Of a stretch of DNA of 64,000 nt, positions 1 to 64,000 are shown piece after piece (the stretch's first letter is position 1; every line of letters begins with the position of its first letter). A program made the position numbers and the translations under genes. The notes beneath the pieces are model-generated. The model was not told where the DNA came from, did no database searches, and saw only the letters and a list, made by a program, of their open reading frames with translations. The DNA is from Peristeroidobacter soli (GTDB lineage: Bacteria; Pseudomonadota; Gammaproteobacteria; Steroidobacterales; Steroidobacteraceae). The stretch spans positions 1,164,827-1,228,826 of the forward strand of contig NZ_RYEV01000005.1 of assembly GCF_004138485.1 (NCBI RefSeq), written 5' to 3'.

Positions 1-259
1 TGGAACGTTCATCAACGAAACATTTCGTGGGGAGGGGGGAGTAAGGCCGCGGGTAACACGGTCATGAAAAGTAGCAGCCACAGTTCGCGAGCTCCGGATG
101 CATGACTGTTCAGCGCCAACCCACGTGGCGCATCTTCTTTTCCGTTCATCGGGCCCGAGCCCATTCAGCAGCGTTGTCATAACCAAACACCAAAGAAATT
201 GAGTGTCCGAGCGCGCTGCTTCGTCGCCGGTGTTTGCCCACGATTCAGGACGATCTTCG
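1..259. other. Left-margin non-coding stretch
   Basis: I find no convincing gene before the aldehyde dehydrogenase. One frame is open from the window edge to a TGA near position 105, but it has no recognisable protein character. Positions 15-28 hold a perfect 6+6 inverted repeat (ACGAAA-CA-TTTCGT), which could be a protein-binding site. The promoter of the first operon presumably lies here, but I cannot pick a convincing -35/-10 pair. Confidence 0.5.
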
Positions 260-1789
260 ATGAAAAATGCCAATGTCGAGCGGCTCGAGTCACGGACGGC
301 CTCCGAGCAGCGGGGGACGGAGCGAGTACCGCCCAAGCTCGCGGTGGCGCCGTTTCTGGACGGGGGCCTGTCCGCCTCGCAGAGCGAGCGCATCGTCGAT
401 GTGATGAATCCGTCGACGGGGCGGCTGTGTCTGCAACTCGCCGCCGGTAGCGATGCGGACGTGGATCGGGCCGTGGCGTCGGCTCGCAAGGCCTTCGACG
501 ACGGGCGTTGGAGCGAGGCTGCGCCCTCGGTCCGGAAACAAGCGTTGCATCGGTTCGCCGATCTCATCACGGCGCATGCCAAGGAGCTCGATGCGCTGGA
601 TGCCGCCGAGATGGGCAAGCCGGTCCAGGAGGGATTTGCCAGTGCCGCGGTCGCCGCCGGCCTGATGCGATTTCACGCCGAGGCTGTCGATAAGCTGCTG
701 GGCGACGTTTATACGAGCGACAAGAACAGCTTCGTATTGCAGCGGCTGGTGCCACGGGGCGTGGTGGCGGCGCTGGTGCCTTGGAACTTTCCAACCTTCG
801 TCGCGGCGTTGAAGATCGCCCCGGCCCTGGTCGCTGGCAACAGCGTGGTGTTGAAACCTTCGGAGCTGTCGTCGCGCTCGTCGCTGCGACTGGCACAGCT
901 CGCGCTCGAGGCGGGAATTCCCGCGGGTGTGTTGAACGTCGTACCCGGCTTGGGCGAAACCGTCGGCCGGGCGCTCGGCTTGCACGGCGATGTCGACATG
1001 CTGACGTTCACCGGATCGACGGCGGCCGGCAAGTTGATGCTGCAGTACTCGGGCCAGTCGAACATGAAAGTGGTCATGGCGGAATGTGGCGGCAAGTGTC
1101 CGCAGATCGTGTTCGATGACGGGGTCGATCTGGATGTCGCCAGCGATCGGATCGCGCGCCAGTTGTTGGTCAACCAGGGGCAGGTGTGCAGCGTCGGCTC
1201 GCGGCTGCTGGTGCAGCGGTCCGTCCAGGATCGGGTGGTCGACAAGATCGTGTCGCGCTTCGAGCAGATCGTCATGGGCGATGCGCTGGATCCCAAGACC
1301 ACGTTCGGTCCGGTCGCATCGGAAAAGCAATGTGCGCGCGTCATGCAGTACATCGAAGGCGCTCAGCGCGAGGGAATACAAGCGGTGATCGGCGGGCGCC
1401 GCGCGCGCCTCGATGCGGGCGGCTATTTCATCGAGCCGACGCTGTTTCGGGACGTGGCGCCGAATTCGCGCATCGCGCAGGAAGAAATCTTTGGCCCGGT
1501 ATTGTCGGTCATTCCCTTTGAGGATGAGGCCGAGGCGATCCGGATCGCCAATGGCACGATGTACGGCCTGGTGTCGTATGTCTGGTCCGCCAATATTTCC
1601 ACCGGCATGAGGATGATGAAAGGTATTCGCTCCTCGATCCGGATCAACGCGACCGGGCCGGTCGGCGAGGGTTCCGGTTACGCGGCATCGTACGAGCCCG
1701 CGGCTCAGTCCGGCATCGGCACCGAGAGCGGCATGAAGGGCATCGAAAGCTACCTTCGTCGGCAACTCGTGAGCTTCAGCCACGCCTGA
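260..1789 (+). CDS. Aldehyde dehydrogenase, NAD(P)-dependent
   Basis: This gene encodes a 509-aa member of the aldehyde dehydrogenase superfamily, which oxidises an aldehyde to a carboxylate in the cytoplasm. Visible signatures are PWNFP in the cofactor-binding region, FTGST, the general-base glutamate Glu275 in AECGGK (most relatives have ELGGK), the nucleophile Cys310 in GQVCS, and EEIFGPVLSV near the C-terminus. The ATG at 260 is preferred over the upstream GTG at 203 because AGGAC at 247-251 is well spaced and the extra 19 residues look non-coding. Length is normal for the family. It heads a run of four same-strand genes and ends 27 bases before the transporter. The substrate cannot be read from the sequence. 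A link to the peptide aldehyde that the reductase-ended NRPS could release is possible but speculative. Confidence 0.93.
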   Translation: MKNANVERLESRTASEQRGTERVPPKLAVAPFLDGGLSASQSERIVDVMNPSTGRLCLQLAAGSDADVDRAVASARKAFDDGRWSEAAPSVRKQALHRFADLITAHAKELDALDAAEMGKPVQEGFASAAVAAGLMRFHAEAVDKLLGDVYTSDKNSFVLQRLVPRGVVAALVPWNFPTFVAALKIAPALVAGNSVVLKPSELSSRSSLRLAQLALEAGIPAGVLNVVPGLGETVGRALGLHGDVDMLTFTGSTAAGKLMLQYSGQSNMKVVMAECGGKCPQIVFDDGVDLDVASDRIARQLLVNQGQVCSVGSRLLVQRSVQDRVVDKIVSRFEQIVMGDALDPKTTFGPVASEKQCARVMQYIEGAQREGIQAVIGGRRARLDAGGYFIEPTLFRDVAPNSRIAQEEIFGPVLSVIPFEDEAEAIRIANGTMYGLVSYVWSANISTGMRMMKGIRSSIRINATGPVGEGSGYAASYEPAAQSGIGTESGMKGIESYLRRQLVSFSHA

Positions 1790-1816
1790 GCGAGGTCACG
1801 GCCTGACGCAACGACG

Positions 1817-3160
1817 ATGCTCGAGTCGCGTTACAAGAATTATCTGCTGACCGTTTTGCTGGTGATCTTCGCGTCGAATTATCTCGACCGCTTGACGCTG
1901 GGACTGTTGCTGGAAGATATCCGGGCGGAGCTGGCGCTGACCGATACCCAGCTCGGGTTTCTGACGGGCCTTGCGTTCGCGATGTTCCATGCGGTGCTCG
2001 GCGTTCCCATCGCTCGCTGGGCGGACCGTGGCAACCGCGTCACCATCATCTCGGTGACCGCGATGCTCTGGGGCGGGGCGATGGCCTTATGCGGCGTCGC
2101 TGCCAACTTCACGCAGCTGTTGTTGACGCGTGTCTGTGTCGCGGTGGGTGAGGCAGGATGCCAGCCTCCGGCATTGTCACTCATTTCGGATACGTTCAGC
2201 CGGGCGGAGCGGCCGCGGGCCATCGCGCGTTACATGCTGGGCCTGCCGATCGCACTCATCGTTGGCAATCTCGCGGCCGGCTGGTTGAACGAACTGTTTG
2301 GCTGGCGGACGACCTTCATGATCGTGGGGATCCCGGGCTTTGCGCTCGGCATTCTCGCCGCCGTGACACTCAAAGAGCCCAGACTGGAGCGCGGCACGGT
2401 GCAGCCTCACGAGCCGCTGCCAGATGCGCAACCGTCCGCGCGAGAGGTGGCTGCCACCCTGTGGCGCAATGACACGTTTCGGCATCTGTTGTTCGCGTTC
2501 TGTATTCAGTACTTGTTTGTTTCGGGCATGGTGCAATGGCAGGCTGCGTTCTTCATGCGCAGTCATGGTATGAGCAGTGGCGAGATCGGCACGTGGCTGG
2601 CGCTCGCGTATGGCGGGGTCGGGTTTCTCGGCACCTATGTGGGCGGCGAGCTCGCCACTCGCTACGCCGCGCACGATGAGCGTCTGCAACTGCTGGGCAC
2701 GTCGATCGCCTTCGCGCTGCTCGCCGTACTGAAGGTCGGTGTCTATGTTCTATCGGACATGTACTGGGCACTCGGCGCGCTGGCGGCGACCAGCTTCATG
2801 GCCGGCCTGAGCAATGGCCCCATGTATTCGGTGACGCAGACGCTGGTGCCGCCCCATATGCGAGCCGTCGCGATTGCATTGATCCTGCTGATTGCCAATC
2901 TGATCGGAGCGGGCTTCGGACCGCTGATCGTAGGTGTGGTCAGCGATCTGTTGCGCCCCTGGGTCGGCGAAGAGTCGTTGCGATATTCGCTGCTGTTGTG
3001 CTGTCCCGGGTACGGGTGGGCTGCGTGGCATCTATGGAAGGCCAGTGGCTCGGTGCAACGGGACCTGCCGAGCGCGGCGGTTGAGCCTGCCGCCGGGATC
3101 CGAATCCCGCGCGAGCCGCAGAGTGAACTGGAAGTTGGACGCTTGCATAAGGCTACGTAA
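1817..3160 (+). CDS. MFS transporter, spinster-like
   Basis: This 447-aa protein is a major facilitator superfamily carrier with about twelve hydrophobic segments. The first segment carries NYLDRLTLG, and the loop after segment 2 has the MFS signature-like ARWADRGNR. The stretch AVGEAG in segment 4, followed by PPALSLISD, is typical of the spinster-type branch, whose members move sugars, organic acids or lipids. It starts at an ATG 27 bases after the dehydrogenase stop. Its TAA stop directly abuts the ATG of the peptidase gene, so the four genes are very likely co-transcribed. The position beside NRPS genes would allow a role in product export, but uptake of a carbon source fits the flanking catabolic enzymes equally well. 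Substrate and direction cannot be inferred. Confidence 0.9.
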   Translation: MLESRYKNYLLTVLLVIFASNYLDRLTLGLLLEDIRAELALTDTQLGFLTGLAFAMFHAVLGVPIARWADRGNRVTIISVTAMLWGGAMALCGVAANFTQLLLTRVCVAVGEAGCQPPALSLISDTFSRAERPRAIARYMLGLPIALIVGNLAAGWLNELFGWRTTFMIVGIPGFALGILAAVTLKEPRLERGTVQPHEPLPDAQPSAREVAATLWRNDTFRHLLFAFCIQYLFVSGMVQWQAAFFMRSHGMSSGEIGTWLALAYGGVGFLGTYVGGELATRYAAHDERLQLLGTSIAFALLAVLKVGVYVLSDMYWALGALAATSFMAGLSNGPMYSVTQTLVPPHMRAVAIALILLIANLIGAGFGPLIVGVVSDLLRPWVGEESLRYSLLLCCPGYGWAAWHLWKASGSVQRDLPSAAVEPAAGIRIPREPQSELEVGRLHKAT

Positions 3161-4498
3161 ATGTGTGACACCATTCTGGCGCCGCCCGGCAGCACGGCCG
3201 GCGAGGCGATGCTATATGGAAAGAACAGCGACCGTCAGCGCAACGAGGCGCAGGCGATCGAACGCTTGCCGAGCGGCTCTCATGAAGTGAACGCGTCGCT
3301 GAAGTGCACCTACATCGCGATTCCACAAGTATCGCGGACCAACGCAGTCCTGCTGTGTCGTCCGTTCTGGATGTGGGGTGCGGAGATGGGCGCGAACGAG
3401 CACGGCGTCGTCATCGGCAACCAGGCGGTGCATGCGCGTAATCCCGCGCAGGAAGCGGAGGCGCTGCTGGGCGACGATCTGGTGCGTCTGGGATTGGAGC
3501 GAGCGAGCTCGGCCGCGGAGGCTGTCGAAGTCATTACGCGGCTGCTCGAGCGATTCGGTCAAGGCGGCAACAACGGCCACATCACACGCTCTTATTTCAA
3601 CAACGCGTTCATGATCGCGGATGCCACCGACGCGTTCGTGTTGGAAACATTGGGGCGCGAATGGTTGCTCGAGCGAGTGTCGGGCGTGCGCGCGATGTCG
3701 AATCGCTACAGTATCCAAGACCGGGTCGAGCGCGTCAGTCCGGGGTTGCCGGCGTTGCTGCGCGACTCGGGTTGGAGCAGCGATGCGCAACCGCGCTACG
3801 CCGATGTCATCGCCAATCCGAATCGCGAGCACATCGGTCACGCCACAGCTCGCCGCCAGTGCAGTACCTCGCTGTTGAATCTGCACGACGGCGGGCTCAC
3901 TGCGCTCGGGATGATGCGCATCCTTCGCGACCACGGCACGGGTGAAGGGCACGTGGCGGGCTGGCAGGCGGAATGCGCCATTCGACGCACGGTGTGCATG
4001 CACGCCGGTCCGGAAAACAGTCCGGGACAAACCACCGGCTCCATGGTGTCCGACGTGCGCAGCGGCCGGGCGATTCATTGGGTGACCGGCTCGGCAGCGC
4101 CCTGTACCTCGATTTTCAAGCCGGTCTTGCTCGACGTCCCCTTGCCTGACAGCGGACCTGCGCCCTCCGACCGCTTCGATGCCGCGACGTTGTGGTGGCG
4201 TCACGAACGTTTGCATCGCGCGGCGCTGCTCGGCGACTTCAATCAGTTCCTGGCGGATATTGCCGATGAGCGCGACGCGCTGGAGCGCGATTTCGATGAG
4301 CGGATCAAGTCGGTGATGGCGGGTGGCAGCAATGCCGATCGTGCGCACGTCGTCGCGCAGTGTTGGCAGGAGGCCATGGCGGTGGAGGCCCGCTGGCTGA
4401 CCCGCATTCCGGCGGCCGCTACGCCGATCGATGCCGCCTATGTCGAGGGTTGGGACAAGTTGAATCGAGTGGCGGGGCTGGAACTGTCTGCTTCATGA
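3161..4498 (+). CDS. Secernin-like C69 family peptidase (Ntn hydrolase)
   Basis: The 445-aa product begins MCDTILA and continues to YGKNSDR, the N-terminal pattern of secernin/C69-family Ntn hydrolases. In that family Cys2 becomes the N-terminal nucleophile after removal of Met1. Further family-like stretches are WGAEMGANEHGVVIGN, NNAFMIAD and the C-terminal HERLHRAAL region. Known C69 members are dipeptidases or amidohydrolases that cleave peptide or amide bonds. The start is fixed because the ATG follows the MFS stop without a gap and the nucleophile must be residue 2. The stop overlaps the start of the GH116 gene as ATGA. There is no signal peptide, so it should act in the cytoplasm. Next to a transporter and peptide synthetases it might cleave a peptide product or precursor, but general peptide catabolism is just as possible. 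Confidence 0.85.
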   Translation: MCDTILAPPGSTAGEAMLYGKNSDRQRNEAQAIERLPSGSHEVNASLKCTYIAIPQVSRTNAVLLCRPFWMWGAEMGANEHGVVIGNQAVHARNPAQEAEALLGDDLVRLGLERASSAAEAVEVITRLLERFGQGGNNGHITRSYFNNAFMIADATDAFVLETLGREWLLERVSGVRAMSNRYSIQDRVERVSPGLPALLRDSGWSSDAQPRYADVIANPNREHIGHATARRQCSTSLLNLHDGGLTALGMMRILRDHGTGEGHVAGWQAECAIRRTVCMHAGPENSPGQTTGSMVSDVRSGRAIHWVTGSAAPCTSIFKPVLLDVPLPDSGPAPSDRFDAATLWWRHERLHRAALLGDFNQFLADIADERDALERDFDERIKSVMAGGSNADRAHVVAQCWQEAMAVEARWLTRIPAAATPIDAAYVEGWDKLNRVAGLELSAS

Positions 4499-6981
4499 GG
4501 GAGGGCTGCTCTCGCAAGTACAATGCCTGCTACACGGGCCGGCATCTGGAGCAGATTGCGTTCCCGTTGGGCGGCATGGGCGCGGGCATGATCTGTGTGG
4601 AAGGCTCGGGGGCGCTCTCCAAATTCTCTTTGCGACACCAGCCCGAGCTGTGTGCCGAGCACAGAGCGTTCGCCGCGATTTCGATGCGCGATACAGGCGT
4701 CGCCAGAGTGCTCGAAGGACCGGTGGCCGAGTGGAAGCGGCGGCCGCGCCATCCCGGCAAGCTCGGACTCGCGCCGAACATGTTTCTTGGCTTGCCGCGA
4801 TTTCGCGCGGCGAGTTTCGAGGCGCGCTTTCCCTTCGCCAAAGTGCGTCTGCTCGATGAGAGCTTTCCGTTGCAGGCGGAGTTGACCGCATGGAGTCCGT
4901 TCGCTCCAGGGGATGCCGACAACGCGTGTCTGCCGGTCGCCGCTATGGAGTATTCCTTCGTCAATCCCGGTCGCTCGACCGTCGAGGCGGAGTTCTGGTT
5001 CAGCGCCGGGAATTTCATGGCGTGCCCGGACCCGACAGACAAGCAGTCGCTGGCTGCGGATTTCATTCGGGCCTCGCCGGGTGGCTTCGTGCTGGGGGAA
5101 CGGGGTTCGGAGCATCGCGCTTCGGACGAGGGGTACTTCGCCGCCTGGCTGGAATCCACGGAGCAAGCCGGTGTGCAAACATGGTTCAAAGGCGAATCGC
5201 GCGCGCAGATACAAATGCTCTGGCGCGATATCACAACCGGCGTGCGCCAGGCGCGTGTTCCAGATGGCGCGGACTCCTATCCTGGGGTATCGCTGTTCGC
5301 ACCGCTGCGGCTCGCACCGGGTGAGACCAGAACGCTTCGTTTGCATCTGGCCTGGTATGTGCCGCGGAGCAATCTGTTCGAGCCGAGTTTTTTCTTCCGG
5401 CAGGGCCGCTTCGATAGCGTCGAGAGCAGCGACGCGCACTACCAGCCGTGGTACTCGACGCGATTCGCCAGTCTGGAAACATTGCAGGAGTATTGGACCG
5501 GGCACTACGCAGCGCTGCGCCAGGCGTCGCAACGATTCAGCGATACGCTGTTCGATAGCACGTTGCCGGATGAGGTGATGGAAGCGGTGGCTGCCAATCT
5601 GAGCATCCTCAAGTCGCCGACGGTGCTGCGGCAGGCGGACGGCCGGCTGTGGGGATGGGAAGGCTGCTTCGACGAAGTCGGCTCGTGGTACGGCTCGGCC
5701 AACCATGTGTGGAACTTCGCACAAAGCCTGGCTCATCTGTTTCCCGATCTGGAACGCACGCTGCGTGAGACTGAATTGGGTGAAAATCTGGGCGCCGATG
5801 GCTTTCAGGCCATTCGCGCCGCGCTGCCGACCCGTCGTATCGGCGATTCGCGGGAAGACGCCTGGGGCTTTCCGGCGGCGGCCGACGGTCAGTTCGGCAC
5901 CATCATCAAGGTCTACCGGGACTGGCGCATCAGCGGCGATGCGGCGTGGCTGCGGCGATTGTGGCCGAAGATCGAGCTGAGCCTCGACTACGCCATCAAT
6001 GCCTGGGATCCGCGCCGTCGCGGTGTCATCGAAGAGCCGCACTTCAATACTTATGACGTGGAGTTCTGGGGGCCGGATGGCCTGTGCACGGGTGCCTACG
6101 CGGGGGCGCTCAAGGCGGCGATTCTGATGGGCGAAGCGCTGGGCGAGGACGTCGACGGCTACACACGGTTATATGGCGCGGCCGTGCGCAGCCTGGAAGA
6201 TTTCTTGTTCAACGGCGAATATTTCTTTCAGAGGGTCGAATGGCGGCGGCTGCGCGCTGAATTTCCTCCGCACGACGGGCCGCTCGCGAATCTGCTACGA
6301 CGCCACCCTGAACAGCTGCGAGTGGCGCAAGAGGAGGGGCCGCCCTACCAGGTTGGCGAGGGCTGTCTGTCCGACGCGATGCTCGGCGCGTGGCTGTGCT
6401 CGCTGGTCGGGGTCGGAGAGATTCTCGATGGCAATAAAGTGGCCAGCCATCTCGACGCAGTGTTTCGCCACAACTTTCAGCAGAGTCTGCACGATCGAGT
6501 CAATCTGTCGCGTGGCTTCCTGGGCTGCGCCGAAGAAGCGGGGCTGGTCGTGTGCAGCTGGCCGAAGGACCGGCGTCCCTCGCTCCCCATGTACATGGGC
6601 GACGAGGTATGGACCGGTGTGGAGTACATGGTTGCCTCGCACCTGGCATTGCTCGGCCGGATCGACGCCGCACGACAGGTCGTTCGTGCGTGCCGCAATC
6701 GTTACGATGGCCGCGTTCGCAACCCGTTCGGCGAAGTGGAAGCGGGGCACTGGTACGCCAGAGCGATGTCGTCTTACGCGTTGCTCCAGGCCTTCAGCGG
6801 CGCACGCTTCGATGCCGTCGATCGAGTGCTCCATCTGCGGCCCGCGATCAAGGGCGACTTCCGATGTTTCCTCTCGACCGCGACCGGCTACGGCACGGTG
6901 GGCGTCCGCGACGGCGCGCCGTTTCTGGACGTCGTCGCCGGCGAGATTGCCTGTCGATCCATCGAGTACACGCCGGCCTGA
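4495..6981 (+). CDS. GH116 family glycosidase (bile-acid beta-glucosidase/GBA2-like)
   Basis: This 828-aa protein resembles the GH116 family, retaining beta-glycosidases related to mammalian GBA2. The N-terminal part has PLGGMGAGMICVEGSGALS, typical of the beta-sandwich domain, and the second half is the (alpha/alpha)6 barrel domain. The candidate acid/base is Asp521 in HFNTYDVEFWGP, a motif characteristic of bacterial GH116. Glu389 in the GWEG stretch is a possible nucleophile, with lower certainty. The ATG at 4495 overlaps the peptidase stop (ATGA) and is preferred over the open upstream extension to 4360, which would overlap that gene heavily. No signal peptide is visible. It closes the four-gene unit and converges on the FkbH NRPS. 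Its role beside an NRPS locus is unknown; it may act on glycolipid or glycoside substrates unrelated to the peptide. Confidence 0.85.
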   Translation: MREGCSRKYNACYTGRHLEQIAFPLGGMGAGMICVEGSGALSKFSLRHQPELCAEHRAFAAISMRDTGVARVLEGPVAEWKRRPRHPGKLGLAPNMFLGLPRFRAASFEARFPFAKVRLLDESFPLQAELTAWSPFAPGDADNACLPVAAMEYSFVNPGRSTVEAEFWFSAGNFMACPDPTDKQSLAADFIRASPGGFVLGERGSEHRASDEGYFAAWLESTEQAGVQTWFKGESRAQIQMLWRDITTGVRQARVPDGADSYPGVSLFAPLRLAPGETRTLRLHLAWYVPRSNLFEPSFFFRQGRFDSVESSDAHYQPWYSTRFASLETLQEYWTGHYAALRQASQRFSDTLFDSTLPDEVMEAVAANLSILKSPTVLRQADGRLWGWEGCFDEVGSWYGSANHVWNFAQSLAHLFPDLERTLRETELGENLGADGFQAIRAALPTRRIGDSREDAWGFPAAADGQFGTIIKVYRDWRISGDAAWLRRLWPKIELSLDYAINAWDPRRRGVIEEPHFNTYDVEFWGPDGLCTGAYAGALKAAILMGEALGEDVDGYTRLYGAAVRSLEDFLFNGEYFFQRVEWRRLRAEFPPHDGPLANLLRRHPEQLRVAQEEGPPYQVGEGCLSDAMLGAWLCSLVGVGEILDGNKVASHLDAVFRHNFQQSLHDRVNLSRGFLGCAEEAGLVVCSWPKDRRPSLPMYMGDEVWTGVEYMVASHLALLGRIDAARQVVRACRNRYDGRVRNPFGEVEAGHWYARAMSSYALLQAFSGARFDAVDRVLHLRPAIKGDFRCFLSTATGYGTVGVRDGAPFLDVVAGEIACRSIEYTPA

Positions 6982-6988
6982 GCCGGCG
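6971..6988 (+). terminator. GC hairpin at the end of the GH116 gene
   Basis: A perfect 7-bp stem (CGCCGGC/GCCGGCG) closes a CTGA loop that contains the TGA stop codon of the glycosidase gene. It lies between two convergent genes, where termination is expected. There is no T-run after it, so it would be an imperfect intrinsic terminator or only an RNA-stabilising hairpin. Confidence 0.35.
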
Positions 6989-7036
6989 CTCCCCGATCGT
7001 AAAGCTGTCACTGAACGCGCCCCGCCGCGATCCGGC

Positions 7037-10000
7037 TTACCGCCCGCCCTTCATCGAGTAGTCGTGGAGCCGCTCACGGACCTCCGCTTGTGACATCGCG
7101 GCGATCTGCTCCAGCAACCCATCGATGTCCTCATCGTCATCGGTCGGCGCTGCGGAGACAGGGTTGTGCCGCGCAGAGGCCGCCTCCGCCGCGAACTGTC
7201 GCAGCGTCGGGAACTCGAACAGCGAGCGGATCGACAGTGCCATGGACAGACGGTCCTCGACGCGGGCGATCACCTGCGTCGCCAGCAAGGAATGGCCCCC
7301 CAGCTCGAAGAAATTATCGTCGCGTCCGACCCGGTCGAGACCCAGCAACTCCCGCCAGACCGACGCGATCGACTCCTCGATTTCGCCCTGCGGAGCCTCG
7401 TAATGTCGCGTGCGATAGGAAGTCGCATCCGGAGCGGGCAGCGCGCGCTTGTCGAGCTTCCCGTTCGCGGTCACAGGCAGGCTCTGCACTTGCACGAATG
7501 CGTTGGGAACCATGTACTCAGGTAGCGCCGCGCGCAGATGCCGCTGCAGCTCCTCGACACCCGGCGCGGCCTCGCGAGCGACGAAGTAGGCCACCAGGCA
7601 CGGCTCACCTCGAGGGTCGTCGCGCACGATGACTGCCGCATCTTCGATCCCAGGGTGCGCATCGAGTTGGCTGGCGATGTCCTCCAGCTCGATGCGATAG
7701 CCGCGCAGTTTCACTTGATCGTCGTTGCGGCCCAGATATTCGATGCTGCCGTCGTCACGCCACCGGGCCAGGTCGCCGCTTTTATATAAAGAGGAGAGCT
7801 CGGCACGGAATGGATTGGGCGAGAATCGCTGGTGCGTGAGCTCGGGTCGATTCGCATATCCACGCGCGACGCCTTCGCCGCCGATGTATATCTCCCCCGG
7901 CACGCCGACGGGCACGATCTGCCGGCCGGCGTCGAGGATATAGACCTGACGGTTCTGCATCGGCCGGCCGATGTGCGGTGGACCGTTATCGCCTCGCAGG
8001 CGGGCGTAAGTCGTGTCCACGGTGCTCTCGGTCGGCCCATACACGTTGAAAAACTCGGTGCCGGTCGCTTGCGAGAGCGTGCGCCATAGTGGCCCGTCGA
8101 TGGGCTCGCCGCCGACCAGTACCAGTTGCGGCCGATGACCCTCCTGCCGCGTGAGCAAGCCAGCCGACAGCCAGGCTTTCAGCTGCATCGGCGTGCAATC
8201 GATGGCATCGATGCGCTGACGATCGATGAAGCTCAACAGCAGGCTCGGATCCCATCGACAGGCCTGCGGCACCATGACCACGGTGCGTCCCGACAACAAT
8301 TGCATGTACTGTTTGACTGAAGCATCGAAGCTCAACGACGCGTTGACCGCGACGCGCTCGCAGGCTCCGCATTGTCGATAGATCGCTTCGAGTCCCTGCC
8401 ACAGACTCAGCACATTGCGGTGTTCGATCATCACGCCCTTGGGGCGGCCCGTGGAGCCCGAGGTGTACAGCGTGTAGGCGAGATTGCGCGATGTCACACC
8501 GATGGAGCGCGGGTCGATATCGCCGTCCGCCTCCTGTTCGATCCGTTGCCACTGCGCATCGACGGCGATCGAGGGAATGCTGGTGTCGGGCAGTCGGGTC
8601 TGTAGATACAAATGAGTGAGGATGGCGCGGGGCGCGGCGTCTTCCAGAATGTGCTTCAGTCGAGCCGCGGGATAGTCCGGATCCAGCGGCACGTAGGCCG
8701 CACCTGCCTTCAGCGTGGCGAGAATCGCGATCATCACATCGATGCCACGCTCCATGCAGATGCCCACCAGTTCGCCGGAGCCGATGCCGGCCTCGCGCAG
8801 ATGACGCGCCAGCTGATTGGACATGGCGTTCAGCGCGCCGAAGCTGAGCGAGCGGTCCTGATAGACGACGGCCGGCACGCCGGGAATGCGGCGGGCCTGC
8901 GCCTCGAACAGCTCGTGAATCAGCTTGTCGTGAGGGTAGGGCGCGCCGGTCGCATTGAACGTATCGGTCAGGCGGTGGCGCTCGGGGACGGGCACATAAG
9001 GCACCGTGGCAAGCGACTGGCTGGTGTCGTTCGCCATCGAGTGCAGCAGGACCTTGAAACAATCGACCCAGCGACGCACGGTCGAAGCATCGAACAGATC
9101 CGTTGCGTAGTTGAGCGCGCCAGCAATGCCGTCCGCAGTCTCCTGCAGCGACAGCGTCAGGTCGAAGTGGGCCATGTGCAACGGTACTTCCTGAGCCTCC
9201 AGTTGCAGACCCGACAGGCCCGGCGTCGGGCGAGAGGCGCTCTGGAACACGAACATCACTTGAAATATCGGCGCGTGCCGCAGGCTGCGGGTGGGTCGCA
9301 ACGCCTTGACGATTTGATCGAACGGCACGTCCTCGTTGGCGAACGCATCGAGCATGACCCGCTTCACTCGCTGCAGCAGCGCGGTCACGCTCGAGTCGGG
9401 CTGGACGCTCAGGCGCAGCGGCAGCGAGTTGACGAAGAAGCCGATGAGACCTTCCAGCTCGGCGCGGCGTCGATTCGCCACCGGCATGCCGATGACGATG
9501 TCGTCCTGGCGGCTGAGCTTCGAGAGCAACAGCAGCCAGCCGGCGTACAGCGCCATGGTCGCTGTCATGTCGTGCTGCCGAGCCAATGTTTGTAAATCCG
9601 CGGTGAGCTCGCGGCCGAGATTCACCGGCTCGCTCGAGCCGCGATAGCTTTGCACGACGGGACGTGGGCGGTCCGTCGGCAGTTCGAGCAACTCGGGGCT
9701 GCCTTGCAGGTGCTGAATCCAGTACTGCAGCTGTCGCTGCACTTCGGGCCCCGCCACCCAGCGCCGCTGCCATTGAGCGTAGTCGGCGTACTGAATGGGC
9801 AATGCTGGCAACGTGCTCGGGCGATTCGCGCGAATGTCGTCATACGACGCACCGAGATCATCGAGCAGCACGCCCAGCGACCAGCCATCGGAAACGATGT
9901 GATGCATCGTGAGCAGCAGCACGTGCTCATCGGCTTGCGTGCGAATCAGCAGACCACGAATGAGCGGGCCGGCGCGCAGATCGAACGGTGTTGAGAACTC

Positions 10001-12397
10001 CTCACGCAGCCGCCTCGCTGTCGCCACTTCGCGCGCCGCGCTGTCGAGCCGGTCGAGGTCGATTCGTCGCAGCTCGAGCTGCGCGGTGGCGACGATCTTC
10101 TGTTCGGGCTCCTCGCCGACCTGGTCGAAATGAGTGCGCAGGATCTCGTGACGTTTCAGCAGCTGGTTGAGCGCCCCCTGCAGGGCCGAATAGTCCAGTT
10201 CGCCTCGCAGGCGCAGGGCGAGCGGAAGGTGATAGCTGGCGTTGGAGCCTTCGAGACGATCGATGAACCACAAGCGCAGCTGCGCGCCCGACAGGACCAG
10301 CGCCGAGTTTCTATCGACGCGGTCGATCGGCACGCTGCTGGATGCCGCGGTCGCAAGCTTGGCTGCCACGCCCGCCACCGTGGGAGCCTCGAAGAAATCG
10401 AACACGGATAGCTCCACGCCTAGATCGGCCTGCATGCGGGCGAGAATGCGCACCGCCGACAGTGAGGTGCCGCCGAGACGGAAGAAATCAGTGGTCACGC
10501 CCACGTCCTGCGCATCCAGATCGAGAATATCCGCCCAGAGATCCGTCAGCGTGCTTTCCAACTCGGTGCGCGGTGCTGTTTGCTCTTGCTCGACGGGCGG
10601 TGCCGAGGCGCAACTGGTGCCAAGCTCGCTCAGCAGGATCGACAGATCGCTCAAGCGATAGGCGGTCTCATGCCACTGGTGGCGCGTCGTGTCGTCTTGC
10701 TTGCTGTGTGAGTCGGCGCGAGGCGTATCCTCCGTTGGCGCCGCAAGCGTCGTCGAGCGCTCGATCAGACCGCGTAGCGCGTCTCGTGGAATCACGAAGC
10801 TGGCCGTGTCGTCGGTCTCGGCTGGAACGCGAAACTCATGGAGGCACTGCTCGAGAAACTGCCAGGCCGGGACATTCTTGCGCGTGCGGGTGAAGGGCAG
10901 CACGACCTGCGAGCGTCCGCTGTCACGGGCAATTTGTGCCAGTTGCTCGACGATATGATGCTCGACCTTTCTGCCAAGCGCACGGCAACTGAGCACGAAG
11001 GTATCGACCTCGACAGCATCGTCCGTCAGCCGGTACAGCACTGCGCCGACCAGACCGTAATCGCCGAATCGATCCTGGACTCGAATCGTGAGTCCCGCGA
11101 GCTCGGCACCGTCCAGCAACCGCTGCAGCTCGCTGGCCGAGCGACGGATGCCCGTCAAGTTGAACTGATTGGTCCGCTGCACGAGCTCGGCGACACGAGG
11201 CAGAGTGCCGGGCTCGATGACTGACATCTGGACGTTGAGTTGCAGCGAGGCGAGGAACTGATCGAGACCGCTGGCACTGGCGAGTGCCTCGTTGCGTGCA
11301 CGATTCTCTTTGTACTGCTCGGTGCGTCGTCGTGCTTCGTCGGTGACCGCTACCCGATCGAATGCCCAGGTGCGACTCATGAAATCGGTCATTGCTGCGG
11401 GATCCTGCGGAAACTGCAGGGTCAGGACGGCGGGGCAATTCGCCCGCACCTCCGCGCATTCGAGCGAGCTGTCGTCGATGAAGATGAAACTATCGAGCCC
11501 AAGGTCCAGCTCACGCGCGAGCGCATGCAGGTTGCTCGACTTGGGCTGCCAATTCACCCGCGAGGCCACCACGTGCTCGAGGCGCAGCGGCATGTCGGTA
11601 CGAGCAGCGAACACCGCTTCCAGATCGGCGGGATTGTTCTTGGTGCATAGACATAGAAGCATGCCGGCATCGTGCTGCTCGACCAGCAAGCGTTGAAACG
11701 CCGCATGCGCCGGTGTGATCGTCACGCCCGACGCGCCATCCTCGCCGCAAACACCTTTCCACAAGGTGTTGTCGCAATCCACGGCGATCACTTTGTAACG
11801 CGACCGGAGCAGCACGCCGATGCGACGTGCGAACAGCGAGGCAAGCGCGGCGAAGTAACGGTCCGTGTAGGGAATATGGCCGAGGCGGTCGGAGGCGGGA
11901 TCTTCGAACGACGGCAGTGCATACATCCGGAGCAGCTCGGCGTGATCCCAGCAATGGGTGTGCGCGAGGTGCTGGAGACGGGCGCGCAGCGTGCGCTGAA
12001 TGGTTTCCAGCGGCTCGCGGTACTCAGCCGGCAACGAGCTCGACACCGGGCAGAAGAAAACCAGGTTCTGCGCCGAGCTGCGTTCGCGTAACGCTTCCAG
12101 GCCCTGCGCCAGCTCCTCGCAGGTCCGAGTGACATGTTCGACATTGCTCTTCAGGCCCTCGGCCAGGCGCGCCGAAATCCAGTCCTCCAGGCGCAGCAGC
12201 AGAATGTTGTAACCGCCCTGGTTGCGCGCGAACATGCTGTTCGGGTCGAGGACTTCCTGCAGGATCTGCGCATACGGTGCCAGGGAAAGCTGGGCGTCGA
12301 TGCCGAGGCGGTCCATCCAAAACGCGAGCGGCCGTTGCAGCGGATCGGCCGTGAAGGTTGCGGCGATCGCCATCCGGGTCGAACTGGCCTGATTCAT
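7037..12397 (-). CDS. NRPS with FkbH glyceryl-loading domain: FkbH-T-C-A(Glu)-T
   Basis: The 1786-aa product starts with an FkbH-type HAD domain (about aa 30-560) carrying the phosphatase motif with Asp207 and Asp209 (VDCDNTLWKG). Domains of this family take 1,3-bisphosphoglycerate, dephosphorylate it and load D-glyceryl onto a carrier protein. A carrier domain follows at once (Ser645 in LGGTSLS). Then come a condensation domain (from about aa 680, intact HHIVSDG), an adenylation domain (about aa 1150-1640) and a second carrier (Ser1703 in LGGHSL). The pocket code reads D-A-K-D-L-G-V-V-D, the exact code I know for glutamate, as in surfactin synthetase. Expected intermediate: glyceryl-Glu-S-carrier. 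No release domain is present, so a partner must take over. The ATG is preceded by AGGAG. It is divergent from the S15 hydrolase gene and convergent with the GH116 gene. Confidence 0.92.
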   Translation of the reverse strand: MNQASSTRMAIAATFTADPLQRPLAFWMDRLGIDAQLSLAPYAQILQEVLDPNSMFARNQGGYNILLLRLEDWISARLAEGLKSNVEHVTRTCEELAQGLEALRERSSAQNLVFFCPVSSSLPAEYREPLETIQRTLRARLQHLAHTHCWDHAELLRMYALPSFEDPASDRLGHIPYTDRYFAALASLFARRIGVLLRSRYKVIAVDCDNTLWKGVCGEDGASGVTITPAHAAFQRLLVEQHDAGMLLCLCTKNNPADLEAVFAARTDMPLRLEHVVASRVNWQPKSSNLHALARELDLGLDSFIFIDDSSLECAEVRANCPAVLTLQFPQDPAAMTDFMSRTWAFDRVAVTDEARRRTEQYKENRARNEALASASGLDQFLASLQLNVQMSVIEPGTLPRVAELVQRTNQFNLTGIRRSASELQRLLDGAELAGLTIRVQDRFGDYGLVGAVLYRLTDDAVEVDTFVLSCRALGRKVEHHIVEQLAQIARDSGRSQVVLPFTRTRKNVPAWQFLEQCLHEFRVPAETDDTASFVIPRDALRGLIERSTTLAAPTEDTPRADSHSKQDDTTRHQWHETAYRLSDLSILLSELGTSCASAPPVEQEQTAPRTELESTLTDLWADILDLDAQDVGVTTDFFRLGGTSLSAVRILARMQADLGVELSVFDFFEAPTVAGVAAKLATAASSSVPIDRVDRNSALVLSGAQLRLWFIDRLEGSNASYHLPLALRLRGELDYSALQGALNQLLKRHEILRTHFDQVGEEPEQKIVATAQLELRRIDLDRLDSAAREVATARRLREEFSTPFDLRAGPLIRGLLIRTQADEHVLLLTMHHIVSDGWSLGVLLDDLGASYDDIRANRPSTLPALPIQYADYAQWQRRWVAGPEVQRQLQYWIQHLQGSPELLELPTDRPRPVVQSYRGSSEPVNLGRELTADLQTLARQHDMTATMALYAGWLLLLSKLSRQDDIVIGMPVANRRRAELEGLIGFFVNSLPLRLSVQPDSSVTALLQRVKRVMLDAFANEDVPFDQIVKALRPTRSLRHAPIFQVMFVFQSASRPTPGLSGLQLEAQEVPLHMAHFDLTLSLQETADGIAGALNYATDLFDASTVRRWVDCFKVLLHSMANDTSQSLATVPYVPVPERHRLTDTFNATGAPYPHDKLIHELFEAQARRIPGVPAVVYQDRSLSFGALNAMSNQLARHLREAGIGSGELVGICMERGIDVMIAILATLKAGAAYVPLDPDYPAARLKHILEDAAPRAILTHLYLQTRLPDTSIPSIAVDAQWQRIEQEADGDIDPRSIGVTSRNLAYTLYTSGSTGRPKGVMIEHRNVLSLWQGLEAIYRQCGACERVAVNASLSFDASVKQYMQLLSGRTVVMVPQACRWDPSLLLSFIDRQRIDAIDCTPMQLKAWLSAGLLTRQEGHRPQLVLVGGEPIDGPLWRTLSQATGTEFFNVYGPTESTVDTTYARLRGDNGPPHIGRPMQNRQVYILDAGRQIVPVGVPGEIYIGGEGVARGYANRPELTHQRFSPNPFRAELSSLYKSGDLARWRDDGSIEYLGRNDDQVKLRGYRIELEDIASQLDAHPGIEDAAVIVRDDPRGEPCLVAYFVAREAAPGVEELQRHLRAALPEYMVPNAFVQVQSLPVTANGKLDKRALPAPDATSYRTRHYEAPQGEIEESIASVWRELLGLDRVGRDDNFFELGGHSLLATQVIARVEDRLSMALSIRSLFEFPTLRQFAAEAASARHNPVSAAPTDDDEDIDGLLEQIAAMSQAEVRERLHDYSMKGGR

Positions 12398-12781
12398 CTA
12401 CAAAGCTCCTGAGCTTAATGATTGCCTGCGGGCAATGGGATCGAGTCGTCGGGAGGCCGGTTCCGGGCCGCCGCCTCCCTGCGAACGGCCATGATGGGAA
12501 GTTAGGTTACGACTGGTAGTCGTTAACCGCCGTTAGCGATCCTCGGACGCGGGTCACCGGATTCCAAAGGACGGGTGTGGTGCTGTTAAGCCAGGAGCCT
12601 AGCCGTTGAATTTATCGACGTTTTCTTGCTCGCCCGTTCCGAACGCGCGCGCCGCGAGGCCGACACACGGGGAGGTATCCGAGACGGTATGCGGGCGCGG
12701 ATATTCGAGCCGGTCATGGAAAATTGGCAAACGGCCGGCATCGGCAGGGTTGGATCGCGAGGCTGTACCGGTCCACTCGAC
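12398..12781. other. Divergent intergenic region between FkbH NRPS and S15 hydrolase
   Basis: About 380 bases separate the two divergent start codons. The stretch should hold both promoters. The only structure I see is the interrupted inverted repeat at 12505-12528, listed separately. Upstream starts for the hydrolase at 12626 or 12716 would shorten the gap, but the protein family alignment begins close to the ATG at 12782. I see no small gene here. Confidence 0.5.
12505..12528. promoter_or_regulatory. Inverted repeat, candidate operator
   Basis: GGTTACGACT and AGTCGTTAACC flank a GGT spacer. The inner 6+6 bases (ACGACT/AGTCGT) pair perfectly, and the match extends to the GGTTA/TAACC ends with one unpaired A. 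The element is 107 bases upstream of the NRPS start and has no T-run. It looks more like a binding site for a dimeric regulator than a terminator. No regulator gene that would fit lies nearby. Confidence 0.4.
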
Positions 12782-14482
12782 ATGAAATCCACGGGCGCCG
12801 ACGTACGTATGCAGTGGGGGGTGAGAATTCCCCTGCGCGATGGCATTCATCTGAACGCGATCCTGTATCTGCCGCCGGAACCGCTGGAGCCGCGGCCGGT
12901 TATCTTCACCCTGACGCCCTACGTGGCCCAGACCTCTCATGACCGTGGCCTGTATTTCGCCAGTCACGGCTATCCGTTCCTTTGCGTCGATGTGCGGGGC
13001 CGCGGCGACTCTGAAGGTGAGTTCGAGCCGCTGATCAACGAAGCGCGCGATGGCTTCGACATCACGGAGTGGCTCGCGACCCAGCCCTACTGCAACGGAA
13101 AGGTCGCGATGTGGGGCGGTTCATATTCCGGCTACACGCAGTGGGCGACGGCTCGGGAACATCCGCCGCATCTAGCGACGATCGTGCCGGCCGCGGCGCC
13201 GTTCATCGGTGCCGACTTTCCCGGTCGGAGCAACCTGCCCACGCCGTACCTGATGCAATGGCTGACGCTGGTATGGGGGCGCACGTCGCAGGACAAGCTG
13301 TTCTGGAAGAACGAGCTCTATTGGGGGGAGCGCTTCCGGCAATGGTTCGAATCCGGTGCCGCCTTCCGGGATCTGGATAGGCAACTCGGCAGTCCGTCGC
13401 CGGTGTTTCAACGCTGGCTGGAGCACCCGTTCCAGGACGCGTACTGGGATCGTTACAACCCGACGGCGCAGCAGTACGCGAACATGTCGCTGCCGGTGTT
13501 GACCATCACGGGTTGTTACGATGGCGATCAGCCGGGCGCACTGGCTCATTACGCCGAGCATCTGAAACATTGCCCGGTGGAGATTCGGAGTCGTCATTAC
13601 CTGGTCATCGGTCCCTGGGATCACGCCGGCACGCGCACGCCGGCGACGCAGTTTGGTGGGCTGGAGGTCGGTGCGGCCAGCATGGTCGATCTGCCCGCGC
13701 TCCATCTGCAATGGTATGCGTGGACCCTGCAGGGCGGTCCGAAGCCGGAATTCCTGCGCAAGAACGTCGCCTACTACCTCATGGTCGCGGATCAGTGGCG
13801 GTATGCGGATACGTTGGAGGAGGTCACGCGGCAGCACGAGCCGCTGTATCTCAGCTCCACGGTCAATCCCACCGACGTGTTTCATTCCGGCACGTTGGGA
13901 GCGGCGCCGGCGACGAACAGCGGGCCGGATCATTACGTTCACGATCCTCGCGATCTCGGTCGCGCGTCGCTCGAGAGCACGGTCGATCCGCAAAGTCGCG
14001 TCGATCAGCGCATGCTGTTCGCGTCGGTGGGCAAGCTGCTCGTGTATCACAGCGCGCCTTTTGAACGGGATACCGAGGTCAGCGGCTTCTTCAAATTGTC
14101 CGCCTGGCTGTCGATCGATCAGCCGGACACGGATTTTCGAGCGTGGGTGTACGACGTCGCCATCGACGGCGGTGCCACCCAACTGTGCTTCGATTCGATC
14201 CGGGCCCGCTATCGACTGGGCCTGCGTGAGCCGGTGCTGGTGAACACCGATCAACCGTTGCGGTACGACTTCGAACGTTTCATGTTCGTCTCCCGTCTGA
14301 TCCGCAAGGGACACCGCCTGCGCTTGGTGATCGGTCCGTTGCATTCCATCTACAACCAAAAGAACTACAACACCGGCGGCGACATCGCTTCACAAACCGT
14401 GGCCGATGCGCGCCCGGTCACGGTGCGGTTGTTTCACGATCCGTCCCATCCGAGCGTGCTACAGGTGCCGATCGGCTCATGA
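12782..14482 (+). CDS. CocE/NonD-type serine hydrolase (peptidase S15 fold)
   Basis: The 566-aa protein belongs to the X-Pro dipeptidyl-peptidase (S15)/cocaine esterase family of alpha/beta hydrolases. The catalytic triad is readable: Ser114 in GGSYSGY, Asp247 in GCYDGDQPG and His281 in GPWDHAG. The C-terminal half corresponds to the jelly-roll PepX C-terminal domain (YHSAPFERDTEVSGF onward). The ATG at 12782 starts the protein just before the first conserved strand; earlier in-frame starts at 12626 or 12716 add residues without family resemblance. No convincing signal peptide. It is transcribed away from the FkbH NRPS and ends in a 6-base overlap with the MaoC-SDR gene on the other strand. 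Members hydrolyse esters, amides or X-Pro peptide bonds. Here it may trim or inactivate a peptide product, but it could equally be an unrelated esterase. Confidence 0.88.
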   Translation: MKSTGADVRMQWGVRIPLRDGIHLNAILYLPPEPLEPRPVIFTLTPYVAQTSHDRGLYFASHGYPFLCVDVRGRGDSEGEFEPLINEARDGFDITEWLATQPYCNGKVAMWGGSYSGYTQWATAREHPPHLATIVPAAAPFIGADFPGRSNLPTPYLMQWLTLVWGRTSQDKLFWKNELYWGERFRQWFESGAAFRDLDRQLGSPSPVFQRWLEHPFQDAYWDRYNPTAQQYANMSLPVLTITGCYDGDQPGALAHYAEHLKHCPVEIRSRHYLVIGPWDHAGTRTPATQFGGLEVGAASMVDLPALHLQWYAWTLQGGPKPEFLRKNVAYYLMVADQWRYADTLEEVTRQHEPLYLSSTVNPTDVFHSGTLGAAPATNSGPDHYVHDPRDLGRASLESTVDPQSRVDQRMLFASVGKLLVYHSAPFERDTEVSGFFKLSAWLSIDQPDTDFRAWVYDVAIDGGATQLCFDSIRARYRLGLREPVLVNTDQPLRYDFERFMFVSRLIRKGHRLRLVIGPLHSIYNQKNYNTGGDIASQTVADARPVTVRLFHDPSHPSVLQVPIGS

Positions 14483-15901
14483 ATGGAAGGAGCGCACCGT
14501 CTCGAGCATCACCGGAAACGGATCGGCCGCGCCGATATCGGTAACCGAGCTGGTTTGATCGGTGCGCATGCGGGGCAGGCGCGGTTTGGAGAACTGCGCG
14601 CCGCGCCGGCCTTGCAGCTGATCGCACAGCGCTTCACCTGCTGCCTTGGCGACCGCGTATTCGGCGAAGCCCGTTTCGGGCTGGCCGACGAAAACCGAAG
14701 AGGGATAGAGAAAGCGCACTGGCTGTCGCCTGCTGGTGCGTGCCTCTAGAACGCGATCCACCAGTCCGGCGAATGCCGTGACGTACATTCGCACGAACTT
14801 GTCGAACAGGATCGCATCCCAGCGCTCGAGGTTCATGACGATGGGCGAGGAAGCAAAGAAATAGACATGACTGGGTGCCGCGCTCGCCAGCCAGCGTGAG
14901 TCGTCGAGGGCGGATCGTCCGAGCACGTCGAGCGGCTGGGCCGTGCACTGATAGCCGAGTTCATCGGCTTCGGCGCAGACCCGACGTGCATCGTCGGCGC
15001 CTCTGGAGTAAGTGATGGTCACGTTCGCACCGCCAGCGGCCGCGATCTTCGCGGTCAACTCGCCGAGCCCCCGGGAGCCACCGACGACCAGGACGCGATG
15101 TCCGGCAAACAGGCGCGGCGGAACCGCTGTGGCGATCTCACGCAAGGGGCGCTGGGCCACCGGGCGTGCTCGAAAGAATGCCTCGATGGTGCCATTCAGG
15201 TGCGCACCCGCCACTTGCAAGCGAATCATCTGCAAGCGTTGCTCCGTGCCCTGCACGTGATAGTGCATGGCTTGAGGGGTCGAGCCCGCCGACGATCGCT
15301 GCAGTTTGAAGCCGGAGTAAATCGAATGCAGACCGGGGCAGCGCATGCCGATGATCTGTGTGGTCGCGAGCAGGTCCGCGATCCAGCCGTGATGAGGCAG
15401 GGCCGCGAGTGATGGAAACAATGCGCCGAGCAGCGTGCTGGAGAGCTGCAGTGGCACCTTGCCTTCGCGCACCGGGGGCGGGAACTCGATCTCATCGGCA
15501 ACCGTCGGCGCGAACTCTGTGTTTGCGATCGGGCACTCGGGCATGAATCCCGGCTGCAATTCGATCGTGACAGTGAACGCCGGTGCTCCGGCGGCCGCAC
15601 CGTTGACGCGGATCCTGTTTCCCTGGGCGTTCACCTGGAGGCTGACTCGCGTGTCTGAAGTGACGGCGTTGTTGAACGTTGCGCTCAACAAGGCCGGTGT
15701 CTGTCCTTGCAGCAATCCGCGCCGGGCGAGCTCATCGAGAACACGAAGAAACAAATGAATACCGTGCGTGACGGTACCGCCGAACCGCAGTCGACGGGCG
15801 CCGACCGCGTCGATGTGCAGAGGGTTGCAGTCGCCACTCAGGCGCGAGAACGCGACGCTATCCGCCAGCGACACCGCAAATTCCGTGGTGAAGTCCGTCA
15901 T
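14477..15901 (-). CDS. MaoC-like hydratase / short-chain dehydrogenase fusion
   Basis: The 474-aa product joins two enzymes. Residues 1-130 form a MaoC-type hot-dog domain with the hydratase signature GDCNPLHID followed by GTVTHGIHLF. A linker region of about 130 aa, possibly a second hot-dog-like unit, comes next. The C-terminal 210 aa are a short-chain dehydrogenase with the nucleotide motif GGSRGLGE and the catalytic YAVAK tyrosine/lysine pair. This suggests hydration/dehydration and ketoreduction of an acyl thioester in one protein, useful for a 3-hydroxyacyl or related building block. The ATG at 15901 is chosen because it starts directly at the hot-dog domain; a start at 15961 would add 20 unlike residues. 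Its Shine-Dalgarno is weak. It is divergent from the reductase-ended NRPS. A role in building a starter or side chain is an inference. Confidence 0.82.
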   Translation of the reverse strand: MTDFTTEFAVSLADSVAFSRLSGDCNPLHIDAVGARRLRFGGTVTHGIHLFLRVLDELARRGLLQGQTPALLSATFNNAVTSDTRVSLQVNAQGNRIRVNGAAAGAPAFTVTIELQPGFMPECPIANTEFAPTVADEIEFPPPVREGKVPLQLSSTLLGALFPSLAALPHHGWIADLLATTQIIGMRCPGLHSIYSGFKLQRSSAGSTPQAMHYHVQGTEQRLQMIRLQVAGAHLNGTIEAFFRARPVAQRPLREIATAVPPRLFAGHRVLVVGGSRGLGELTAKIAAAGGANVTITYSRGADDARRVCAEADELGYQCTAQPLDVLGRSALDDSRWLASAAPSHVYFFASSPIVMNLERWDAILFDKFVRMYVTAFAGLVDRVLEARTSRRQPVRFLYPSSVFVGQPETGFAEYAVAKAAGEALCDQLQGRRGAQFSKPRLPRMRTDQTSSVTDIGAADPFPVMLETVRSFHS

Positions 15902-15978
15902 CCTGTCGCCCGCCGCTGAAAAGGGGGAGCGAAGATACGCTCGACGCGTCGACGGCGACAATCCGCGCGCAGCAGCGC

Positions 15979-16008
15979 GCTCTCATGTATCGCTGGATAT
16001 ATGAGAGC
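15979..16008. promoter_or_regulatory. 30-bp inverted repeat, candidate operator
   Basis: GCTCTCATGTAT and ATATATGAGAGC flank a CGCTGG spacer. Eleven of twelve arm positions pair. The site lies about 80 bases upstream of the MaoC-SDR start and about 340 bases upstream of the NRPS start, between divergent genes. The long AT-rich arms and the lack of a T-run fit an operator for a dimeric repressor better than a terminator. The cognate regulator is not identifiable in the window. Confidence 0.45.
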
Positions 16009-16331
16009 CGACGCAGCTCTTGTGAAATTCCCAACAGTCCTCCCTCTGTCACTCGCCGACGTTCCGCCCTGCATGCCGGTAAATTCACAGTAGCGAACCT
16101 GCACCGCGTCAACCATCGGCGGTGCTGTTGCCAGTGAGTGCGCGCATAGATCGTTGATGGCAAGAACAATTCGGCGCCGATGCGAGCGCTGTACCTCGGG
16201 TTCACGATCGGACCGCGAGTGTTGCGCGCCGTTGTGGCCAGACAATGAAACGACAGGATGAATTGCTTCCCGTTGCCGGCCTTTGGTATTCGTCGCTGCC
16301 GCTCGCGCAGGCGGGTTGTGATCGAGTACAT

Positions 16332-16337
16332 GGAGGA
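16332..16337 (+). promoter_or_regulatory. Strong ribosome binding site deciding the NRPS start
   Basis: GGAGGA lies nine bases before the ATG at 16347. This is the best Shine-Dalgarno in the neighbourhood and favours that ATG over the in-frame ATG at 16245, whose extra 34 residues have no domain character. Confidence 0.75.
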
Positions 16338-16346
16338 CGGACGACG

Positions 16347-19300
16347 ATGACGAATTCTTCCGGGGCCGCAAGCAAGCGCGCGAACCTTTCCCCCGAACAG
16401 GCAAAGCTGCTGGAGCTGATGCTCGAGAAGCGGACCGCGAAATCACGGATCAGGCCGCAGCCGCGCGAACAGGTCGGCAATGTGACGCGTGCGCCGGCGT
16501 CGTGGGCTCAGCAACGGCTGTGGTTCTTCGATCAGCTGCAGGGAAGCAGCGCCGCCTACAACATTCCTTTGTCGCTTCGTCTCGCCGGCGCGCTCGATGA
16601 GCCGGCCTTGCGTCGCGCGCTCGATGCGATCGTGCAGCGGCATGAGGTCCTGCGTACCAGCTTTGTCAGTGTCTCGGGCGAAGCGCACCAGGAAATCGCC
16701 ACGTCCGTCGCCTTCGAGCTGCGCCTGATCGATCTCACCGGACATCCCGAATCGCAGCGGGAGAGCAGAGTTCAGCAGCATCGGCGCGACGAGATGCACA
16801 CGCCGTTCGATCTGCGGCAGCGGCCGCTCATTCGTGGCCGGCTGTTGCGATTGCAGCCGCAATCACACGTGCTGTTGATCACCATGCATCACATCGTGTC
16901 GGACGGCTGGTCCACCAATGTGTTGATTCGCGAGCTGACGCAGCTGTACAGCGCGTTCGCGAGCGGTGCCGAAGCGACGCTCGAGCCACTGCCCATTCAG
17001 TATGCCGACTATGCGCAATGGCAGCGTCAGTGGCTGCGGGGAGAGGTACTCGATCAGCAGATGCATTACTGGCGCACGGCGCTCGAAGGCGCCGCCTCGC
17101 AGGTCGATCTGCCGACGGACCGGCCGCGTCCCGCCATCCAGGATCATCGGGGGCAGAGCGTTCCGCTGATTGTCGACGAGGCGCTCAGTGCGCGTTTGCG
17201 TGCGCTGGCACAACGGCACGGCATGACGCTCTTCATGGCGTTGCACGCGGCGTGGGCATTGCTGTTGTCGCGGCTCAGCGGACAGGAGGATATCGTCGTA
17301 GGCACGCCGGTGGCGAACCGGCGTCGTGCGGAGGTGGAAGGGCTCATCGGCTTTTTCATCAACATGCTGCCGCTGCGAGTGAGCGTGCCAGCGGGGCTCG
17401 AGCTCGATGCGTTCCTTAAGCAGGTCAAGCAAGCGACGCTCGGCGCGTACGATCATCAGGACACCCCTTTCGAACGGCTGGTGGAGGAGCTGAAGCCGGA
17501 GCGTACGTTGAGCCGGCATCCGATCTTTCAGACGGTATTTGTATTGCAGAACGCGCCTCGCGACGAGCTGCGTCTGCATGGCCTCGAGGTCACGCAGGAT
17601 GCGACCGAGAACGACGCCGCCAAATTCGATCTGCAACTGGTGCTGGAGGAGCGGGGCACGAGCATCGGTGGCGCGTTGTCGTATGCCGAAGCGCTGTTCG
17701 ATCGTCGCACTGTCGAACGCTGGAGCGCCTGCTATCTGACGTTGTTGAACAGCATGACGGAGGCCGCGCATGCCCCGATTGGCACGCTCGAGCTGCTGCC
17801 GCGCTCCGAATATCACCTGGTGGTTGAAACATTCAACGACACCGGGATGCCCTATCCGCGCGAGAAGTTGCTGCATCAGCTGTTCGAGGAGCATGCGCGC
17901 CGCACACCAGGGGCGTTGGCGCTGACCTATCGAGGCGTGGCGCTGAGCTATGCCGAGTTGAACTCGCGTGCCAATCGGCTCGCACGCTTCCTGCGAACGC
18001 TCGGCATCGGGCCCGATCGACTGGTCGGCTTGTGCGTCGAGCGTGGCATCGAGCTGATGGTCGGTGTGCTCGGAGTGTTGAAAGCCGGTGGCGCCTACGT
18101 GCCGCTCGATCCTCACTATCCGACGGACCGGCTGGCGTACATGTTGAACGATGCCGCTCCGAGCGTGCTGCTGACGAACGAGCGCTTGAAAGGCGGGCTG
18201 CCGGAAACGCCGGCGCGTGTGGTAGCGCTCGATGCCGATTGGCACGAGATCTGCGCCCACCAGGATGCGGACCTGGATGCCGCCGAGATTGGCGTCGGGC
18301 CGAATCACCTGGCGAATGTGATTTACACCTCGGGCTCGACCGGCCGGCCCAAAGGCGTGATGGTCCCGCACCGGGGCATCTGCAATCTGGCGGTGACCCA
18401 GCTCGGCCCTCTGGAGGTGCGCGCGGATAGCCGCTTTCTGCAGTTCGCGTCCGTGAGCTTCGATGCGTTCACGTGGGAATGGACCTCGAGCTACAGCGCC
18501 GGTGCCTGTCTGTGTCTGGCGGATCGTGATGAGCTGGCCGCGGGCGAGCCGCTGCGAGCGACGTTGCAAAGCCAGGGGATCACGCATGCCATCCTCTCGC
18601 CCATCGTGCTCGCGGCGATGCCGGGCACCGAGGGGCTCGCGTCGTTCAGGTCGATTCTCGCCGGCGGCGATGTTTGTACTGAGAGCCTGGTGCAACGATG
18701 GGCGCCGGGGCGACGCTTCCTGAATGGCTACGGCCCGACGGAAATCAGCGTCTGCGCGTCGGTGCATGTGTGCGCTGCTGATGAAGCTGGCAATCCGCCG
18801 ATTGGCCGGCCCATCGCCAACTCGAGAATCTATATTCTGGATGCTTATCACCAGCCGGTGCCCGTCGGGGTGTGCGGCGAGATCTACATCGCCGGGGCGG
18901 GGGTGACGCGCGGATATCACAATCGACCGGCATTGACCGCCGAGCGTTTCGTCGCCGATCGCTTCGGCACCGACGCCCGAGTGCGGATGTACCGCACCGG
19001 CGATCTCGGTCGCTGGCGTCCCGATGGTTCCGTCGAATATCTGGGCCGCAACGACCATCAGGTCAAGATTCGCGGCGTACGCATCGAGCTCGGTGAGATC
19101 GATGCGCAATTGATCCGGCACCCGGGCATTCGTGAGGGCGCGGTAATCGCACGTGAAGATGTTCCTGGCGACCGGCGCCTGGTCGCCTACTTCGTGCCGG
19201 AGGCGGCGGAGCAGGTGAGCGTCGAGGACGTTCGCGCCCATCTGAAGGCGCTGCTGCCCGAGCACATGATTCCAAGCGCGTTTGTCATGCTGGAGCATTT

Positions 19301-22300
19301 GCCCGCTACGCCCAACGGCAAGCTGGATCGACGCGCGCTACCCGCGCCGGATGCGGCGGCCTATGTCCGGCGCAGCTATGAGGCGCCGGTGGGCGCTGTG
19401 GAGGAAAGTGTCGCGGGCGTGTGGCAAGCGCTGCTGCACGCGGAACGCGTTGGCCGCCGCGACAATTTTTTCGAGCTGGGCGGACATTCCCTGTTGATCG
19501 TGCAGATGATGGAGCGGCTGCGGCGTCTGGGCCTGTCGGCGGAGGTGCGAGACGTGTTCGAGAGTCCGACCCTGGCGGACCTCGCGCAGACATTGCAATC
19601 GGAGGCGATGGAACAGTTCGAGGCGCCGCCGAATCTGATTTCCGCGGACTGCGAGGTGATCACGCCGGCCCTGCTGCCCTTGATCGATCTGAGCCAGGCG
19701 GAAATCGATCGCATCGTCGCGGCCGTGCCCGGCGGAGCGCGCAACGTGCAGGATATCTATCCGCTTGCGCCGCTGCAGGAAGGCATCCTGTTTCATCATC
19801 TGCTGAAGGAAACCGGCGGCGATGCATATGTGCTGCCGAGAGCGTTCGCAATTGTCAATCGCGATCGGCTCGACGATCTGATCGCGGCGGTACAGACCAT
19901 CATCGATCGGCACGATGTGCTGCGCACGGCGGTACGGTGGGAACAATTGTCGCGCCCGGTTCAGGTCGTGTATCGACGGGCGCTGCTGCCGGTCAGCGAA
20001 GCGCCACTGGATGCGACCCGGCCAGTGCCGGAGCAGATCCAGGAGTGGATGTCGCCGCAGCGGCAGCGACTGGATATTCGTCAGGCACCTCTGCTACGAC
20101 TGCAGTGGGCGATGGACCCGAGCGGCGATGGACGATGCTACGCCATGCTCCAGCTGCATCACATGACCATCGATCACGTCGCCTTGCAGATCGTCACGAC
20201 CGAGATCGTCGAGTGCATGGAGCGACGGGAGCACAGCGACTCCAATCTCGCGGCATATCGCAATCACGTGGCGCAGTCGCTGGCGTATGCGCGCAAGCAT
20301 GACGCGAATGCATTCTTTAGGGAGCGGCTCGGCGATGTCGATGAGTCGACGGCACCTTACGGACTGCTCGATGTGCATGGCGACGGCACTCAGATCGAGC
20401 ACGCCCGATTGAAATTCGAGCCGGAACTCTCCCTGCGGATTCGCGGCGAGGCGCGCCGCCAAAGCGTGAGTGCGGCAACGCTGTTTCATGCGGCTTGGGC
20501 GCTAGTAGTGGCGCGCACCAGCGGTCGCGACGACGTCGTGTTTGGCAGCGTGCTGCTCGGCCGGTTGCAAGTGAGCTCGGGAGCCCGGCGCACGCTCGGC
20601 ATGTTCATCAACACATTGCCGCTTCGAGTCCGACTGCAGGAGGTGAGTGCTCGAGGCCTGGTGGAGCAGACTCAGCGAGAGCTGGTGGGTCTGTTAAATC
20701 ATGAACAAGCTTCGTTGGCGGATGCGCAGCGGTGCAGCGGCATCGAAGGGACCGCACCGCTGTTCAGCGCGCTGCTGAATTTTCGTCACAGCGTGCCCAA
20801 TCCCGCCGGTGACTGGGGCAGTGTCCAGGGCCTGCAGGTGCTCGCGGGACAGGAGCGCACCAACTATCCGATCACGGTCTCGGTCGACGATCTCGGCGAA
20901 GGATTTGGCCTGTCGGTGCTCACCGATGAGAGGGTGAGTCCGCGGCGGGTCGCGGCTTATCTGCAAACCGCGGTCGAATCGTTGATCGACGCGTTGGCGC
21001 GAGCGCCGCAGCTGCCTGCGTTGGACCTCGCCGTCGTGCCGGCGGCGGAGCAGCGCGAGCTCATCGAGTCGCTGAACGCGACAGCCCGGGAATATTCGGG
21101 CGAACAGTTCGTTCATCGTTTGTTCGAGCAAACTGCCGGGCATTCACCGCAGGCCATTGCCGTCTCTCATGGGAGCGAGCAGCTCACGTATCGCGAGTTG
21201 AACGAGCGCTCGAACCGCCTGGCTCGGTGGCTACAAGCTCGCGGCGTGGTGCCCGGCGCGCTCGTGGCGCTCTGCATGGAACGTAGCATCGCGATGGTCG
21301 TGGGTGTACTGGGCATCGTCAAAGCCGGTGCGGCGTATGTGCCGCTCGATCCGAACTATCCGCCGGAACGACTGCAGGCCATGCTGGAGGACGCACAGCC
21401 CTCGCTGATCCTGACTCAGCGGTCGTTGCAACTGATGGTGCCTGACGCCGACATGAGCGTGTCGCTGGAGGATGTGGCGCCGCAGATCGCGGGCTACGAT
21501 GCTGACGATCTTCCGTTGACATCGGACGGTTCGGATGCCGATCCCGCCATCTATGTGATCTTCACCTCGGGTTCGACCGGGCGGCCCAAGGGCACGGTCA
21601 TGGGCCATCGCTCGATGGTCAATCTGCTCGAATGGCACCGACATGAAGCGCGACTGAGCGAGCCGCGCCGAACGCTGCAGTTCGCGGCCCTGAGTTTCGA
21701 CGTGGCGTTCCAGGAGCTGTTCTCGACGCTGTGCACTGGTGGCACCTTGGTGCTGCTCGATGAACAGGTTCGCAAGGACGCGCGCGCGTTGCTGGACCTG
21801 CTGGTCGATGAATCGGTCGAGCGACTGTTCATTCCACCGCTCATGCTGCAGAGCCTGGCCGAATGTTTCGGCACGACGCCGGTCGATGGCTTGCGACTGC
21901 GCGACATCATCACCGCGGGCGAGCAGTTGATCGTCAGTGACGAGATCGTGGCATTGTGCCGGCAGCTGCCGTCTTGCCAGCTGCACAATCACTATGGCCC
22001 CACCGAGACGCACGTCGTCACCGCGCTGACATTGGCTGGCGAGCCGGCGCAGTGGCCGGCGTTGCCAACGATCGGCCGGCCCATCGCCAATACCCAGATT
22101 TATATTCTGGATGCGCAGCGCCGGCCGACGCCGTTCGGAGTCGCCGGTGAAATCCATATCGCCGGTGCCAATGTGGCGAGCGGCTACCTGCATCGCCCCG
22201 AGCTGACGGCCGAACGATTCCTGCGCGATCCTTTCAGCGCGGATCCTCGGGCACGCATGTACAAGACCGGCGATCTGGGGCGCTGGCGCGCCGATGGCTC

Positions 22301-24149
22301 GGTCGAGTACGTGGGGCGCAACGACGATCAAGTCAAGATTCGCGGCTATCGCGTCGAGCTGGGAGAGATCGAGGCCGAGCTGAGGCGGCATCCGGACATT
22401 CGCGAAGCTGCAGTCGTGGCGCGCGACGACGGCTCGACCGGCAAACGATTGGTCGCCTACATCACCACCGGCAAGTCGGCCGAGCCGGGCCCCGATGCGC
22501 TGCGCCTGCATCTGAAAGAAACGTTGCCGGAGCACATGGTGCCGGGCGCGTTCGTGGTCCTGGACAGCCTGCCGGTGACACCCAGCGGAAAACTGAACAG
22601 GCGCGCGCTGCCGGCGCCGGAGGTGAGCGCGTATGGATGCAATGACTACCAGGCACCGGAAGGGGAGGTCGAGCAGGCACTCGCAGCGATCTGGCGGGCG
22701 GTGCTCGGCGTCGAGCGCATCGGCCGGCGGGATGATTTCTTCGAGCTCGGCGGCCATTCACTGCTCGCGCTCAAGCTGCTGTTGCGGGTCAATCAGCAGT
22801 TCGGCTGTACGCTGCGGGTCACGGATATCTACAAGAATGCGATGCTCCAGGAGCTCTCAGCCAGAATCGGTGGTGTGGCCGCCGAGGACGCCTTTGTCGA
22901 CCTGGGTCGCGAGGCACGCATCGATCCGAATATCGTGGCGGCGCCGGGATCGGTCCAAGTACCGCCGCGAGCCCTCCTGCTCACTGGCGCCGCCGGTTTC
23001 GTCGGACGATTCCTGTTGGCGCAGCTGCTCGAGGACACGGAGGCGACCGTTTACTGCCTGCTACGGGCCGAGTCACGGGCGCACGCGCGCACTCGATTGA
23101 TCGCGACTCTGTCACATTGGGATTTGTGGCGGCCGGAGTTCGACGCGCGCATCGTCGCACTGCCAGGCGATTTGAAATTGCCGCGTCTGGGTCTGGATCA
23201 GCACACCTTCCGGATGCTGGCCGGCACGCTCGATGGCATCTATCACTGCGCCACCAGCATGAATCATCTGGAAACATTCGCCATGGCCCGGGCCGCGAAT
23301 GTCGACTCCGTCAACGATCTGCTCCGGCTCGCGACCGACGGCCGGCCCAAGGCCATTCACTACATTTCCACCCTCGGCGTGTTCGGCGCCACCGCCGAGG
23401 AGCCCCCGCGTCAGGTCGATGAGCAGACGCCGCTCGATCATGAGAAGTATCGGTACTCCCAGGGCTACCTCGCGAGCAAATGGGTTTCGGAAAAAATGTT
23501 CCTGATGGCGGCCGAGCGGGGAGTGCCGTGCAATGTGTTCAGACTCGGACTGGTGTGGGCGGATGCGGAGCGCGGACGGTTCGATGAGCTGCAGAACGTG
23601 TATCGGGTATTGAAGAGCAGCCTGCTGTCCGGCTATGGCATCGCCGGCTATCGCTATCCGATGCCGCCTACGCCGGTGGATCACGTGGCGCGCGCCATCG
23701 TGTTCCTCGGCAACCGGCATGCGCAAGGGCAGGGGATATTCCATATCGGCGCCACCGACCAGCACGTCGACGGCGTGTTCGAGCGCTGTAACGACATTGC
23801 CAGCACCTCGTTGCAGCTGCTGCCTCATTACGAGTGGATTCAGCAGATCAAGCGACTGCATCTGGAGGGGTATTCGCTGCCGGCGGTGCCGCTCATCGAG
23901 TATGCCTTCTCGATGAACCAGGACACCTTTCAGCGCCACCAGCGCTCGGTGCGCTCGGCGGTGCACGTTCGATTCAGCTTTGAGAAGACGCAGCGGGAGC
24001 TCGAAGCGGCGGGCATCGTGACGCCGATGCTGAACGACTCGCTGTTGAGCGGCTGTATCGAGGGAATGCTGTCCCGGGATGCCGAGCTTCGCGAGGCGCA
24101 CGGGCGTGATGCGACCCGGCGCCGGGCCGGCGGCGCCATGCCGCATTAA
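16347..24149 (+). CDS. NRPS with terminal reductase: C-A-T-C(dual)-A(Pro)-T-R
   Basis: The 2600-aa protein has a short N-terminal helical segment (LSPEQAKLLELMLEKR), then C1 (from about aa 51, HHIVSDG at aa 181), A1 (about 508-995), T1 (Ser1048), C2 (about 1137-1580, HHMTIDH at 1271), A2 (about 1589-2088), T2 (Ser2138) and a thioester reductase (about 2205-2600). The A1 code is D-A-W-I-L-G-G-V-C, which I cannot assign. The A2 code D-V-Q-L-I-A-H-V-V is the exact proline code I know. C2 has the extra N-terminal HHLLKETGGD stretch of dual epimerisation/condensation domains, so residue 1 may become D. The reductase keeps its Rossmann motif (TGAAGFVG) and catalytic Tyr2374/Lys2378, so release as an aldehyde or alcohol is expected. 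It heads a unit with the SRPBCC and receptor genes. It lacks a loading domain and must accept a chain from another protein. Confidence 0.93.
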   Translation: MTNSSGAASKRANLSPEQAKLLELMLEKRTAKSRIRPQPREQVGNVTRAPASWAQQRLWFFDQLQGSSAAYNIPLSLRLAGALDEPALRRALDAIVQRHEVLRTSFVSVSGEAHQEIATSVAFELRLIDLTGHPESQRESRVQQHRRDEMHTPFDLRQRPLIRGRLLRLQPQSHVLLITMHHIVSDGWSTNVLIRELTQLYSAFASGAEATLEPLPIQYADYAQWQRQWLRGEVLDQQMHYWRTALEGAASQVDLPTDRPRPAIQDHRGQSVPLIVDEALSARLRALAQRHGMTLFMALHAAWALLLSRLSGQEDIVVGTPVANRRRAEVEGLIGFFINMLPLRVSVPAGLELDAFLKQVKQATLGAYDHQDTPFERLVEELKPERTLSRHPIFQTVFVLQNAPRDELRLHGLEVTQDATENDAAKFDLQLVLEERGTSIGGALSYAEALFDRRTVERWSACYLTLLNSMTEAAHAPIGTLELLPRSEYHLVVETFNDTGMPYPREKLLHQLFEEHARRTPGALALTYRGVALSYAELNSRANRLARFLRTLGIGPDRLVGLCVERGIELMVGVLGVLKAGGAYVPLDPHYPTDRLAYMLNDAAPSVLLTNERLKGGLPETPARVVALDADWHEICAHQDADLDAAEIGVGPNHLANVIYTSGSTGRPKGVMVPHRGICNLAVTQLGPLEVRADSRFLQFASVSFDAFTWEWTSSYSAGACLCLADRDELAAGEPLRATLQSQGITHAILSPIVLAAMPGTEGLASFRSILAGGDVCTESLVQRWAPGRRFLNGYGPTEISVCASVHVCAADEAGNPPIGRPIANSRIYILDAYHQPVPVGVCGEIYIAGAGVTRGYHNRPALTAERFVADRFGTDARVRMYRTGDLGRWRPDGSVEYLGRNDHQVKIRGVRIELGEIDAQLIRHPGIREGAVIAREDVPGDRRLVAYFVPEAAEQVSVEDVRAHLKALLPEHMIPSAFVMLEHLPATPNGKLDRRALPAPDAAAYVRRSYEAPVGAVEESVAGVWQALLHAERVGRRDNFFELGGHSLLIVQMMERLRRLGLSAEVRDVFESPTLADLAQTLQSEAMEQFEAPPNLISADCEVITPALLPLIDLSQAEIDRIVAAVPGGARNVQDIYPLAPLQEGILFHHLLKETGGDAYVLPRAFAIVNRDRLDDLIAAVQTIIDRHDVLRTAVRWEQLSRPVQVVYRRALLPVSEAPLDATRPVPEQIQEWMSPQRQRLDIRQAPLLRLQWAMDPSGDGRCYAMLQLHHMTIDHVALQIVTTEIVECMERREHSDSNLAAYRNHVAQSLAYARKHDANAFFRERLGDVDESTAPYGLLDVHGDGTQIEHARLKFEPELSLRIRGEARRQSVSAATLFHAAWALVVARTSGRDDVVFGSVLLGRLQVSSGARRTLGMFINTLPLRVRLQEVSARGLVEQTQRELVGLLNHEQASLADAQRCSGIEGTAPLFSALLNFRHSVPNPAGDWGSVQGLQVLAGQERTNYPITVSVDDLGEGFGLSVLTDERVSPRRVAAYLQTAVESLIDALARAPQLPALDLAVVPAAEQRELIESLNATAREYSGEQFVHRLFEQTAGHSPQAIAVSHGSEQLTYRELNERSNRLARWLQARGVVPGALVALCMERSIAMVVGVLGIVKAGAAYVPLDPNYPPERLQAMLEDAQPSLILTQRSLQLMVPDADMSVSLEDVAPQIAGYDADDLPLTSDGSDADPAIYVIFTSGSTGRPKGTVMGHRSMVNLLEWHRHEARLSEPRRTLQFAALSFDVAFQELFSTLCTGGTLVLLDEQVRKDARALLDLLVDESVERLFIPPLMLQSLAECFGTTPVDGLRLRDIITAGEQLIVSDEIVALCRQLPSCQLHNHYGPTETHVVTALTLAGEPAQWPALPTIGRPIANTQIYILDAQRRPTPFGVAGEIHIAGANVASGYLHRPELTAERFLRDPFSADPRARMYKTGDLGRWRADGSVEYVGRNDDQVKIRGYRVELGEIEAELRRHPDIREAAVVARDDGSTGKRLVAYITTGKSAEPGPDALRLHLKETLPEHMVPGAFVVLDSLPVTPSGKLNRRALPAPEVSAYGCNDYQAPEGEVEQALAAIWRAVLGVERIGRRDDFFELGGHSLLALKLLLRVNQQFGCTLRVTDIYKNAMLQELSARIGGVAAEDAFVDLGREARIDPNIVAAPGSVQVPPRALLLTGAAGFVGRFLLAQLLEDTEATVYCLLRAESRAHARTRLIATLSHWDLWRPEFDARIVALPGDLKLPRLGLDQHTFRMLAGTLDGIYHCATSMNHLETFAMARAANVDSVNDLLRLATDGRPKAIHYISTLGVFGATAEEPPRQVDEQTPLDHEKYRYSQGYLASKWVSEKMFLMAAERGVPCNVFRLGLVWADAERGRFDELQNVYRVLKSSLLSGYGIAGYRYPMPPTPVDHVARAIVFLGNRHAQGQGIFHIGATDQHVDGVFERCNDIASTSLQLLPHYEWIQQIKRLHLEGYSLPAVPLIEYAFSMNQDTFQRHQRSVRSAVHVRFSFEKTQRELEAAGIVTPMLNDSLLSGCIEGMLSRDAELREAHGRDATRRRAGGAMPH

Positions 24150-24167
24150 AGGGGGGAGTAGTCGGGC

Positions 24168-24203
24168 GCGTGAATCGGTCTACTTGAATGCACCGGTTCA
24201 CGC
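24168..24203 (+). promoter_or_regulatory. 12-bp hairpin between NRPS and SRPBCC genes
   Basis: GCGTGAATCGGT and ACCGGTTCACGC flank a 12-base loop. As RNA, all twelve positions pair, including one U-G wobble. It lies 19 bases after the NRPS stop and 47 bases before the next start, with no T-run. It could protect or process the transcript, attenuate read-through into the receptor gene, or be a protein-binding site. Confidence 0.4.
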
Positions 24204-24249
24204 CGCTGTGCACTTGCGCTCAAAACTCGGCTCGCTACGGGAGGAATGG

Positions 24250-24771
24250 ATGGCGGACGGATACCGGACCCTGGACGATAAGCCTTATGAATCGGTGTAT
24301 CTGCACGCCGAAACCGTGATCGATCATCCCGTGCGGCGCGTCTGGCCCCACGTGCTGAACATCGGTGGCTGGATGTCGGCGCACGACCTGGAGACCGTAG
24401 CCGGCGAGCCGGGTAAAGTAGGCCACTTCGAGAAGGTCTTGCCACGGAAGCTGGCGGCGGAAGTCCCCCAACCGCACTATCATATGTACGGGATCGCGGA
24501 GATCATTCCGCTGAAGCTGATCGCGCTGGAGGTCATGCCGGAGAAGGGCGGTAGTTATGGCAAAACCCGCCAGTCGATGTCGTTCGACAGCATCCTGTTG
24601 AACGATCTGGGCGAACGAACGGCATTGACCTTTCTGATGATCGACGTGTTCGCCGGCAAGGGCGAGCCGGGCTTCTGTGAACGCCGGAAGGAAGAGCTCA
24701 AGCATGCCCGCAGTCTGCTGGAGCAGTACTTTGAGAATCTGAAGGGGCTGGTGGAGCAAGGAGGCGCGTAG
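24250..24771 (+). CDS. SRPBCC (START-like) family protein
   Basis: The 173-aa protein looks like a single helix-grip SRPBCC domain: an N-terminal strand (VYLHAETVIDHPVRRVWPH) with the usual phrase around a conserved Trp, a central beta region and a long C-terminal helix (ERRKEELKHARSLLEQYFENLK). Such domains bind hydrophobic small molecules, and some catalyse cyclisation or hydration. The ATG at 24250 is chosen because GGGAGGA (24239-24245) lies just before it; the frame is open further upstream but runs into the NRPS gene. It lies between the reductase-ended NRPS and the TonB-dependent receptor, 15 bases from the latter. That suggests a part in product maturation, binding or handling. I cannot name a ligand or reaction. 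Confidence 0.75.
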   Translation: MADGYRTLDDKPYESVYLHAETVIDHPVRRVWPHVLNIGGWMSAHDLETVAGEPGKVGHFEKVLPRKLAAEVPQPHYHMYGIAEIIPLKLIALEVMPEKGGSYGKTRQSMSFDSILLNDLGERTALTFLMIDVFAGKGEPGFCERRKEELKHARSLLEQYFENLKGLVEQGGA

Positions 24772-24786
24772 CGAATCGGGGGACGG

Positions 24787-27240
24787 ATGACATTCGAGGG
24801 GTGCGGCGGAGCCGTGCTGTTCGCAATCGGCTTGGGCATCGCGGCGGCCGCGCAGGCGGCGCCGGAATACTCTCTGGACATCCAGCAGCAGTCCCTGCCG
24901 AGCGCTCTCAACGCGCTTTCGACTCAAACCGGACTGCAGATCGTCTGGCTCGAGACGATGCCGGCCTATCCAACGGTCGGTCCTTTGCGTGGGCGATTCA
25001 CCGCCGACGCGGCGATGTCTCAATTGCTGGCGACGACCGGGTTTTCGTTTCTGCGCTCCAACGAGCGAACCATCGTGATCGTCACGCCGAATGCGAACGG
25101 ATCGTCGCGCAAGCCGACCGCCGCGAGCGTCGTCGTCGATTCGCCGCGGGCTCCGGAGGATAAAAAACGGGGGCCGACCGCCGAGTCCGCCTCGCATGCT
25201 TCGTCGCAGCCTCCCGAAGAGATCATCGTCACGGCACAGAAGTATCCCGAGCGCCTGCAGGATGTGCCCATTGCGATTTCGGTGGCGGGCGGCGTCGACC
25301 TCGACCCGTCCATCGCCCGAGGTGCCACCGAGGAATTGAACCGGCTCGCCGCGGTAACGGCGCTGACGCTCGCCGTGTCAGGCAGCAATACCGTGCTGTC
25401 GGTGCGAGGGGTGTCCGCCACGGGGGCGAATTTCACCGGCTCGAGCCCGATTGCCTACTACCTGGATTTTGTGCCGTTCAGCCTGATCAAGTCGGCATTC
25501 GTGCCGGACGTGAATCTCTACGATCTGGAACGGATCGAAGTGCTGCGGGGACCGCAGGGGACGCTGTACGGCGCGAGCGCTCAAAACGGGGTGGTGCGTG
25601 TGCTGACTCACGCCGCGGACTCGTCCGCATTCGAGTTCAAGGCGCGCACGTCGATCGCGGCGACCGAGCATGGTGGCACCAGCTCACGGGTGGACTCGAC
25701 GATCAATGTGCCCGTCATTCCCGATGCATTGGCAGTGCGTCTGGTGGGCGGATATCAACAGTCAGGCGGCTGGATCGATCGACCCTATCGCGCGAATGCG
25801 AACGAAGGCGATGTGCGAAATGCGCGCGTGCGCGTCGATGCGACGCCGACGGAATCCTTGTCGCTCGGCTTGTTGTCCTGGAACTCCTGGAGCAGTTACG
25901 ACGCTTCACCTGCATCCACCGATGGCCGGACGCATCCGTCGTTGATCGAGGATCCCATCGACGTCGATTTCCACGTGACCGGGCTCAAGGCGGAGCTCAA
26001 GCTCGGTGACATCTCGTTGTCCAGCGCCACCGGGCATCTGGATTACTCCAGCCTCAGCCACGCCGACTATTCGCTGCTCAACCTGCCGGACACCGTACTC
26101 ACCACCCATTTGCGATCCGATTCGTTTTATCAGGAGCTCATGGTTCAGTCGGCCGAGCCGGGCGCCTGGCGCTGGTCGCTCGGCGGCATGTATCGCGATG
26201 CCAAGGACCGCTTGTATCAATTCCGGCGACAGTATGCGCAGCCCACCGACTACCTCGATTCATCGCGCTCGATGGCGGTGTTCGGGGAGCTGACACGGCG
26301 ATTGCAGGGCGGGCGGTTCGAGATCACCGGCGGACTGCGTTACTTCGAAGACAATGTTTCCAGTCGGGAAATCTCCCGCGGCACCACCGTCGTGGTATTG
26401 CCAAATGAGCTCGTGTTCAGCGAGGCGAGTTTTCACAAGCTGTCCCCACGTGCCGTCTTTACCTGGCACGTCGATGCGAACAGCCTTGCCTACGCGTCAT
26501 ATGGCGAAGGCTTCCGCAGCGGCTTTCCGCAGAATGGCAGCGTGATCGCCACCGCGCCGCAGTTCGGCCCGCTCGAGTCGGACAATCTGAAGAACTATGA
26601 GCTGGGCATCAAACACTCATCGGGCGACGGCAGGGTTACCGTGCAGGCCGCGGCGTTCTACATCGAATGGGACGACATTCAACAGCAGCTGGCGGTGAAC
26701 GTTGGAACGCAGACCGAGCCGGTGAATGTCAGCGCGATGCTCAATGGCGCATCGGCGAGCGGACCGGGTGTGGAACTGACGCTCGACGCCGAGCCCATCG
26801 ACGGCTTGACGCTCGGCCTCAATGTGAGCTGGAACGATCTGACCCTGGATGAAGCCGTGCTGTCGCGGGGCCTGGTGTTGTTCGACGACGGCGATCGACT
26901 CAACACGTCGCCCGAGTATGTCATCGGTGCATCGGCCGGCTACGGGATTGCGTTGAATGACTCTTTGCAGATGCGCCTGTGGCTGTCGGCAAACTACACG
27001 TCGTCCTTGGCGCTACACGCGCTCAACGGCGACGAGCGGAAAGTGTCCATCGGAGACACGATTCTGACCAGCCGCGCCGGCATTACGCTCGATGCCACGG
27101 ATCACTGGAGTGCGCTGGTGTTCGTGGACAATCTGACCAACGAAATGGCCACACCAGTGCGCAACGCAAATCTGCCGCCAGCCTTCGACACCAGCTTGCG
27201 CCCGAGGACGGCGGGGATTCAGGTGGAATGCCGGTTCTAA
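24787..27240 (+). CDS. TonB-dependent outer-membrane receptor with STN signalling domain
   Basis: The 817-aa precursor has a signal peptide (roughly aa 1-24, ending AAAAQA). A secretin/TonB short N-terminal (STN) domain follows at about aa 28-105 (LDIQQQSLPSALNALS onward). After a low-complexity linker come the plug domain (EEIIVTAQKYPERLQDVPIA; LERIEVLRGPQGTLYGASAQNGVV) and a beta-barrel ending in the outer-membrane-type Phe terminus (VECRF). These receptors import siderophores or other large ligands using TonB energy. The STN domain marks transducers that also signal through an inner-membrane FecR-type anti-sigma factor to an ECF sigma factor. The gene follows the SRPBCC gene by 15 bases, so it shares a unit with the reductase-ended NRPS. 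The FecI-type sigma gene lies 400 bases downstream. The ligand is probably a product of this locus, but that is inferred from position. Confidence 0.92.
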   Translation: MTFEGCGGAVLFAIGLGIAAAAQAAPEYSLDIQQQSLPSALNALSTQTGLQIVWLETMPAYPTVGPLRGRFTADAAMSQLLATTGFSFLRSNERTIVIVTPNANGSSRKPTAASVVVDSPRAPEDKKRGPTAESASHASSQPPEEIIVTAQKYPERLQDVPIAISVAGGVDLDPSIARGATEELNRLAAVTALTLAVSGSNTVLSVRGVSATGANFTGSSPIAYYLDFVPFSLIKSAFVPDVNLYDLERIEVLRGPQGTLYGASAQNGVVRVLTHAADSSAFEFKARTSIAATEHGGTSSRVDSTINVPVIPDALAVRLVGGYQQSGGWIDRPYRANANEGDVRNARVRVDATPTESLSLGLLSWNSWSSYDASPASTDGRTHPSLIEDPIDVDFHVTGLKAELKLGDISLSSATGHLDYSSLSHADYSLLNLPDTVLTTHLRSDSFYQELMVQSAEPGAWRWSLGGMYRDAKDRLYQFRRQYAQPTDYLDSSRSMAVFGELTRRLQGGRFEITGGLRYFEDNVSSREISRGTTVVVLPNELVFSEASFHKLSPRAVFTWHVDANSLAYASYGEGFRSGFPQNGSVIATAPQFGPLESDNLKNYELGIKHSSGDGRVTVQAAAFYIEWDDIQQQLAVNVGTQTEPVNVSAMLNGASASGPGVELTLDAEPIDGLTLGLNVSWNDLTLDEAVLSRGLVLFDDGDRLNTSPEYVIGASAGYGIALNDSLQMRLWLSANYTSSLALHALNGDERKVSIGDTILTSRAGITLDATDHWSALVFVDNLTNEMATPVRNANLPPAFDTSLRPRTAGIQVECRF

Positions 27241-27540
27241 TGTCTGTCGGAACACCCAATTGGCTAGCCTGGAATGAATTTCAATAAAAAATAGTCGCGA
27301 TGTGCCGGCGAAACGGTCGATCGAGGCGAGGTCGTCTTGCATGAACTCCAGGCCCTGGAAGCCGAAGATGATGCCAGGCACGCAGGTTTGTTTTGGCTGC
27401 AGCAGGCTCGGCGCCGGCGAAGGGTCGGGACTTCGTGTTTACCAGGTATGCGCCGGGAGTGTCGCTGGGGGTAAGCCCGGGACAGCGTGGCGTCACGGGA
27501 AATAAGCTCGAAGATATTCCTGTTAGCGGTGCTTAGATGG

Positions 27541-27570
27541 TTGCTCCGTGGAAGGCGCTCTGATCATAAT
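27541..27570 (+). promoter_or_regulatory. Sigma70-like promoter of the ECF sigma gene
   Basis: TTGCTC at 27541-27546 and CATAAT at 27565-27570 are separated by 18 bases, close to the housekeeping consensus. The predicted transcription start falls next to or inside the Fur-box-like site at 27578-27596, about 65 bases before the sigma gene start. Confidence 0.5.
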
Positions 27571-27577
27571 GTGAACA

Positions 27578-27596
27578 AATGAGAATCACTCCCATT
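27578..27596. promoter_or_regulatory. Fur-box-like operator
   Basis: The 19 bases AATGAGAATCACTCCCATT match the Fur-type pattern AATGAGAATCATTCTCATT at 17 positions, judged by eye. The site sits directly downstream of the -10 element, where bound Fe-Fur would block transcription. It implies that the sigma factor, and through it the siderophore genes, are expressed in iron starvation. Confidence 0.7.
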
Positions 27597-27640
27597 TAGG
27601 GGATTCTCTTATTTCATGCTCTGATCTAAGGAAGCGCGCT

Positions 27641-28159
27641 GTGTCGAGTGACCGCCAACGCCAGGATCTGCAGGACACCTTTGTCGAGCACCGCGAGCGT
27701 CTGCGGGAAGCGGCGAAGCGCATCGTTGGCACCCGGGATCTCGCCGAGGACGTCTTGCAAGCGTCCTATCTGCGGATCACGGAAACGTCGGCGCACGTCG
27801 TCGTTCAGCAACCGCTGAGCTACTGCTATCAAGTAGTACGGCATCTGGCGATCGATCATTGTCGCCGGCGCTCGCTGGAGGCTCAGTTCTTCGTCTCGGA
27901 ACCGGAGGGCCAAGCGGTGTCCGCGCCGAGTTTTTCACCCGAAGCCAGCGCCATGGGCGGCCAGTTCCTGGCGCGGATCGGCGAAACCCTGGAGCGGCTG
28001 CCGGCACGGACGCGCCAGGCATTCATACTGTATCGGCTCGATGGTCTGACGCAACGTGATATTGCTGAACGGCTGGGAGTGTCGGCGACGCTGGTCAATT
28101 TCATGATCAAGGACGCGGTCGATGCGTTGAAGGAGTGTCGCGACGGCGTCGAAACGTGA
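27641..28159 (+). CDS. ECF sigma factor, FecI type
   Basis: The 172-aa protein has the two-domain build of extracytoplasmic-function sigma factors: region 2 (about aa 12-80, including GTRDLAEDVLQASYLRI and the helix with YQVVRHLAIDHCRR) and region 4 (about aa 115-168, with LPARTRQAFILYRLDGLTQRDIAERLGVS as the helix-turn-helix). The pattern is closest to the iron-starvation FecI/PvdS group. The GTG at 27641 has AAGGA seven bases upstream. A sigma70-like promoter and Fur-box-like site precede it, so it is probably repressed by iron-loaded Fur. It likely directs RNA polymerase to the NRPS promoters, for example the candidate at 28181. The normal partner anti-sigma factor is present only as a short remnant-like protein at 28263. 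Confidence 0.92.
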   Translation: MSSDRQRQDLQDTFVEHRERLREAAKRIVGTRDLAEDVLQASYLRITETSAHVVVQQPLSYCYQVVRHLAIDHCRRRSLEAQFFVSEPEGQAVSAPSFSPEASAMGGQFLARIGETLERLPARTRQAFILYRLDGLTQRDIAERLGVSATLVNFMIKDAVDALKECRDGVET

Positions 28160-28180
28160 CGGCCAGCTGCATAGTGACGG

Positions 28181-28207
28181 GGAAATTACTTATCATAGGG
28201 ACGGCGT
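28181..28207 (+). promoter_or_regulatory. Candidate ECF (FecI/PvdS-type) promoter
   Basis: GGAAAT at 28181-28186 and CGT at 28205-28207 are spaced by 18 bases. FecI-type promoters have a GGAAAT -35 element, and PvdS-type iron-starvation boxes have TAAAT, 16-17 bases, then CGT. The spacing here is slightly long. It lies 55 bases before the FecR-like gene and would start the long lipopeptide operon. Confidence 0.4.
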
Positions 28208-28262
28208 AGAGGGAGTTTGGTTCGCCGTATGACGGGTAACCCATGCTGGGTCAAATCGACAC

Positions 28263-28463
28263 ATGAGCCGTTCTGAACGGAACGAGGCGCTATGGAATGC
28301 GGCATGGGAGTGGGTGATCCGGGAGCATGAACAAGTGCTCGACGACGCCGGCCGTGCCGAACTCATTGCCTGGTTGAAGGCGGATCCCGCGCATCGGGCT
28401 CACTACGAAGAAGCGCATCGCGTCTGGCTGGGCGCCGCACTGATCCCCCGGCCGCCTTCCTAA
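28263..28463 (+). CDS. Short FecR-type N-terminal domain protein (DUF4880-like)
   Basis: The 66-aa protein resembles only the cytoplasmic N-terminal domain of FecR/PupR anti-sigma factors: [47 protein letters not shown] carries the typical spaced Trp residues and the W(L)xxxPxHRxxYxxxxxxW ending. Full-length FecR proteins have about 320 aa with a membrane helix and a periplasmic domain that contacts the receptor's STN domain; none of that is present. It ends with an ordinary TAA after PRPPS, and the next 80 bases show no continuation. In FecR proteins this domain binds, and often activates, the sigma factor. Here it might be a soluble sigma cofactor, or the leftover of a deleted anti-sigma gene. 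It begins with ATG at 28263 downstream of the candidate ECF promoter. Confidence 0.75.
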
Positions 28464-28507
28464 ACAATCTGCGGCATCGTTCGTCATCTCCTTTGACAGT
28501 AGTCCAC

Positions 28508-28522
28508 GGTGGCCGCGCCACC
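28508..28522 (+). other. Small GC hairpin before mbtH
   Basis: GGTGGC and GCCACC pair around a CGC loop, 22 bases before the MbtH start and 45 bases after the FecR-like stop. Without a T-run it is not a clear terminator. It could weakly attenuate or be incidental. Confidence 0.25.
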
Positions 28523-28543
28523 CTCGGCAGACAAGGAGATCCG

Positions 28544-28786
28544 ATGTCGACCAGCTGCTTCGATCGTGAGGACGGCGTCTTCAAGGTGCTCGTCAACCAC
28601 GAAGAGCAATATTCTCTGTGGCCGCAGTGGAAGCAGATCCCCGGCGGCTGGACCGACACCGGCGTGCAAGGTGACAAGCAGCGCTGTCTCGAGCACGTCG
28701 AGAAGGTCTGGACCGACATGCGGCCGCTGTCCTTGCGCAAATGGATGGCGGAGCAGGAGGCGAACAAACAAACCGTCGAACGCTGA
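28544..28786 (+). CDS. mbtH: MbtH-like protein
   Basis: The 80-aa protein is a typical MbtH: it has [19 protein letters not shown] with the conserved Ser-Leu-Trp and Pro-x-Gly-Trp, and later [21 protein letters not shown]. MbtH proteins bind NRPS adenylation domains as chaperones or activators and are often needed for soluble, active synthetases. The ATG at 28544 has AAGGAG five bases upstream; an earlier in-frame GTG at 28493 would run through the hairpin and lacks such a site. It is the first biosynthetic gene of the long operon, six bases before the thioesterase. It probably serves the large synthetases downstream and perhaps also the two upstream NRPS proteins. Confidence 0.97.
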
Positions 28787-28791
28787 GCGGG

Positions 28792-29532
28792 GTGGCCGTG
28801 CTGCCTGTCGCTCTGCTGTGTCTGCCATGGGCGGGGGCCAGCGCCAGCGTGTATCTGCGCTGGCAACATTCCTTACCCCGCTGGCTCCGGGTCGTGCCCG
28901 TCGAACTGCCGGGACGCGGCATCCGCATGGCCGAAGCCTTCATGGACGATTTCGACGAGCTCATCGAATGCCTGTGCGAGGCGCACGAGCGCCATAGCGC
29001 CGCGCGTTACGCGCTCTATGGCCACAGCATGGGCGGTCTCATCGCGCACGCGATGGCCCTGCGCTGGCGGTCTTTGTCACGACGGCTGCCCGAAGCGCTG
29101 TTCGTCTCCGCGAGCCCCGCGCCCAAGCTCCGAAATCCTGCCTACTTCCTCGACAAGCAAACCGATACGGCGCTGCTCGCGGAGCTGCGCAAGCAGGGCG
29201 GCACGCCGGCCGAAGTCTTCGATAGCGAGGAACTGCTGCAGATCGCGCTTGAGACCCTGCGCGCCGACTATCGCCTTTGCGGGGGATATCAGTACCGCGA
29301 CTCTCATCCGCTCGCTGTGCCCATCCATGCATTCGCGGGACGAGAGGATGACATTCACGTGCAACGCATCCTCGCTTGGGAAGCCGAAACCTCGGCCCGA
29401 TTCTCGGTGCGTTGGTTCGACGGCGGCCACTTTTTCAATCGGCGGCACGAACAGGCGATTCTCGACGACGTAGCGCGAACGCTTTCGTACGAAGGCGCGG
29501 AGGTGGCCGGTGTCGACGTCGCCCTGTCTTGA
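28792..29532 (+). CDS. Type II thioesterase (NRPS editing)
   Basis: The 246-aa alpha/beta hydrolase matches stand-alone NRPS thioesterases: LLCLPWAGASASVYLRW near the N-terminus, ELPGRGIR, the nucleophile in GHSMGG, an Asp in AGREDD and the catalytic His in GGHFF. Enzymes of this type remove wrong or stalled acyl groups from carrier domains. The GTG at 28792 follows the mbtH stop by five bases; a GTG at 28798 is an equally possible start. The end overlaps the oxygenase gene by 23 bases, which supports translational coupling. It is not a fused release domain; no integrated TE domain is visible in the window. Confidence 0.92.
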   Translation: MAVLPVALLCLPWAGASASVYLRWQHSLPRWLRVVPVELPGRGIRMAEAFMDDFDELIECLCEAHERHSAARYALYGHSMGGLIAHAMALRWRSLSRRLPEALFVSASPAPKLRNPAYFLDKQTDTALLAELRKQGGTPAEVFDSEELLQIALETLRADYRLCGGYQYRDSHPLAVPIHAFAGREDDIHVQRILAWEAETSARFSVRWFDGGHFFNRRHEQAILDDVARTLSYEGAEVAGVDVALS

Positions 29533-30496
29533 GCGTCGCGCGCCCGCAGGTTCCTCGCTGCCGCTGTTGGTTGAAGCGCGGAGTCGGAGGGAGTCGCTGT
29601 CGGAAGGTCTGGCGCTCCTCCGCCCACGAGTGCAACAGATGCTCGATGACGTGGGTGGAATCCTGTTGCGCGGCTTCGCGGTGCCGGGCGTCGATGAGTT
29701 TCGTGAATTCGCGACAGCTTTCGGCCAGCCCCTGTTGAGCTACGAGCTCGGGTCGACGCCGCGAACCGCGATCGCCGGCGGCGTGTACACCTCCACGGAG
29801 TATCCGGCGCACCAGCACATCCCGTTGCATAGCGAGCAGGCGTACACGCGCGAGTGGCCGATGAAGATCTGGTTTCACTGCGTGACGGCAGCGGCCGTTG
29901 GCGGTGAGACGCCGATCGCCGATAACCGCGCGATCTATGCGCGTATGCCGCCGGCAATTCGCGAGCGCTTCGCGGCCGGCGTCCGCTATGTGCGCAACTT
30001 CGGCGACTTCGACGTGCCGTGGCAGCAAGTGTTCAATACCGAACGTCGCGAGGACGTCGAAGCACAGTGCCGGCGTGCTCGCATCGGGTGGCAGTGGCAG
30101 TCGGGCGGTGAGCTTCGGACGCAGCAGCTGTGCCAGGGCATGGAACGTCATCCGCGAACCGGCGAGTCCGTCTGGTTCAACCAGGCGCACCTGTTTCACA
30201 GCTCGAATCTGCAACCGGAAGTGCGCGAGTCGTTGATCGATGCCTTGGGCATTGAAAACATTCCGCGCGATGTGCTGTTCGCGGATGGCACCGCGATTCC
30301 GGACGCACTGCTGGATGACATTCGTGGCGTGCTCGCCGAGCAGTCCGTGGTTTTTCCATGGCAGGCCGGCGATGTGCTGATGCTCGACAACATGCGCGTC
30401 TCGCACGGGCGCGCTCCATTCAAAGGACCTCGCAAGGTGATCGTGGCGATGGCGGAGCCGCACGACAATCTGAGCTGGGGCGTGCGTCACTCATAA
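29510..30496 (+). CDS. TauD/SyrP-like Fe(II)/2-oxoglutarate oxygenase (likely beta-hydroxylase)
   Basis: The 328-aa protein belongs to the TauD/clavaminate-synthase-like oxygenases. The facial triad is readable: His107-x-Glu109 (HSEQAY) and His299 (SHGRAPF), followed by the 2-oxoglutarate-binding Arg region. SyrP-like members hydroxylate the beta-carbon of carrier-bound Asp in NRPS pathways. It overlaps the thioesterase gene by 23 bases, with GGAGG before the GTG start, and precedes the large NRPS by 14 bases. The window contains an exact Asp-type adenylation domain (in the 49827 gene), a plausible target. This would give beta-hydroxy-Asp, a common iron ligand in siderophores. It differs from the second oxygenase at 58934 in sequence, so the two probably act on different residues. 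Confidence 0.88.
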   Translation: MSTSPCLERRAPAGSSLPLLVEARSRRESLSEGLALLRPRVQQMLDDVGGILLRGFAVPGVDEFREFATAFGQPLLSYELGSTPRTAIAGGVYTSTEYPAHQHIPLHSEQAYTREWPMKIWFHCVTAAAVGGETPIADNRAIYARMPPAIRERFAAGVRYVRNFGDFDVPWQQVFNTERREDVEAQCRRARIGWQWQSGGELRTQQLCQGMERHPRTGESVWFNQAHLFHSSNLQPEVRESLIDALGIENIPRDVLFADGTAIPDALLDDIRGVLAEQSVVFPWQAGDVLMLDNMRVSHGRAPFKGPRKVIVAMAEPHDNLSWGVRHS

Positions 30497-30510
30497 GGGA
30501 TTCATTGACG

Positions 30511-33500
30511 ATGAACGCATTGCGCCCGCCCAGCGAGGGGCTGACGAACGATTTGGTCGCTCACTTGCGATCGCTCGCGGCTACGCGGCCGACGGACACG
30601 GCACTCATCGTGGCGAGCTCGGATGGAGAGATCGTGCTCCAGTATGCAGAGCTCGATCGGCGTGCACGGGCGTTGGCCGCACAGCTACAGGCGCGCTTCG
30701 CCCCGGGCGATCGTGCCGTACTGCTGCTCGATAACGACGAGCACTACGTCGTCGGATTTCTGGGTTGCCTGTATGCAGGGCTGGTCGCGGTCCCGGCGTT
30801 TCCACCCGAGACTCGGCGAGAGCAGCATGTCGCGCGATTACAGTCGATCGCGAAAGATGCGCAAGCCCGCTGCGTGCTGACCAGCAGCCACCTGCTGACA
30901 ACGATCCAGAGTGCGAGCGAGTTGCTGCGCGGAACGCAGCTGCTGCTCGTGGATGTGCTGTCCTCTGGCGATGCCGATCGATGGCTTGCGCGTGAGCTGC
31001 GGGATGAGGACGTTGTCTTCCTGCAGTACACCTCCGGCTCGACCGCTTCGCCCAAGGGCGTAGTCGTGGATCACGGCAATCTGCTCGCCAACGAACGCGC
31101 GATTCGTCGGTCGCTCGGCGTGAGCTCGACCGACGTGTTCGTTTCATGGTTGCCGCTGTTTCACGACATGGGCCTGGTCGGTGGCCTGTTCCAGCCGCTG
31201 TTCAGCGGTATTCCGCTCGTCTTGATGTCGCCCGCTTATTTTCTGGAGCGGCCGGTGCGCTGGCTGGAGCTGATCTCGCGACACGCCGGCACCATCAGCG
31301 GCGGGCCCGACTTCGCCTATCGACTGTGTGTCGAGCGCGTTCCGGAGGCTCAGCTGAAGTTGCTGGATCTGTCGAGCTGGCGCGTCGCATTCTCGGGCGC
31401 GGAACCGGTGCGCTACGACACGCTGCATGCCTTCGCCGAACGTTTCAAAGTGGCGGGGTTCGACCCGCAGGCGCTCTATCCCTGCTACGGCCTGGCCGAA
31501 GCGACGCTGCTGGTCACCGGCGTGCAGCGGGGCGGTGGCATGAACGCGCGCACGTATTCCAGCGAGCTATTGGCGAAGGGCCGTGCCACGCCGAGTGAGC
31601 AGGGCACGACGCTGGTGGCCTGCGGTACCTCGCACGACCAGCACAACGTGCGCATCGTCGATCCAACAACGGGCGCGAAACAGCCTGACGCCCGCGTCGG
31701 CGAAATCTGGGTCACTGGCCCGAGCGTGTCGCGGGGCTACTGGCAGCGCGACGCCGAGACCGAAGAAACATTCGTGGCGCGGGACGGCGAGCGCTGGTTG
31801 CGCACCGGCGACCTGGGTTTCATCCATCGACGCCAGCTCTTCATCACGGGGCGTCAGAAGGACCTCATCATTCTGCGTGGATACAACGTTTATCCGCAGG
31901 ACATCGAGCAGGCAATAGAGACGCAGATCGAGGCCGTGCGCAAAGGACGTGTCGCGGCGTTCGCGATCGAGACAGACGCGGGAGAAGGCGTCGGCGTGGC
32001 AGTGGAGGTGTCGCGAAGCTTGCAGAAGCTGATTCCGCCGCAGCGTTTGTTCGATGAGCTGAGTGCGGTGGTCGGTGCAGTCTGTCGCGAGTCGTTGGCG
32101 GTGGCGGTGCTGCTGAATCCCGGCGGCCTGCCAAGAACCTCCAGCGGCAAGCTGCAGCGGTCTGCCTGTCGAGGAGGATGGCGCGAGGGCTCGCTCGACA
32201 GCTATGCGGTCATCGAACGCGGTCAGTTCGCCGGCGCGGCGGGTAACGAAGTCGAGCCGTCATTGACCGACATGCAGGACAAGCTCGGCGAGATCTGGCG
32301 GGGCGTGCTCAAAGTCGATCGGGTGCTCACTGCCGATGCAAACTTCTTCGCGCTGGGTGGAACGTCCATCAGTGCTGCGCAGGTCGCGGCGCGCGTGGCG
32401 CATGAGCTGGGTGCGAACGTGGCGCCAGGTTCGTTGCTCGACACCCCGACGCTCGCCGGATTCGCGACGCAGATCGAGAAGGCGCCACGAAGCGAAGCAT
32501 TCAGTATCGCGCGCCTGCATCGTGATCGATCGCTGCCGCCGTCCCCAGCACAACGACGGATGTGGTTCGCCTGGCAACTGGATCCGAAAGGCGCGGCCTA
32601 CAACGTCGGCGGCGGTCTGCGATTGCGCGGTCCGGTCGATGCGACGATCGTTCAGCGCACCCTCGATGAGCTGGTCCGGCGTCACGAAATTCTGCGGACG
32701 CGCTTTGGCGATGACAATGGCGAGGTCAAGCTGCTGATCGATGACCCGGCGCCGGTTGTGCTTCGTACCGAGGATCTGCGCGATTGGCCTTCGGCTGCAC
32801 GCGCCATGCGGGCGGAGCAGTTGTCGCTCAGCGAATTGCAGGAGCCGTTCGATCTGCAGGCCGGGCCGGTGCTTCGCGCTACGTTGACGGTCCTCGCCGA
32901 TGACGAGCAGTTGCTGCTCCTCACGATTCATCACATCGCGGCCGATGGCATCTCGGTGGCGCTGCTCGTGGATGAATTCGTTCGACTGTATGGCGCGCTT
33001 CGGCGGAGACAGCCCATTCCACTGCCACAGTCGTTGCAGTATCTCGATCATGCGGCGTGGCAAGAGACTCGGCTGGATGGGGGGGAGCGTGCTCGGCAGC
33101 TTGCTTACTGGATCCAGCAACTGGGTCGGGATGCTCCGGACGTCGCGCCCCATGCGGATCGGGCCCATACGACACCCTCCGACGATCATGGCCGGCGACG
33201 GACTGTTCCCATGGATGCTTCGCTGACGCGAGGGCTGCGCGAGCTCGCGAAGCGTCACGACATGACGGTGTTCATGGTGCTGCTCGCGGCATGGAAGATC
33301 GTGTTGGCTCGAAACAGCGGTCACCGCGACATCCGGGTCGGAGCACCGATGGCCAACCGCCGCACGCTGGAGAGCGGGTCGCTCGTTGGCCCCTTCGTCA
33401 ACACGGTGGTGTTGCGTACCAGTCTCGAGGGCAATCCGAGCGTCGCCGAGTTGTTACAGCGGATCAAGCGCACCGTCGTCGAGGCGCACGCGCATCAGGA

Positions 33501-36500
33501 TCTGCCGTTCGAACAACTGGTGGAAGCGCTCGCTCCGGATCGAACATCGGCGCGCCATCCGCTGTTTCAAGTCATGCACAACCATCAGCGGCGCGAGCGG
33601 ACGGCGTTCGATGAGCTGGCACCCTTGCAGGTCGAGGCGTTCGAACGGGTGGGGCACACCGCGAGGTTCGAGCTGTCGCTGAACACGGAGGAAGAGGGCG
33701 ATCGGCTCATGGCCGCGATCACCTATCGGACCGCTCTGTACGACGATGCAACCATCGATCGCCTGGCCGGGCATTGGCTGAATGCCTTGCGGGCGGCGGT
33801 GGCGTCGGCCGTGGTCCGCATCGATGAGGTGCCGCTGCTCAGTGACCTGGAATACGCCAAGCTGTTGCATGAGTTCAATGCCACGACACGGCGTTATCCA
33901 GCGCAAGGCTTTCTTCAACAATACATCGCGCGTCAGGTCGCTCACACTCCGGATGCGCTCGCCGTGGTGTTCAACGACGAGCGCTGCACGTATCGGCAGT
34001 TGAACGATTGCGCGAACGTGCTTGCGGTGAGACTGCGTGAGCACGGTGTCGGACCCGACGTGGTCGTGGGTATCTGCAGTGAACGCTCGATGGCGCTGGT
34101 GATCGGGCTGCTTGCCATCCTCAAAGCGGGCGGTGCGTATCTGCCGCTCGATCCAACCTATCCGCAATCGCGCCTCGAATACATCCTCGACGACGCGCGG
34201 CCTCGCGTTGTGCTGGCCGAACGGAATGTCATGAATGTTCTGCCGGCCAGCGCCGGAGCGGTCGCCTGGTTGCTCGACCCGCAATGGACGTCGCCGGCGG
34301 AGGCTCGCGTGGACGATATTTGTGTCGATGTCCATGGCGGCAATCTCGCTTATTGTTTATACACCTCGGGTTCGACGGGGCAGCCGAAGTGCGCCGCCAA
34401 TACTCATGGCGCGCTCTTGAACCAACTGCTCTGGCGCCAGGAGGTGTATGCGCTACGGACTGAGGATCGCGTCCTGCACAAGACGCCGATCGGCTTCGAT
34501 GTCTCGGTCTGGGAGATTTTCTGGCCGCTGATGACAGGCGCGACGCTGGTCATCGCTCCGCCGGGTGCGCATCGGGATCCGTGGCGGCTCTCGGAGATCG
34601 TCAGGGATCAGGGCGTCACGACGCTGCACTTCGTGCCACCCATGCTGAGCGCGTTCCTCGAAACCGGCGAGCTGACCCGTTGCGATTCACTGCGCCGGGT
34701 GTTCGTCGGTGGGCAAGCCCTGTCGACGGTGGCGCAGTCGGCGTTCTTCAGGCAATCGGCCGCGTCACTGTACAACTTGTATGGCCCGACCGAAGCGGCC
34801 ATCGATGTGAGTTTCTGGGAATGTCGCGCCGACTCGCAGGATCGCGTCGTGCCGATGGGGCGTGCGCTCGCCAACACGCAGCTCTATGTGCTGGACCCTG
34901 AGCTGGCGCCCGTGCCGGTGGGCGCGGTGGGCGAGCTTTACATCGGCGGCGTGCAGTTGGCGCGAGGTTACGCCGGTCGGCCGGGTTTGACGGCGCAACG
35001 CTTTGTGCCGAATCCCTTCGCGCCTGGCGAGCGTCTGTATCGCAGTGGCGATCTGGTGCGTTATCGCTCGGATGGCGCGCTGGAATATGTCGGTCGCATC
35101 GATCATCAGGTGAAGGTACGTGGATTTCGCATCGAGCTGGGCGAGATCGAGGCCCGGCTGCGCGAGCACCCGGAGGTACGCGAGGCTGTCGTATCCGTCG
35201 GGCGGGATCGGATCGGCGAGAACGAGCTGGTCGCCTACGTGATCCGTGCCGGAGTGGCCGACGTCGCCGATGAGCTCGAGTGCAGGGAGCGGCTTCACCG
35301 CCATCTCGCGCAGCGCTTGCCGGACTACATGCTTCCCATGCATTACGCGTGGCTCGATGCATTGCCTCTGCTGAGCAATGGCAAGCTTGATCGAGCGGCG
35401 CTCGCGGCATATCAACCTGCGTCGGGTCGCAGGACATTCACTGCCCCCCGCAGCGAAATCGAACGGCGCGTGGCCGCGATCTGGTCGCAAGTGTTGGCGG
35501 TGGAGGACATCGGCATTCACGACAGCTTCTTCGAGCTCGGCGGTCACTCGCTGCTCGCGACCCAAGCGATAGCACGAGTGCGTGCGGCGTTCGATATCGA
35601 TGTACCGCTGCGGACGCTGTTCGAGACGCCCAATCTGGCTGAGTTCTCGGCCGAGGTGCGTAAGAGTGTCGAGGGCGGCCAGAAGAACGCCTTCGGGCCG
35701 ATCGAGTCCGTCGATCGCAGCCAGCCGATACCGCTGTCGTATGCGCAGCAGCGCATGTGGCTGCTCTGGCAGATCGATCCGCACAGTGTCGCGTACAACC
35801 TCGCAGGTGCGGTCAAGCTGACGGGCTTGCTCAACGATGCCGCAATCGACGCCGCGCTGCGGGCATTGGTTCGACGTCACGAGACCCTGCGGACCACGTT
35901 CACGATCATGAACGATGTGCCCACGCAGGTGATTGCACCCGAGCTCGATATTTCGATCGAGCGACAGGATCTTCGCGCGCTGGCTGCGGTCGACCGGCAG
36001 GCGGAGCTGCAACGGTTGTCACAAGCCGAAGCGCATCGTCCATTCTGCTTGCGGAGCGGGCCATTGCTTCGCGTGGTGTTACTGAGACTCGATGAGCGTG
36101 AGCACGTCATGCTCGTGACCACGCATCACATCGTCGCCGAAGGCTGGGCGATCGACATCTTCACGCGCGAGTTTGTCACGCTGTATGGCGCGTTGTGCGA
36201 TGGGCAGGTGCCGGCGCTTGCACCGCTGACCTTTCAATACGCGGACTACATGCATTGGCAGCAACGCTGGCTGGAAAGCGGCGAGCGGGATCGTCAGCTC
36301 GAGTACTGGAAGCGCCAGCTCGCCGGCGACCATGAAGTGCTGGCCCTGCCGACCGATCGTCCGCGGCCCAAAGTGTTGAGCGCCCGCGGCGATGTTTTTC
36401 GCTTTCAAATCGAGCCCGAGCTCGCTCAACGCCTGCGCGCGTTCAGTACGGAGCGCGGCATGACGCTGTTCATGACGCTGCTCGCCGGCATGTTCGCATT

Positions 36501-39500
36501 GTTGTATCGCTATTCGGCGCAAAGCGACCTGCGCGTGGGCGTGCCGGTGGCGAATCGAGTGCGACCCGAAGCCGAAGGACTCATCGGCGCCTTCCTCAAC
36601 ACGCAAGTTCTGCGCTGCCATCTCGATGGCGCCAAGACCTTCGCGCAGCTGCTGAGTCAGGTCAAGCAAACGGCGATCGGCGCGCAGTCGCATCAGGATC
36701 TGCCGTTCGACCGCCTGGTGGACGCGATCCGCCCGCCGCGCAGTCTCGGCTTTCATCCGCTGTTCCAGGTGATGCTCAACGTCCATCGCTGGGAGTTTCA
36801 GCGTCGCACGCGGATGGGCGAGCTGGTGGTGGAGTTTCTGCCGAACGACGTGCGCGCGGCCAAGCTCGACTGGATGCTGGACGTGGGCGATATCAGCGAG
36901 GCACTCGATTGCTGCCTGACCTACAGCACGGATCTGTTCGATCGTGCCACGGTCGAGCGCATGTGCGCGCACTGGGTCGAGCTGCTGAAGCGCATGTCAG
37001 AGCGAAGCGACGTTGCGATCGGCAGCGTTGCGCTCCTGGGAACGAGGGAGCGCGCGCTGCTGAGTCATTGGGGAATCAACGAACGACGCTTCGACGCTCT
37101 GCCGCCGGTGCATGCGCTGATCGAGCAGCAGGCTCGGCGCAGTGGCGAGGCGATCGCGCTGGCGCAAGGGGATGTTCCGCTCAGCTATGCCGAGCTCAAT
37201 CGCCACGCGAATCAGCTGGCGCATCGATTGATCGCACTCGGTGTGCGGGCGGAAACCCGCGTCGGTATCGCCATCGAACGCCGGCCTGAGATGGTCGTGG
37301 GATTGCTCGCTGTGTTGAAGGCGGGCGGGGCGTATGTGCCATTGGATCCTTCGTATCCGGCAGAGCGGCTGGATTACATGAGGCGTGACAGCGGCATCGA
37401 GATACTGCTGACGACTCGCACAGTGCGAGAGCGGTTGCATGATCGAATGGCCGTTACGTGCGTGCTCGTGGACGAGCCTGATTGGCACGAGGAACCGGAC
37501 ACAAATCTCGAGGTGCCGCTGCAGTCGGAGCATCCGGCTTACGCGATCTACACCTCCGGTTCGACGGGGCGACCCAAGGGCGTTCTGGTGCGTCATGGCG
37601 CGCTGAGCAACTTCGTGCAGAGCATGCGACTATCACCGGGACTGTCGGCGCAGGATGTGCTGGTGGCGGTGACGTCGTTGTCTTTCGACATTGCGGCGCT
37701 TGAGTTGTATGTGCCGTTGTGTGTCGGTGCACGCGTGGTCGTTGCAAGCGAAGCCGACGCTCGCGATGGTCTTGCACTGGCGCGGCTGCTGGAAGTGAGT
37801 GGAGCCACGGCGTTGCAGTCGACGCCGGCAGGTTGGCGCATGTTGCTGGCGGCGGGCTGGCGGGGTGCTGCGATCAAGGGACTTTGCGGGGGCGAGGCAT
37901 TGCAGCCGGAGCTCGCCAGTCAACTTTGCGAGCGGGGTGTCGCCCTGTGGAATATGTATGGCCCGACGGAGACCACGATCTGGTCGAGCACGGGCGAGGT
38001 GCGGGATGCGCGTCCGGCGCTGGGATATCCAGTGGCGGCCACGCGGCTGCGTGTGCTCACGGACGATCTGCAGCTGGCGATGCCGGGCATGCCGGGTGAG
38101 TTATATATCGGCGGAGAGGGGCTGGCGCGCGGCTATTTGAACCGCCCCGCGCTCACGGCGGAGCGCTTCGTCGCCGATCCCACGTCGAGCAACGGCGAGC
38201 TTCTGTATCGCACCGGTGATCGAGTGCGTTGGGGGTGGGACGGCGAGCTGCAGCACCTGGGACGCATCGATCATCAGATCAAGGTTCGTGGCTTTCGTAT
38301 CGAACCCGGAGAAATCGAGACTCAGCTGCTGGCGCAAGCGGGGGTGCGCGAGGCGGCGGTTGTGTCCCGGCACGGCGAGAGCGGTGCGCGACTCGTAGCC
38401 TATGTCGTCGGTGAAGCGATCGAGAGCACCACGCTACGGGAGCACTTGTCACAAGTGCTGCCGGACTACATGGTGCCGGCGGCAATCATGGTGCTGGAGC
38501 AGTTGCCGTTGACGCCTAACGGCAAGCTCGATCGCTCAGCGTTGCCCGAGCCGAAGTTCACCAGCGCCGCGGAGTATGAGCCGCCACGAGGTGCAGTCGA
38601 GGAGGCGTTTGCCGCTGTTTGGAAAGCGGTGTTGCGTGTGGAGCGCGTCGGTCGCCACGACAATTTTTTCGAGACCGGCGGGGACTCCATCGTCGGCCTG
38701 CAAGTGGTGGCGCAGCTGCATCGGATGGGTTGGAAGGTCAGCCCGAGGCAATTGTTCGAGCTGCAAACGGTCAGCGAGCTGGCGCAGGTCGCCGAATACG
38801 TGGGCGAGGCGTTCAAAGACACTACGATTGCGCCGACCGAGCCTTTGTTTCATTTGAGTGAAGCACAGCGCGCGACGTTGCCGGTGTCCGTCGATTCGAT
38901 CGAGGACGTCCTGCCACTGACCCCGATGCAACAAGGGATGCTGTTGCACACGCTGCTGGATCCCGCGTCCGGCATATATCTGATGCAGGACCGAAGCACG
39001 ATTCGCAGCGCGCTGGATGTGCAAGCGTTCTGGGACAGTTGGGACGCTGTCCTGCGCAGGCACGCCGCGTTGCGCGCCAGCTTCGTCTGGCAAGGGACTG
39101 AAACGCCTTTCCAGATCATCCATCGTGAGGTGACCCTGCCGAAGGACCATTTGGATCTGCGTCACCTCGGCCGATCCGACGCGCTCGCGCAGGTGGATGC
39201 GATGCTCGAGGACGAGCTTGCCAACGGCTTCGAACTGGATCGAGCGCCATTGCTGCGCGTACGGCTGGCGCAGGTGGCCCAGAGCGAGTTTCACCTGATC
39301 GTGAGCTTCCATCACATGCTGATGGATGCCTGGTGCCTGGGCCTGCTGATGGGCGATGTGTTGGCGGAGTACGACGCCAGGACGCTGGGTAAACCGTTGA
39401 GCGCCGAGCGGCCGGCGCCGTACCGGGACTTCATCGCCTGGCTGCAGAGGCAGGACGAGTCGGCCGCACGCGAGTACTGGCATGACGTGCTCGACGGATT

Positions 39501-42500
39501 CGAGGAAGTCACCCCGTTGCCGATGCGCCGTCATTTCGCGGCGGGCGTCGCTGGCTCGCGCATGATCGATGTGACGACGGCCCTGAGTGCGGCGCAGACC
39601 AAGCAACTGTACGCCGTCGCGCAACGCCACCAGATCACACCGAACACCTTGACTCAGGGCGCCTGGGCGCTGGTGCTGGCACGTCATGCCGATCTGGACG
39701 ATGTGCTCTTTGGTGTCACGGTCGCCGGACGTCCCGTCGACATGCCACAGCTGCAGCGAACGTTGGGACTGTTCATCAACACGGTTCCGTTGCGCGTCCC
39801 GATGCCAGGTCCGGAGCGGGGCATCGGCGTCGCCGACTGGCTGCGCGCGCTGTTCTCACAGAACTTGAGATCGCGGGAGTTCGAACACCTGCCGCTGGTC
39901 GAAGTGCAGACACTCAACGGCCGCGCGCACGACAATGCGCTGTTCGAAAGTCTGTTCGTCTTCGAGAACGCACCGGTCGAGTTCTCGCTGCTCGAACGAG
40001 CGCAGCAGTCCTCGGCCACCAAACAGAGCTCGCGGACGCACACGAACTATCCGCTGACCGTGGTCATCCTGCCGCGTCCGGAGCTGATCCTGCAGATCAC
40101 CTATGACGAGCGCTGCTTCGACGCCGCGACCATCGATCGTTTGCTCGCAAGCTTCAGGCACGTAGTCGAGCAGTTCATCGCCATGCCGCTCGCCGCCCTG
40201 CGTGACATCGAGGCTCTGCCACGAGCCGAACGCGATGCGCTCATCGACTTCGGGCGAGGCCCCTTGCGCCATCAGCCGGCCGAGGTGGACTACATCAGTC
40301 TGTTCCGGCAACAGGTCGCTCTGCATCCGCAGCGAGTGGCGGCGCGCTGTGACGATCGGTCGGTGCGGTATCAGGCGCTGGATACATCGAGCACACAACT
40401 TGCGGGGTTGCTGCGATCGGCGGGCGTGCGAGCTGGCGATGTGGTCATCGTGTTTTCCGAGCGCAACCTCGGATGGCTCGACATGGTGCTCGCTTGCTTC
40501 AAGGCCGGTGCTGCCTATCTGGCCGTCGATATCGAAACGCCGCCACAGCGACTCGCCAGGATTTTTGCGTCGAGCGGTGCGAAGGTGGTCGTCACCGACG
40601 ACGCCTGGCTGCCCGAGCTGCAAGCAGTGACGACGCTTCTGCCCGGTGCTGGGCCCCGCGTCGTCTCGGCGTCGCAGGCGATCACCGCGTCACTGGATTT
40701 CAGGGCGACGCCCATGCATCCGGATCAGCCGGCGTATGTAATCTTCACGTCCGGTTCCACGGGCGAGCCGAAAGGCGTCGTCGTGACCAGCGCGGGCATG
40801 CTGAACAATCAGCTGAGCAAGATCCAGTCCTTCCCGCTCGGCCCGCGCGATGTCATCGCTCAGACCGCCTCGCCGAGCTTCGATATCTCGGTGTGGCAGT
40901 TGCTGGGTGGCCTGATTTGTGGCGCTTGTGTCGACATCGTTCCCAACGATGTGGCGCGCGAGCCGGCGGCGTTGCTGGAGCGCGTGCGCAATCATGGCAT
41001 CACCATTCTGGAATCCGTGCCGAGTCTCATGCAGCGCATGCTCGCTCTGGCTCCCGTGCCGCTGCCGTCGCTGCGAGTGATGATGGCCACGGGTGAGCGG
41101 ATTCCACCCGAGTTGGCGCGCGACTGGCGCGCGCGCTATTCGCAGTCGACGTTGGTCAATGCGTATGGCCCGGCCGAATGCGCCGACGATGTGACGTTGC
41201 ACGTCGAAACCGCAATGTCGGCGCCGTCGAGTCATCGAAGCATCCTGCCGATCGGCCGCCCGGTCGATAACTTCACGCTGTTCGTGCTGGACAGCCGCCT
41301 CGAGCCCGTGCCACTTGGTGCGCCGGGCGAGCTGCATATCGCCGGTATCGGCGTCGGGCTGGGTTATGTAGAGCGCTCCGATCTGACGGCGGAACGTTTC
41401 ATCGCAAATCCATTCGACGCGGGTAGCGGCCGCTTGTACCGCACCGGCGATCGCGTGCGCTGGAATGGCGAGGGTCAGCTCGAATACCTGGGACGGACGG
41501 ATCATCAGGTCAAGGTGCGGGGATTCCGCGTCGAGCCCGGCGAGGTAGAGTCGCAGCTGTTGGCCCAGCCCGAGATCGGCGAGGCGCTGGTGCTGGCCAA
41601 GGAAACAATCGCCGGTAGCGTACTCGTTGCCTATGTCGTGACGCGCTCCGGGCAGAGTATCGATAGTGCTGAGTTGCGCCGGCGGCTGGAACGAACGCTG
41701 CCGGACTACATGGTGCCGGCAACGATTGCGTTCCTCGACAGCATGCCTCGCAACCGGAACGGCAAGGTCGATCGAAAGGCGCTGCCTGATCCGCAGTTCG
41801 TGAGCGATGCGCTTTACGAAGCGCCGCAAGGAAGGATGGAAGTCGAGCTCGCCGCCCTCTGGGCGGACGTGCTCGGCGTGCCTCGGGTCGGTCGACACGA
41901 CAACTTCTTCCAGCTCGGTGGCCATTCGTTGCTGGCGCTGGTGTTGGTGGAGAGACTGAGGGTCAGGGGGTGGCACGCGCAGGTGCGTTCGCTCTTTGTG
42001 TACCCGAAGTTGTCCGCGTTCGCCGAGGCGCTGGCCGAGCGGCAGCAAGCTGAGATCGTCGTGCCACCCAACGGGATTCCGTCGGGCTGTACGAGGATCG
42101 AACCGGACATGCTTGCGCTGATCGAGCTCGATGCGCGCGAGATCGATCTCATCGAGAGTGCGGTGCCGGGCGGCGCGAGCAACATTCAAGACATCTATCC
42201 GCTGGCACCGCTGCAGGAAGGCATTCTGTTTCATCATGTGCTGCAGGCGGCGGGTGATGCCTACACGCTGCCGTGCCTGCTTGCCTTCGACAGCTCGGAT
42301 CGTCTGCTCGGTTTCATCGACGGCCTGAATCGAGTCATCGCACGCCATGACATTCTGCGCTCTGCCGTCTTGTGGGAAGGCTTGAGGGAGCCGGTGCAAG
42401 TCGTGTATCGACAGGCAACCGTGCAGCTGGAGTGGTTGAAAGACGAGGACACAGCAGCGAGCGAAGGGATCAGCGATCGGCTCCGTGCGCGCATCGATCC

Positions 42501-45500
42501 ACATCGATATCGCGTCGATGCACGACGCGCACCGATGATTGCGGCATTCGCGGCGCACGAGCCGGCGCGGCGGCGCTGGCTGCTGCAGCTGGCTTGCCAT
42601 CATCTAGTGCTGGATCACACGACGCTCGAACTGATCGTGAACGAGATCGCGCTGATCCAGCAAGGCCAGGTCGAGCGGTTGCCGGAACCCATCCCGTTCC
42701 GCCGCTTCGTGGCGCAGGCGAGATTGGGTGTCAGTCAAGCCGAGCACGAGAAATTCTTCACCCACATGTTGTCGGATGTGGAAGAGCCGACCGCGCCCTT
42801 CGGTCTGCTGGATGTGCAGGGCGACGGTATCGACATCGCAGAAGCGCGGCTGCCGCTGGAGGCAGAGCTCTCGCGCCAGTTGAGGCAGCATGCACAGCGC
42901 AACGGCGTGAGCGCCGCGGTGTTGTTCCACCTCGCGTGGGCGTTGGTGCTGGCGAGGGCCACCGGCAGGGACGATGTTGTCTTTGGTACCGTGCTGTTCG
43001 GACGGATGCAAGGCGGAGAGGGCGCCGAACGCGCGCTCGGCATGTTCATCAACACGCTGCCGGTTCGAATCAAGCTCGGGACGCGTCCGGTGGAGCAGTG
43101 CGTGCGCGAGGTACATGCGGTTCTGACGGACTTGCTGACGCACGAGCATGCGAGTCTGGCACTGGTGCAGCGGTGTAGTGCGGTGGCTGATTCGCCGCTG
43201 TTCTCGGCATTGCTCAATTATCGATACGGTTGGCAAGGCGGAGCGGGCCGCAACCGTCGTTATGGCGAAGGCACGGAGCTGCTCGAGACTCAGGAGCGCA
43301 CGAACTATCCCGTCACGTTCTGCGTCGATGACCTGGGCGAGGGATTCGAGCTGTCGGCCCAGGTTTCGGGCAGTGTGGGCGCGCAACGCGTGTGCGAGCT
43401 CATGCAAGTAGCGCTTCGTTCCATTGCCGAAGCACTGACGATACAGTCGCAACGGCGAATCTGTGAGCTAGGCGCGATCCCTGTGCAGGAAGATCGGCTG
43501 CTTCGAAAGTGGAGTGCCGGCGGCGCGCGCCTCGATTGCCCCGAGTCGCTACAACGCCGCGTGGAGCGTCAGGCGCGCGAGCGTCCCGACGCGATAGCGC
43601 TGCTGTTGAACGATGAACAGATCGGCTACGCGGAGTTGAACCATCGGGCCAATCGACTGGCGCATCGCCTGATCGCATCGGGCGTCGGTGCGGAGGCGCG
43701 GGTCGGCATCGCGATGGAACGTTCGATCGATCTCATCGTCGCGATGCTCGCCATTCTCAAGGCCGGCGCTGCCTACGTGCCGCTCGATCCACGCTATCCG
43801 GCCGATCGGCTCAGCTACATGATGCGAGATAGCGGCATCGGATTGTTGCTGACCCAGGGGGCGGTCGAACATCGCTTGCCGATCGTGGACGGTGTGCAGT
43901 CGTTGCGGATGGAGACAATCGATCTGCGCGACGAGCCGGCTCACGATCCGAACCTGCCGTGGCATCCAGATCATCTGGCATATGTGATCTACACCTCGGG
44001 CTCCACCGGCAGGCCGAAGGGAGCGCAGCTATCGCACCGGAACGTCAGCCGGCTGCTGGCGGCGACCCACGAGTGGTTTCATTTCAACGAGCGCGACGTC
44101 TGGACGTTGTTCCATTCCTACGCCTTCGATTTCTCGGTGTGGGAGATCTTCGGCGCGTTGTGCCACGGCGGTCGCCTGGTGATCGTGCCGTATGAGGTGA
44201 GTCGCTCTCCAGAAGATTTTCTCGCGCTGCTGCGTCAGCGGCAGGTCACTGTGCTGAATCAGACGCCGTCGGCATTCCAGCAGCTGATGCAGGTCCCTGC
44301 GCTCTACGACGGCACCGATCTGGCGCTGCGCGTGGTGATCTTTGGCGGCGAGGCCCTGGAACCGCGCAGCCTGCGGCCGTGGCTCGATCATTTCGGAGAT
44401 CTCACGCCGCGGCTCATCAATATGTACGGCATCACGGAGACCACCGTGCATGTGACTTATCGGCCGATCATGAAGCGTGACCTGGAGCAGGCATGCAGTC
44501 CGATCGGCGAACGCATTCCCGATCTGGGCGTCCGTGTGCTGGATGCGCATCTCAATGCGGTGCCGACCGGTGTGCCCGGCGAGCTGTATGTGATGGGCGA
44601 CGGCCTGTCGCGTGGCTATCTGAATCGCGCGGGTCTCTCGGCGGAGCGCTTCATACCAGATCCGTTCTCCGAATATGGAGCGCGGTTGTATCGAACCGGC
44701 GATCTGGTGCGATGGACCGCGCGGGGCGAGCTGGAATACCTCGGGCGGCTGGACCATCAGATCAAGATCCGCGGCTTCCGCATCGAGCTCGGGGAGATCG
44801 AAGCGCAGCTGCGCGAGCAGCCCGGCGTGAGTGCGGCTGTCGTGACCGCGAATCGAAGTGCAAATGGTGTTCGCCTCGTGGCCTATGTCGTGGGTCGCGA
44901 AGGCACTGCGCTCGATACCGTGCGGATTCGAGAGCGGCTGTCACTCGTGCTGCCGGATCACATGCTGCCGAGCGCGATCGTCGAGATCGAGCGTTTGCCG
45001 CTGAATGCGAACGGCAAACTGGATCTCAAGGCGTTGCCGGAGCCGGGCTCGGTCAGCACCACGGAGTACCAGGCTCCGCAAGGAGACATCGAAGCAGCGC
45101 TTGCGTCGATCTGGTCGGACGTGCTCGGCGTTTCGCGGGCAGGCCGCAACGCGAACTTCTTCGAGCTGGGCGGGCATTCACTGCTCGCGTTGCGCGTGGT
45201 CGACCGTTTGCGAGCTCGCGGCTGGCAGGCACAGGTGCGCTCACTGTTCCAGCAGCCGGAGCTGGCGGCGTTCGCACGCACCATTGCTTTGGAGGCCGAC
45301 GCACCCGACATGCTCGTGCCGCCGAACCTCATTCCAACGGGATGTACCGCGATCGAGCCGGGCATGCTCACGCTGGTCGAACTGACGGCGGAGCAGATTC
45401 GCGCCATCGAGGCCACCGTGCCGGGAGGTCCGGCGAACATTCAAGACATCTATCCGCTGGCGCCGCTGCAGGAAGGCATGCTCTTCCATTACCTGCTGCA

Positions 45501-48500
45501 GACCGAAGGCGATGCCTATGTCATGCAGAACACCTTTGCGTTTCAGAGCCGGCGGCAGCTCGAGAGCTTTGTCGACAGCTTCAATCGAGTGATCGAGCGG
45601 CACGACATTCTGCGTACCGCCGTGGTGTGGGAGGGGCTCACCGAAGCGGTTCAAGTGATATATCGAAGTGCCCCACTGCGGGTGAAGTGGCTCGATGTCC
45701 CCGAGGCCAGCGATACCGAAGCAGCGGTCCAATTGCTGGACGCTCATGCGCATCCCCGTCGTTTCAAGATCGACGTACGGCGCGCGCCGATGTTTCATGC
45801 GGTGGCACTGCGCGAGGCGACGCAGGGACGCTGGTTGCTCAGGCTGCTCAGTCACCACCTGATCGACGACAACACCACGGTGCGACGCTTCATCGAGGAA
45901 ATCATCCTGATCCAGCAGGGACGGGAGGCGGAGCTGCCCGAGCCCATTTCATTCCGGCACTTCGTGGCTCGAGCTCGCCGCAGCGATAGTGTCGCGGGAC
46001 ACGAAGCGTTCTTCCGAAAGATGCTCGGCGAGGTGAACGAACCGACCGCGCCATTCGGGCTGCTGGATGTGAGGGGCAGCGGCGATGACGTGGCGGAAGC
46101 GCGCTTGCGACTGCCGGCGGAGCTGTCGAAACAAGTGCGCGAACAGGCTCAGCGCCATGGCGTGAGCGCGGCGGCGCTGTTCCATCTGGCCTGGGCGCTG
46201 GTGCTGGGCAAGACCACCGGTCAGAGCGATGTCGTGTTCGGGACGGTGCTGTTCGGGCGCATGCATGGCGGCGAAGGTGCCGAGCGCGCGCTCGGCTTGT
46301 TCATCAACACGCTGCCGATCCGCATCGAGCTTGGCACGAACAGCGTGGCGCGATGCCTGCGACAGACTCACGAGGTACTGACGGACCTGATGCAGCACGA
46401 GCATGCCAGCTTGCCGCTGGCGCAACGCTGCAGTGGCCTGCCCAAGGGCACGCCGCTGTTCTCGGCGCTGTTCAACTATCGACATGGCGCGGCCGCTTCC
46501 GATCCATCCGCGGTGCATGTCTGGGAGGGCATGGAGGTTCTCAGCAACGAAGAGCGTACGAACTATCCGATCACGATGTCGGTGGACGACAGCGGTGAGC
46601 GGTTCGAGCTGCAGGCGCAGGTCGTGCCTTCGTTGAGCGCGACCCGCGTTTGTGAGTATCTGCACCACAGTCTCGCTGAGTTGATCGGGGCGCTGGCCGG
46701 ACAATCGCAACGGCTTGCGTGCGAGCTGGAGATGATGACCGAGGCCGAGCGGACGCAACTATCGCGGTGGAGCGTCAGTCCCAGCCGTCTTGCACGGACC
46801 GAGCGAATTCATGACTCGATCGCCCGCCGGGCGGCTCAATCGCCGGAGGCGACGGCGCTGACCTTCGACGACGAACGAGTGAGTTACGCGGAGTTGAACG
46901 TCCGAGCGAACCGGCTGGCGCATCGATTGATGGCACTAGGGGTGGGCCCCGAGGTCCGCGTCGGTATCGCGATGGAGCGTTCGACCGAGCTGGTCGTCAC
47001 CATCCTCGCGATTCTGAAAGCGGGCGGCGCCTATGTGCCGCTGGATCTCGGCTATCCGCTGGAGCGACTGCGCTATATGGTCGACGACAGCGGCATGCGC
47101 CTGCTGTTGACTCAGCGGCGACTGGTGAGCGGATTGCCAACGTCCGACGCGGTCCGCGTCCTCGCGATCGATGAGATCGATACCCCCCATGAGTCGGCGG
47201 TTGATCCCGACGTGACGTTGCATCCGGAGAATCTCGCGTACGTAATCTACACCTCGGGATCGACGGGCAGGCCAAAGGGCAGTCAGATCTCGCATGCCAG
47301 CCTGTCGAACTATCTGTGCTGGGCGCAGGCGTACTACTTCGAGGACGCGCCCGACGGGGGCAGCTTCGGACTGTATTCCTCGCTCTCGTTCGACCTGACC
47401 GTCACCAGCCTGTTCGTCCCGCTGCTGCGTGGGCGGACGCTGCGAGTCTTCGCCGAGGAGCTGCCGGTTGCCGACATCTTGAAAGCCAGCTTCGCGCCGG
47501 ACAGCTCGATCGACGCAATCAAGCTCACGCCTTCGCACATCTCCTTGCTGGGGCAGCTGGGTCTGCCGAAGGCGCGCATTCGTCTGGCCATTGTGGGCGG
47601 CGAGGCGCTGTCGGCCGAGCAGGTGCGTGTGTTGCATGGCCTGAACCCGGCGATGCAGGTTTACAACGAGTACGGTCCCACCGAGTCCACCGTCGGTTGT
47701 GTGATTCAACTCGTTCGGCGTGGCGAGGAGTCGATCGCCATCGGCACGCCGATCCCGGGGACGTGTGCCTATGTGTTGGATGCTCGGGGCATGCCTGTGC
47801 CGATCGGCGTGACAGGTGAGTTGTATCTCGGTGGCGCAGGCCTCGCCCGCGGATATCTGGATCGCGCGGGACTGACAGCCGAGCGCTTCGTGGCGGATCC
47901 CTTCGGCGAGTCGGGGGGCAGGCTGTATCGCACCGGTGATTGGGTGCGTTGGAATGCCCGTGGCGAATTGGAGTATCTGGGACGCATCGATCACCAGGTA
48001 AAGATCCGCGGCTACCGGATCGAGCTGGGAGAAATCGAGTCTCAGCTGCTCGCGCAACCCGAAGTGCGCGAGGCGGTCGTGATGGCGCAGGGGGAGAAGG
48101 ACGGCAAGCGACTGATCGCCTATGTCGCTCCCGAGATGAGCGCGCTCGATACCGCCGGTGGCGATGCGGATGTGGCTTCGCGTGGCGAGCTGGTCGCGCA
48201 ATGGGAGTCGGTGTTCGACGGCACCTATGAGGGCGAGGGGACGGCGCCAAGTTTCCGCGGTTGGAACAGCAGCTATACGGATCTGCCGATTCCTGAAGCA
48301 CAGATGCAGGAGTGGTTGGAGAACACGGTGGCGCGCATTCAGTCGCTGCGGCCCGAGCGCATCCTGGAGATCGGCTGCGGCGTGGGACTGCTGGTGCAAC
48401 ACCTGGCGCCGCGCGTTGCCAACTATCTGGGCAGGGATTTGTCGGCGTGCGCCGTGAGAGATCTGAGCGCCTGGATCCGCACGCAGTCGGCGTTGTCGCA

Positions 48501-49830
48501 TGTGTCGATCCAGCATGCTCAGGCGTCGGACTTCAACGGCATTCGCGAAGGAGCGTTCGACACGCTGGTGCTGAACTCGGTCGCGCAGTACTTGCCGGAC
48601 GCCGATTATTTCTTGGGCGTGCTCGAAGGGGCGGCTCGCGTGGTGGGGCCGCAAGGTCGCTTGTTCATCGGAGACCTGAGACACCTGGACCACGTACCGA
48701 TGTTTCATGCATCGGTCCAGCTCTCGCGGGCGTCCGCTCAGACGACGGTAGGGCGGCTCAGGAGTCGCATCGCACGCGCGGTCGCGCAGGACAAAGAGCT
48801 CGTGCTGAACCCGGCGTTCTTTCACGTACTCGCCGCGCACCTCGGCATGGGCGGCGTCGAGATCCTGTTGAAGCGAGGTCGATTCGACAACGAGCTGACG
48901 CGCTATCGCTACGACGTGGTGATGAATGGGGCGCGGGTCGAGCCAGTGACGCACGAAACGTTCGACGGATCGGCACCCGATGTGCTGGAGCGCGTGGCCG
49001 CGCAGCTCGCCCTGAAACAATCTTCGGCGATCGCCATGCGAGGGATCCCCAATCTCCGGCTGGCGCGAGATCTGGCGGCGTGGCGTCGCTTGCAGGCGGG
49101 CGATGAGCAGATGACGGTGGGCGAGCTGTTGGCTCAACTGGAGAAGGAAGCACCCGCCGGCATCGATCCGGAAATGCTCTGGACGCTGGGGGAGGCGCAC
49201 GGATATCACGTGGAGATCTCCTGGACTCCCAATGTCACGGACGGCTCGTTCGATGCGCGATTCATCGATCCGGGCAGGGCCAGGGCTCAGCCTGCATCGA
49301 CGCCGCGGTCTGTCGAATTGCCCGAAGGCTGGCGTGCTCTCGCGAGCGATCCGGCACGTGCGCTATGTCTGCAGCAGCTCGGCGGCCGCTTGCGTGAACG
49401 ACTGCTGGAGGCAATGCCGGACTACATGGTGCCGGCACACATCGTCGTGCTCGATAAATTGCCCTTGAACGCCAATGGCAAGCTCGATCGTAAAGCGTTG
49501 CCGGAACCCGCCTATCACGCGACGGGCCACTACGAAGCGCCGCAGAGCGAGGCGGAACGAGCGCTCGCCGCGATCTGGTCGAGCGTGCTGGGCGTGGAGC
49601 GCGTGGGACGAAACGACAATTTCCTGGAGCTCGGCGGTCATTCGCTGACGGCCATGCAGATGGTTGCCCTGGTCCGGCAACGCCACGGCGTCGAGTTGCC
49701 GATTCGCGTCGTTTTCGAGAAACCGACGCTCGCCGCCCTGGCTGCAACGGAAGGTTTTCGCGGCAAATTCGGTCAGCAGCGCGCTCGACAACTGGCGGCC
49801 ATCGACGCGCTGCTCACGGAAGTGGAGTGA
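30511..49830 (+). CDS. Giant lipopeptide NRPS: FAAL-T-(C-A-T)x5, last module N-methylating
   Basis: The 6439-aa protein opens with a fatty-acyl-AMP ligase (about aa 10-590; QYTSGSTASPKG) and a carrier (Ser619), so the peptide is acylated. Five modules follow. M1: C from 676, A code D-V-W-H-F-G-L-I-D (serine-like), T Ser1680. M2: C from 1740 with HHIVAEG, A D-I-L-Q-L-G-M-I-W (glycine), T Ser2726 in GGDSI. M3: C from 2799 (HHMLMDAW), A D-I-W-E-M-T-A-D-D (perhaps diaminobutyrate, recalled from pyoverdine synthetases), T Ser3806. M4: C from 3894 with the dual motif, A D-F-W-N-I-G-M-V-H (exact threonine), T Ser4890. M5: C from 4979, A D-L-T-K-I-G-E-V-G (asparagine-like) with an inserted methyltransferase (aa 5894-6150, SAM motif LEIGCGVGLL), T Ser6378. 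The ATG at 30511 has AAGGGA upstream. Its stop overlaps the next gene (GTGA). No release domain is present. Confidence 0.94.
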   Translation: MNALRPPSEGLTNDLVAHLRSLAATRPTDTALIVASSDGEIVLQYAELDRRARALAAQLQARFAPGDRAVLLLDNDEHYVVGFLGCLYAGLVAVPAFPPETRREQHVARLQSIAKDAQARCVLTSSHLLTTIQSASELLRGTQLLLVDVLSSGDADRWLARELRDEDVVFLQYTSGSTASPKGVVVDHGNLLANERAIRRSLGVSSTDVFVSWLPLFHDMGLVGGLFQPLFSGIPLVLMSPAYFLERPVRWLELISRHAGTISGGPDFAYRLCVERVPEAQLKLLDLSSWRVAFSGAEPVRYDTLHAFAERFKVAGFDPQALYPCYGLAEATLLVTGVQRGGGMNARTYSSELLAKGRATPSEQGTTLVACGTSHDQHNVRIVDPTTGAKQPDARVGEIWVTGPSVSRGYWQRDAETEETFVARDGERWLRTGDLGFIHRRQLFITGRQKDLIILRGYNVYPQDIEQAIETQIEAVRKGRVAAFAIETDAGEGVGVAVEVSRSLQKLIPPQRLFDELSAVVGAVCRESLAVAVLLNPGGLPRTSSGKLQRSACRGGWREGSLDSYAVIERGQFAGAAGNEVEPSLTDMQDKLGEIWRGVLKVDRVLTADANFFALGGTSISAAQVAARVAHELGANVAPGSLLDTPTLAGFATQIEKAPRSEAFSIARLHRDRSLPPSPAQRRMWFAWQLDPKGAAYNVGGGLRLRGPVDATIVQRTLDELVRRHEILRTRFGDDNGEVKLLIDDPAPVVLRTEDLRDWPSAARAMRAEQLSLSELQEPFDLQAGPVLRATLTVLADDEQLLLLTIHHIAADGISVALLVDEFVRLYGALRRRQPIPLPQSLQYLDHAAWQETRLDGGERARQLAYWIQQLGRDAPDVAPHADRAHTTPSDDHGRRRTVPMDASLTRGLRELAKRHDMTVFMVLLAAWKIVLARNSGHRDIRVGAPMANRRTLESGSLVGPFVNTVVLRTSLEGNPSVAELLQRIKRTVVEAHAHQDLPFEQLVEALAPDRTSARHPLFQVMHNHQRRERTAFDELAPLQVEAFERVGHTARFELSLNTEEEGDRLMAAITYRTALYDDATIDRLAGHWLNALRAAVASAVVRIDEVPLLSDLEYAKLLHEFNATTRRYPAQGFLQQYIARQVAHTPDALAVVFNDERCTYRQLNDCANVLAVRLREHGVGPDVVVGICSERSMALVIGLLAILKAGGAYLPLDPTYPQSRLEYILDDARPRVVLAERNVMNVLPASAGAVAWLLDPQWTSPAEARVDDICVDVHGGNLAYCLYTSGSTGQPKCAANTHGALLNQLLWRQEVYALRTEDRVLHKTPIGFDVSVWEIFWPLMTGATLVIAPPGAHRDPWRLSEIVRDQGVTTLHFVPPMLSAFLETGELTRCDSLRRVFVGGQALSTVAQSAFFRQSAASLYNLYGPTEAAIDVSFWECRADSQDRVVPMGRALANTQLYVLDPELAPVPVGAVGELYIGGVQLARGYAGRPGLTAQRFVPNPFAPGERLYRSGDLVRYRSDGALEYVGRIDHQVKVRGFRIELGEIEARLREHPEVREAVVSVGRDRIGENELVAYVIRAGVADVADELECRERLHRHLAQRLPDYMLPMHYAWLDALPLLSNGKLDRAALAAYQPASGRRTFTAPRSEIERRVAAIWSQVLAVEDIGIHDSFFELGGHSLLATQAIARVRAAFDIDVPLRTLFETPNLAEFSAEVRKSVEGGQKNAFGPIESVDRSQPIPLSYAQQRMWLLWQIDPHSVAYNLAGAVKLTGLLNDAAIDAALRALVRRHETLRTTFTIMNDVPTQVIAPELDISIERQDLRALAAVDRQAELQRLSQAEAHRPFCLRSGPLLRVVLLRLDEREHVMLVTTHHIVAEGWAIDIFTREFVTLYGALCDGQVPALAPLTFQYADYMHWQQRWLESGERDRQLEYWKRQLAGDHEVLALPTDRPRPKVLSARGDVFRFQIEPELAQRLRAFSTERGMTLFMTLLAGMFALLYRYSAQSDLRVGVPVANRVRPEAEGLIGAFLNTQVLRCHLDGAKTFAQLLSQVKQTAIGAQSHQDLPFDRLVDAIRPPRSLGFHPLFQVMLNVHRWEFQRRTRMGELVVEFLPNDVRAAKLDWMLDVGDISEALDCCLTYSTDLFDRATVERMCAHWVELLKRMSERSDVAIGSVALLGTRERALLSHWGINERRFDALPPVHALIEQQARRSGEAIALAQGDVPLSYAELNRHANQLAHRLIALGVRAETRVGIAIERRPEMVVGLLAVLKAGGAYVPLDPSYPAERLDYMRRDSGIEILLTTRTVRERLHDRMAVTCVLVDEPDWHEEPDTNLEVPLQSEHPAYAIYTSGSTGRPKGVLVRHGALSNFVQSMRLSPGLSAQDVLVAVTSLSFDIAALELYVPLCVGARVVVASEADARDGLALARLLEVSGATALQSTPAGWRMLLAAGWRGAAIKGLCGGEALQPELASQLCERGVALWNMYGPTETTIWSSTGEVRDARPALGYPVAATRLRVLTDDLQLAMPGMPGELYIGGEGLARGYLNRPALTAERFVADPTSSNGELLYRTGDRVRWGWDGELQHLGRIDHQIKVRGFRIEPGEIETQLLAQAGVREAAVVSRHGESGARLVAYVVGEAIESTTLREHLSQVLPDYMVPAAIMVLEQLPLTPNGKLDRSALPEPKFTSAAEYEPPRGAVEEAFAAVWKAVLRVERVGRHDNFFETGGDSIVGLQVVAQLHRMGWKVSPRQLFELQTVSELAQVAEYVGEAFKDTTIAPTEPLFHLSEAQRATLPVSVDSIEDVLPLTPMQQGMLLHTLLDPASGIYLMQDRSTIRSALDVQAFWDSWDAVLRRHAALRASFVWQGTETPFQIIHREVTLPKDHLDLRHLGRSDALAQVDAMLEDELANGFELDRAPLLRVRLAQVAQSEFHLIVSFHHMLMDAWCLGLLMGDVLAEYDARTLGKPLSAERPAPYRDFIAWLQRQDESAAREYWHDVLDGFEEVTPLPMRRHFAAGVAGSRMIDVTTALSAAQTKQLYAVAQRHQITPNTLTQGAWALVLARHADLDDVLFGVTVAGRPVDMPQLQRTLGLFINTVPLRVPMPGPERGIGVADWLRALFSQNLRSREFEHLPLVEVQTLNGRAHDNALFESLFVFENAPVEFSLLERAQQSSATKQSSRTHTNYPLTVVILPRPELILQITYDERCFDAATIDRLLASFRHVVEQFIAMPLAALRDIEALPRAERDALIDFGRGPLRHQPAEVDYISLFRQQVALHPQRVAARCDDRSVRYQALDTSSTQLAGLLRSAGVRAGDVVIVFSERNLGWLDMVLACFKAGAAYLAVDIETPPQRLARIFASSGAKVVVTDDAWLPELQAVTTLLPGAGPRVVSASQAITASLDFRATPMHPDQPAYVIFTSGSTGEPKGVVVTSAGMLNNQLSKIQSFPLGPRDVIAQTASPSFDISVWQLLGGLICGACVDIVPNDVAREPAALLERVRNHGITILESVPSLMQRMLALAPVPLPSLRVMMATGERIPPELARDWRARYSQSTLVNAYGPAECADDVTLHVETAMSAPSSHRSILPIGRPVDNFTLFVLDSRLEPVPLGAPGELHIAGIGVGLGYVERSDLTAERFIANPFDAGSGRLYRTGDRVRWNGEGQLEYLGRTDHQVKVRGFRVEPGEVESQLLAQPEIGEALVLAKETIAGSVLVAYVVTRSGQSIDSAELRRRLERTLPDYMVPATIAFLDSMPRNRNGKVDRKALPDPQFVSDALYEAPQGRMEVELAALWADVLGVPRVGRHDNFFQLGGHSLLALVLVERLRVRGWHAQVRSLFVYPKLSAFAEALAERQQAEIVVPPNGIPSGCTRIEPDMLALIELDAREIDLIESAVPGGASNIQDIYPLAPLQEGILFHHVLQAAGDAYTLPCLLAFDSSDRLLGFIDGLNRVIARHDILRSAVLWEGLREPVQVVYRQATVQLEWLKDEDTAASEGISDRLRARIDPHRYRVDARRAPMIAAFAAHEPARRRWLLQLACHHLVLDHTTLELIVNEIALIQQGQVERLPEPIPFRRFVAQARLGVSQAEHEKFFTHMLSDVEEPTAPFGLLDVQGDGIDIAEARLPLEAELSRQLRQHAQRNGVSAAVLFHLAWALVLARATGRDDVVFGTVLFGRMQGGEGAERALGMFINTLPVRIKLGTRPVEQCVREVHAVLTDLLTHEHASLALVQRCSAVADSPLFSALLNYRYGWQGGAGRNRRYGEGTELLETQERTNYPVTFCVDDLGEGFELSAQVSGSVGAQRVCELMQVALRSIAEALTIQSQRRICELGAIPVQEDRLLRKWSAGGARLDCPESLQRRVERQARERPDAIALLLNDEQIGYAELNHRANRLAHRLIASGVGAEARVGIAMERSIDLIVAMLAILKAGAAYVPLDPRYPADRLSYMMRDSGIGLLLTQGAVEHRLPIVDGVQSLRMETIDLRDEPAHDPNLPWHPDHLAYVIYTSGSTGRPKGAQLSHRNVSRLLAATHEWFHFNERDVWTLFHSYAFDFSVWEIFGALCHGGRLVIVPYEVSRSPEDFLALLRQRQVTVLNQTPSAFQQLMQVPALYDGTDLALRVVIFGGEALEPRSLRPWLDHFGDLTPRLINMYGITETTVHVTYRPIMKRDLEQACSPIGERIPDLGVRVLDAHLNAVPTGVPGELYVMGDGLSRGYLNRAGLSAERFIPDPFSEYGARLYRTGDLVRWTARGELEYLGRLDHQIKIRGFRIELGEIEAQLREQPGVSAAVVTANRSANGVRLVAYVVGREGTALDTVRIRERLSLVLPDHMLPSAIVEIERLPLNANGKLDLKALPEPGSVSTTEYQAPQGDIEAALASIWSDVLGVSRAGRNANFFELGGHSLLALRVVDRLRARGWQAQVRSLFQQPELAAFARTIALEADAPDMLVPPNLIPTGCTAIEPGMLTLVELTAEQIRAIEATVPGGPANIQDIYPLAPLQEGMLFHYLLQTEGDAYVMQNTFAFQSRRQLESFVDSFNRVIERHDILRTAVVWEGLTEAVQVIYRSAPLRVKWLDVPEASDTEAAVQLLDAHAHPRRFKIDVRRAPMFHAVALREATQGRWLLRLLSHHLIDDNTTVRRFIEEIILIQQGREAELPEPISFRHFVARARRSDSVAGHEAFFRKMLGEVNEPTAPFGLLDVRGSGDDVAEARLRLPAELSKQVREQAQRHGVSAAALFHLAWALVLGKTTGQSDVVFGTVLFGRMHGGEGAERALGLFINTLPIRIELGTNSVARCLRQTHEVLTDLMQHEHASLPLAQRCSGLPKGTPLFSALFNYRHGAAASDPSAVHVWEGMEVLSNEERTNYPITMSVDDSGERFELQAQVVPSLSATRVCEYLHHSLAELIGALAGQSQRLACELEMMTEAERTQLSRWSVSPSRLARTERIHDSIARRAAQSPEATALTFDDERVSYAELNVRANRLAHRLMALGVGPEVRVGIAMERSTELVVTILAILKAGGAYVPLDLGYPLERLRYMVDDSGMRLLLTQRRLVSGLPTSDAVRVLAIDEIDTPHESAVDPDVTLHPENLAYVIYTSGSTGRPKGSQISHASLSNYLCWAQAYYFEDAPDGGSFGLYSSLSFDLTVTSLFVPLLRGRTLRVFAEELPVADILKASFAPDSSIDAIKLTPSHISLLGQLGLPKARIRLAIVGGEALSAEQVRVLHGLNPAMQVYNEYGPTESTVGCVIQLVRRGEESIAIGTPIPGTCAYVLDARGMPVPIGVTGELYLGGAGLARGYLDRAGLTAERFVADPFGESGGRLYRTGDWVRWNARGELEYLGRIDHQVKIRGYRIELGEIESQLLAQPEVREAVVMAQGEKDGKRLIAYVAPEMSALDTAGGDADVASRGELVAQWESVFDGTYEGEGTAPSFRGWNSSYTDLPIPEAQMQEWLENTVARIQSLRPERILEIGCGVGLLVQHLAPRVANYLGRDLSACAVRDLSAWIRTQSALSHVSIQHAQASDFNGIREGAFDTLVLNSVAQYLPDADYFLGVLEGAARVVGPQGRLFIGDLRHLDHVPMFHASVQLSRASAQTTVGRLRSRIARAVAQDKELVLNPAFFHVLAAHLGMGGVEILLKRGRFDNELTRYRYDVVMNGARVEPVTHETFDGSAPDVLERVAAQLALKQSSAIAMRGIPNLRLARDLAAWRRLQAGDEQMTVGELLAQLEKEAPAGIDPEMLWTLGEAHGYHVEISWTPNVTDGSFDARFIDPGRARAQPASTPRSVELPEGWRALASDPARALCLQQLGGRLRERLLEAMPDYMVPAHIVVLDKLPLNANGKLDRKALPEPAYHATGHYEAPQSEAERALAAIWSSVLGVERVGRNDNFLELGGHSLTAMQMVALVRQRHGVELPIRVVFEKPTLAALAATEGFRGKFGQQRARQLAAIDALLTEVE
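48181..48925 (+). repeat. Methyltransferase insert, copy 1
   Basis: This in-gene N-methyltransferase segment is closely similar along its whole length to the one at 55890-56636. Both read WESVFD-TYE, GWNSSY, ERILE-GCG-GLL, VLNSVAQYLPD and KRG-FDNELTRYRYDV. The likeness suggests duplication or transfer of the domain between two modules. Confidence 0.8.
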
Positions 49831-52800
49831 CTGTCGTGCTATCCCAGATCGAGATCGACACCGAGTCCGAGGCGCATCGGCTCGCGACTCGGATCGCACT
49901 ACTGGATCGCGAGAAGCGTACGGTACTGCTACGACGATTGATACAACAGGGCGTCGAGACGTCGACCCTTCCCATCGTGCCGTTCTCGGACCCGGCACGC
50001 AGGCCCGTCTCCTACGCACAGCGCGGATTGTGGCTGACGTGGCGCATGGCGCCGAACAGCCCTGCTTACAACATGGCTGGCACGCTGGTGCTCGAAGGCT
50101 CGCTCGATGCGCGCGCGCTTGAAACAGCGATGGATGATCTGGCCCGACGGCACGAGGTGCTCCGCACTGTATTCAGGCCCGCGGCCGACGGCGAGCCCGA
50201 ACAAGAGATCCTGGCACCTTCATCGGGCGCCTTGCGATTCGATGATCTGACGACACTGCCTGCCGGGGAACGCGAAGCGCCGGCGCGGCTGCGTTTGCAA
50301 CAGCATGCCAGCGAGCCTTTCGATCTGGAAAACGGTCCCGTGTGGCGGGCGTTGCTGCTGCGATTGAACGAGCGCAGCCATTGGCTCGGCATCGTCGTGC
50401 ATCACATCGCGGCGGATGGCTGGTCGATCGCGGTGCTGATCGAGGATCTGGCGGCCCTGTACGAAGCCCGCCTCGCCGGTGTCGAGCCTGCTTTGCCGCC
50501 GCTGAGGATTCGGTTCGCCGACTATGCGTTGTGGCAGCGTGAATGGATTGCCGCCGGCGAGCTCGATCGGCAATTGAATTACTGGCAGCGGCGGCTCGGA
50601 ACGGAGCATTCGGCATTGCCGCTGCCGTTGGATCGTGCGAGACCGGTGGTTCGTCACGACAGCGGGGCACAATATCGCTTCTGGCTGACCGCAGAGGTGG
50701 CGGCGGGGGTGCGTGAGCTCGCTGAAGGCTGCGGCGGCAGCGTGTTCATGGTCATGCTGGCCTTGCTGAAGGCTGTGGTCGCGCGTCACTGCGGCGTGGA
50801 CGACATTTGTATCGGTGTCCCAGTCGCCAACAGGAGTCGCGCCGAGACGCATCGTCTCGTCGGCTATCTCACCAATGTGTTGGTCGTGCGGACGCGCGTC
50901 GAGCTGCACACCGACTTTCGTTCGCTGCTCACCGCTGCGCGAGAGGCCATGCTCGAGGCGCAGTCGAACGCCGACTGTCCGTTCGATCTGCTGGTCTCGA
51001 GCTTGGTGAAGGAACGACACAGCGGTATCAATCCTCTGTTTCAGGTCAAGTGCACCGAACAGGACAGGGTCGACCTGCGTGATTTCGGCGGTTTGCGCGT
51101 GACCACGACGCCGGTGGAAGCGGTGCACGCGCATTTCGATCTCAGTCTGGACTTCACGGCCGGCAAGGACGGGATCCGCTGCGATTTCACCTATCCGACC
51201 GACATCTTCGACGAAGCCACCGTCGCTCGACTTGCCGGTGTCTTCATGGCGTTGGCGCAACGCGTGGTGACGGCGCCGGATGCGTCGATGATCGCACTCC
51301 TGCCGACGGAAGATCTCTCTGTCGCAGTCGGCGAGCGTCTATCGTTGAATGAGAACGATGATGTGGTCGCGCGATGGGAGCGGAGTGTCTTGACGGCACC
51401 TCACGCGCTGGCGCTTCGGCAAGAGGAGCGATCGATCACGCGCGGCGAAGTGGATGCCTGGGCGAATACGCTGGCGGCGCGTCTCGGCGCCTTCGGCGTC
51501 GGACCCGAAGTGTGCGTCGGCGTGCACGGCACGCGTTCGATCGAGCTCGTGGTGGGGCTGCTTGCCGTGCTCAAGGCAGGCGGCACATATGTGCCGCTCG
51601 ATCCAGCGATACCCGCGGAGCGCCTGGCGTATCAGGCGCGAGACAGCCGCATCGCTCTGCTGCTGAGCGCCGAGGCATTGGCGTGGGAGCCTGGCGTGCC
51701 GGTCTGGCCACTGGTGCCGAACGAGGGTGTGACATTCCCTGTTGCGAGACCGGTGAGAACGCCTCACACCACGCAGGGCGCCTATATCATCTACACCTCG
51801 GGCTCCACGGGCCGTCCCAAAGGTGTCGTCGTCAGTCGCGGAGCGCTGGCCAACTATGTGAGTGGCGTGCTCACGCGACTGAATCTGCCGGAGAGCGTGA
51901 TCAGCATGGCGATGGTCTCGACTGTCGCGGCTGACCTCGGGCACACCGTGCTGTTCGGCGCGCTTAGCGACGGCAAGCTGTTGCATCTGATCAGCGCCGA
52001 GCGTGCTTTCGATGCGGATCGCTTCGCGGAGTACATGCAGCGGCACTCGGTCGACGTCTTGAAAATCGTGCCCGCTCATCTGCAGGCGTTGCTCAACGCC
52101 TCTCGGCCGGAAGATTCCCTGCCACGACACACGCTGATTTTGGGTGGAGCAGCGACTCACTGGCCCTTGCTGGATCGTATCCACCAGCTCTCCCCGACGA
52201 CGCGAGTGCTCAATCACTACGGGCCGACCGAAACGACGGTGGGCATCCTCACGCAAGAGGCCGGCGATGCGAGGCGCGAGGCAACGGTTCTACCGGTGGG
52301 CAAGCCGCTGTCGAACAGCGCTGCCTATGTGCTCGACGGTAAGTTGCAGCCGGTGCCGCGAGGGACAGTCGGCGAGTTGTATTTGGGGGGCGATGCCGTT
52401 GCCCGAGGATATCAGGGCCGCGCAGCGCAGAGTGCCGAGCGCTTCGTCGCGAGTCCCTTCGAGCTCGGCGGTCGTTTGTATCGCAGTGGCGATCGAGTGC
52501 GCCAGCTGCCGGACGGCAGTGTCGAATTCCTGGGCCGTGTCGATGACCAGGTGAAGATCCGTGGCTATCGGGTCGAGCTCGATGAAATCGCCCAACTGCT
52601 GCTGACCCAACCGGAGGTCGAGGAGGCGACCGCGATCGCCCGCGATGGCAAGCTGTACGGATACGTCACGATCCACGCCGGTCATCGGATCGAGGGTTCG
52701 ACGCTATGCGAACGCCTGCAGGAAACATTGCCGGACTACATGATTCCGTCCGGCATCGTGATCCTGGACGAATTGCCGAAGAACGCCAACGGCAAGATCG

Positions 52801-55800
52801 ACCGACGAGCGCTGCCGGTGCCGGAGGCCGCCAACGATCAGACATACAAAGCGCCGCGAAGTGAAGTCGAGCGTGTGCTGGCGGCGCTGTGGGCAGACGT
52901 GCTTGGCGTCGAGCGGGTCGGTCGTGAGGACAACTTCTTCGCCTTGGGCGGGGACTCGATCCTGAGCCTGAAGCTGGCGGCGCAGGCTCGCAAACGTGGG
53001 ATTGCGCTGGCTCCTCGGGCCGTGTTCAAGCATCAACAGTTGCACGAGCTGGCCGCGAGCCTCGCGACTCAAGCGCTCGAGCCGACCGTTGCCATCCCGA
53101 CGCTCGATCACTCGAAGCGGACTGTTCCCCAGCCTCTGTCGTATGCCCAGGCGCGCCAGTGGTTTCTTTGGCAGCTGAACCGTCAAAGCACCGCATATCA
53201 CATCAGCAGCGCGCTGAAGCTCGACGGCGCGTTGAACGCGGACGCGTTGAGGACGAGCTTCGATGCGTTGGTGTCCCGGCACGAATCGCTGCGTACGGTG
53301 TTTCGTCCGCGCGCCGATGGTCAGACCGAGCAAATCGTTCTGAACACTGTCGGCGCGCACCTCGAGAATGTCGACCTGACCGAGTACGACGCGGGACAGC
53401 GCGATGAGCGGGTCCGCACCGAGGTCATGCGATTCCATCAGACTCCCTTCGACCTGGAGCGAGGACCTCTGCTGCGCGTGGGCCTCATCCGCGTGTCGTT
53501 TGCGGAGCACGTGTTGGTGGTGGTCATGCATCACATCGTCTCCGACGGCTGGTCGATGCAGATTCTGATCGATGAGTTCGTGAAGCATTACCAGGCAAGC
53601 ACACGGGGCGAGTCAGCGACGCTACCGTTGCTGCCGATTCAGTACCTGGACTACGCGGTGTGGCAGCGGAACTGGCTGGAGGCCGGCGAGCGAGAGCGGC
53701 AACTGGCGTATTGGAAGGCGCAGTTGGGAGATGACCAGCCGCTGCTGCAGTTACCCGTCGATCGCTCGCGGCCGATGGAACCTGTCTATCACGCCGCGCT
53801 TCATGATTTCGAGCTTGCGCCCTCGCTCGCGCACGGCGTCCGCCAACGAGCCAATGAGCGCCGTACCACGGTGTTTACAGTGCTGCTCGCCGGATTGCAG
53901 GCGTTACTGCATCGGTACACGGACCAGCGCGATATCCGGATCGGCATGCCCAACGCCAACCGGAATCGTCCGCAGACCGAAGGGATCGTCGGGTTCTTCG
54001 TCAACATGCAGGTCCTGCGGGGCGAGGTCGATGCGGAGATGAGCCTCACGGCGCTGCTCGAGCAGGCACGAGTCGCGACGGAGGCGGCACAGGACAATCA
54101 GGATCTGCCGTTCGATCAACTCGTCGAGGTGCTGCAACCCGAGCGCGTCGCGAGTCATCAACCGTTGTTCTCCGTGACGATGAATCATCAGCGCCGCGAC
54201 TTTCGCAACCTGGCGAAGCTGCCGGGGATGGTCGTGAGCAGCTACGGTCTTGGTGAGCAGCACGCGCCGTTCGAGCTGACGTTGGAAACCGTGGAGAGCG
54301 CGGATGGAACGATCTACGCGTCGTTCCGGTATGCGCGAGAGCTGTTCCGAGAAGAGAGCATTGCGCAGCTCGCTCGGCACTACGTGAAGATGCTGCACGC
54401 AATCGTCGATGCCGCTCATCTGCGCGTCGCGGATGTGCGCTTGGTGGACGATGGCGATGCGGAGCAGCTCATCCAGTGGGGAGTGAGCGCATCAGCCTCT
54501 GCGGATCACGCACCGGTGCATTCGCTGATCGAGCAGCGGGCAAGATCGCACGCCGATGCGGTGGCACTGATCGCGAGTGACGGCCAGCTGAGCTATGGGC
54601 AGCTCAACGCCCGAGCGAATCGACTGGCGCATCGGCTGCTCGCCCTGGGCGTGACCGCCGAGACTCGGGTCGGCATCGCGCTGGAGCGCTCCTTCGAGAT
54701 GATCATCGGGCTGCTCGCCGTGCTCAAGGCGGGCGGTGCGTACGTGCCGCTGGATGCCGACTATCCCAAGGACCGATTGCAGTCGATGGTGGAGGACAGC
54801 GGTATCGGGCATTTGCTCACGCAGCGTGCGATCGTCGCGCGTCTGCCGTCGATCGCGGGTGTCGAGCCGCTGCTGATCGATGCTCTCGATCTGAGTGCCG
54901 AGTTGGAGAGCGATCCTCGAAGGGCAGTGCACGCGGACAACCTCGCGTATGTGATCTACACGTCGGGTTCGACGGGCAGGCCGAAGGGCGTAGCGGTTCC
55001 GCACGGCGCCTTATCCATGCACTTGCGCGCCATCCAGCAGGTGTATGGGATCACTGCGGCGGATCGTCAGTTGCTGTTTGCCTCGATCAGTTTCGATGCG
55101 GCCGGGGAGCAATGGATGTTGCCATTGCTGGCGGGGGCGGCGATCGTTCTGCCGACGCCGGGCGACAAGACCTTCGAGCACGTCGAGCAACTGATCGCGG
55201 CGCAGGCCGTTTCGATTCTGTATATGCCGCCGGCCTACTTGCGGCGGTTTCTCGAGACGCTGCGGGGCCGGACCCTGCCGGTTCGCTTGTGTATCGCGGG
55301 GGGTGAAGCCTGGGCGCGTAGCGATTTCGAGGCGGCACAGCGTGCGTTCACTCCGGAACGTCTGGTGAATGCGTACGGTCCGACGGAGACAGTGATTACG
55401 CCAACCGCCTGGAGCGCCAATTCGCAGGCAGCGATCGAGCAGGCGCATCTTCCTATCGGCAGTGTCGTGGGCGAGCGCGCCGCCTATGTGCTGGACTCGC
55501 AGATGAATCTGGTGCCGCAGGGGGTCGCGGGTGAGCTGTATCTCGGCGGATTCGGCCTGGCTCGTGGATATCTGCTGCGCGCCGGGCTCACTGCTGAGCG
55601 CTTCGTGGCTGATCCCTTCGCAGCGAGCGGCGCACGACTGTATCGAACGGGTGACTCGGTACGCTGGAACCGGCAAGGCCAGCTGGAATATCTGGGCCGC
55701 ATCGATCAGCAGCTGAAGATTCGCGGCTTTCGTATCGAACTGGGTGAGATCGAGGCGCAGTTGCTGGCTCAGCGCGAAGTGCGTCAGGCGATCGTGCTGT

Positions 55801-58800
55801 CGCAGGGGGAGGCAGACCAGAAGCGGCTGCTGGCCTATGTCGTTCCCGACGAGGACGGTGTTCGTGGCGCAACGAGCCCAACCGATGTTTCTTCGCGCAG
55901 CGAGCTGGTGACGCAGTGGGAGTCGGTATTCGACGCCACGTACGAGATCGAGCGAACGGCGCCGAGCTTTCAGGGCTGGAACAGCAGCTACTCCGACCGG
56001 CCGATTCCCGAGATCGAGATGCGGGAATGGTTGCAAAACACGGTCGAACGCATTCGCGCCCTTCGGCCCGAGCGCATCCTGGAAGTGGGCTGCGGTGCGG
56101 GGCTGCTGGTGGAACAGCTCGCTCCAGCGGCTCGCGTTTATGCGGGCACGGACTTGTCGGCTCGCGCAGTGAACGGTCTGCGGGCATGGGCGGAAACACA
56201 ACCGCAGCTTGCGCACGTGCACCTTCGCCAGGCCGAGGCCACGGACTTCAGCGGCATCCAGCCGGGGGAGTTCGACACCGTCGTGTTGAATTCCGTGGCT
56301 CAGTATCTGCCGGATGTCGACTATTTGCTGGCAGTCCTCGAGGGCGCGGCGCGGGTGCTTGCTCCGCGAGGGCAACTGTTCATCGGTGACCTGCGGCATC
56401 TTGCGCACGTGCCCCTGCTGCACGCATCGGTGCAGCTTCACAAAGCCTCGGCTCAGACGTCGGTGCGGCAGTTGAAGAACCGCATCGCTCGCGCGGTCTC
56501 GCAGGACAAAGAACTCGTGCTGGATCCGGCGTTCTTCCATGCCTTGGCCGCGCACCTCGGCATGGGAAGCGTGGAGATCTCATTGAAGCGAGGCGGCTTC
56601 GACAACGAGCTGACGCGCTATCGTTATGACGTGGCGATACGCAAAGAGAGCGTCGAGCGACCGACTGCTCGAGTCTTCGATGCCTGCGGGACCGATGCCG
56701 TCGAGCGGCTCGCCGCTCATCTGAAAGCACATCGACCGCCCGCAGTCCTCCTACGCGCCGTGCCGAACCGACGTATGTCACGCGACCTGGCGGCGTGGCG
56801 GCTGCTGGAGTCGTTGGAGGGTCGCAGCACGGTCGGTGAATTGTTGTCGCGGCTCGAGCGAACCGAGCGTATGGGCATCGATCCTCAAACGCTGTGGGCC
56901 TTGGGCGATGAGCACGGCTATCACGTTCGGATCTCGTGGAGCGAGCAGCACACCGATGGCGCGTTCGATGTGGAATTCATCGATCCGGCGCGACTTGCAC
57001 TGGTGACGCGAGCCCACCAGCTCGCCGATCCACCGGCGAGCTGGCGAGTCTTCGCGAGCGATCCCGCGCGAGCTGTGTTCATGCAGCAGCTCGGCCCGCG
57101 ACTGCGCGAGCGCCTGGCGCAGGTGCTGCCCGAGTACATGGTGCCGGCGCATTTCATCCTGCTCGATCAGCTGCCGCTGAATGCCAACGGCAAGGTCGAT
57201 CGCAAGCAGCTACCCGAGCCCGAGCAGGTGGAGGCCGGGCACTATCAGGCGCCGCAGGGCCCGATCGAGCGGACGCTCGCGAAGATCTGGGCCGAAGTGC
57301 TCGGTGTGGAACGCATCGGCCGAGGCGACAACTTCTTCGAGCTCGGTGGCCACTCGCTGATGGCGATTCGAATCGTGTCGCAGGCACGTCGCGTGTTCGA
57401 TTGCGAGCTGTCGCTGCGAGCGCTGTTCGAGCATCCGTGTCTGTCGGAGCAGGCCGGTTTGATTCAGTCGCTGCCGACGGCGCGCTCGGGGCCGGTGTTT
57501 CATGCCGCAACTTCCAGTCGACCCGCGCTTTCCCATGCACAACAGAGACTATGGTTTCTGTGGCGGTTGGATCCTCGCTCCGCGAGCATGAACTCAGCGA
57601 GCGCGCTGCGCCTGGCCGGGCCGCTCGATCTCGAAGCCTGGCGGTTCGCGTGTCAGTTCGTGGTCGCACGACATGCCTCGCTCCGCACTGTGTTCCGGGA
57701 AGAGGACGGGACGGCGTGGCAAGAGGTGTTGGATGAAACATCGGCACCGGAGCTGGCGGTCACCGATCTGGGCAGGTGGCAGGGAGATTCACAGTTGCGC
57801 CATCTGCAAGAGCACATCGCTCAGACGATCCGCCGGCCGTTCGATCTCGAACGCGGACCGTTACTGAGAGTGCAGCTGTATCGTCTGGCCGAAGACGAGC
57901 ACGTCATGTGCGTCGTCATGCATCACATCGTCACCGATGCATGGTCCACGGCGCTGGTGGTGCAGGATTTTGTCGCCGCTTACGCGGCCAGGCGACGCGG
58001 CGAAATTCCTGCGCTGGTCCCGCCTTCGTTGCAGTACGTCGACTACGCCATCGGGCAACGCGAGTGGCTGGAGCAGGGCGAGATGCGGCGTCAGCTGGAC
58101 TACTGGACGGAGCGCCTGACCGGTGTGCCGCCGCTCGTCGTACCGCCCGACCAGTCGCCGCCAGCGCAGAGAAGTCATCCCTGCGGCGTCATGCGAACGT
58201 CGCTCGACGCGGAGTCCACAGCAGCGCTGCGAACCTTTTGTGAGTCGCAGGGAGTCACGCCGTTCATGGTGCTGCTCACAGCGGTCAGTGTCGTCGTGAG
58301 GGAACGATCGCGGCAGGAGCGCTTCGTGGTCGGAACGGACTTTGCCAATCGCAATCATCCGCGGACCGAGTCGTTGGTCGGCTTCCTGGTCAATCAGGTG
58401 GCTTTGCCCATCGATTGCCACGCGTCGCGCTCGGCCCGGGAGCTGTTGACGCAAGTCAGAAACACCGTGCTGGGCGCGGCGGACCATCAAGATCTTCCGT
58501 TCGAGCGCCTGGTGGAATCGCTGCGTTCCGAGCGACGGGGCGACGGGCGGGCGCCGCTGTTCCAGCTCAAGGTGCTCTATCAGGACGATGGCGCGGCGGC
58601 GCTGGCGCTGCCAGGGCTGCACATCGATGAGTATCCGATCGAGCCTGCGCAGGTGGAACTGGACCTGATCCTGATGTTCCATGCCGATGCGCAGCGGGTT
58701 CATCTCGCAGCCAAGTACGACCGCGAGTTGTTCGAGCCGGCGACGCTGGAGTGCATGGGGCTGGAGATCCTCTCCATCCTGAAGGTCATGCTGCCGCAAC

Positions 58801-58937
58801 CGGAGGTCGAGCTCGCCGCTCTGGCGGACGAAGCGAAACGGATCCGGCGGGATTTCGAAGCGCGAGCGCTGCAGCGGCGCGATCGCAAGCTGGCACAGTG
58901 GCGGGGAAGTCTGCGAGGACGATCGGTGATGCCATGA
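49827..58937 (+). CDS. NRPS: C-A(Asp)-T-C-A-MT-T-C
   Basis: The 3036-aa protein begins with a short helical segment, then C1 (from about aa 60, HHIAADG at 192), A1 (515-995), T1 (Ser1044, GGDSI), C2 (from 1103, HHIVSDG at 1235), A2 (1562-2010) with an inserted N-methyltransferase (about 2022-2270), T2 (Ser2510) and a C-terminal condensation domain (2568-2992, HHIVTDAW at 2699). The A1 code D-L-T-K-I-G-H-V-G is an aspartate code, and its A4 region reads AADLGHT. The A2 code D-A-E-L-I-G-A-I-T is not one I can assign; Glu at the third position hints at a basic residue such as Lys or Orn. The protein stops after its third C domain, so that module is completed in trans by the 59998 gene product. 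It starts at a GTG overlapping the previous stop and ends in an ATGA overlap with the oxygenase gene. Confidence 0.94.
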   Translation: MTVVLSQIEIDTESEAHRLATRIALLDREKRTVLLRRLIQQGVETSTLPIVPFSDPARRPVSYAQRGLWLTWRMAPNSPAYNMAGTLVLEGSLDARALETAMDDLARRHEVLRTVFRPAADGEPEQEILAPSSGALRFDDLTTLPAGEREAPARLRLQQHASEPFDLENGPVWRALLLRLNERSHWLGIVVHHIAADGWSIAVLIEDLAALYEARLAGVEPALPPLRIRFADYALWQREWIAAGELDRQLNYWQRRLGTEHSALPLPLDRARPVVRHDSGAQYRFWLTAEVAAGVRELAEGCGGSVFMVMLALLKAVVARHCGVDDICIGVPVANRSRAETHRLVGYLTNVLVVRTRVELHTDFRSLLTAAREAMLEAQSNADCPFDLLVSSLVKERHSGINPLFQVKCTEQDRVDLRDFGGLRVTTTPVEAVHAHFDLSLDFTAGKDGIRCDFTYPTDIFDEATVARLAGVFMALAQRVVTAPDASMIALLPTEDLSVAVGERLSLNENDDVVARWERSVLTAPHALALRQEERSITRGEVDAWANTLAARLGAFGVGPEVCVGVHGTRSIELVVGLLAVLKAGGTYVPLDPAIPAERLAYQARDSRIALLLSAEALAWEPGVPVWPLVPNEGVTFPVARPVRTPHTTQGAYIIYTSGSTGRPKGVVVSRGALANYVSGVLTRLNLPESVISMAMVSTVAADLGHTVLFGALSDGKLLHLISAERAFDADRFAEYMQRHSVDVLKIVPAHLQALLNASRPEDSLPRHTLILGGAATHWPLLDRIHQLSPTTRVLNHYGPTETTVGILTQEAGDARREATVLPVGKPLSNSAAYVLDGKLQPVPRGTVGELYLGGDAVARGYQGRAAQSAERFVASPFELGGRLYRSGDRVRQLPDGSVEFLGRVDDQVKIRGYRVELDEIAQLLLTQPEVEEATAIARDGKLYGYVTIHAGHRIEGSTLCERLQETLPDYMIPSGIVILDELPKNANGKIDRRALPVPEAANDQTYKAPRSEVERVLAALWADVLGVERVGREDNFFALGGDSILSLKLAAQARKRGIALAPRAVFKHQQLHELAASLATQALEPTVAIPTLDHSKRTVPQPLSYAQARQWFLWQLNRQSTAYHISSALKLDGALNADALRTSFDALVSRHESLRTVFRPRADGQTEQIVLNTVGAHLENVDLTEYDAGQRDERVRTEVMRFHQTPFDLERGPLLRVGLIRVSFAEHVLVVVMHHIVSDGWSMQILIDEFVKHYQASTRGESATLPLLPIQYLDYAVWQRNWLEAGERERQLAYWKAQLGDDQPLLQLPVDRSRPMEPVYHAALHDFELAPSLAHGVRQRANERRTTVFTVLLAGLQALLHRYTDQRDIRIGMPNANRNRPQTEGIVGFFVNMQVLRGEVDAEMSLTALLEQARVATEAAQDNQDLPFDQLVEVLQPERVASHQPLFSVTMNHQRRDFRNLAKLPGMVVSSYGLGEQHAPFELTLETVESADGTIYASFRYARELFREESIAQLARHYVKMLHAIVDAAHLRVADVRLVDDGDAEQLIQWGVSASASADHAPVHSLIEQRARSHADAVALIASDGQLSYGQLNARANRLAHRLLALGVTAETRVGIALERSFEMIIGLLAVLKAGGAYVPLDADYPKDRLQSMVEDSGIGHLLTQRAIVARLPSIAGVEPLLIDALDLSAELESDPRRAVHADNLAYVIYTSGSTGRPKGVAVPHGALSMHLRAIQQVYGITAADRQLLFASISFDAAGEQWMLPLLAGAAIVLPTPGDKTFEHVEQLIAAQAVSILYMPPAYLRRFLETLRGRTLPVRLCIAGGEAWARSDFEAAQRAFTPERLVNAYGPTETVITPTAWSANSQAAIEQAHLPIGSVVGERAAYVLDSQMNLVPQGVAGELYLGGFGLARGYLLRAGLTAERFVADPFAASGARLYRTGDSVRWNRQGQLEYLGRIDQQLKIRGFRIELGEIEAQLLAQREVRQAIVLSQGEADQKRLLAYVVPDEDGVRGATSPTDVSSRSELVTQWESVFDATYEIERTAPSFQGWNSSYSDRPIPEIEMREWLQNTVERIRALRPERILEVGCGAGLLVEQLAPAARVYAGTDLSARAVNGLRAWAETQPQLAHVHLRQAEATDFSGIQPGEFDTVVLNSVAQYLPDVDYLLAVLEGAARVLAPRGQLFIGDLRHLAHVPLLHASVQLHKASAQTSVRQLKNRIARAVSQDKELVLDPAFFHALAAHLGMGSVEISLKRGGFDNELTRYRYDVAIRKESVERPTARVFDACGTDAVERLAAHLKAHRPPAVLLRAVPNRRMSRDLAAWRLLESLEGRSTVGELLSRLERTERMGIDPQTLWALGDEHGYHVRISWSEQHTDGAFDVEFIDPARLALVTRAHQLADPPASWRVFASDPARAVFMQQLGPRLRERLAQVLPEYMVPAHFILLDQLPLNANGKVDRKQLPEPEQVEAGHYQAPQGPIERTLAKIWAEVLGVERIGRGDNFFELGGHSLMAIRIVSQARRVFDCELSLRALFEHPCLSEQAGLIQSLPTARSGPVFHAATSSRPALSHAQQRLWFLWRLDPRSASMNSASALRLAGPLDLEAWRFACQFVVARHASLRTVFREEDGTAWQEVLDETSAPELAVTDLGRWQGDSQLRHLQEHIAQTIRRPFDLERGPLLRVQLYRLAEDEHVMCVVMHHIVTDAWSTALVVQDFVAAYAARRRGEIPALVPPSLQYVDYAIGQREWLEQGEMRRQLDYWTERLTGVPPLVVPPDQSPPAQRSHPCGVMRTSLDAESTAALRTFCESQGVTPFMVLLTAVSVVVRERSRQERFVVGTDFANRNHPRTESLVGFLVNQVALPIDCHASRSARELLTQVRNTVLGAADHQDLPFERLVESLRSERRGDGRAPLFQLKVLYQDDGAAALALPGLHIDEYPIEPAQVELDLILMFHADAQRVHLAAKYDRELFEPATLECMGLEILSILKVMLPQPEVELAALADEAKRIRRDFEARALQRRDRKLAQWRGSLRGRSVMP
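55890..56636 (+). repeat. Methyltransferase insert, copy 2
   Basis: Second copy of the N-methyltransferase segment described at 48181-48925, inserted in the second adenylation domain of this synthetase. The SAM-binding motif LEVGCGAGLL is intact, so the residue of this module is also expected to be N-methylated. Confidence 0.8.
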
Positions 58938-60001
58938 GCTCCACTATGAAGACACCGAGAATCGGCAGCGTGCAGCGGCAGTCGAGCAATCACGGCCCGC
59001 GCGAGTTGGTGCGCTGGAGTCGTCTGCTGCCAGACTGCGACCTGCCCTGGTTGTGCGAGCCCGCGATCGCTGGCGTCAGCTTGCCGGCCTGGGCCTCGGA
59101 GCATCGCGTGGAGATCGAGCGCCACTTGCTCGAATGCGGCGCCATTCTGTTTCGCGGCTTCGCGGTCGCGAGCGCCGAGGACTTCAATCGCTGTGTCGAA
59201 GGCATGTCCGAGGGCGCGCTCGAATACAAATTCAGAGCGTCGCCGCGAACGCGCATCCAGGAAGATCTGAATGTCTACACGTCCACCGATTATCCCGAGG
59301 CGGAAAGCATCTTCCCGCACAACGAACATTCGTACTCGCCGGTGTTCCCTCTGCAGATCTTCCTGTACTGCGCGGTGCCGGCGACGGTGGGCGGTGAGAC
59401 GCCGATCGGCAGCACCCGGGCGCTGCTCAAACGCATCCGGCCGGAGGTGCGCGATGCCTTGCTGCGCAAGGGCATCATGTATGTGCGCAACTACGGCGAT
59501 GGTTTCGGGCTGCCGTGGCAGACCGTGTTCCAAACAACCGATCGAGGGGCTGTCGAAGCGTATTGCGCGAGCGTGGGCATTCGCGTCGAGTGGAAGGGGG
59601 GCGATCGCTTGAGAACGCGGCAGATCGGCCCGGCCATGGTCCGACATCCGCAGACGGGAGAGTCGGTATGGTTCAACCACGGAACGTTCTTTCATGAGTT
59701 GACGCTGCCCGAGGCCGCGCGAGATCGCCTGCGCAGCGAGTTCGGGGCGGACGAGCTGCCGCAGAATACTTTCCATGCCGACGGTTCTCCCATCGAGCCT
59801 GAGCACATCCGGCACCTGCAGGAGCAGTATCGGCAGGTGATGGTGCAGTTTCCTTGGCAACAGGCAGATGTGCTGATGCTCGACAACATGCTCGCGCTGC
59901 ATGCCCGTCGTCCTTTCAGCGGAGCGCGCCGCGTGATGGTCGCCATGGCGCAGCCGTGTCGTAGCGTCGACGTCGCGCTTGCAAGTCAGGAGCAGGCATG
60001 A
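58934..60001 (+). CDS. TauD-like Fe(II)/2-oxoglutarate oxygenase, second copy (likely His beta-hydroxylase)
   Basis: The 355-aa protein is a TauD/SyrP-like oxygenase with the triad His129-x-Glu131 (HNEHSY) and His323 (LHARRPF). It shares the family's VGGETPI, QTGESVWFN and ADVLMLDNM stretches with the oxygenase at 29510, but the two are clearly different. The ATG at 58934 overlaps the preceding NRPS stop (ATGA), and its own stop overlaps the next start (ATGA), so it is translationally coupled on both sides. It lies between a C-terminal condensation domain and a protein that opens with an interface-like domain and a His-like adenylation domain. In published siderophore systems, interface domains accompany dedicated beta-hydroxylases, including one type for histidine. 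I therefore infer beta-hydroxylation of carrier-bound His. Confidence 0.88.
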   Translation: MSSTMKTPRIGSVQRQSSNHGPRELVRWSRLLPDCDLPWLCEPAIAGVSLPAWASEHRVEIERHLLECGAILFRGFAVASAEDFNRCVEGMSEGALEYKFRASPRTRIQEDLNVYTSTDYPEAESIFPHNEHSYSPVFPLQIFLYCAVPATVGGETPIGSTRALLKRIRPEVRDALLRKGIMYVRNYGDGFGLPWQTVFQTTDRGAVEAYCASVGIRVEWKGGDRLRTRQIGPAMVRHPQTGESVWFNHGTFFHELTLPEAARDRLRSEFGADELPQNTFHADGSPIEPEHIRHLQEQYRQVMVQFPWQQADVLMLDNMLALHARRPFSGARRVMVAMAQPCRSVDVALASQEQA

Positions 60002-63000
60002 AAATGCAGGCAGAGTCTTCGGCTGGATATCTCCTATCGTCGCAGCAGTGCTCGGTCCACGTCGCGGACTGGCAAACACGTGCGCCGGTCAACGTGATTC
60101 TGGTCGAAGGACCGGCGAGCCTGGGGCAGGCGCAGGTGCTGCAGGCCGCGCTCGATGAGCAGATCCGGCGTCATGAAATTCTTCGCACGTGCTATCGCCC
60201 GGTGATTGGCCTGAGATATCCGATGCAGCATGTGGAGACGAAGCTGCCCGCGGCGTGGACTACGCTCGAAGCGACAGTCGACGATCGCTCGCTGATGCAG
60301 TCAGCTCGGTCGCGGCTGAGTCTTCGCGACGGTCCGGTCATTGGGGCTGCTCTCGCTCCGGCAGCGGCGGGCCGGGTGCGCTGGGCGCTGGCAGCACCGG
60401 CTTACAGTCTGGACGCAATGGCTTTGCAGGCGTTGATCGAGGCCTGCGTGACGCGAAGTCCTGCCGCTGACGTGATCCAGTATCCCGACTATGTGGCCTG
60501 GCAAAGTGAGTTGATTGCCAGCGAGCTGGGCAGCGAAGGCGCTCGCTTCTGGGAAACACAGCTACCTGGTGCGAAGGGCAGCGAGCGGCTGCCGTTCGAG
60601 ATGGATGCGAACGCGGACGCCGGCGACAGTGAAAGCGTGGCTTTGAGCGATGAAGCCGACGCAGCGCTCGGCAAGCTGGCGAAGCGTCTGAACCTGCCGT
60701 TGGAACGTGTGTTGCTCGCGGCCTGGGGCGGCTTCATGGCGCGCGTGATGCAGACCGATGACCTGTCGATCGACTGGCATGCCGATGTGCGGAGCGCGGA
60801 ATTGGACGGAGCGCTCGGATGCTTCGTCATGAAGCTGCCGGTGTCGTTGCATTTCGACGCCGAGCTGTCGAGCGACGCGTTGATACAGTCCGTGGCCGAA
60901 CAATTGCGGAACGCGGCGTCGTGGCAGGAGTGTTTCGATGCCGCCGCTCATAGCGATCGGTTGGCCCGCATCGATCGAACCCGATCGCGGATCGAGTTTG
61001 CTTACGTTCGGGAGCGCCCGTGGTCCGAGGGGTGGCAGCTCCGGCACATCGAATTGGCGCCGGGCGATGCACGCCTGCAGTGTTTGTGTATCGATGCGGG
61101 CGGTGGACGCGTCCTGCGCTGGCAAGGCGTCGCAACTCATGTTCGAGGAACGTTGCGAACGTGGAGCCACCAGTTCGTCACTTTGTTGGAATCGTTGGGC
61201 CGGCAGCCCGAACGGCGCTGGCTCGAGCAGTCGATGCTCCGGCCTGCGGAGCGGACGCAGTTGCTGAGCGAGTCTCGGCAGGAGACGAAGCCGCGCGAGC
61301 ATGATGATCGGCAGCCCCGGACATTGCACGGCCTGTTCGAAGCGCAAGTGGTGCGCACGCCGGATGCCGTCGCGGTGGTGTGCGACGATGAGCAGCTGAC
61401 CTATTGGGAACTCGATCACCGTGCGGATGTATTCGCTCGTCGACTGCGCAGCCGAGGTGTTTCGGCGGAGTCGTGTGTCGGCGTCCATCTCGGACGCTCC
61501 GTCGATCTCATCACCGCCATGCTGGCGGTGCTGAAGAGTGGCGCGGCCTACGTGCCGCTCGATCCCGGCTATCCATCAAACCGGCTCGACGGCATGATTG
61601 CGGATGCCGGCATTTCCGTCGTCATCGGTCGCGCGCACGAGCGGGGATCCTTCTCGGATTCCGGGATCAGGCTCGTCTATATCGATGAAGGTGAGCAGAC
61701 GCCGGGAGATCTTGCCGCGCTTCGGATCTCTCCTCAGCAGCTGGCCTACGTCATCTACACCTCCGGCTCGACCGGCAGGCCCAAGGGCGTGATGGTCGCT
61801 CACGCCAATGCGGTGGCATCGACACGATCCCGATTCACTTTCTATCGAGGCGCACCACGGCGCTTTCTGCTGCTTTCATCGCCGTCGTTCGACAGCTCGG
61901 TGGCGGGGATTTACTGGACGTTGGCTCAGGGAGGCGCGTTGTACATCCCGCCGGAAGGCAGGCACCAGGATGCTGCTTATCTCGCGCAGCTGGTGACGCA
62001 CGCGAGGATTTCACATTTGCTGGCGCTGCCATCCTTTTACAAACAGATCCTGCAAGCGGTGCAGGACGCGGGCCATTTACAGTGCGCCATCGTGGCCGGT
62101 GAGGCGTGTCATGCCGACGTGATCGAGGCGCATCGACGCAAGGCGCCAGCCGCCACCCTCGTCAACGAGTACGGCCCGACGGAAGGTACCGTGTGGTCGA
62201 ACGCGTTCACGATCGACGCGCGCTGGGCGCCCGGGATGCGGGTGCCCATCGGACGCACGGTCGATTCGATCTATGGCTACGTGCTCGACGAGTGCCTGGA
62301 ACCTTGCCCGGTGGGACTGCCCGGAGAATGGTACATCGGCGGCGAAGGCATCACGCGCGGATATCTCGGACGGCCTGCGCTGACGACACAGCGATTCGTC
62401 GCGGATCCGTTCGGCTCCGGCGAGCGGTTGTACCGCACCGGCGATCGAGTGAGGTTGCGGCCGGATGGCGAAGTGGAATTCCTGGGGCGCGGCGATCGCC
62501 AGGTCAAGGTGCGCGGTTATCGGATCGAACTGGATGAGATCGAGGCCGCGCTGCGCTCCCACCCGCGTGTGCGCGAAGCTGCCGTTCTAGTCCACGACAG
62601 CGACGAGCTGGGGCAGCAACTCGCAGGCTTCTTCGTGCTCGCGGCGACGGACACGGATCATCGCGCCTTGCGTGATGAATTGCTGGCGCACTTGCGGCGG
62701 TTGGTGCCGGCCTTCATGGTGCCCGCGCATCTGGTGCCAGTCGCGAGCCTGCCGCTCATGCCGAACGGCAAGCTCGATCGGCAGGTGCTGCTGAAGACAC
62801 TCGATCGAGGCTTGCGCGCACCCTATGCTGCTCCGGGCGACGACACGGAGCGTGCGTTGGCGCAGATCTGGCAGGGAGTGCTCAAGGTCGAGCGCATCGG
62901 CCTGCACGACAATTTCTTTTCGCTGGGCGGTCATTCGCTATTGGCGACGCAGGTGGCTTCTCGGATCCGCGAGATCATGGCGGTGGATCTGCCACTCAAG

Positions 63001-63117
63001 GCGCTATTCGAGACCGCCACGCTCGCCGAGCTTGCGAGCGAAGTCCGTCAACGTCTGGATGTGAGACTGGACGACGTGGCCGCGATGGAGCGTCTCATGG
63101 CCGACGCGCAGGAGTGA
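59998..63117 (+). CDS. NRPS: interface-like C domain, A(His-like), T
   Basis: The 1039-aa protein starts with a condensation-fold domain (about aa 1-430) whose catalytic motif is destroyed: where HHxxxDG is expected it reads P134-A-Y-S-L-D139-A. It should not form peptide bonds. The adenylation domain (about 440-925) has the code D-S-A-L-I-A-E-V-W, similar to histidine codes as I recall them (DS-x-x-x-AEV). The carrier Ser980 lies in LGGHSLLATQ. The active condensation domain for this residue is the one at the C-terminus of the 49827 protein. A degenerate condensation domain in front of an A domain, next to an oxygenase gene, matches the interface domain described by Reitz, Butler and co-workers for siderophore beta-hydroxylation. 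The ATG overlaps the oxygenase stop and AGGAG lies five bases upstream. The stop is followed by the next NRPS after two bases. Confidence 0.93.
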   Translation: MKMQAESSAGYLLSSQQCSVHVADWQTRAPVNVILVEGPASLGQAQVLQAALDEQIRRHEILRTCYRPVIGLRYPMQHVETKLPAAWTTLEATVDDRSLMQSARSRLSLRDGPVIGAALAPAAAGRVRWALAAPAYSLDAMALQALIEACVTRSPAADVIQYPDYVAWQSELIASELGSEGARFWETQLPGAKGSERLPFEMDANADAGDSESVALSDEADAALGKLAKRLNLPLERVLLAAWGGFMARVMQTDDLSIDWHADVRSAELDGALGCFVMKLPVSLHFDAELSSDALIQSVAEQLRNAASWQECFDAAAHSDRLARIDRTRSRIEFAYVRERPWSEGWQLRHIELAPGDARLQCLCIDAGGGRVLRWQGVATHVRGTLRTWSHQFVTLLESLGRQPERRWLEQSMLRPAERTQLLSESRQETKPREHDDRQPRTLHGLFEAQVVRTPDAVAVVCDDEQLTYWELDHRADVFARRLRSRGVSAESCVGVHLGRSVDLITAMLAVLKSGAAYVPLDPGYPSNRLDGMIADAGISVVIGRAHERGSFSDSGIRLVYIDEGEQTPGDLAALRISPQQLAYVIYTSGSTGRPKGVMVAHANAVASTRSRFTFYRGAPRRFLLLSSPSFDSSVAGIYWTLAQGGALYIPPEGRHQDAAYLAQLVTHARISHLLALPSFYKQILQAVQDAGHLQCAIVAGEACHADVIEAHRRKAPAATLVNEYGPTEGTVWSNAFTIDARWAPGMRVPIGRTVDSIYGYVLDECLEPCPVGLPGEWYIGGEGITRGYLGRPALTTQRFVADPFGSGERLYRTGDRVRLRPDGEVEFLGRGDRQVKVRGYRIELDEIEAALRSHPRVREAAVLVHDSDELGQQLAGFFVLAATDTDHRALRDELLAHLRRLVPAFMVPAHLVPVASLPLMPNGKLDRQVLLKTLDRGLRAPYAAPGDDTERALAQIWQGVLKVERIGLHDNFFSLGGHSLLATQVASRIREIMAVDLPLKALFETATLAELASEVRQRLDVRLDDVAAMERLMADAQE

Positions 63118-63119
63118 TC

Positions 63120-64000
63120 GTGTCGGCAGCGGACCAGTCGGCAAGCGAGCGACTCCAGTCCATTGCACGACAGCTTGCGGCGATGGCACCCGCCGCCCGC
63201 AAGGCCCGGCTTCGTCAGATGAGGGTGAGCGGGCTCAGTCCCGGCAGGTTGCCCATCGTCCCGGCGGTGTCGGCGCGCGAAGTGCTTTCTTACGCCCAGC
63301 TGCGGCAATGGTTCTTGTGGCAGCTCGATAAATCCAGCACGGCCTATCACATCAGCAGCGCGGTGAAGCTGTCGGGGCGCCTCGACGCGAGTGCGTTGAA
63401 GGGTAGCTTCGATGGATTGGTCGCGCGACACGAGTCGTTGCGCACGGTGTTCCGTGGCGGAGCGGAGGGGGAGGTCGAGCAGATTGTTCGGCCGGAATCA
63501 CGGGCACATGTCGAGGAGATCGACGTGAGCGATGTGGCTGTGTCGGAACGTGAGGCGGCGGTGCGAGCCGCAGTGACGCGCTTTCATCACCGGCCGTTCG
63601 ATCTGGAGCACGGTCCCCTGCTGCGGATCGCGCTGGTCCGGATCGCGGCCGACTCGCACGTGCTCGTCGTGATCATGCATCACATCGTGTCGGACGGCTG
63701 GTCGATGCGAATCCTGATCGATGAGTTCGTCGAGCAGTATCGTGCGAGAGTCCGTGGCGAGCTGCCGGCGTTGCCAGCGCTCCCGATTCAATACGCGGAC
63801 TATGCCGTGTGGCAACGGAACTGGTTGGAAGCAGGGGAGAAGGATTCACAGCTAGCCTATTGGCGCGAGCAGTTGGGCTCGGAACACCCCGTGCTGTCGT
63901 TGCCCACGGATCGACCGAGAAATGCCGATGCTCGCTATACGGCCGCATGTCATGCGTTCGAGCTCGATCCGGAATTGACTCGAGAGCTGCGGCGACGGAC
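63120..64000 (+). CDS. NRPS, 5' part only (C domain; continues beyond the window)
   Basis: An open frame starts with GTG at 63120 and runs to the window edge (about 293 codons visible). It begins with a short helical segment (SERLQSIARQLAAMAPAARK), followed by a condensation domain from about aa 56 (LSYAQLRQWFLWQL) with an intact HHIVSDGWS. This domain closely resembles the second condensation domain of the 49827 protein (shared AYHISSA and RHESLRTVF). It follows the previous stop by two bases, so the operon continues. It must carry at least one further module and possibly the release domain; neither is visible. Confidence 0.93.
   Translation, partial: MSAADQSASERLQSIARQLAAMAPAARKARLRQMRVSGLSPGRLPIVPAVSAREVLSYAQLRQWFLWQLDKSSTAYHISSAVKLSGRLDASALKGSFDGLVARHESLRTVFRGGAEGEVEQIVRPESRAHVEEIDVSDVAVSEREAAVRAAVTRFHHRPFDLEHGPLLRIALVRIAADSHVLVVIMHHIVSDGWSMRILIDEFVEQYRARVRGELPALPALPIQYADYAVWQRNWLEAGEKDSQLAYWREQLGSEHPVLSLPTDRPRNADARYTAACHAFELDPELTRELRRR

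Follow-up and report, generated by a model that had tools for sequence, protein, structure and literature searches.

Predicted histidine beta-hydroxylase/interface module in a putative lipopeptide siderophore cluster of Peristeroidobacter soli

The window, i.e. the entire 64,000-nucleotide stretch of Peristeroidobacter soli contig NZ_RYEV01000005.1 analysed in the current work, carries towards its end an oxygenase gene (58934) and an adjoining non-ribosomal peptide synthetase (NRPS) gene (59998), whose products are predicted, with a probability of roughly 0.9, to represent the His beta-hydroxylase/interface module of a lipopeptide siderophore synthetase. The pair is an instance of the already published IBH_His/interface system, and such a combination of His beta-hydroxylase and interface domain is recognisable from sequence alone.

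In the proposed mechanism, the adenylation (A) domain of the 59998 protein would, as judged from its code, load L-His onto the carrier (T) domain of the same protein, and the dead condensation (C)-like domain would be expected from its family to recruit the stand-alone oxygenase. The latter would, also by analogy to its family, hydroxylate the beta carbon of the carrier-bound His using Fe(II), 2-oxoglutarate and O2. The gene layout suggests that the C-terminal C domain of the preceding 3036-aa protein would then couple the growing peptide to beta-hydroxyhistidine, and that the 63114 protein would add the last residue and release the product. Beta-hydroxyhistidine would serve as an iron ligand, beside a beta-hydroxyaspartate that probably originates from a second hydroxylase of the cluster.

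Gene arrangement and the split His module

The features of the presumed module are the following:

57522..58847, + strand: terminal C domain (residues 2566-3007, motif HHIVTDA) of the 49827 protein, which likely supplies the condensation activity for the split His module
58934..60001, + strand: Fe(II)/2-oxoglutarate oxygenase of the TauD/TfdA family, 355 aa, putative His beta-hydroxylase (IBH_His type), from PF02668, H129/E131/H323 and tree position
59998..61302, + strand: interface-type domain of the condensation superfamily, catalytic HH lost, residues 1-435 of the 59998 protein, from Pfam, alignments and tree
60397..60417, + strand: PAYSLDA at the HHxxxDG position, residues 134-140, from alignments
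61336..62790, + strand: A domain, residues 447-931, code DSALIAEVW, presumed His-like, from alignment
62854..63039, + strand: carrier (PCP/T) domain, residues 953-1014, GGHS, from Pfam

The oxygenase gene had been described in the first-pass annotation as overlapping both neighbours by four bases, which was borne out by an ATGA at either end (58934 and 59998): its ATG at 58934 lies within an ATGA whose TGA (58935-58937) is the stop codon of the 49827 gene, and its own TGA (59999-60001) is located inside a second ATGA which constitutes the start of the 59998 gene. The product of the latter gene (59998-63117) comprises 1039 aa in the order interface-type domain-A-T. Adenylation codes consist of residues at a defined set of positions of the A domain, and the code DSALIAEVW obtained here is one which we take to specify His. 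NCBIfam assigned generic NRPS models to the NRPS proteins and no family to the oxygenase.

The annotation had further placed the active C domain of this module on another protein. The 49827 protein (3036 aa) indeed finishes in a C domain without a carrier behind it, with the motif HHIVTDA in which DA replaces DG, and this terminal domain is likely the one which feeds the His module. The same layout was observed among relatives of the oxygenase retrieved by a scan of genome contigs, 80 of which (50-71% identical) were kept from a total of 140. In 78 of these 80 loci the oxygenase gene is immediately preceded by one whose product terminates in a C domain and lacks a carrier behind it, the exceptions being L036, where a second hydroxylase occupies this position, and L082, where the C-ending NRPS stops approximately 7 kb upstream; in five loci the motif of the terminal C domain is HHIAFDG. 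Considering that 78 of the 80 relatives share this layout with the window, the division into a C domain, an oxygenase and an I-A protein (I denoting the interface-type domain) is a rule of the group rather than a peculiarity of the window, although the I-A-T part extends into further modules in some relatives.

The code next to the oxygenase was readable in 77 of the 80 loci (L030, L034 and L079 being unreadable), 71 of them having DSALIAEVW and the other 6 DSALVAEVW. Since the same DSAL[IV]AEVW code accompanies the same oxygenase in 77/77 readable relatives, a chance pairing is excluded.

A condensation-type domain without catalytic histidines

The N-terminal domain of the 59998 protein is matched by Pfam Condensation with 84.9 bits against a cut-off of 30.6 and carries PAYSLDA where the aligned C domains exhibit HHxxxDG, in agreement with its original description as a condensation fold that has lost this motif. 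Following dereplication, His occupies the two motif columns in 35/36 and 36/36 C-family rows and in 0/35 interface-type rows. When all interface-type rows were considered (the window, 79 His-type and 5 Asp-type), His was present in 0/85 at either column, and the Asp was conserved in 85/85. Interface-type and C-family rows also differ at four marker positions (window numbering), namely Q16 (30/35 vs 2/36), G181 (28/35 vs 2/36), W309 (29/35 vs 0/36) and Q392 (33/35 vs 3/36).

For the condensation-superfamily maximum likelihood (ML) tree, partial domains (<=380 aa or <=40 bits) were removed prior to thinning, which reduced 332 C-family domains to 36 (at 45% identity), one of which carries the epimerisation motif EGHGRE, and 85 dead domains to 35 (at 60%), corresponding to 32 His-type and 3 Asp-type domains. 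The comparison sets that stand for known interface domains and known hydroxylases were composed of fetched loci, including those of species with known siderophores, rather than of published reference sets. This phylogeny, proposed in the annotation as a check of its interface assignment, placed the window domain with the other dead hydroxylase-partner domains and apart from the C-family rows, the two sets being divided by a branch with a support of 100/99, where long-branch grouping could exaggerate the unity of the dead domains because these evolve fast (two rows of the tree were marked as long branches). Within the dead domains, that of the window groups with its counterpart from Variovorax L003 (100/96), and His-type and Asp-type domains are left unseparated.

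Other identities of the domain were rejected: an epimerisation domain by the missing HH, the N-terminal position and the distance in the tree from the sole EGHGRE row; an ordinary C domain by tree and motif; and a chance or misread motif by the alignment together with the recurrence of this loss in 85/85 rows. The solved structures nearest to the domain by sequence are condensation domains, and the best by profile are Txo1 and Txo2; an interface domain by name was absent among the best 60 of 65 solved-structure rows of the sequence search.

Phylogeny and active site of the oxygenase

The 58934 oxygenase scores 148 bits with PF02668 (TauD) in Pfam, and its nearest solved structures by sequence are TauD-like proteins (1y0z and 9yut). 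The residues H129, E131 and H323, which would bind iron as in the TauD family generally, are kept in 81/81 His-type rows (window included) as well as in 41/41 paralog rows.

A quick hydroxylase tree was generated following reduction of 122 sequences to 34 rows (78%), whereby P. corrugata L065 was dropped, being near L038. The window oxygenase grouped with 22 other His-type rows, apart from 11 paralogs (SH-aLRT 95), and the His-type side includes the P. thivervalensis and P. entomophila enzymes. Placement in a siderophore beta-hydroxylase tree, also suggested at first pass, thus associates the oxygenase with enzymes which are located beside His modules in loci of siderophore-producing species.

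Surrounding gene cluster

The remaining genes of the cluster within the window are the following:

24787..27240, + strand: TonB-dependent receptor, PF00593 and PF07715 over cut-off, TIGR01783 at 126 bits below its cut-off of 223.5
27641..28159, + strand: sigma-70-family factor, PF08281 at 52.5 bits over cut-off, NF005448 at 181.4 just below its cut-off of 190
28263: DUF4880 gene
28493..28786, + strand: MbtH-like protein, PF03621
28741..29532, + strand: stand-alone thioesterase, PF00975 at 143.6 bits
29510..30496, + strand: second TauD/TfdA hydroxylase, HSEQ type, putative Asp beta-hydroxylase (presumed substrate)
30358..49830, + strand: start domain of the AMP-binding family followed by five NRPS modules, frame start at 30358 probably upstream of the true one
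49827..58937, + strand: NRPS, C-A (code DLTKIGHVG)-T-C-A (with a methyltransferase inside)-T-C, from Pfam and code alignment
63114..64000, + strand: last NRPS, C-A-T-thioesterase, 1369 aa, continuing past the window into L083, PF00975 at 62.6 bits (cut-off 26.4)

The AMP-binding start domain of the 30358 frame would represent a fatty-acyl ligase, and the A domains that follow it possess, in order, the codes DVWHFGLID, DILQLGMIW, DIWEMTADD, DFWNIGMVH, DLTKIGEVG, DLTKIGHVG, DAEYIGAIT, DSALIAEVW and DAEDQTTVT, which would specify roughly Ser, Gly, a Dab-like residue, Thr, an Asn-like residue, Asp, an unassigned residue, His and a further unassigned one. Beyond the 63114 gene, adjoining the NRPS genes, lies a siderophore receptor (L083 4131-6338) which exceeds the TIGR01783 cut-off (395 bits vs 223.5), together with a diaminobutyrate transaminase (787.7 bits with NF005393 against a cut-off of 671) and a cyclic peptide exporter (431 with TIGR01194 against a cut-off of 286).

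The second hydroxylase (29510) falls together with those enzymes of corrugatin-type loci whose genes are located in front of AMP-binding start genes. It is likely to act on the Asp-like module, where the C domain is of the ordinary kind, and is paralleled by the stand-alone PtcA that is proposed in PMC7100376 for a beta-OH-Asp of potashchelin. A search for an ornithine N-oxygenase, i.e. a hydroxamate gene, retrieved two weak PF13434 matches, both far from the cluster and neither of them convincing, which are uninformative since this family also matches in 12/14 control genomes; the set of iron ligands is therefore not fully accounted for. The predicted product of the cluster is a lipopeptide containing beta-OH-Asp as well as beta-OH-His, and could be amenable to isolation.

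Relation to known systems

An IBH_His siderophore beta-hydroxylase with an interface domain was reportedly described by Reitz et al. 2019 (PNAS). The IBH_His/interface system, to which PMC12971057 and PMC12230676 refer, likewise combines a stand-alone TauD-type enzyme, a dead C-like domain and an adjoining His-type A domain; the window presents no difference in kind and represents another host lineage and another cluster. According to PMC12971057, Reitz et al. 2019 distinguished three siderophore beta-hydroxylase families, IBH_His being that for beta-OH-His, and beta-OH-His biosynthesis occurs in <2% of detected regions. Further sources state that the profiles added in antiSMASH 8 cover siderophore beta-hydroxylases as well as interface domains (PMC12230676), and that the interface domain is a C-domain subtype found in bacteria only (PMC10212144). 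A literature search joining interface domain, hydroxyhistidine, siderophore and nonribosomal peptide returned no match.

Beta-hydroxyhistidine is mentioned among pyoverdine residues in PMC6206403, and OHHis is listed for the pyoverdine of P. entomophila L48 in PMC4219678. The P. entomophila locus of the present comparison (L009) stems from another strain, the genome of which has a single oxygenase match, and is tied to the L48 pyoverdine by species only; its layout is as in the window, and this also applies to P. corrugata L065 and P. thivervalensis L038. The latter two species presumably make corrugatin and histicorrugatin with beta-OH-His. Both compounds are named in PMC12904278, which cites histicorrugatin work on P. 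thivervalensis.

The L065 and L038 loci share with the window a C-ending NRPS, the hydroxylase and an I-A-T protein (1022 aa) with DSALIAEVW, as well as a second hydroxylase (HNEQ) before the AMP-binding start gene. They differ in that a 105-nt gap separates the hydroxylase gene from the I-A-T gene there, as opposed to a 4-nt overlap in the window, and the window I domain is 21% identical to that of L065 (L038 being outside that alignment). Asp-type pairs (L008, L024, L033, L037 and L044), read as IBH_Asp, also consist of a hydroxylase with an HH-less domain and an A domain behind it, but differ from the window by the A code DLTK[IV]GHVG and by HNES instead of HNEH (in 5/5).

Alternative explanations

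The absence of both motif histidines and the fast evolution of the first domain could also indicate a degraded relic of a normal C domain, in which case the oxygenase would find the carrier domain without it. This is very improbable given that a domain of 385-497 aa has been retained in 79 His-type relatives, along with the residues at positions 16, 181, 309 and 392, which C domains seldom or never possess. An even smaller chance is assigned to the oxygenase acting on Asp, with the adjoining His module being incidental, even though many described relatives use this residue. The families TBH_Asp and IBH_Asp are named in PMC12971057 and the upstream protein contains an Asp-like module (DLTKIGHVG), yet a His-like code is found next door in every one of the 77 readable relatives, and the cluster possesses a second hydroxylase which groups with the paralogs.

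It is unlikely that beta-hydroxyhistidine is made for a bioactive lipopeptide other than a siderophore. A fatty-acyl ligase-like start and a cyclic peptide exporter occur in other lipopeptide clusters too, and no convincing hydroxamate gene was found, but two TonB receptor genes, one of which surpasses the siderophore-receptor cut-off (TIGR01783), the sigma factor with the DUF4880 gene, and the layout shared with corrugatin-type species argue for the His beta-hydroxylase/interface module of a siderophore synthetase.

Distribution and substrate marker

A close copy of the oxygenase was found in 0/59 other related genomes, 5 of which contained some match, none exceeding 44% identity. This suggests horizontal spread, and the oxygenase/interface pair was probably gained horizontally. 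The nearest relatives (63-71%) are from records of Variovorax, Rhizobacter, Aquabacterium, Paracidovorax and Achromobacter, and further relatives from records of Nitrospirales, Sorangium, Methylocapsa and Pleurocapsa as well as from plasmids. The conserved split, with the C domain on one protein and I-A-T on the next, provides a small protein for studying the recruitment of oxygenases by dead condensation domains.

The residue following HNE (position 132) is His in 81/81 His-type rows, a count to which the search itself contributed in part, FPHNEHSY having been among its six patterns; of the paralogs, 34 have Gln, 6 have Ser and 1 has Tyr at this position. It is possible that this residue tracks the His code and that the interface-domain tree does not follow the substrate. 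A broader proposal, which is offered tentatively and appears rather doubtful at present, is that interface domains may be general hydroxylase adaptors rather than readers of the substrate, of which a single lineage would serve Asp, Asn-like and His modules, with the hydroxylase setting the substrate and the residue after HNE acting as a main selector.

Plasmid records obtained by tblastn, 13 of 88 of which were fetched, carry no such pattern bias. In five plasmid pairs the oxygenase immediately precedes an HH-less domain, and the code behind it could be read: L089 combines HNEH with DSALIAEVW, the sole His code among the five, L090 HNEN with DLTKIGEVG, L091 HNEG with DATKVGEVG, and L092 (HNEM) and L099 (HNES) both have DLTKIGHVG. 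Seven plasmid domains were placed in a quick tree together with 18 of the 35 dead-domain rows (hand-picked) and 18 of the 36 C rows; six of the seven lack HH, and all six fell on the dead-domain side. The dead domains of the cyanobacterial plasmids L090, L091, L092, L099 and L100 form one set with that of Pleurocapsa L080 (SH-aLRT 97), the plasmid codes being Asp or Asn-like and L080 being His-type, which speaks for the adaptor proposal. The plasmid domain of L096, located behind an HNEQ enzyme and preceding an Asp-like code, carries HHIAGDY and groups with the C domains.

Second hydroxylase and further NRPS genes of the window

Besides the oxygenase that adjoins the dead condensation-superfamily domain, the cluster contains a second hydroxylase, which is listed here together with two further NRPS genes:

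29510-30496: second TauD-type hydroxylase (HSEQ type), preceding the large NRPS, which starts with an AMP-binding domain
7037-12397 (-): further NRPS gene
16245-24149 (+): further NRPS gene, with a reductase domain at its end

In the corrugatin-type siderophore loci of Pseudomonas, relatives of this second hydroxylase carrying HNEQ are found at the equivalent position, and beta-hydroxy-aspartate is the likely product of the putative window enzyme, which would serve a module whose C domain is of the ordinary kind. The approximately 600 N-terminal residues of the 7037-12397 NRPS had no Pfam match at 0.001. Two A domains, in module 5 (NRPS 30358-49830) and module 7 (NRPS 49827-58937), each harbour an inserted methyltransferase close to the C-terminus.

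Related pairs at other loci

Pairs of an oxygenase and a dead domain before a His-like A code also occur outside Proteobacteria, namely in two Nitrospirales (L042 and L070) and in Pleurocapsa (L080). The dead domains of all three have higher C-domain scores than that of the window, and the two from Nitrospirales retain the DG of the motif. As an exception to the usual hydroxylase/I-A arrangement, a Sorangium MAG (L036) carries tandem hydroxylase genes, of HNEY and then HNEH type, ahead of the I-A protein. On two cyanobacterial plasmids, a hydroxylase and an HH-less domain adjoin Asn-like codes (DLTKIGEVG in Nostoc, L090; DATKVGEVG in Leptolyngbya, L091), and these pairs possibly represent an interface-type module serving a third residue.
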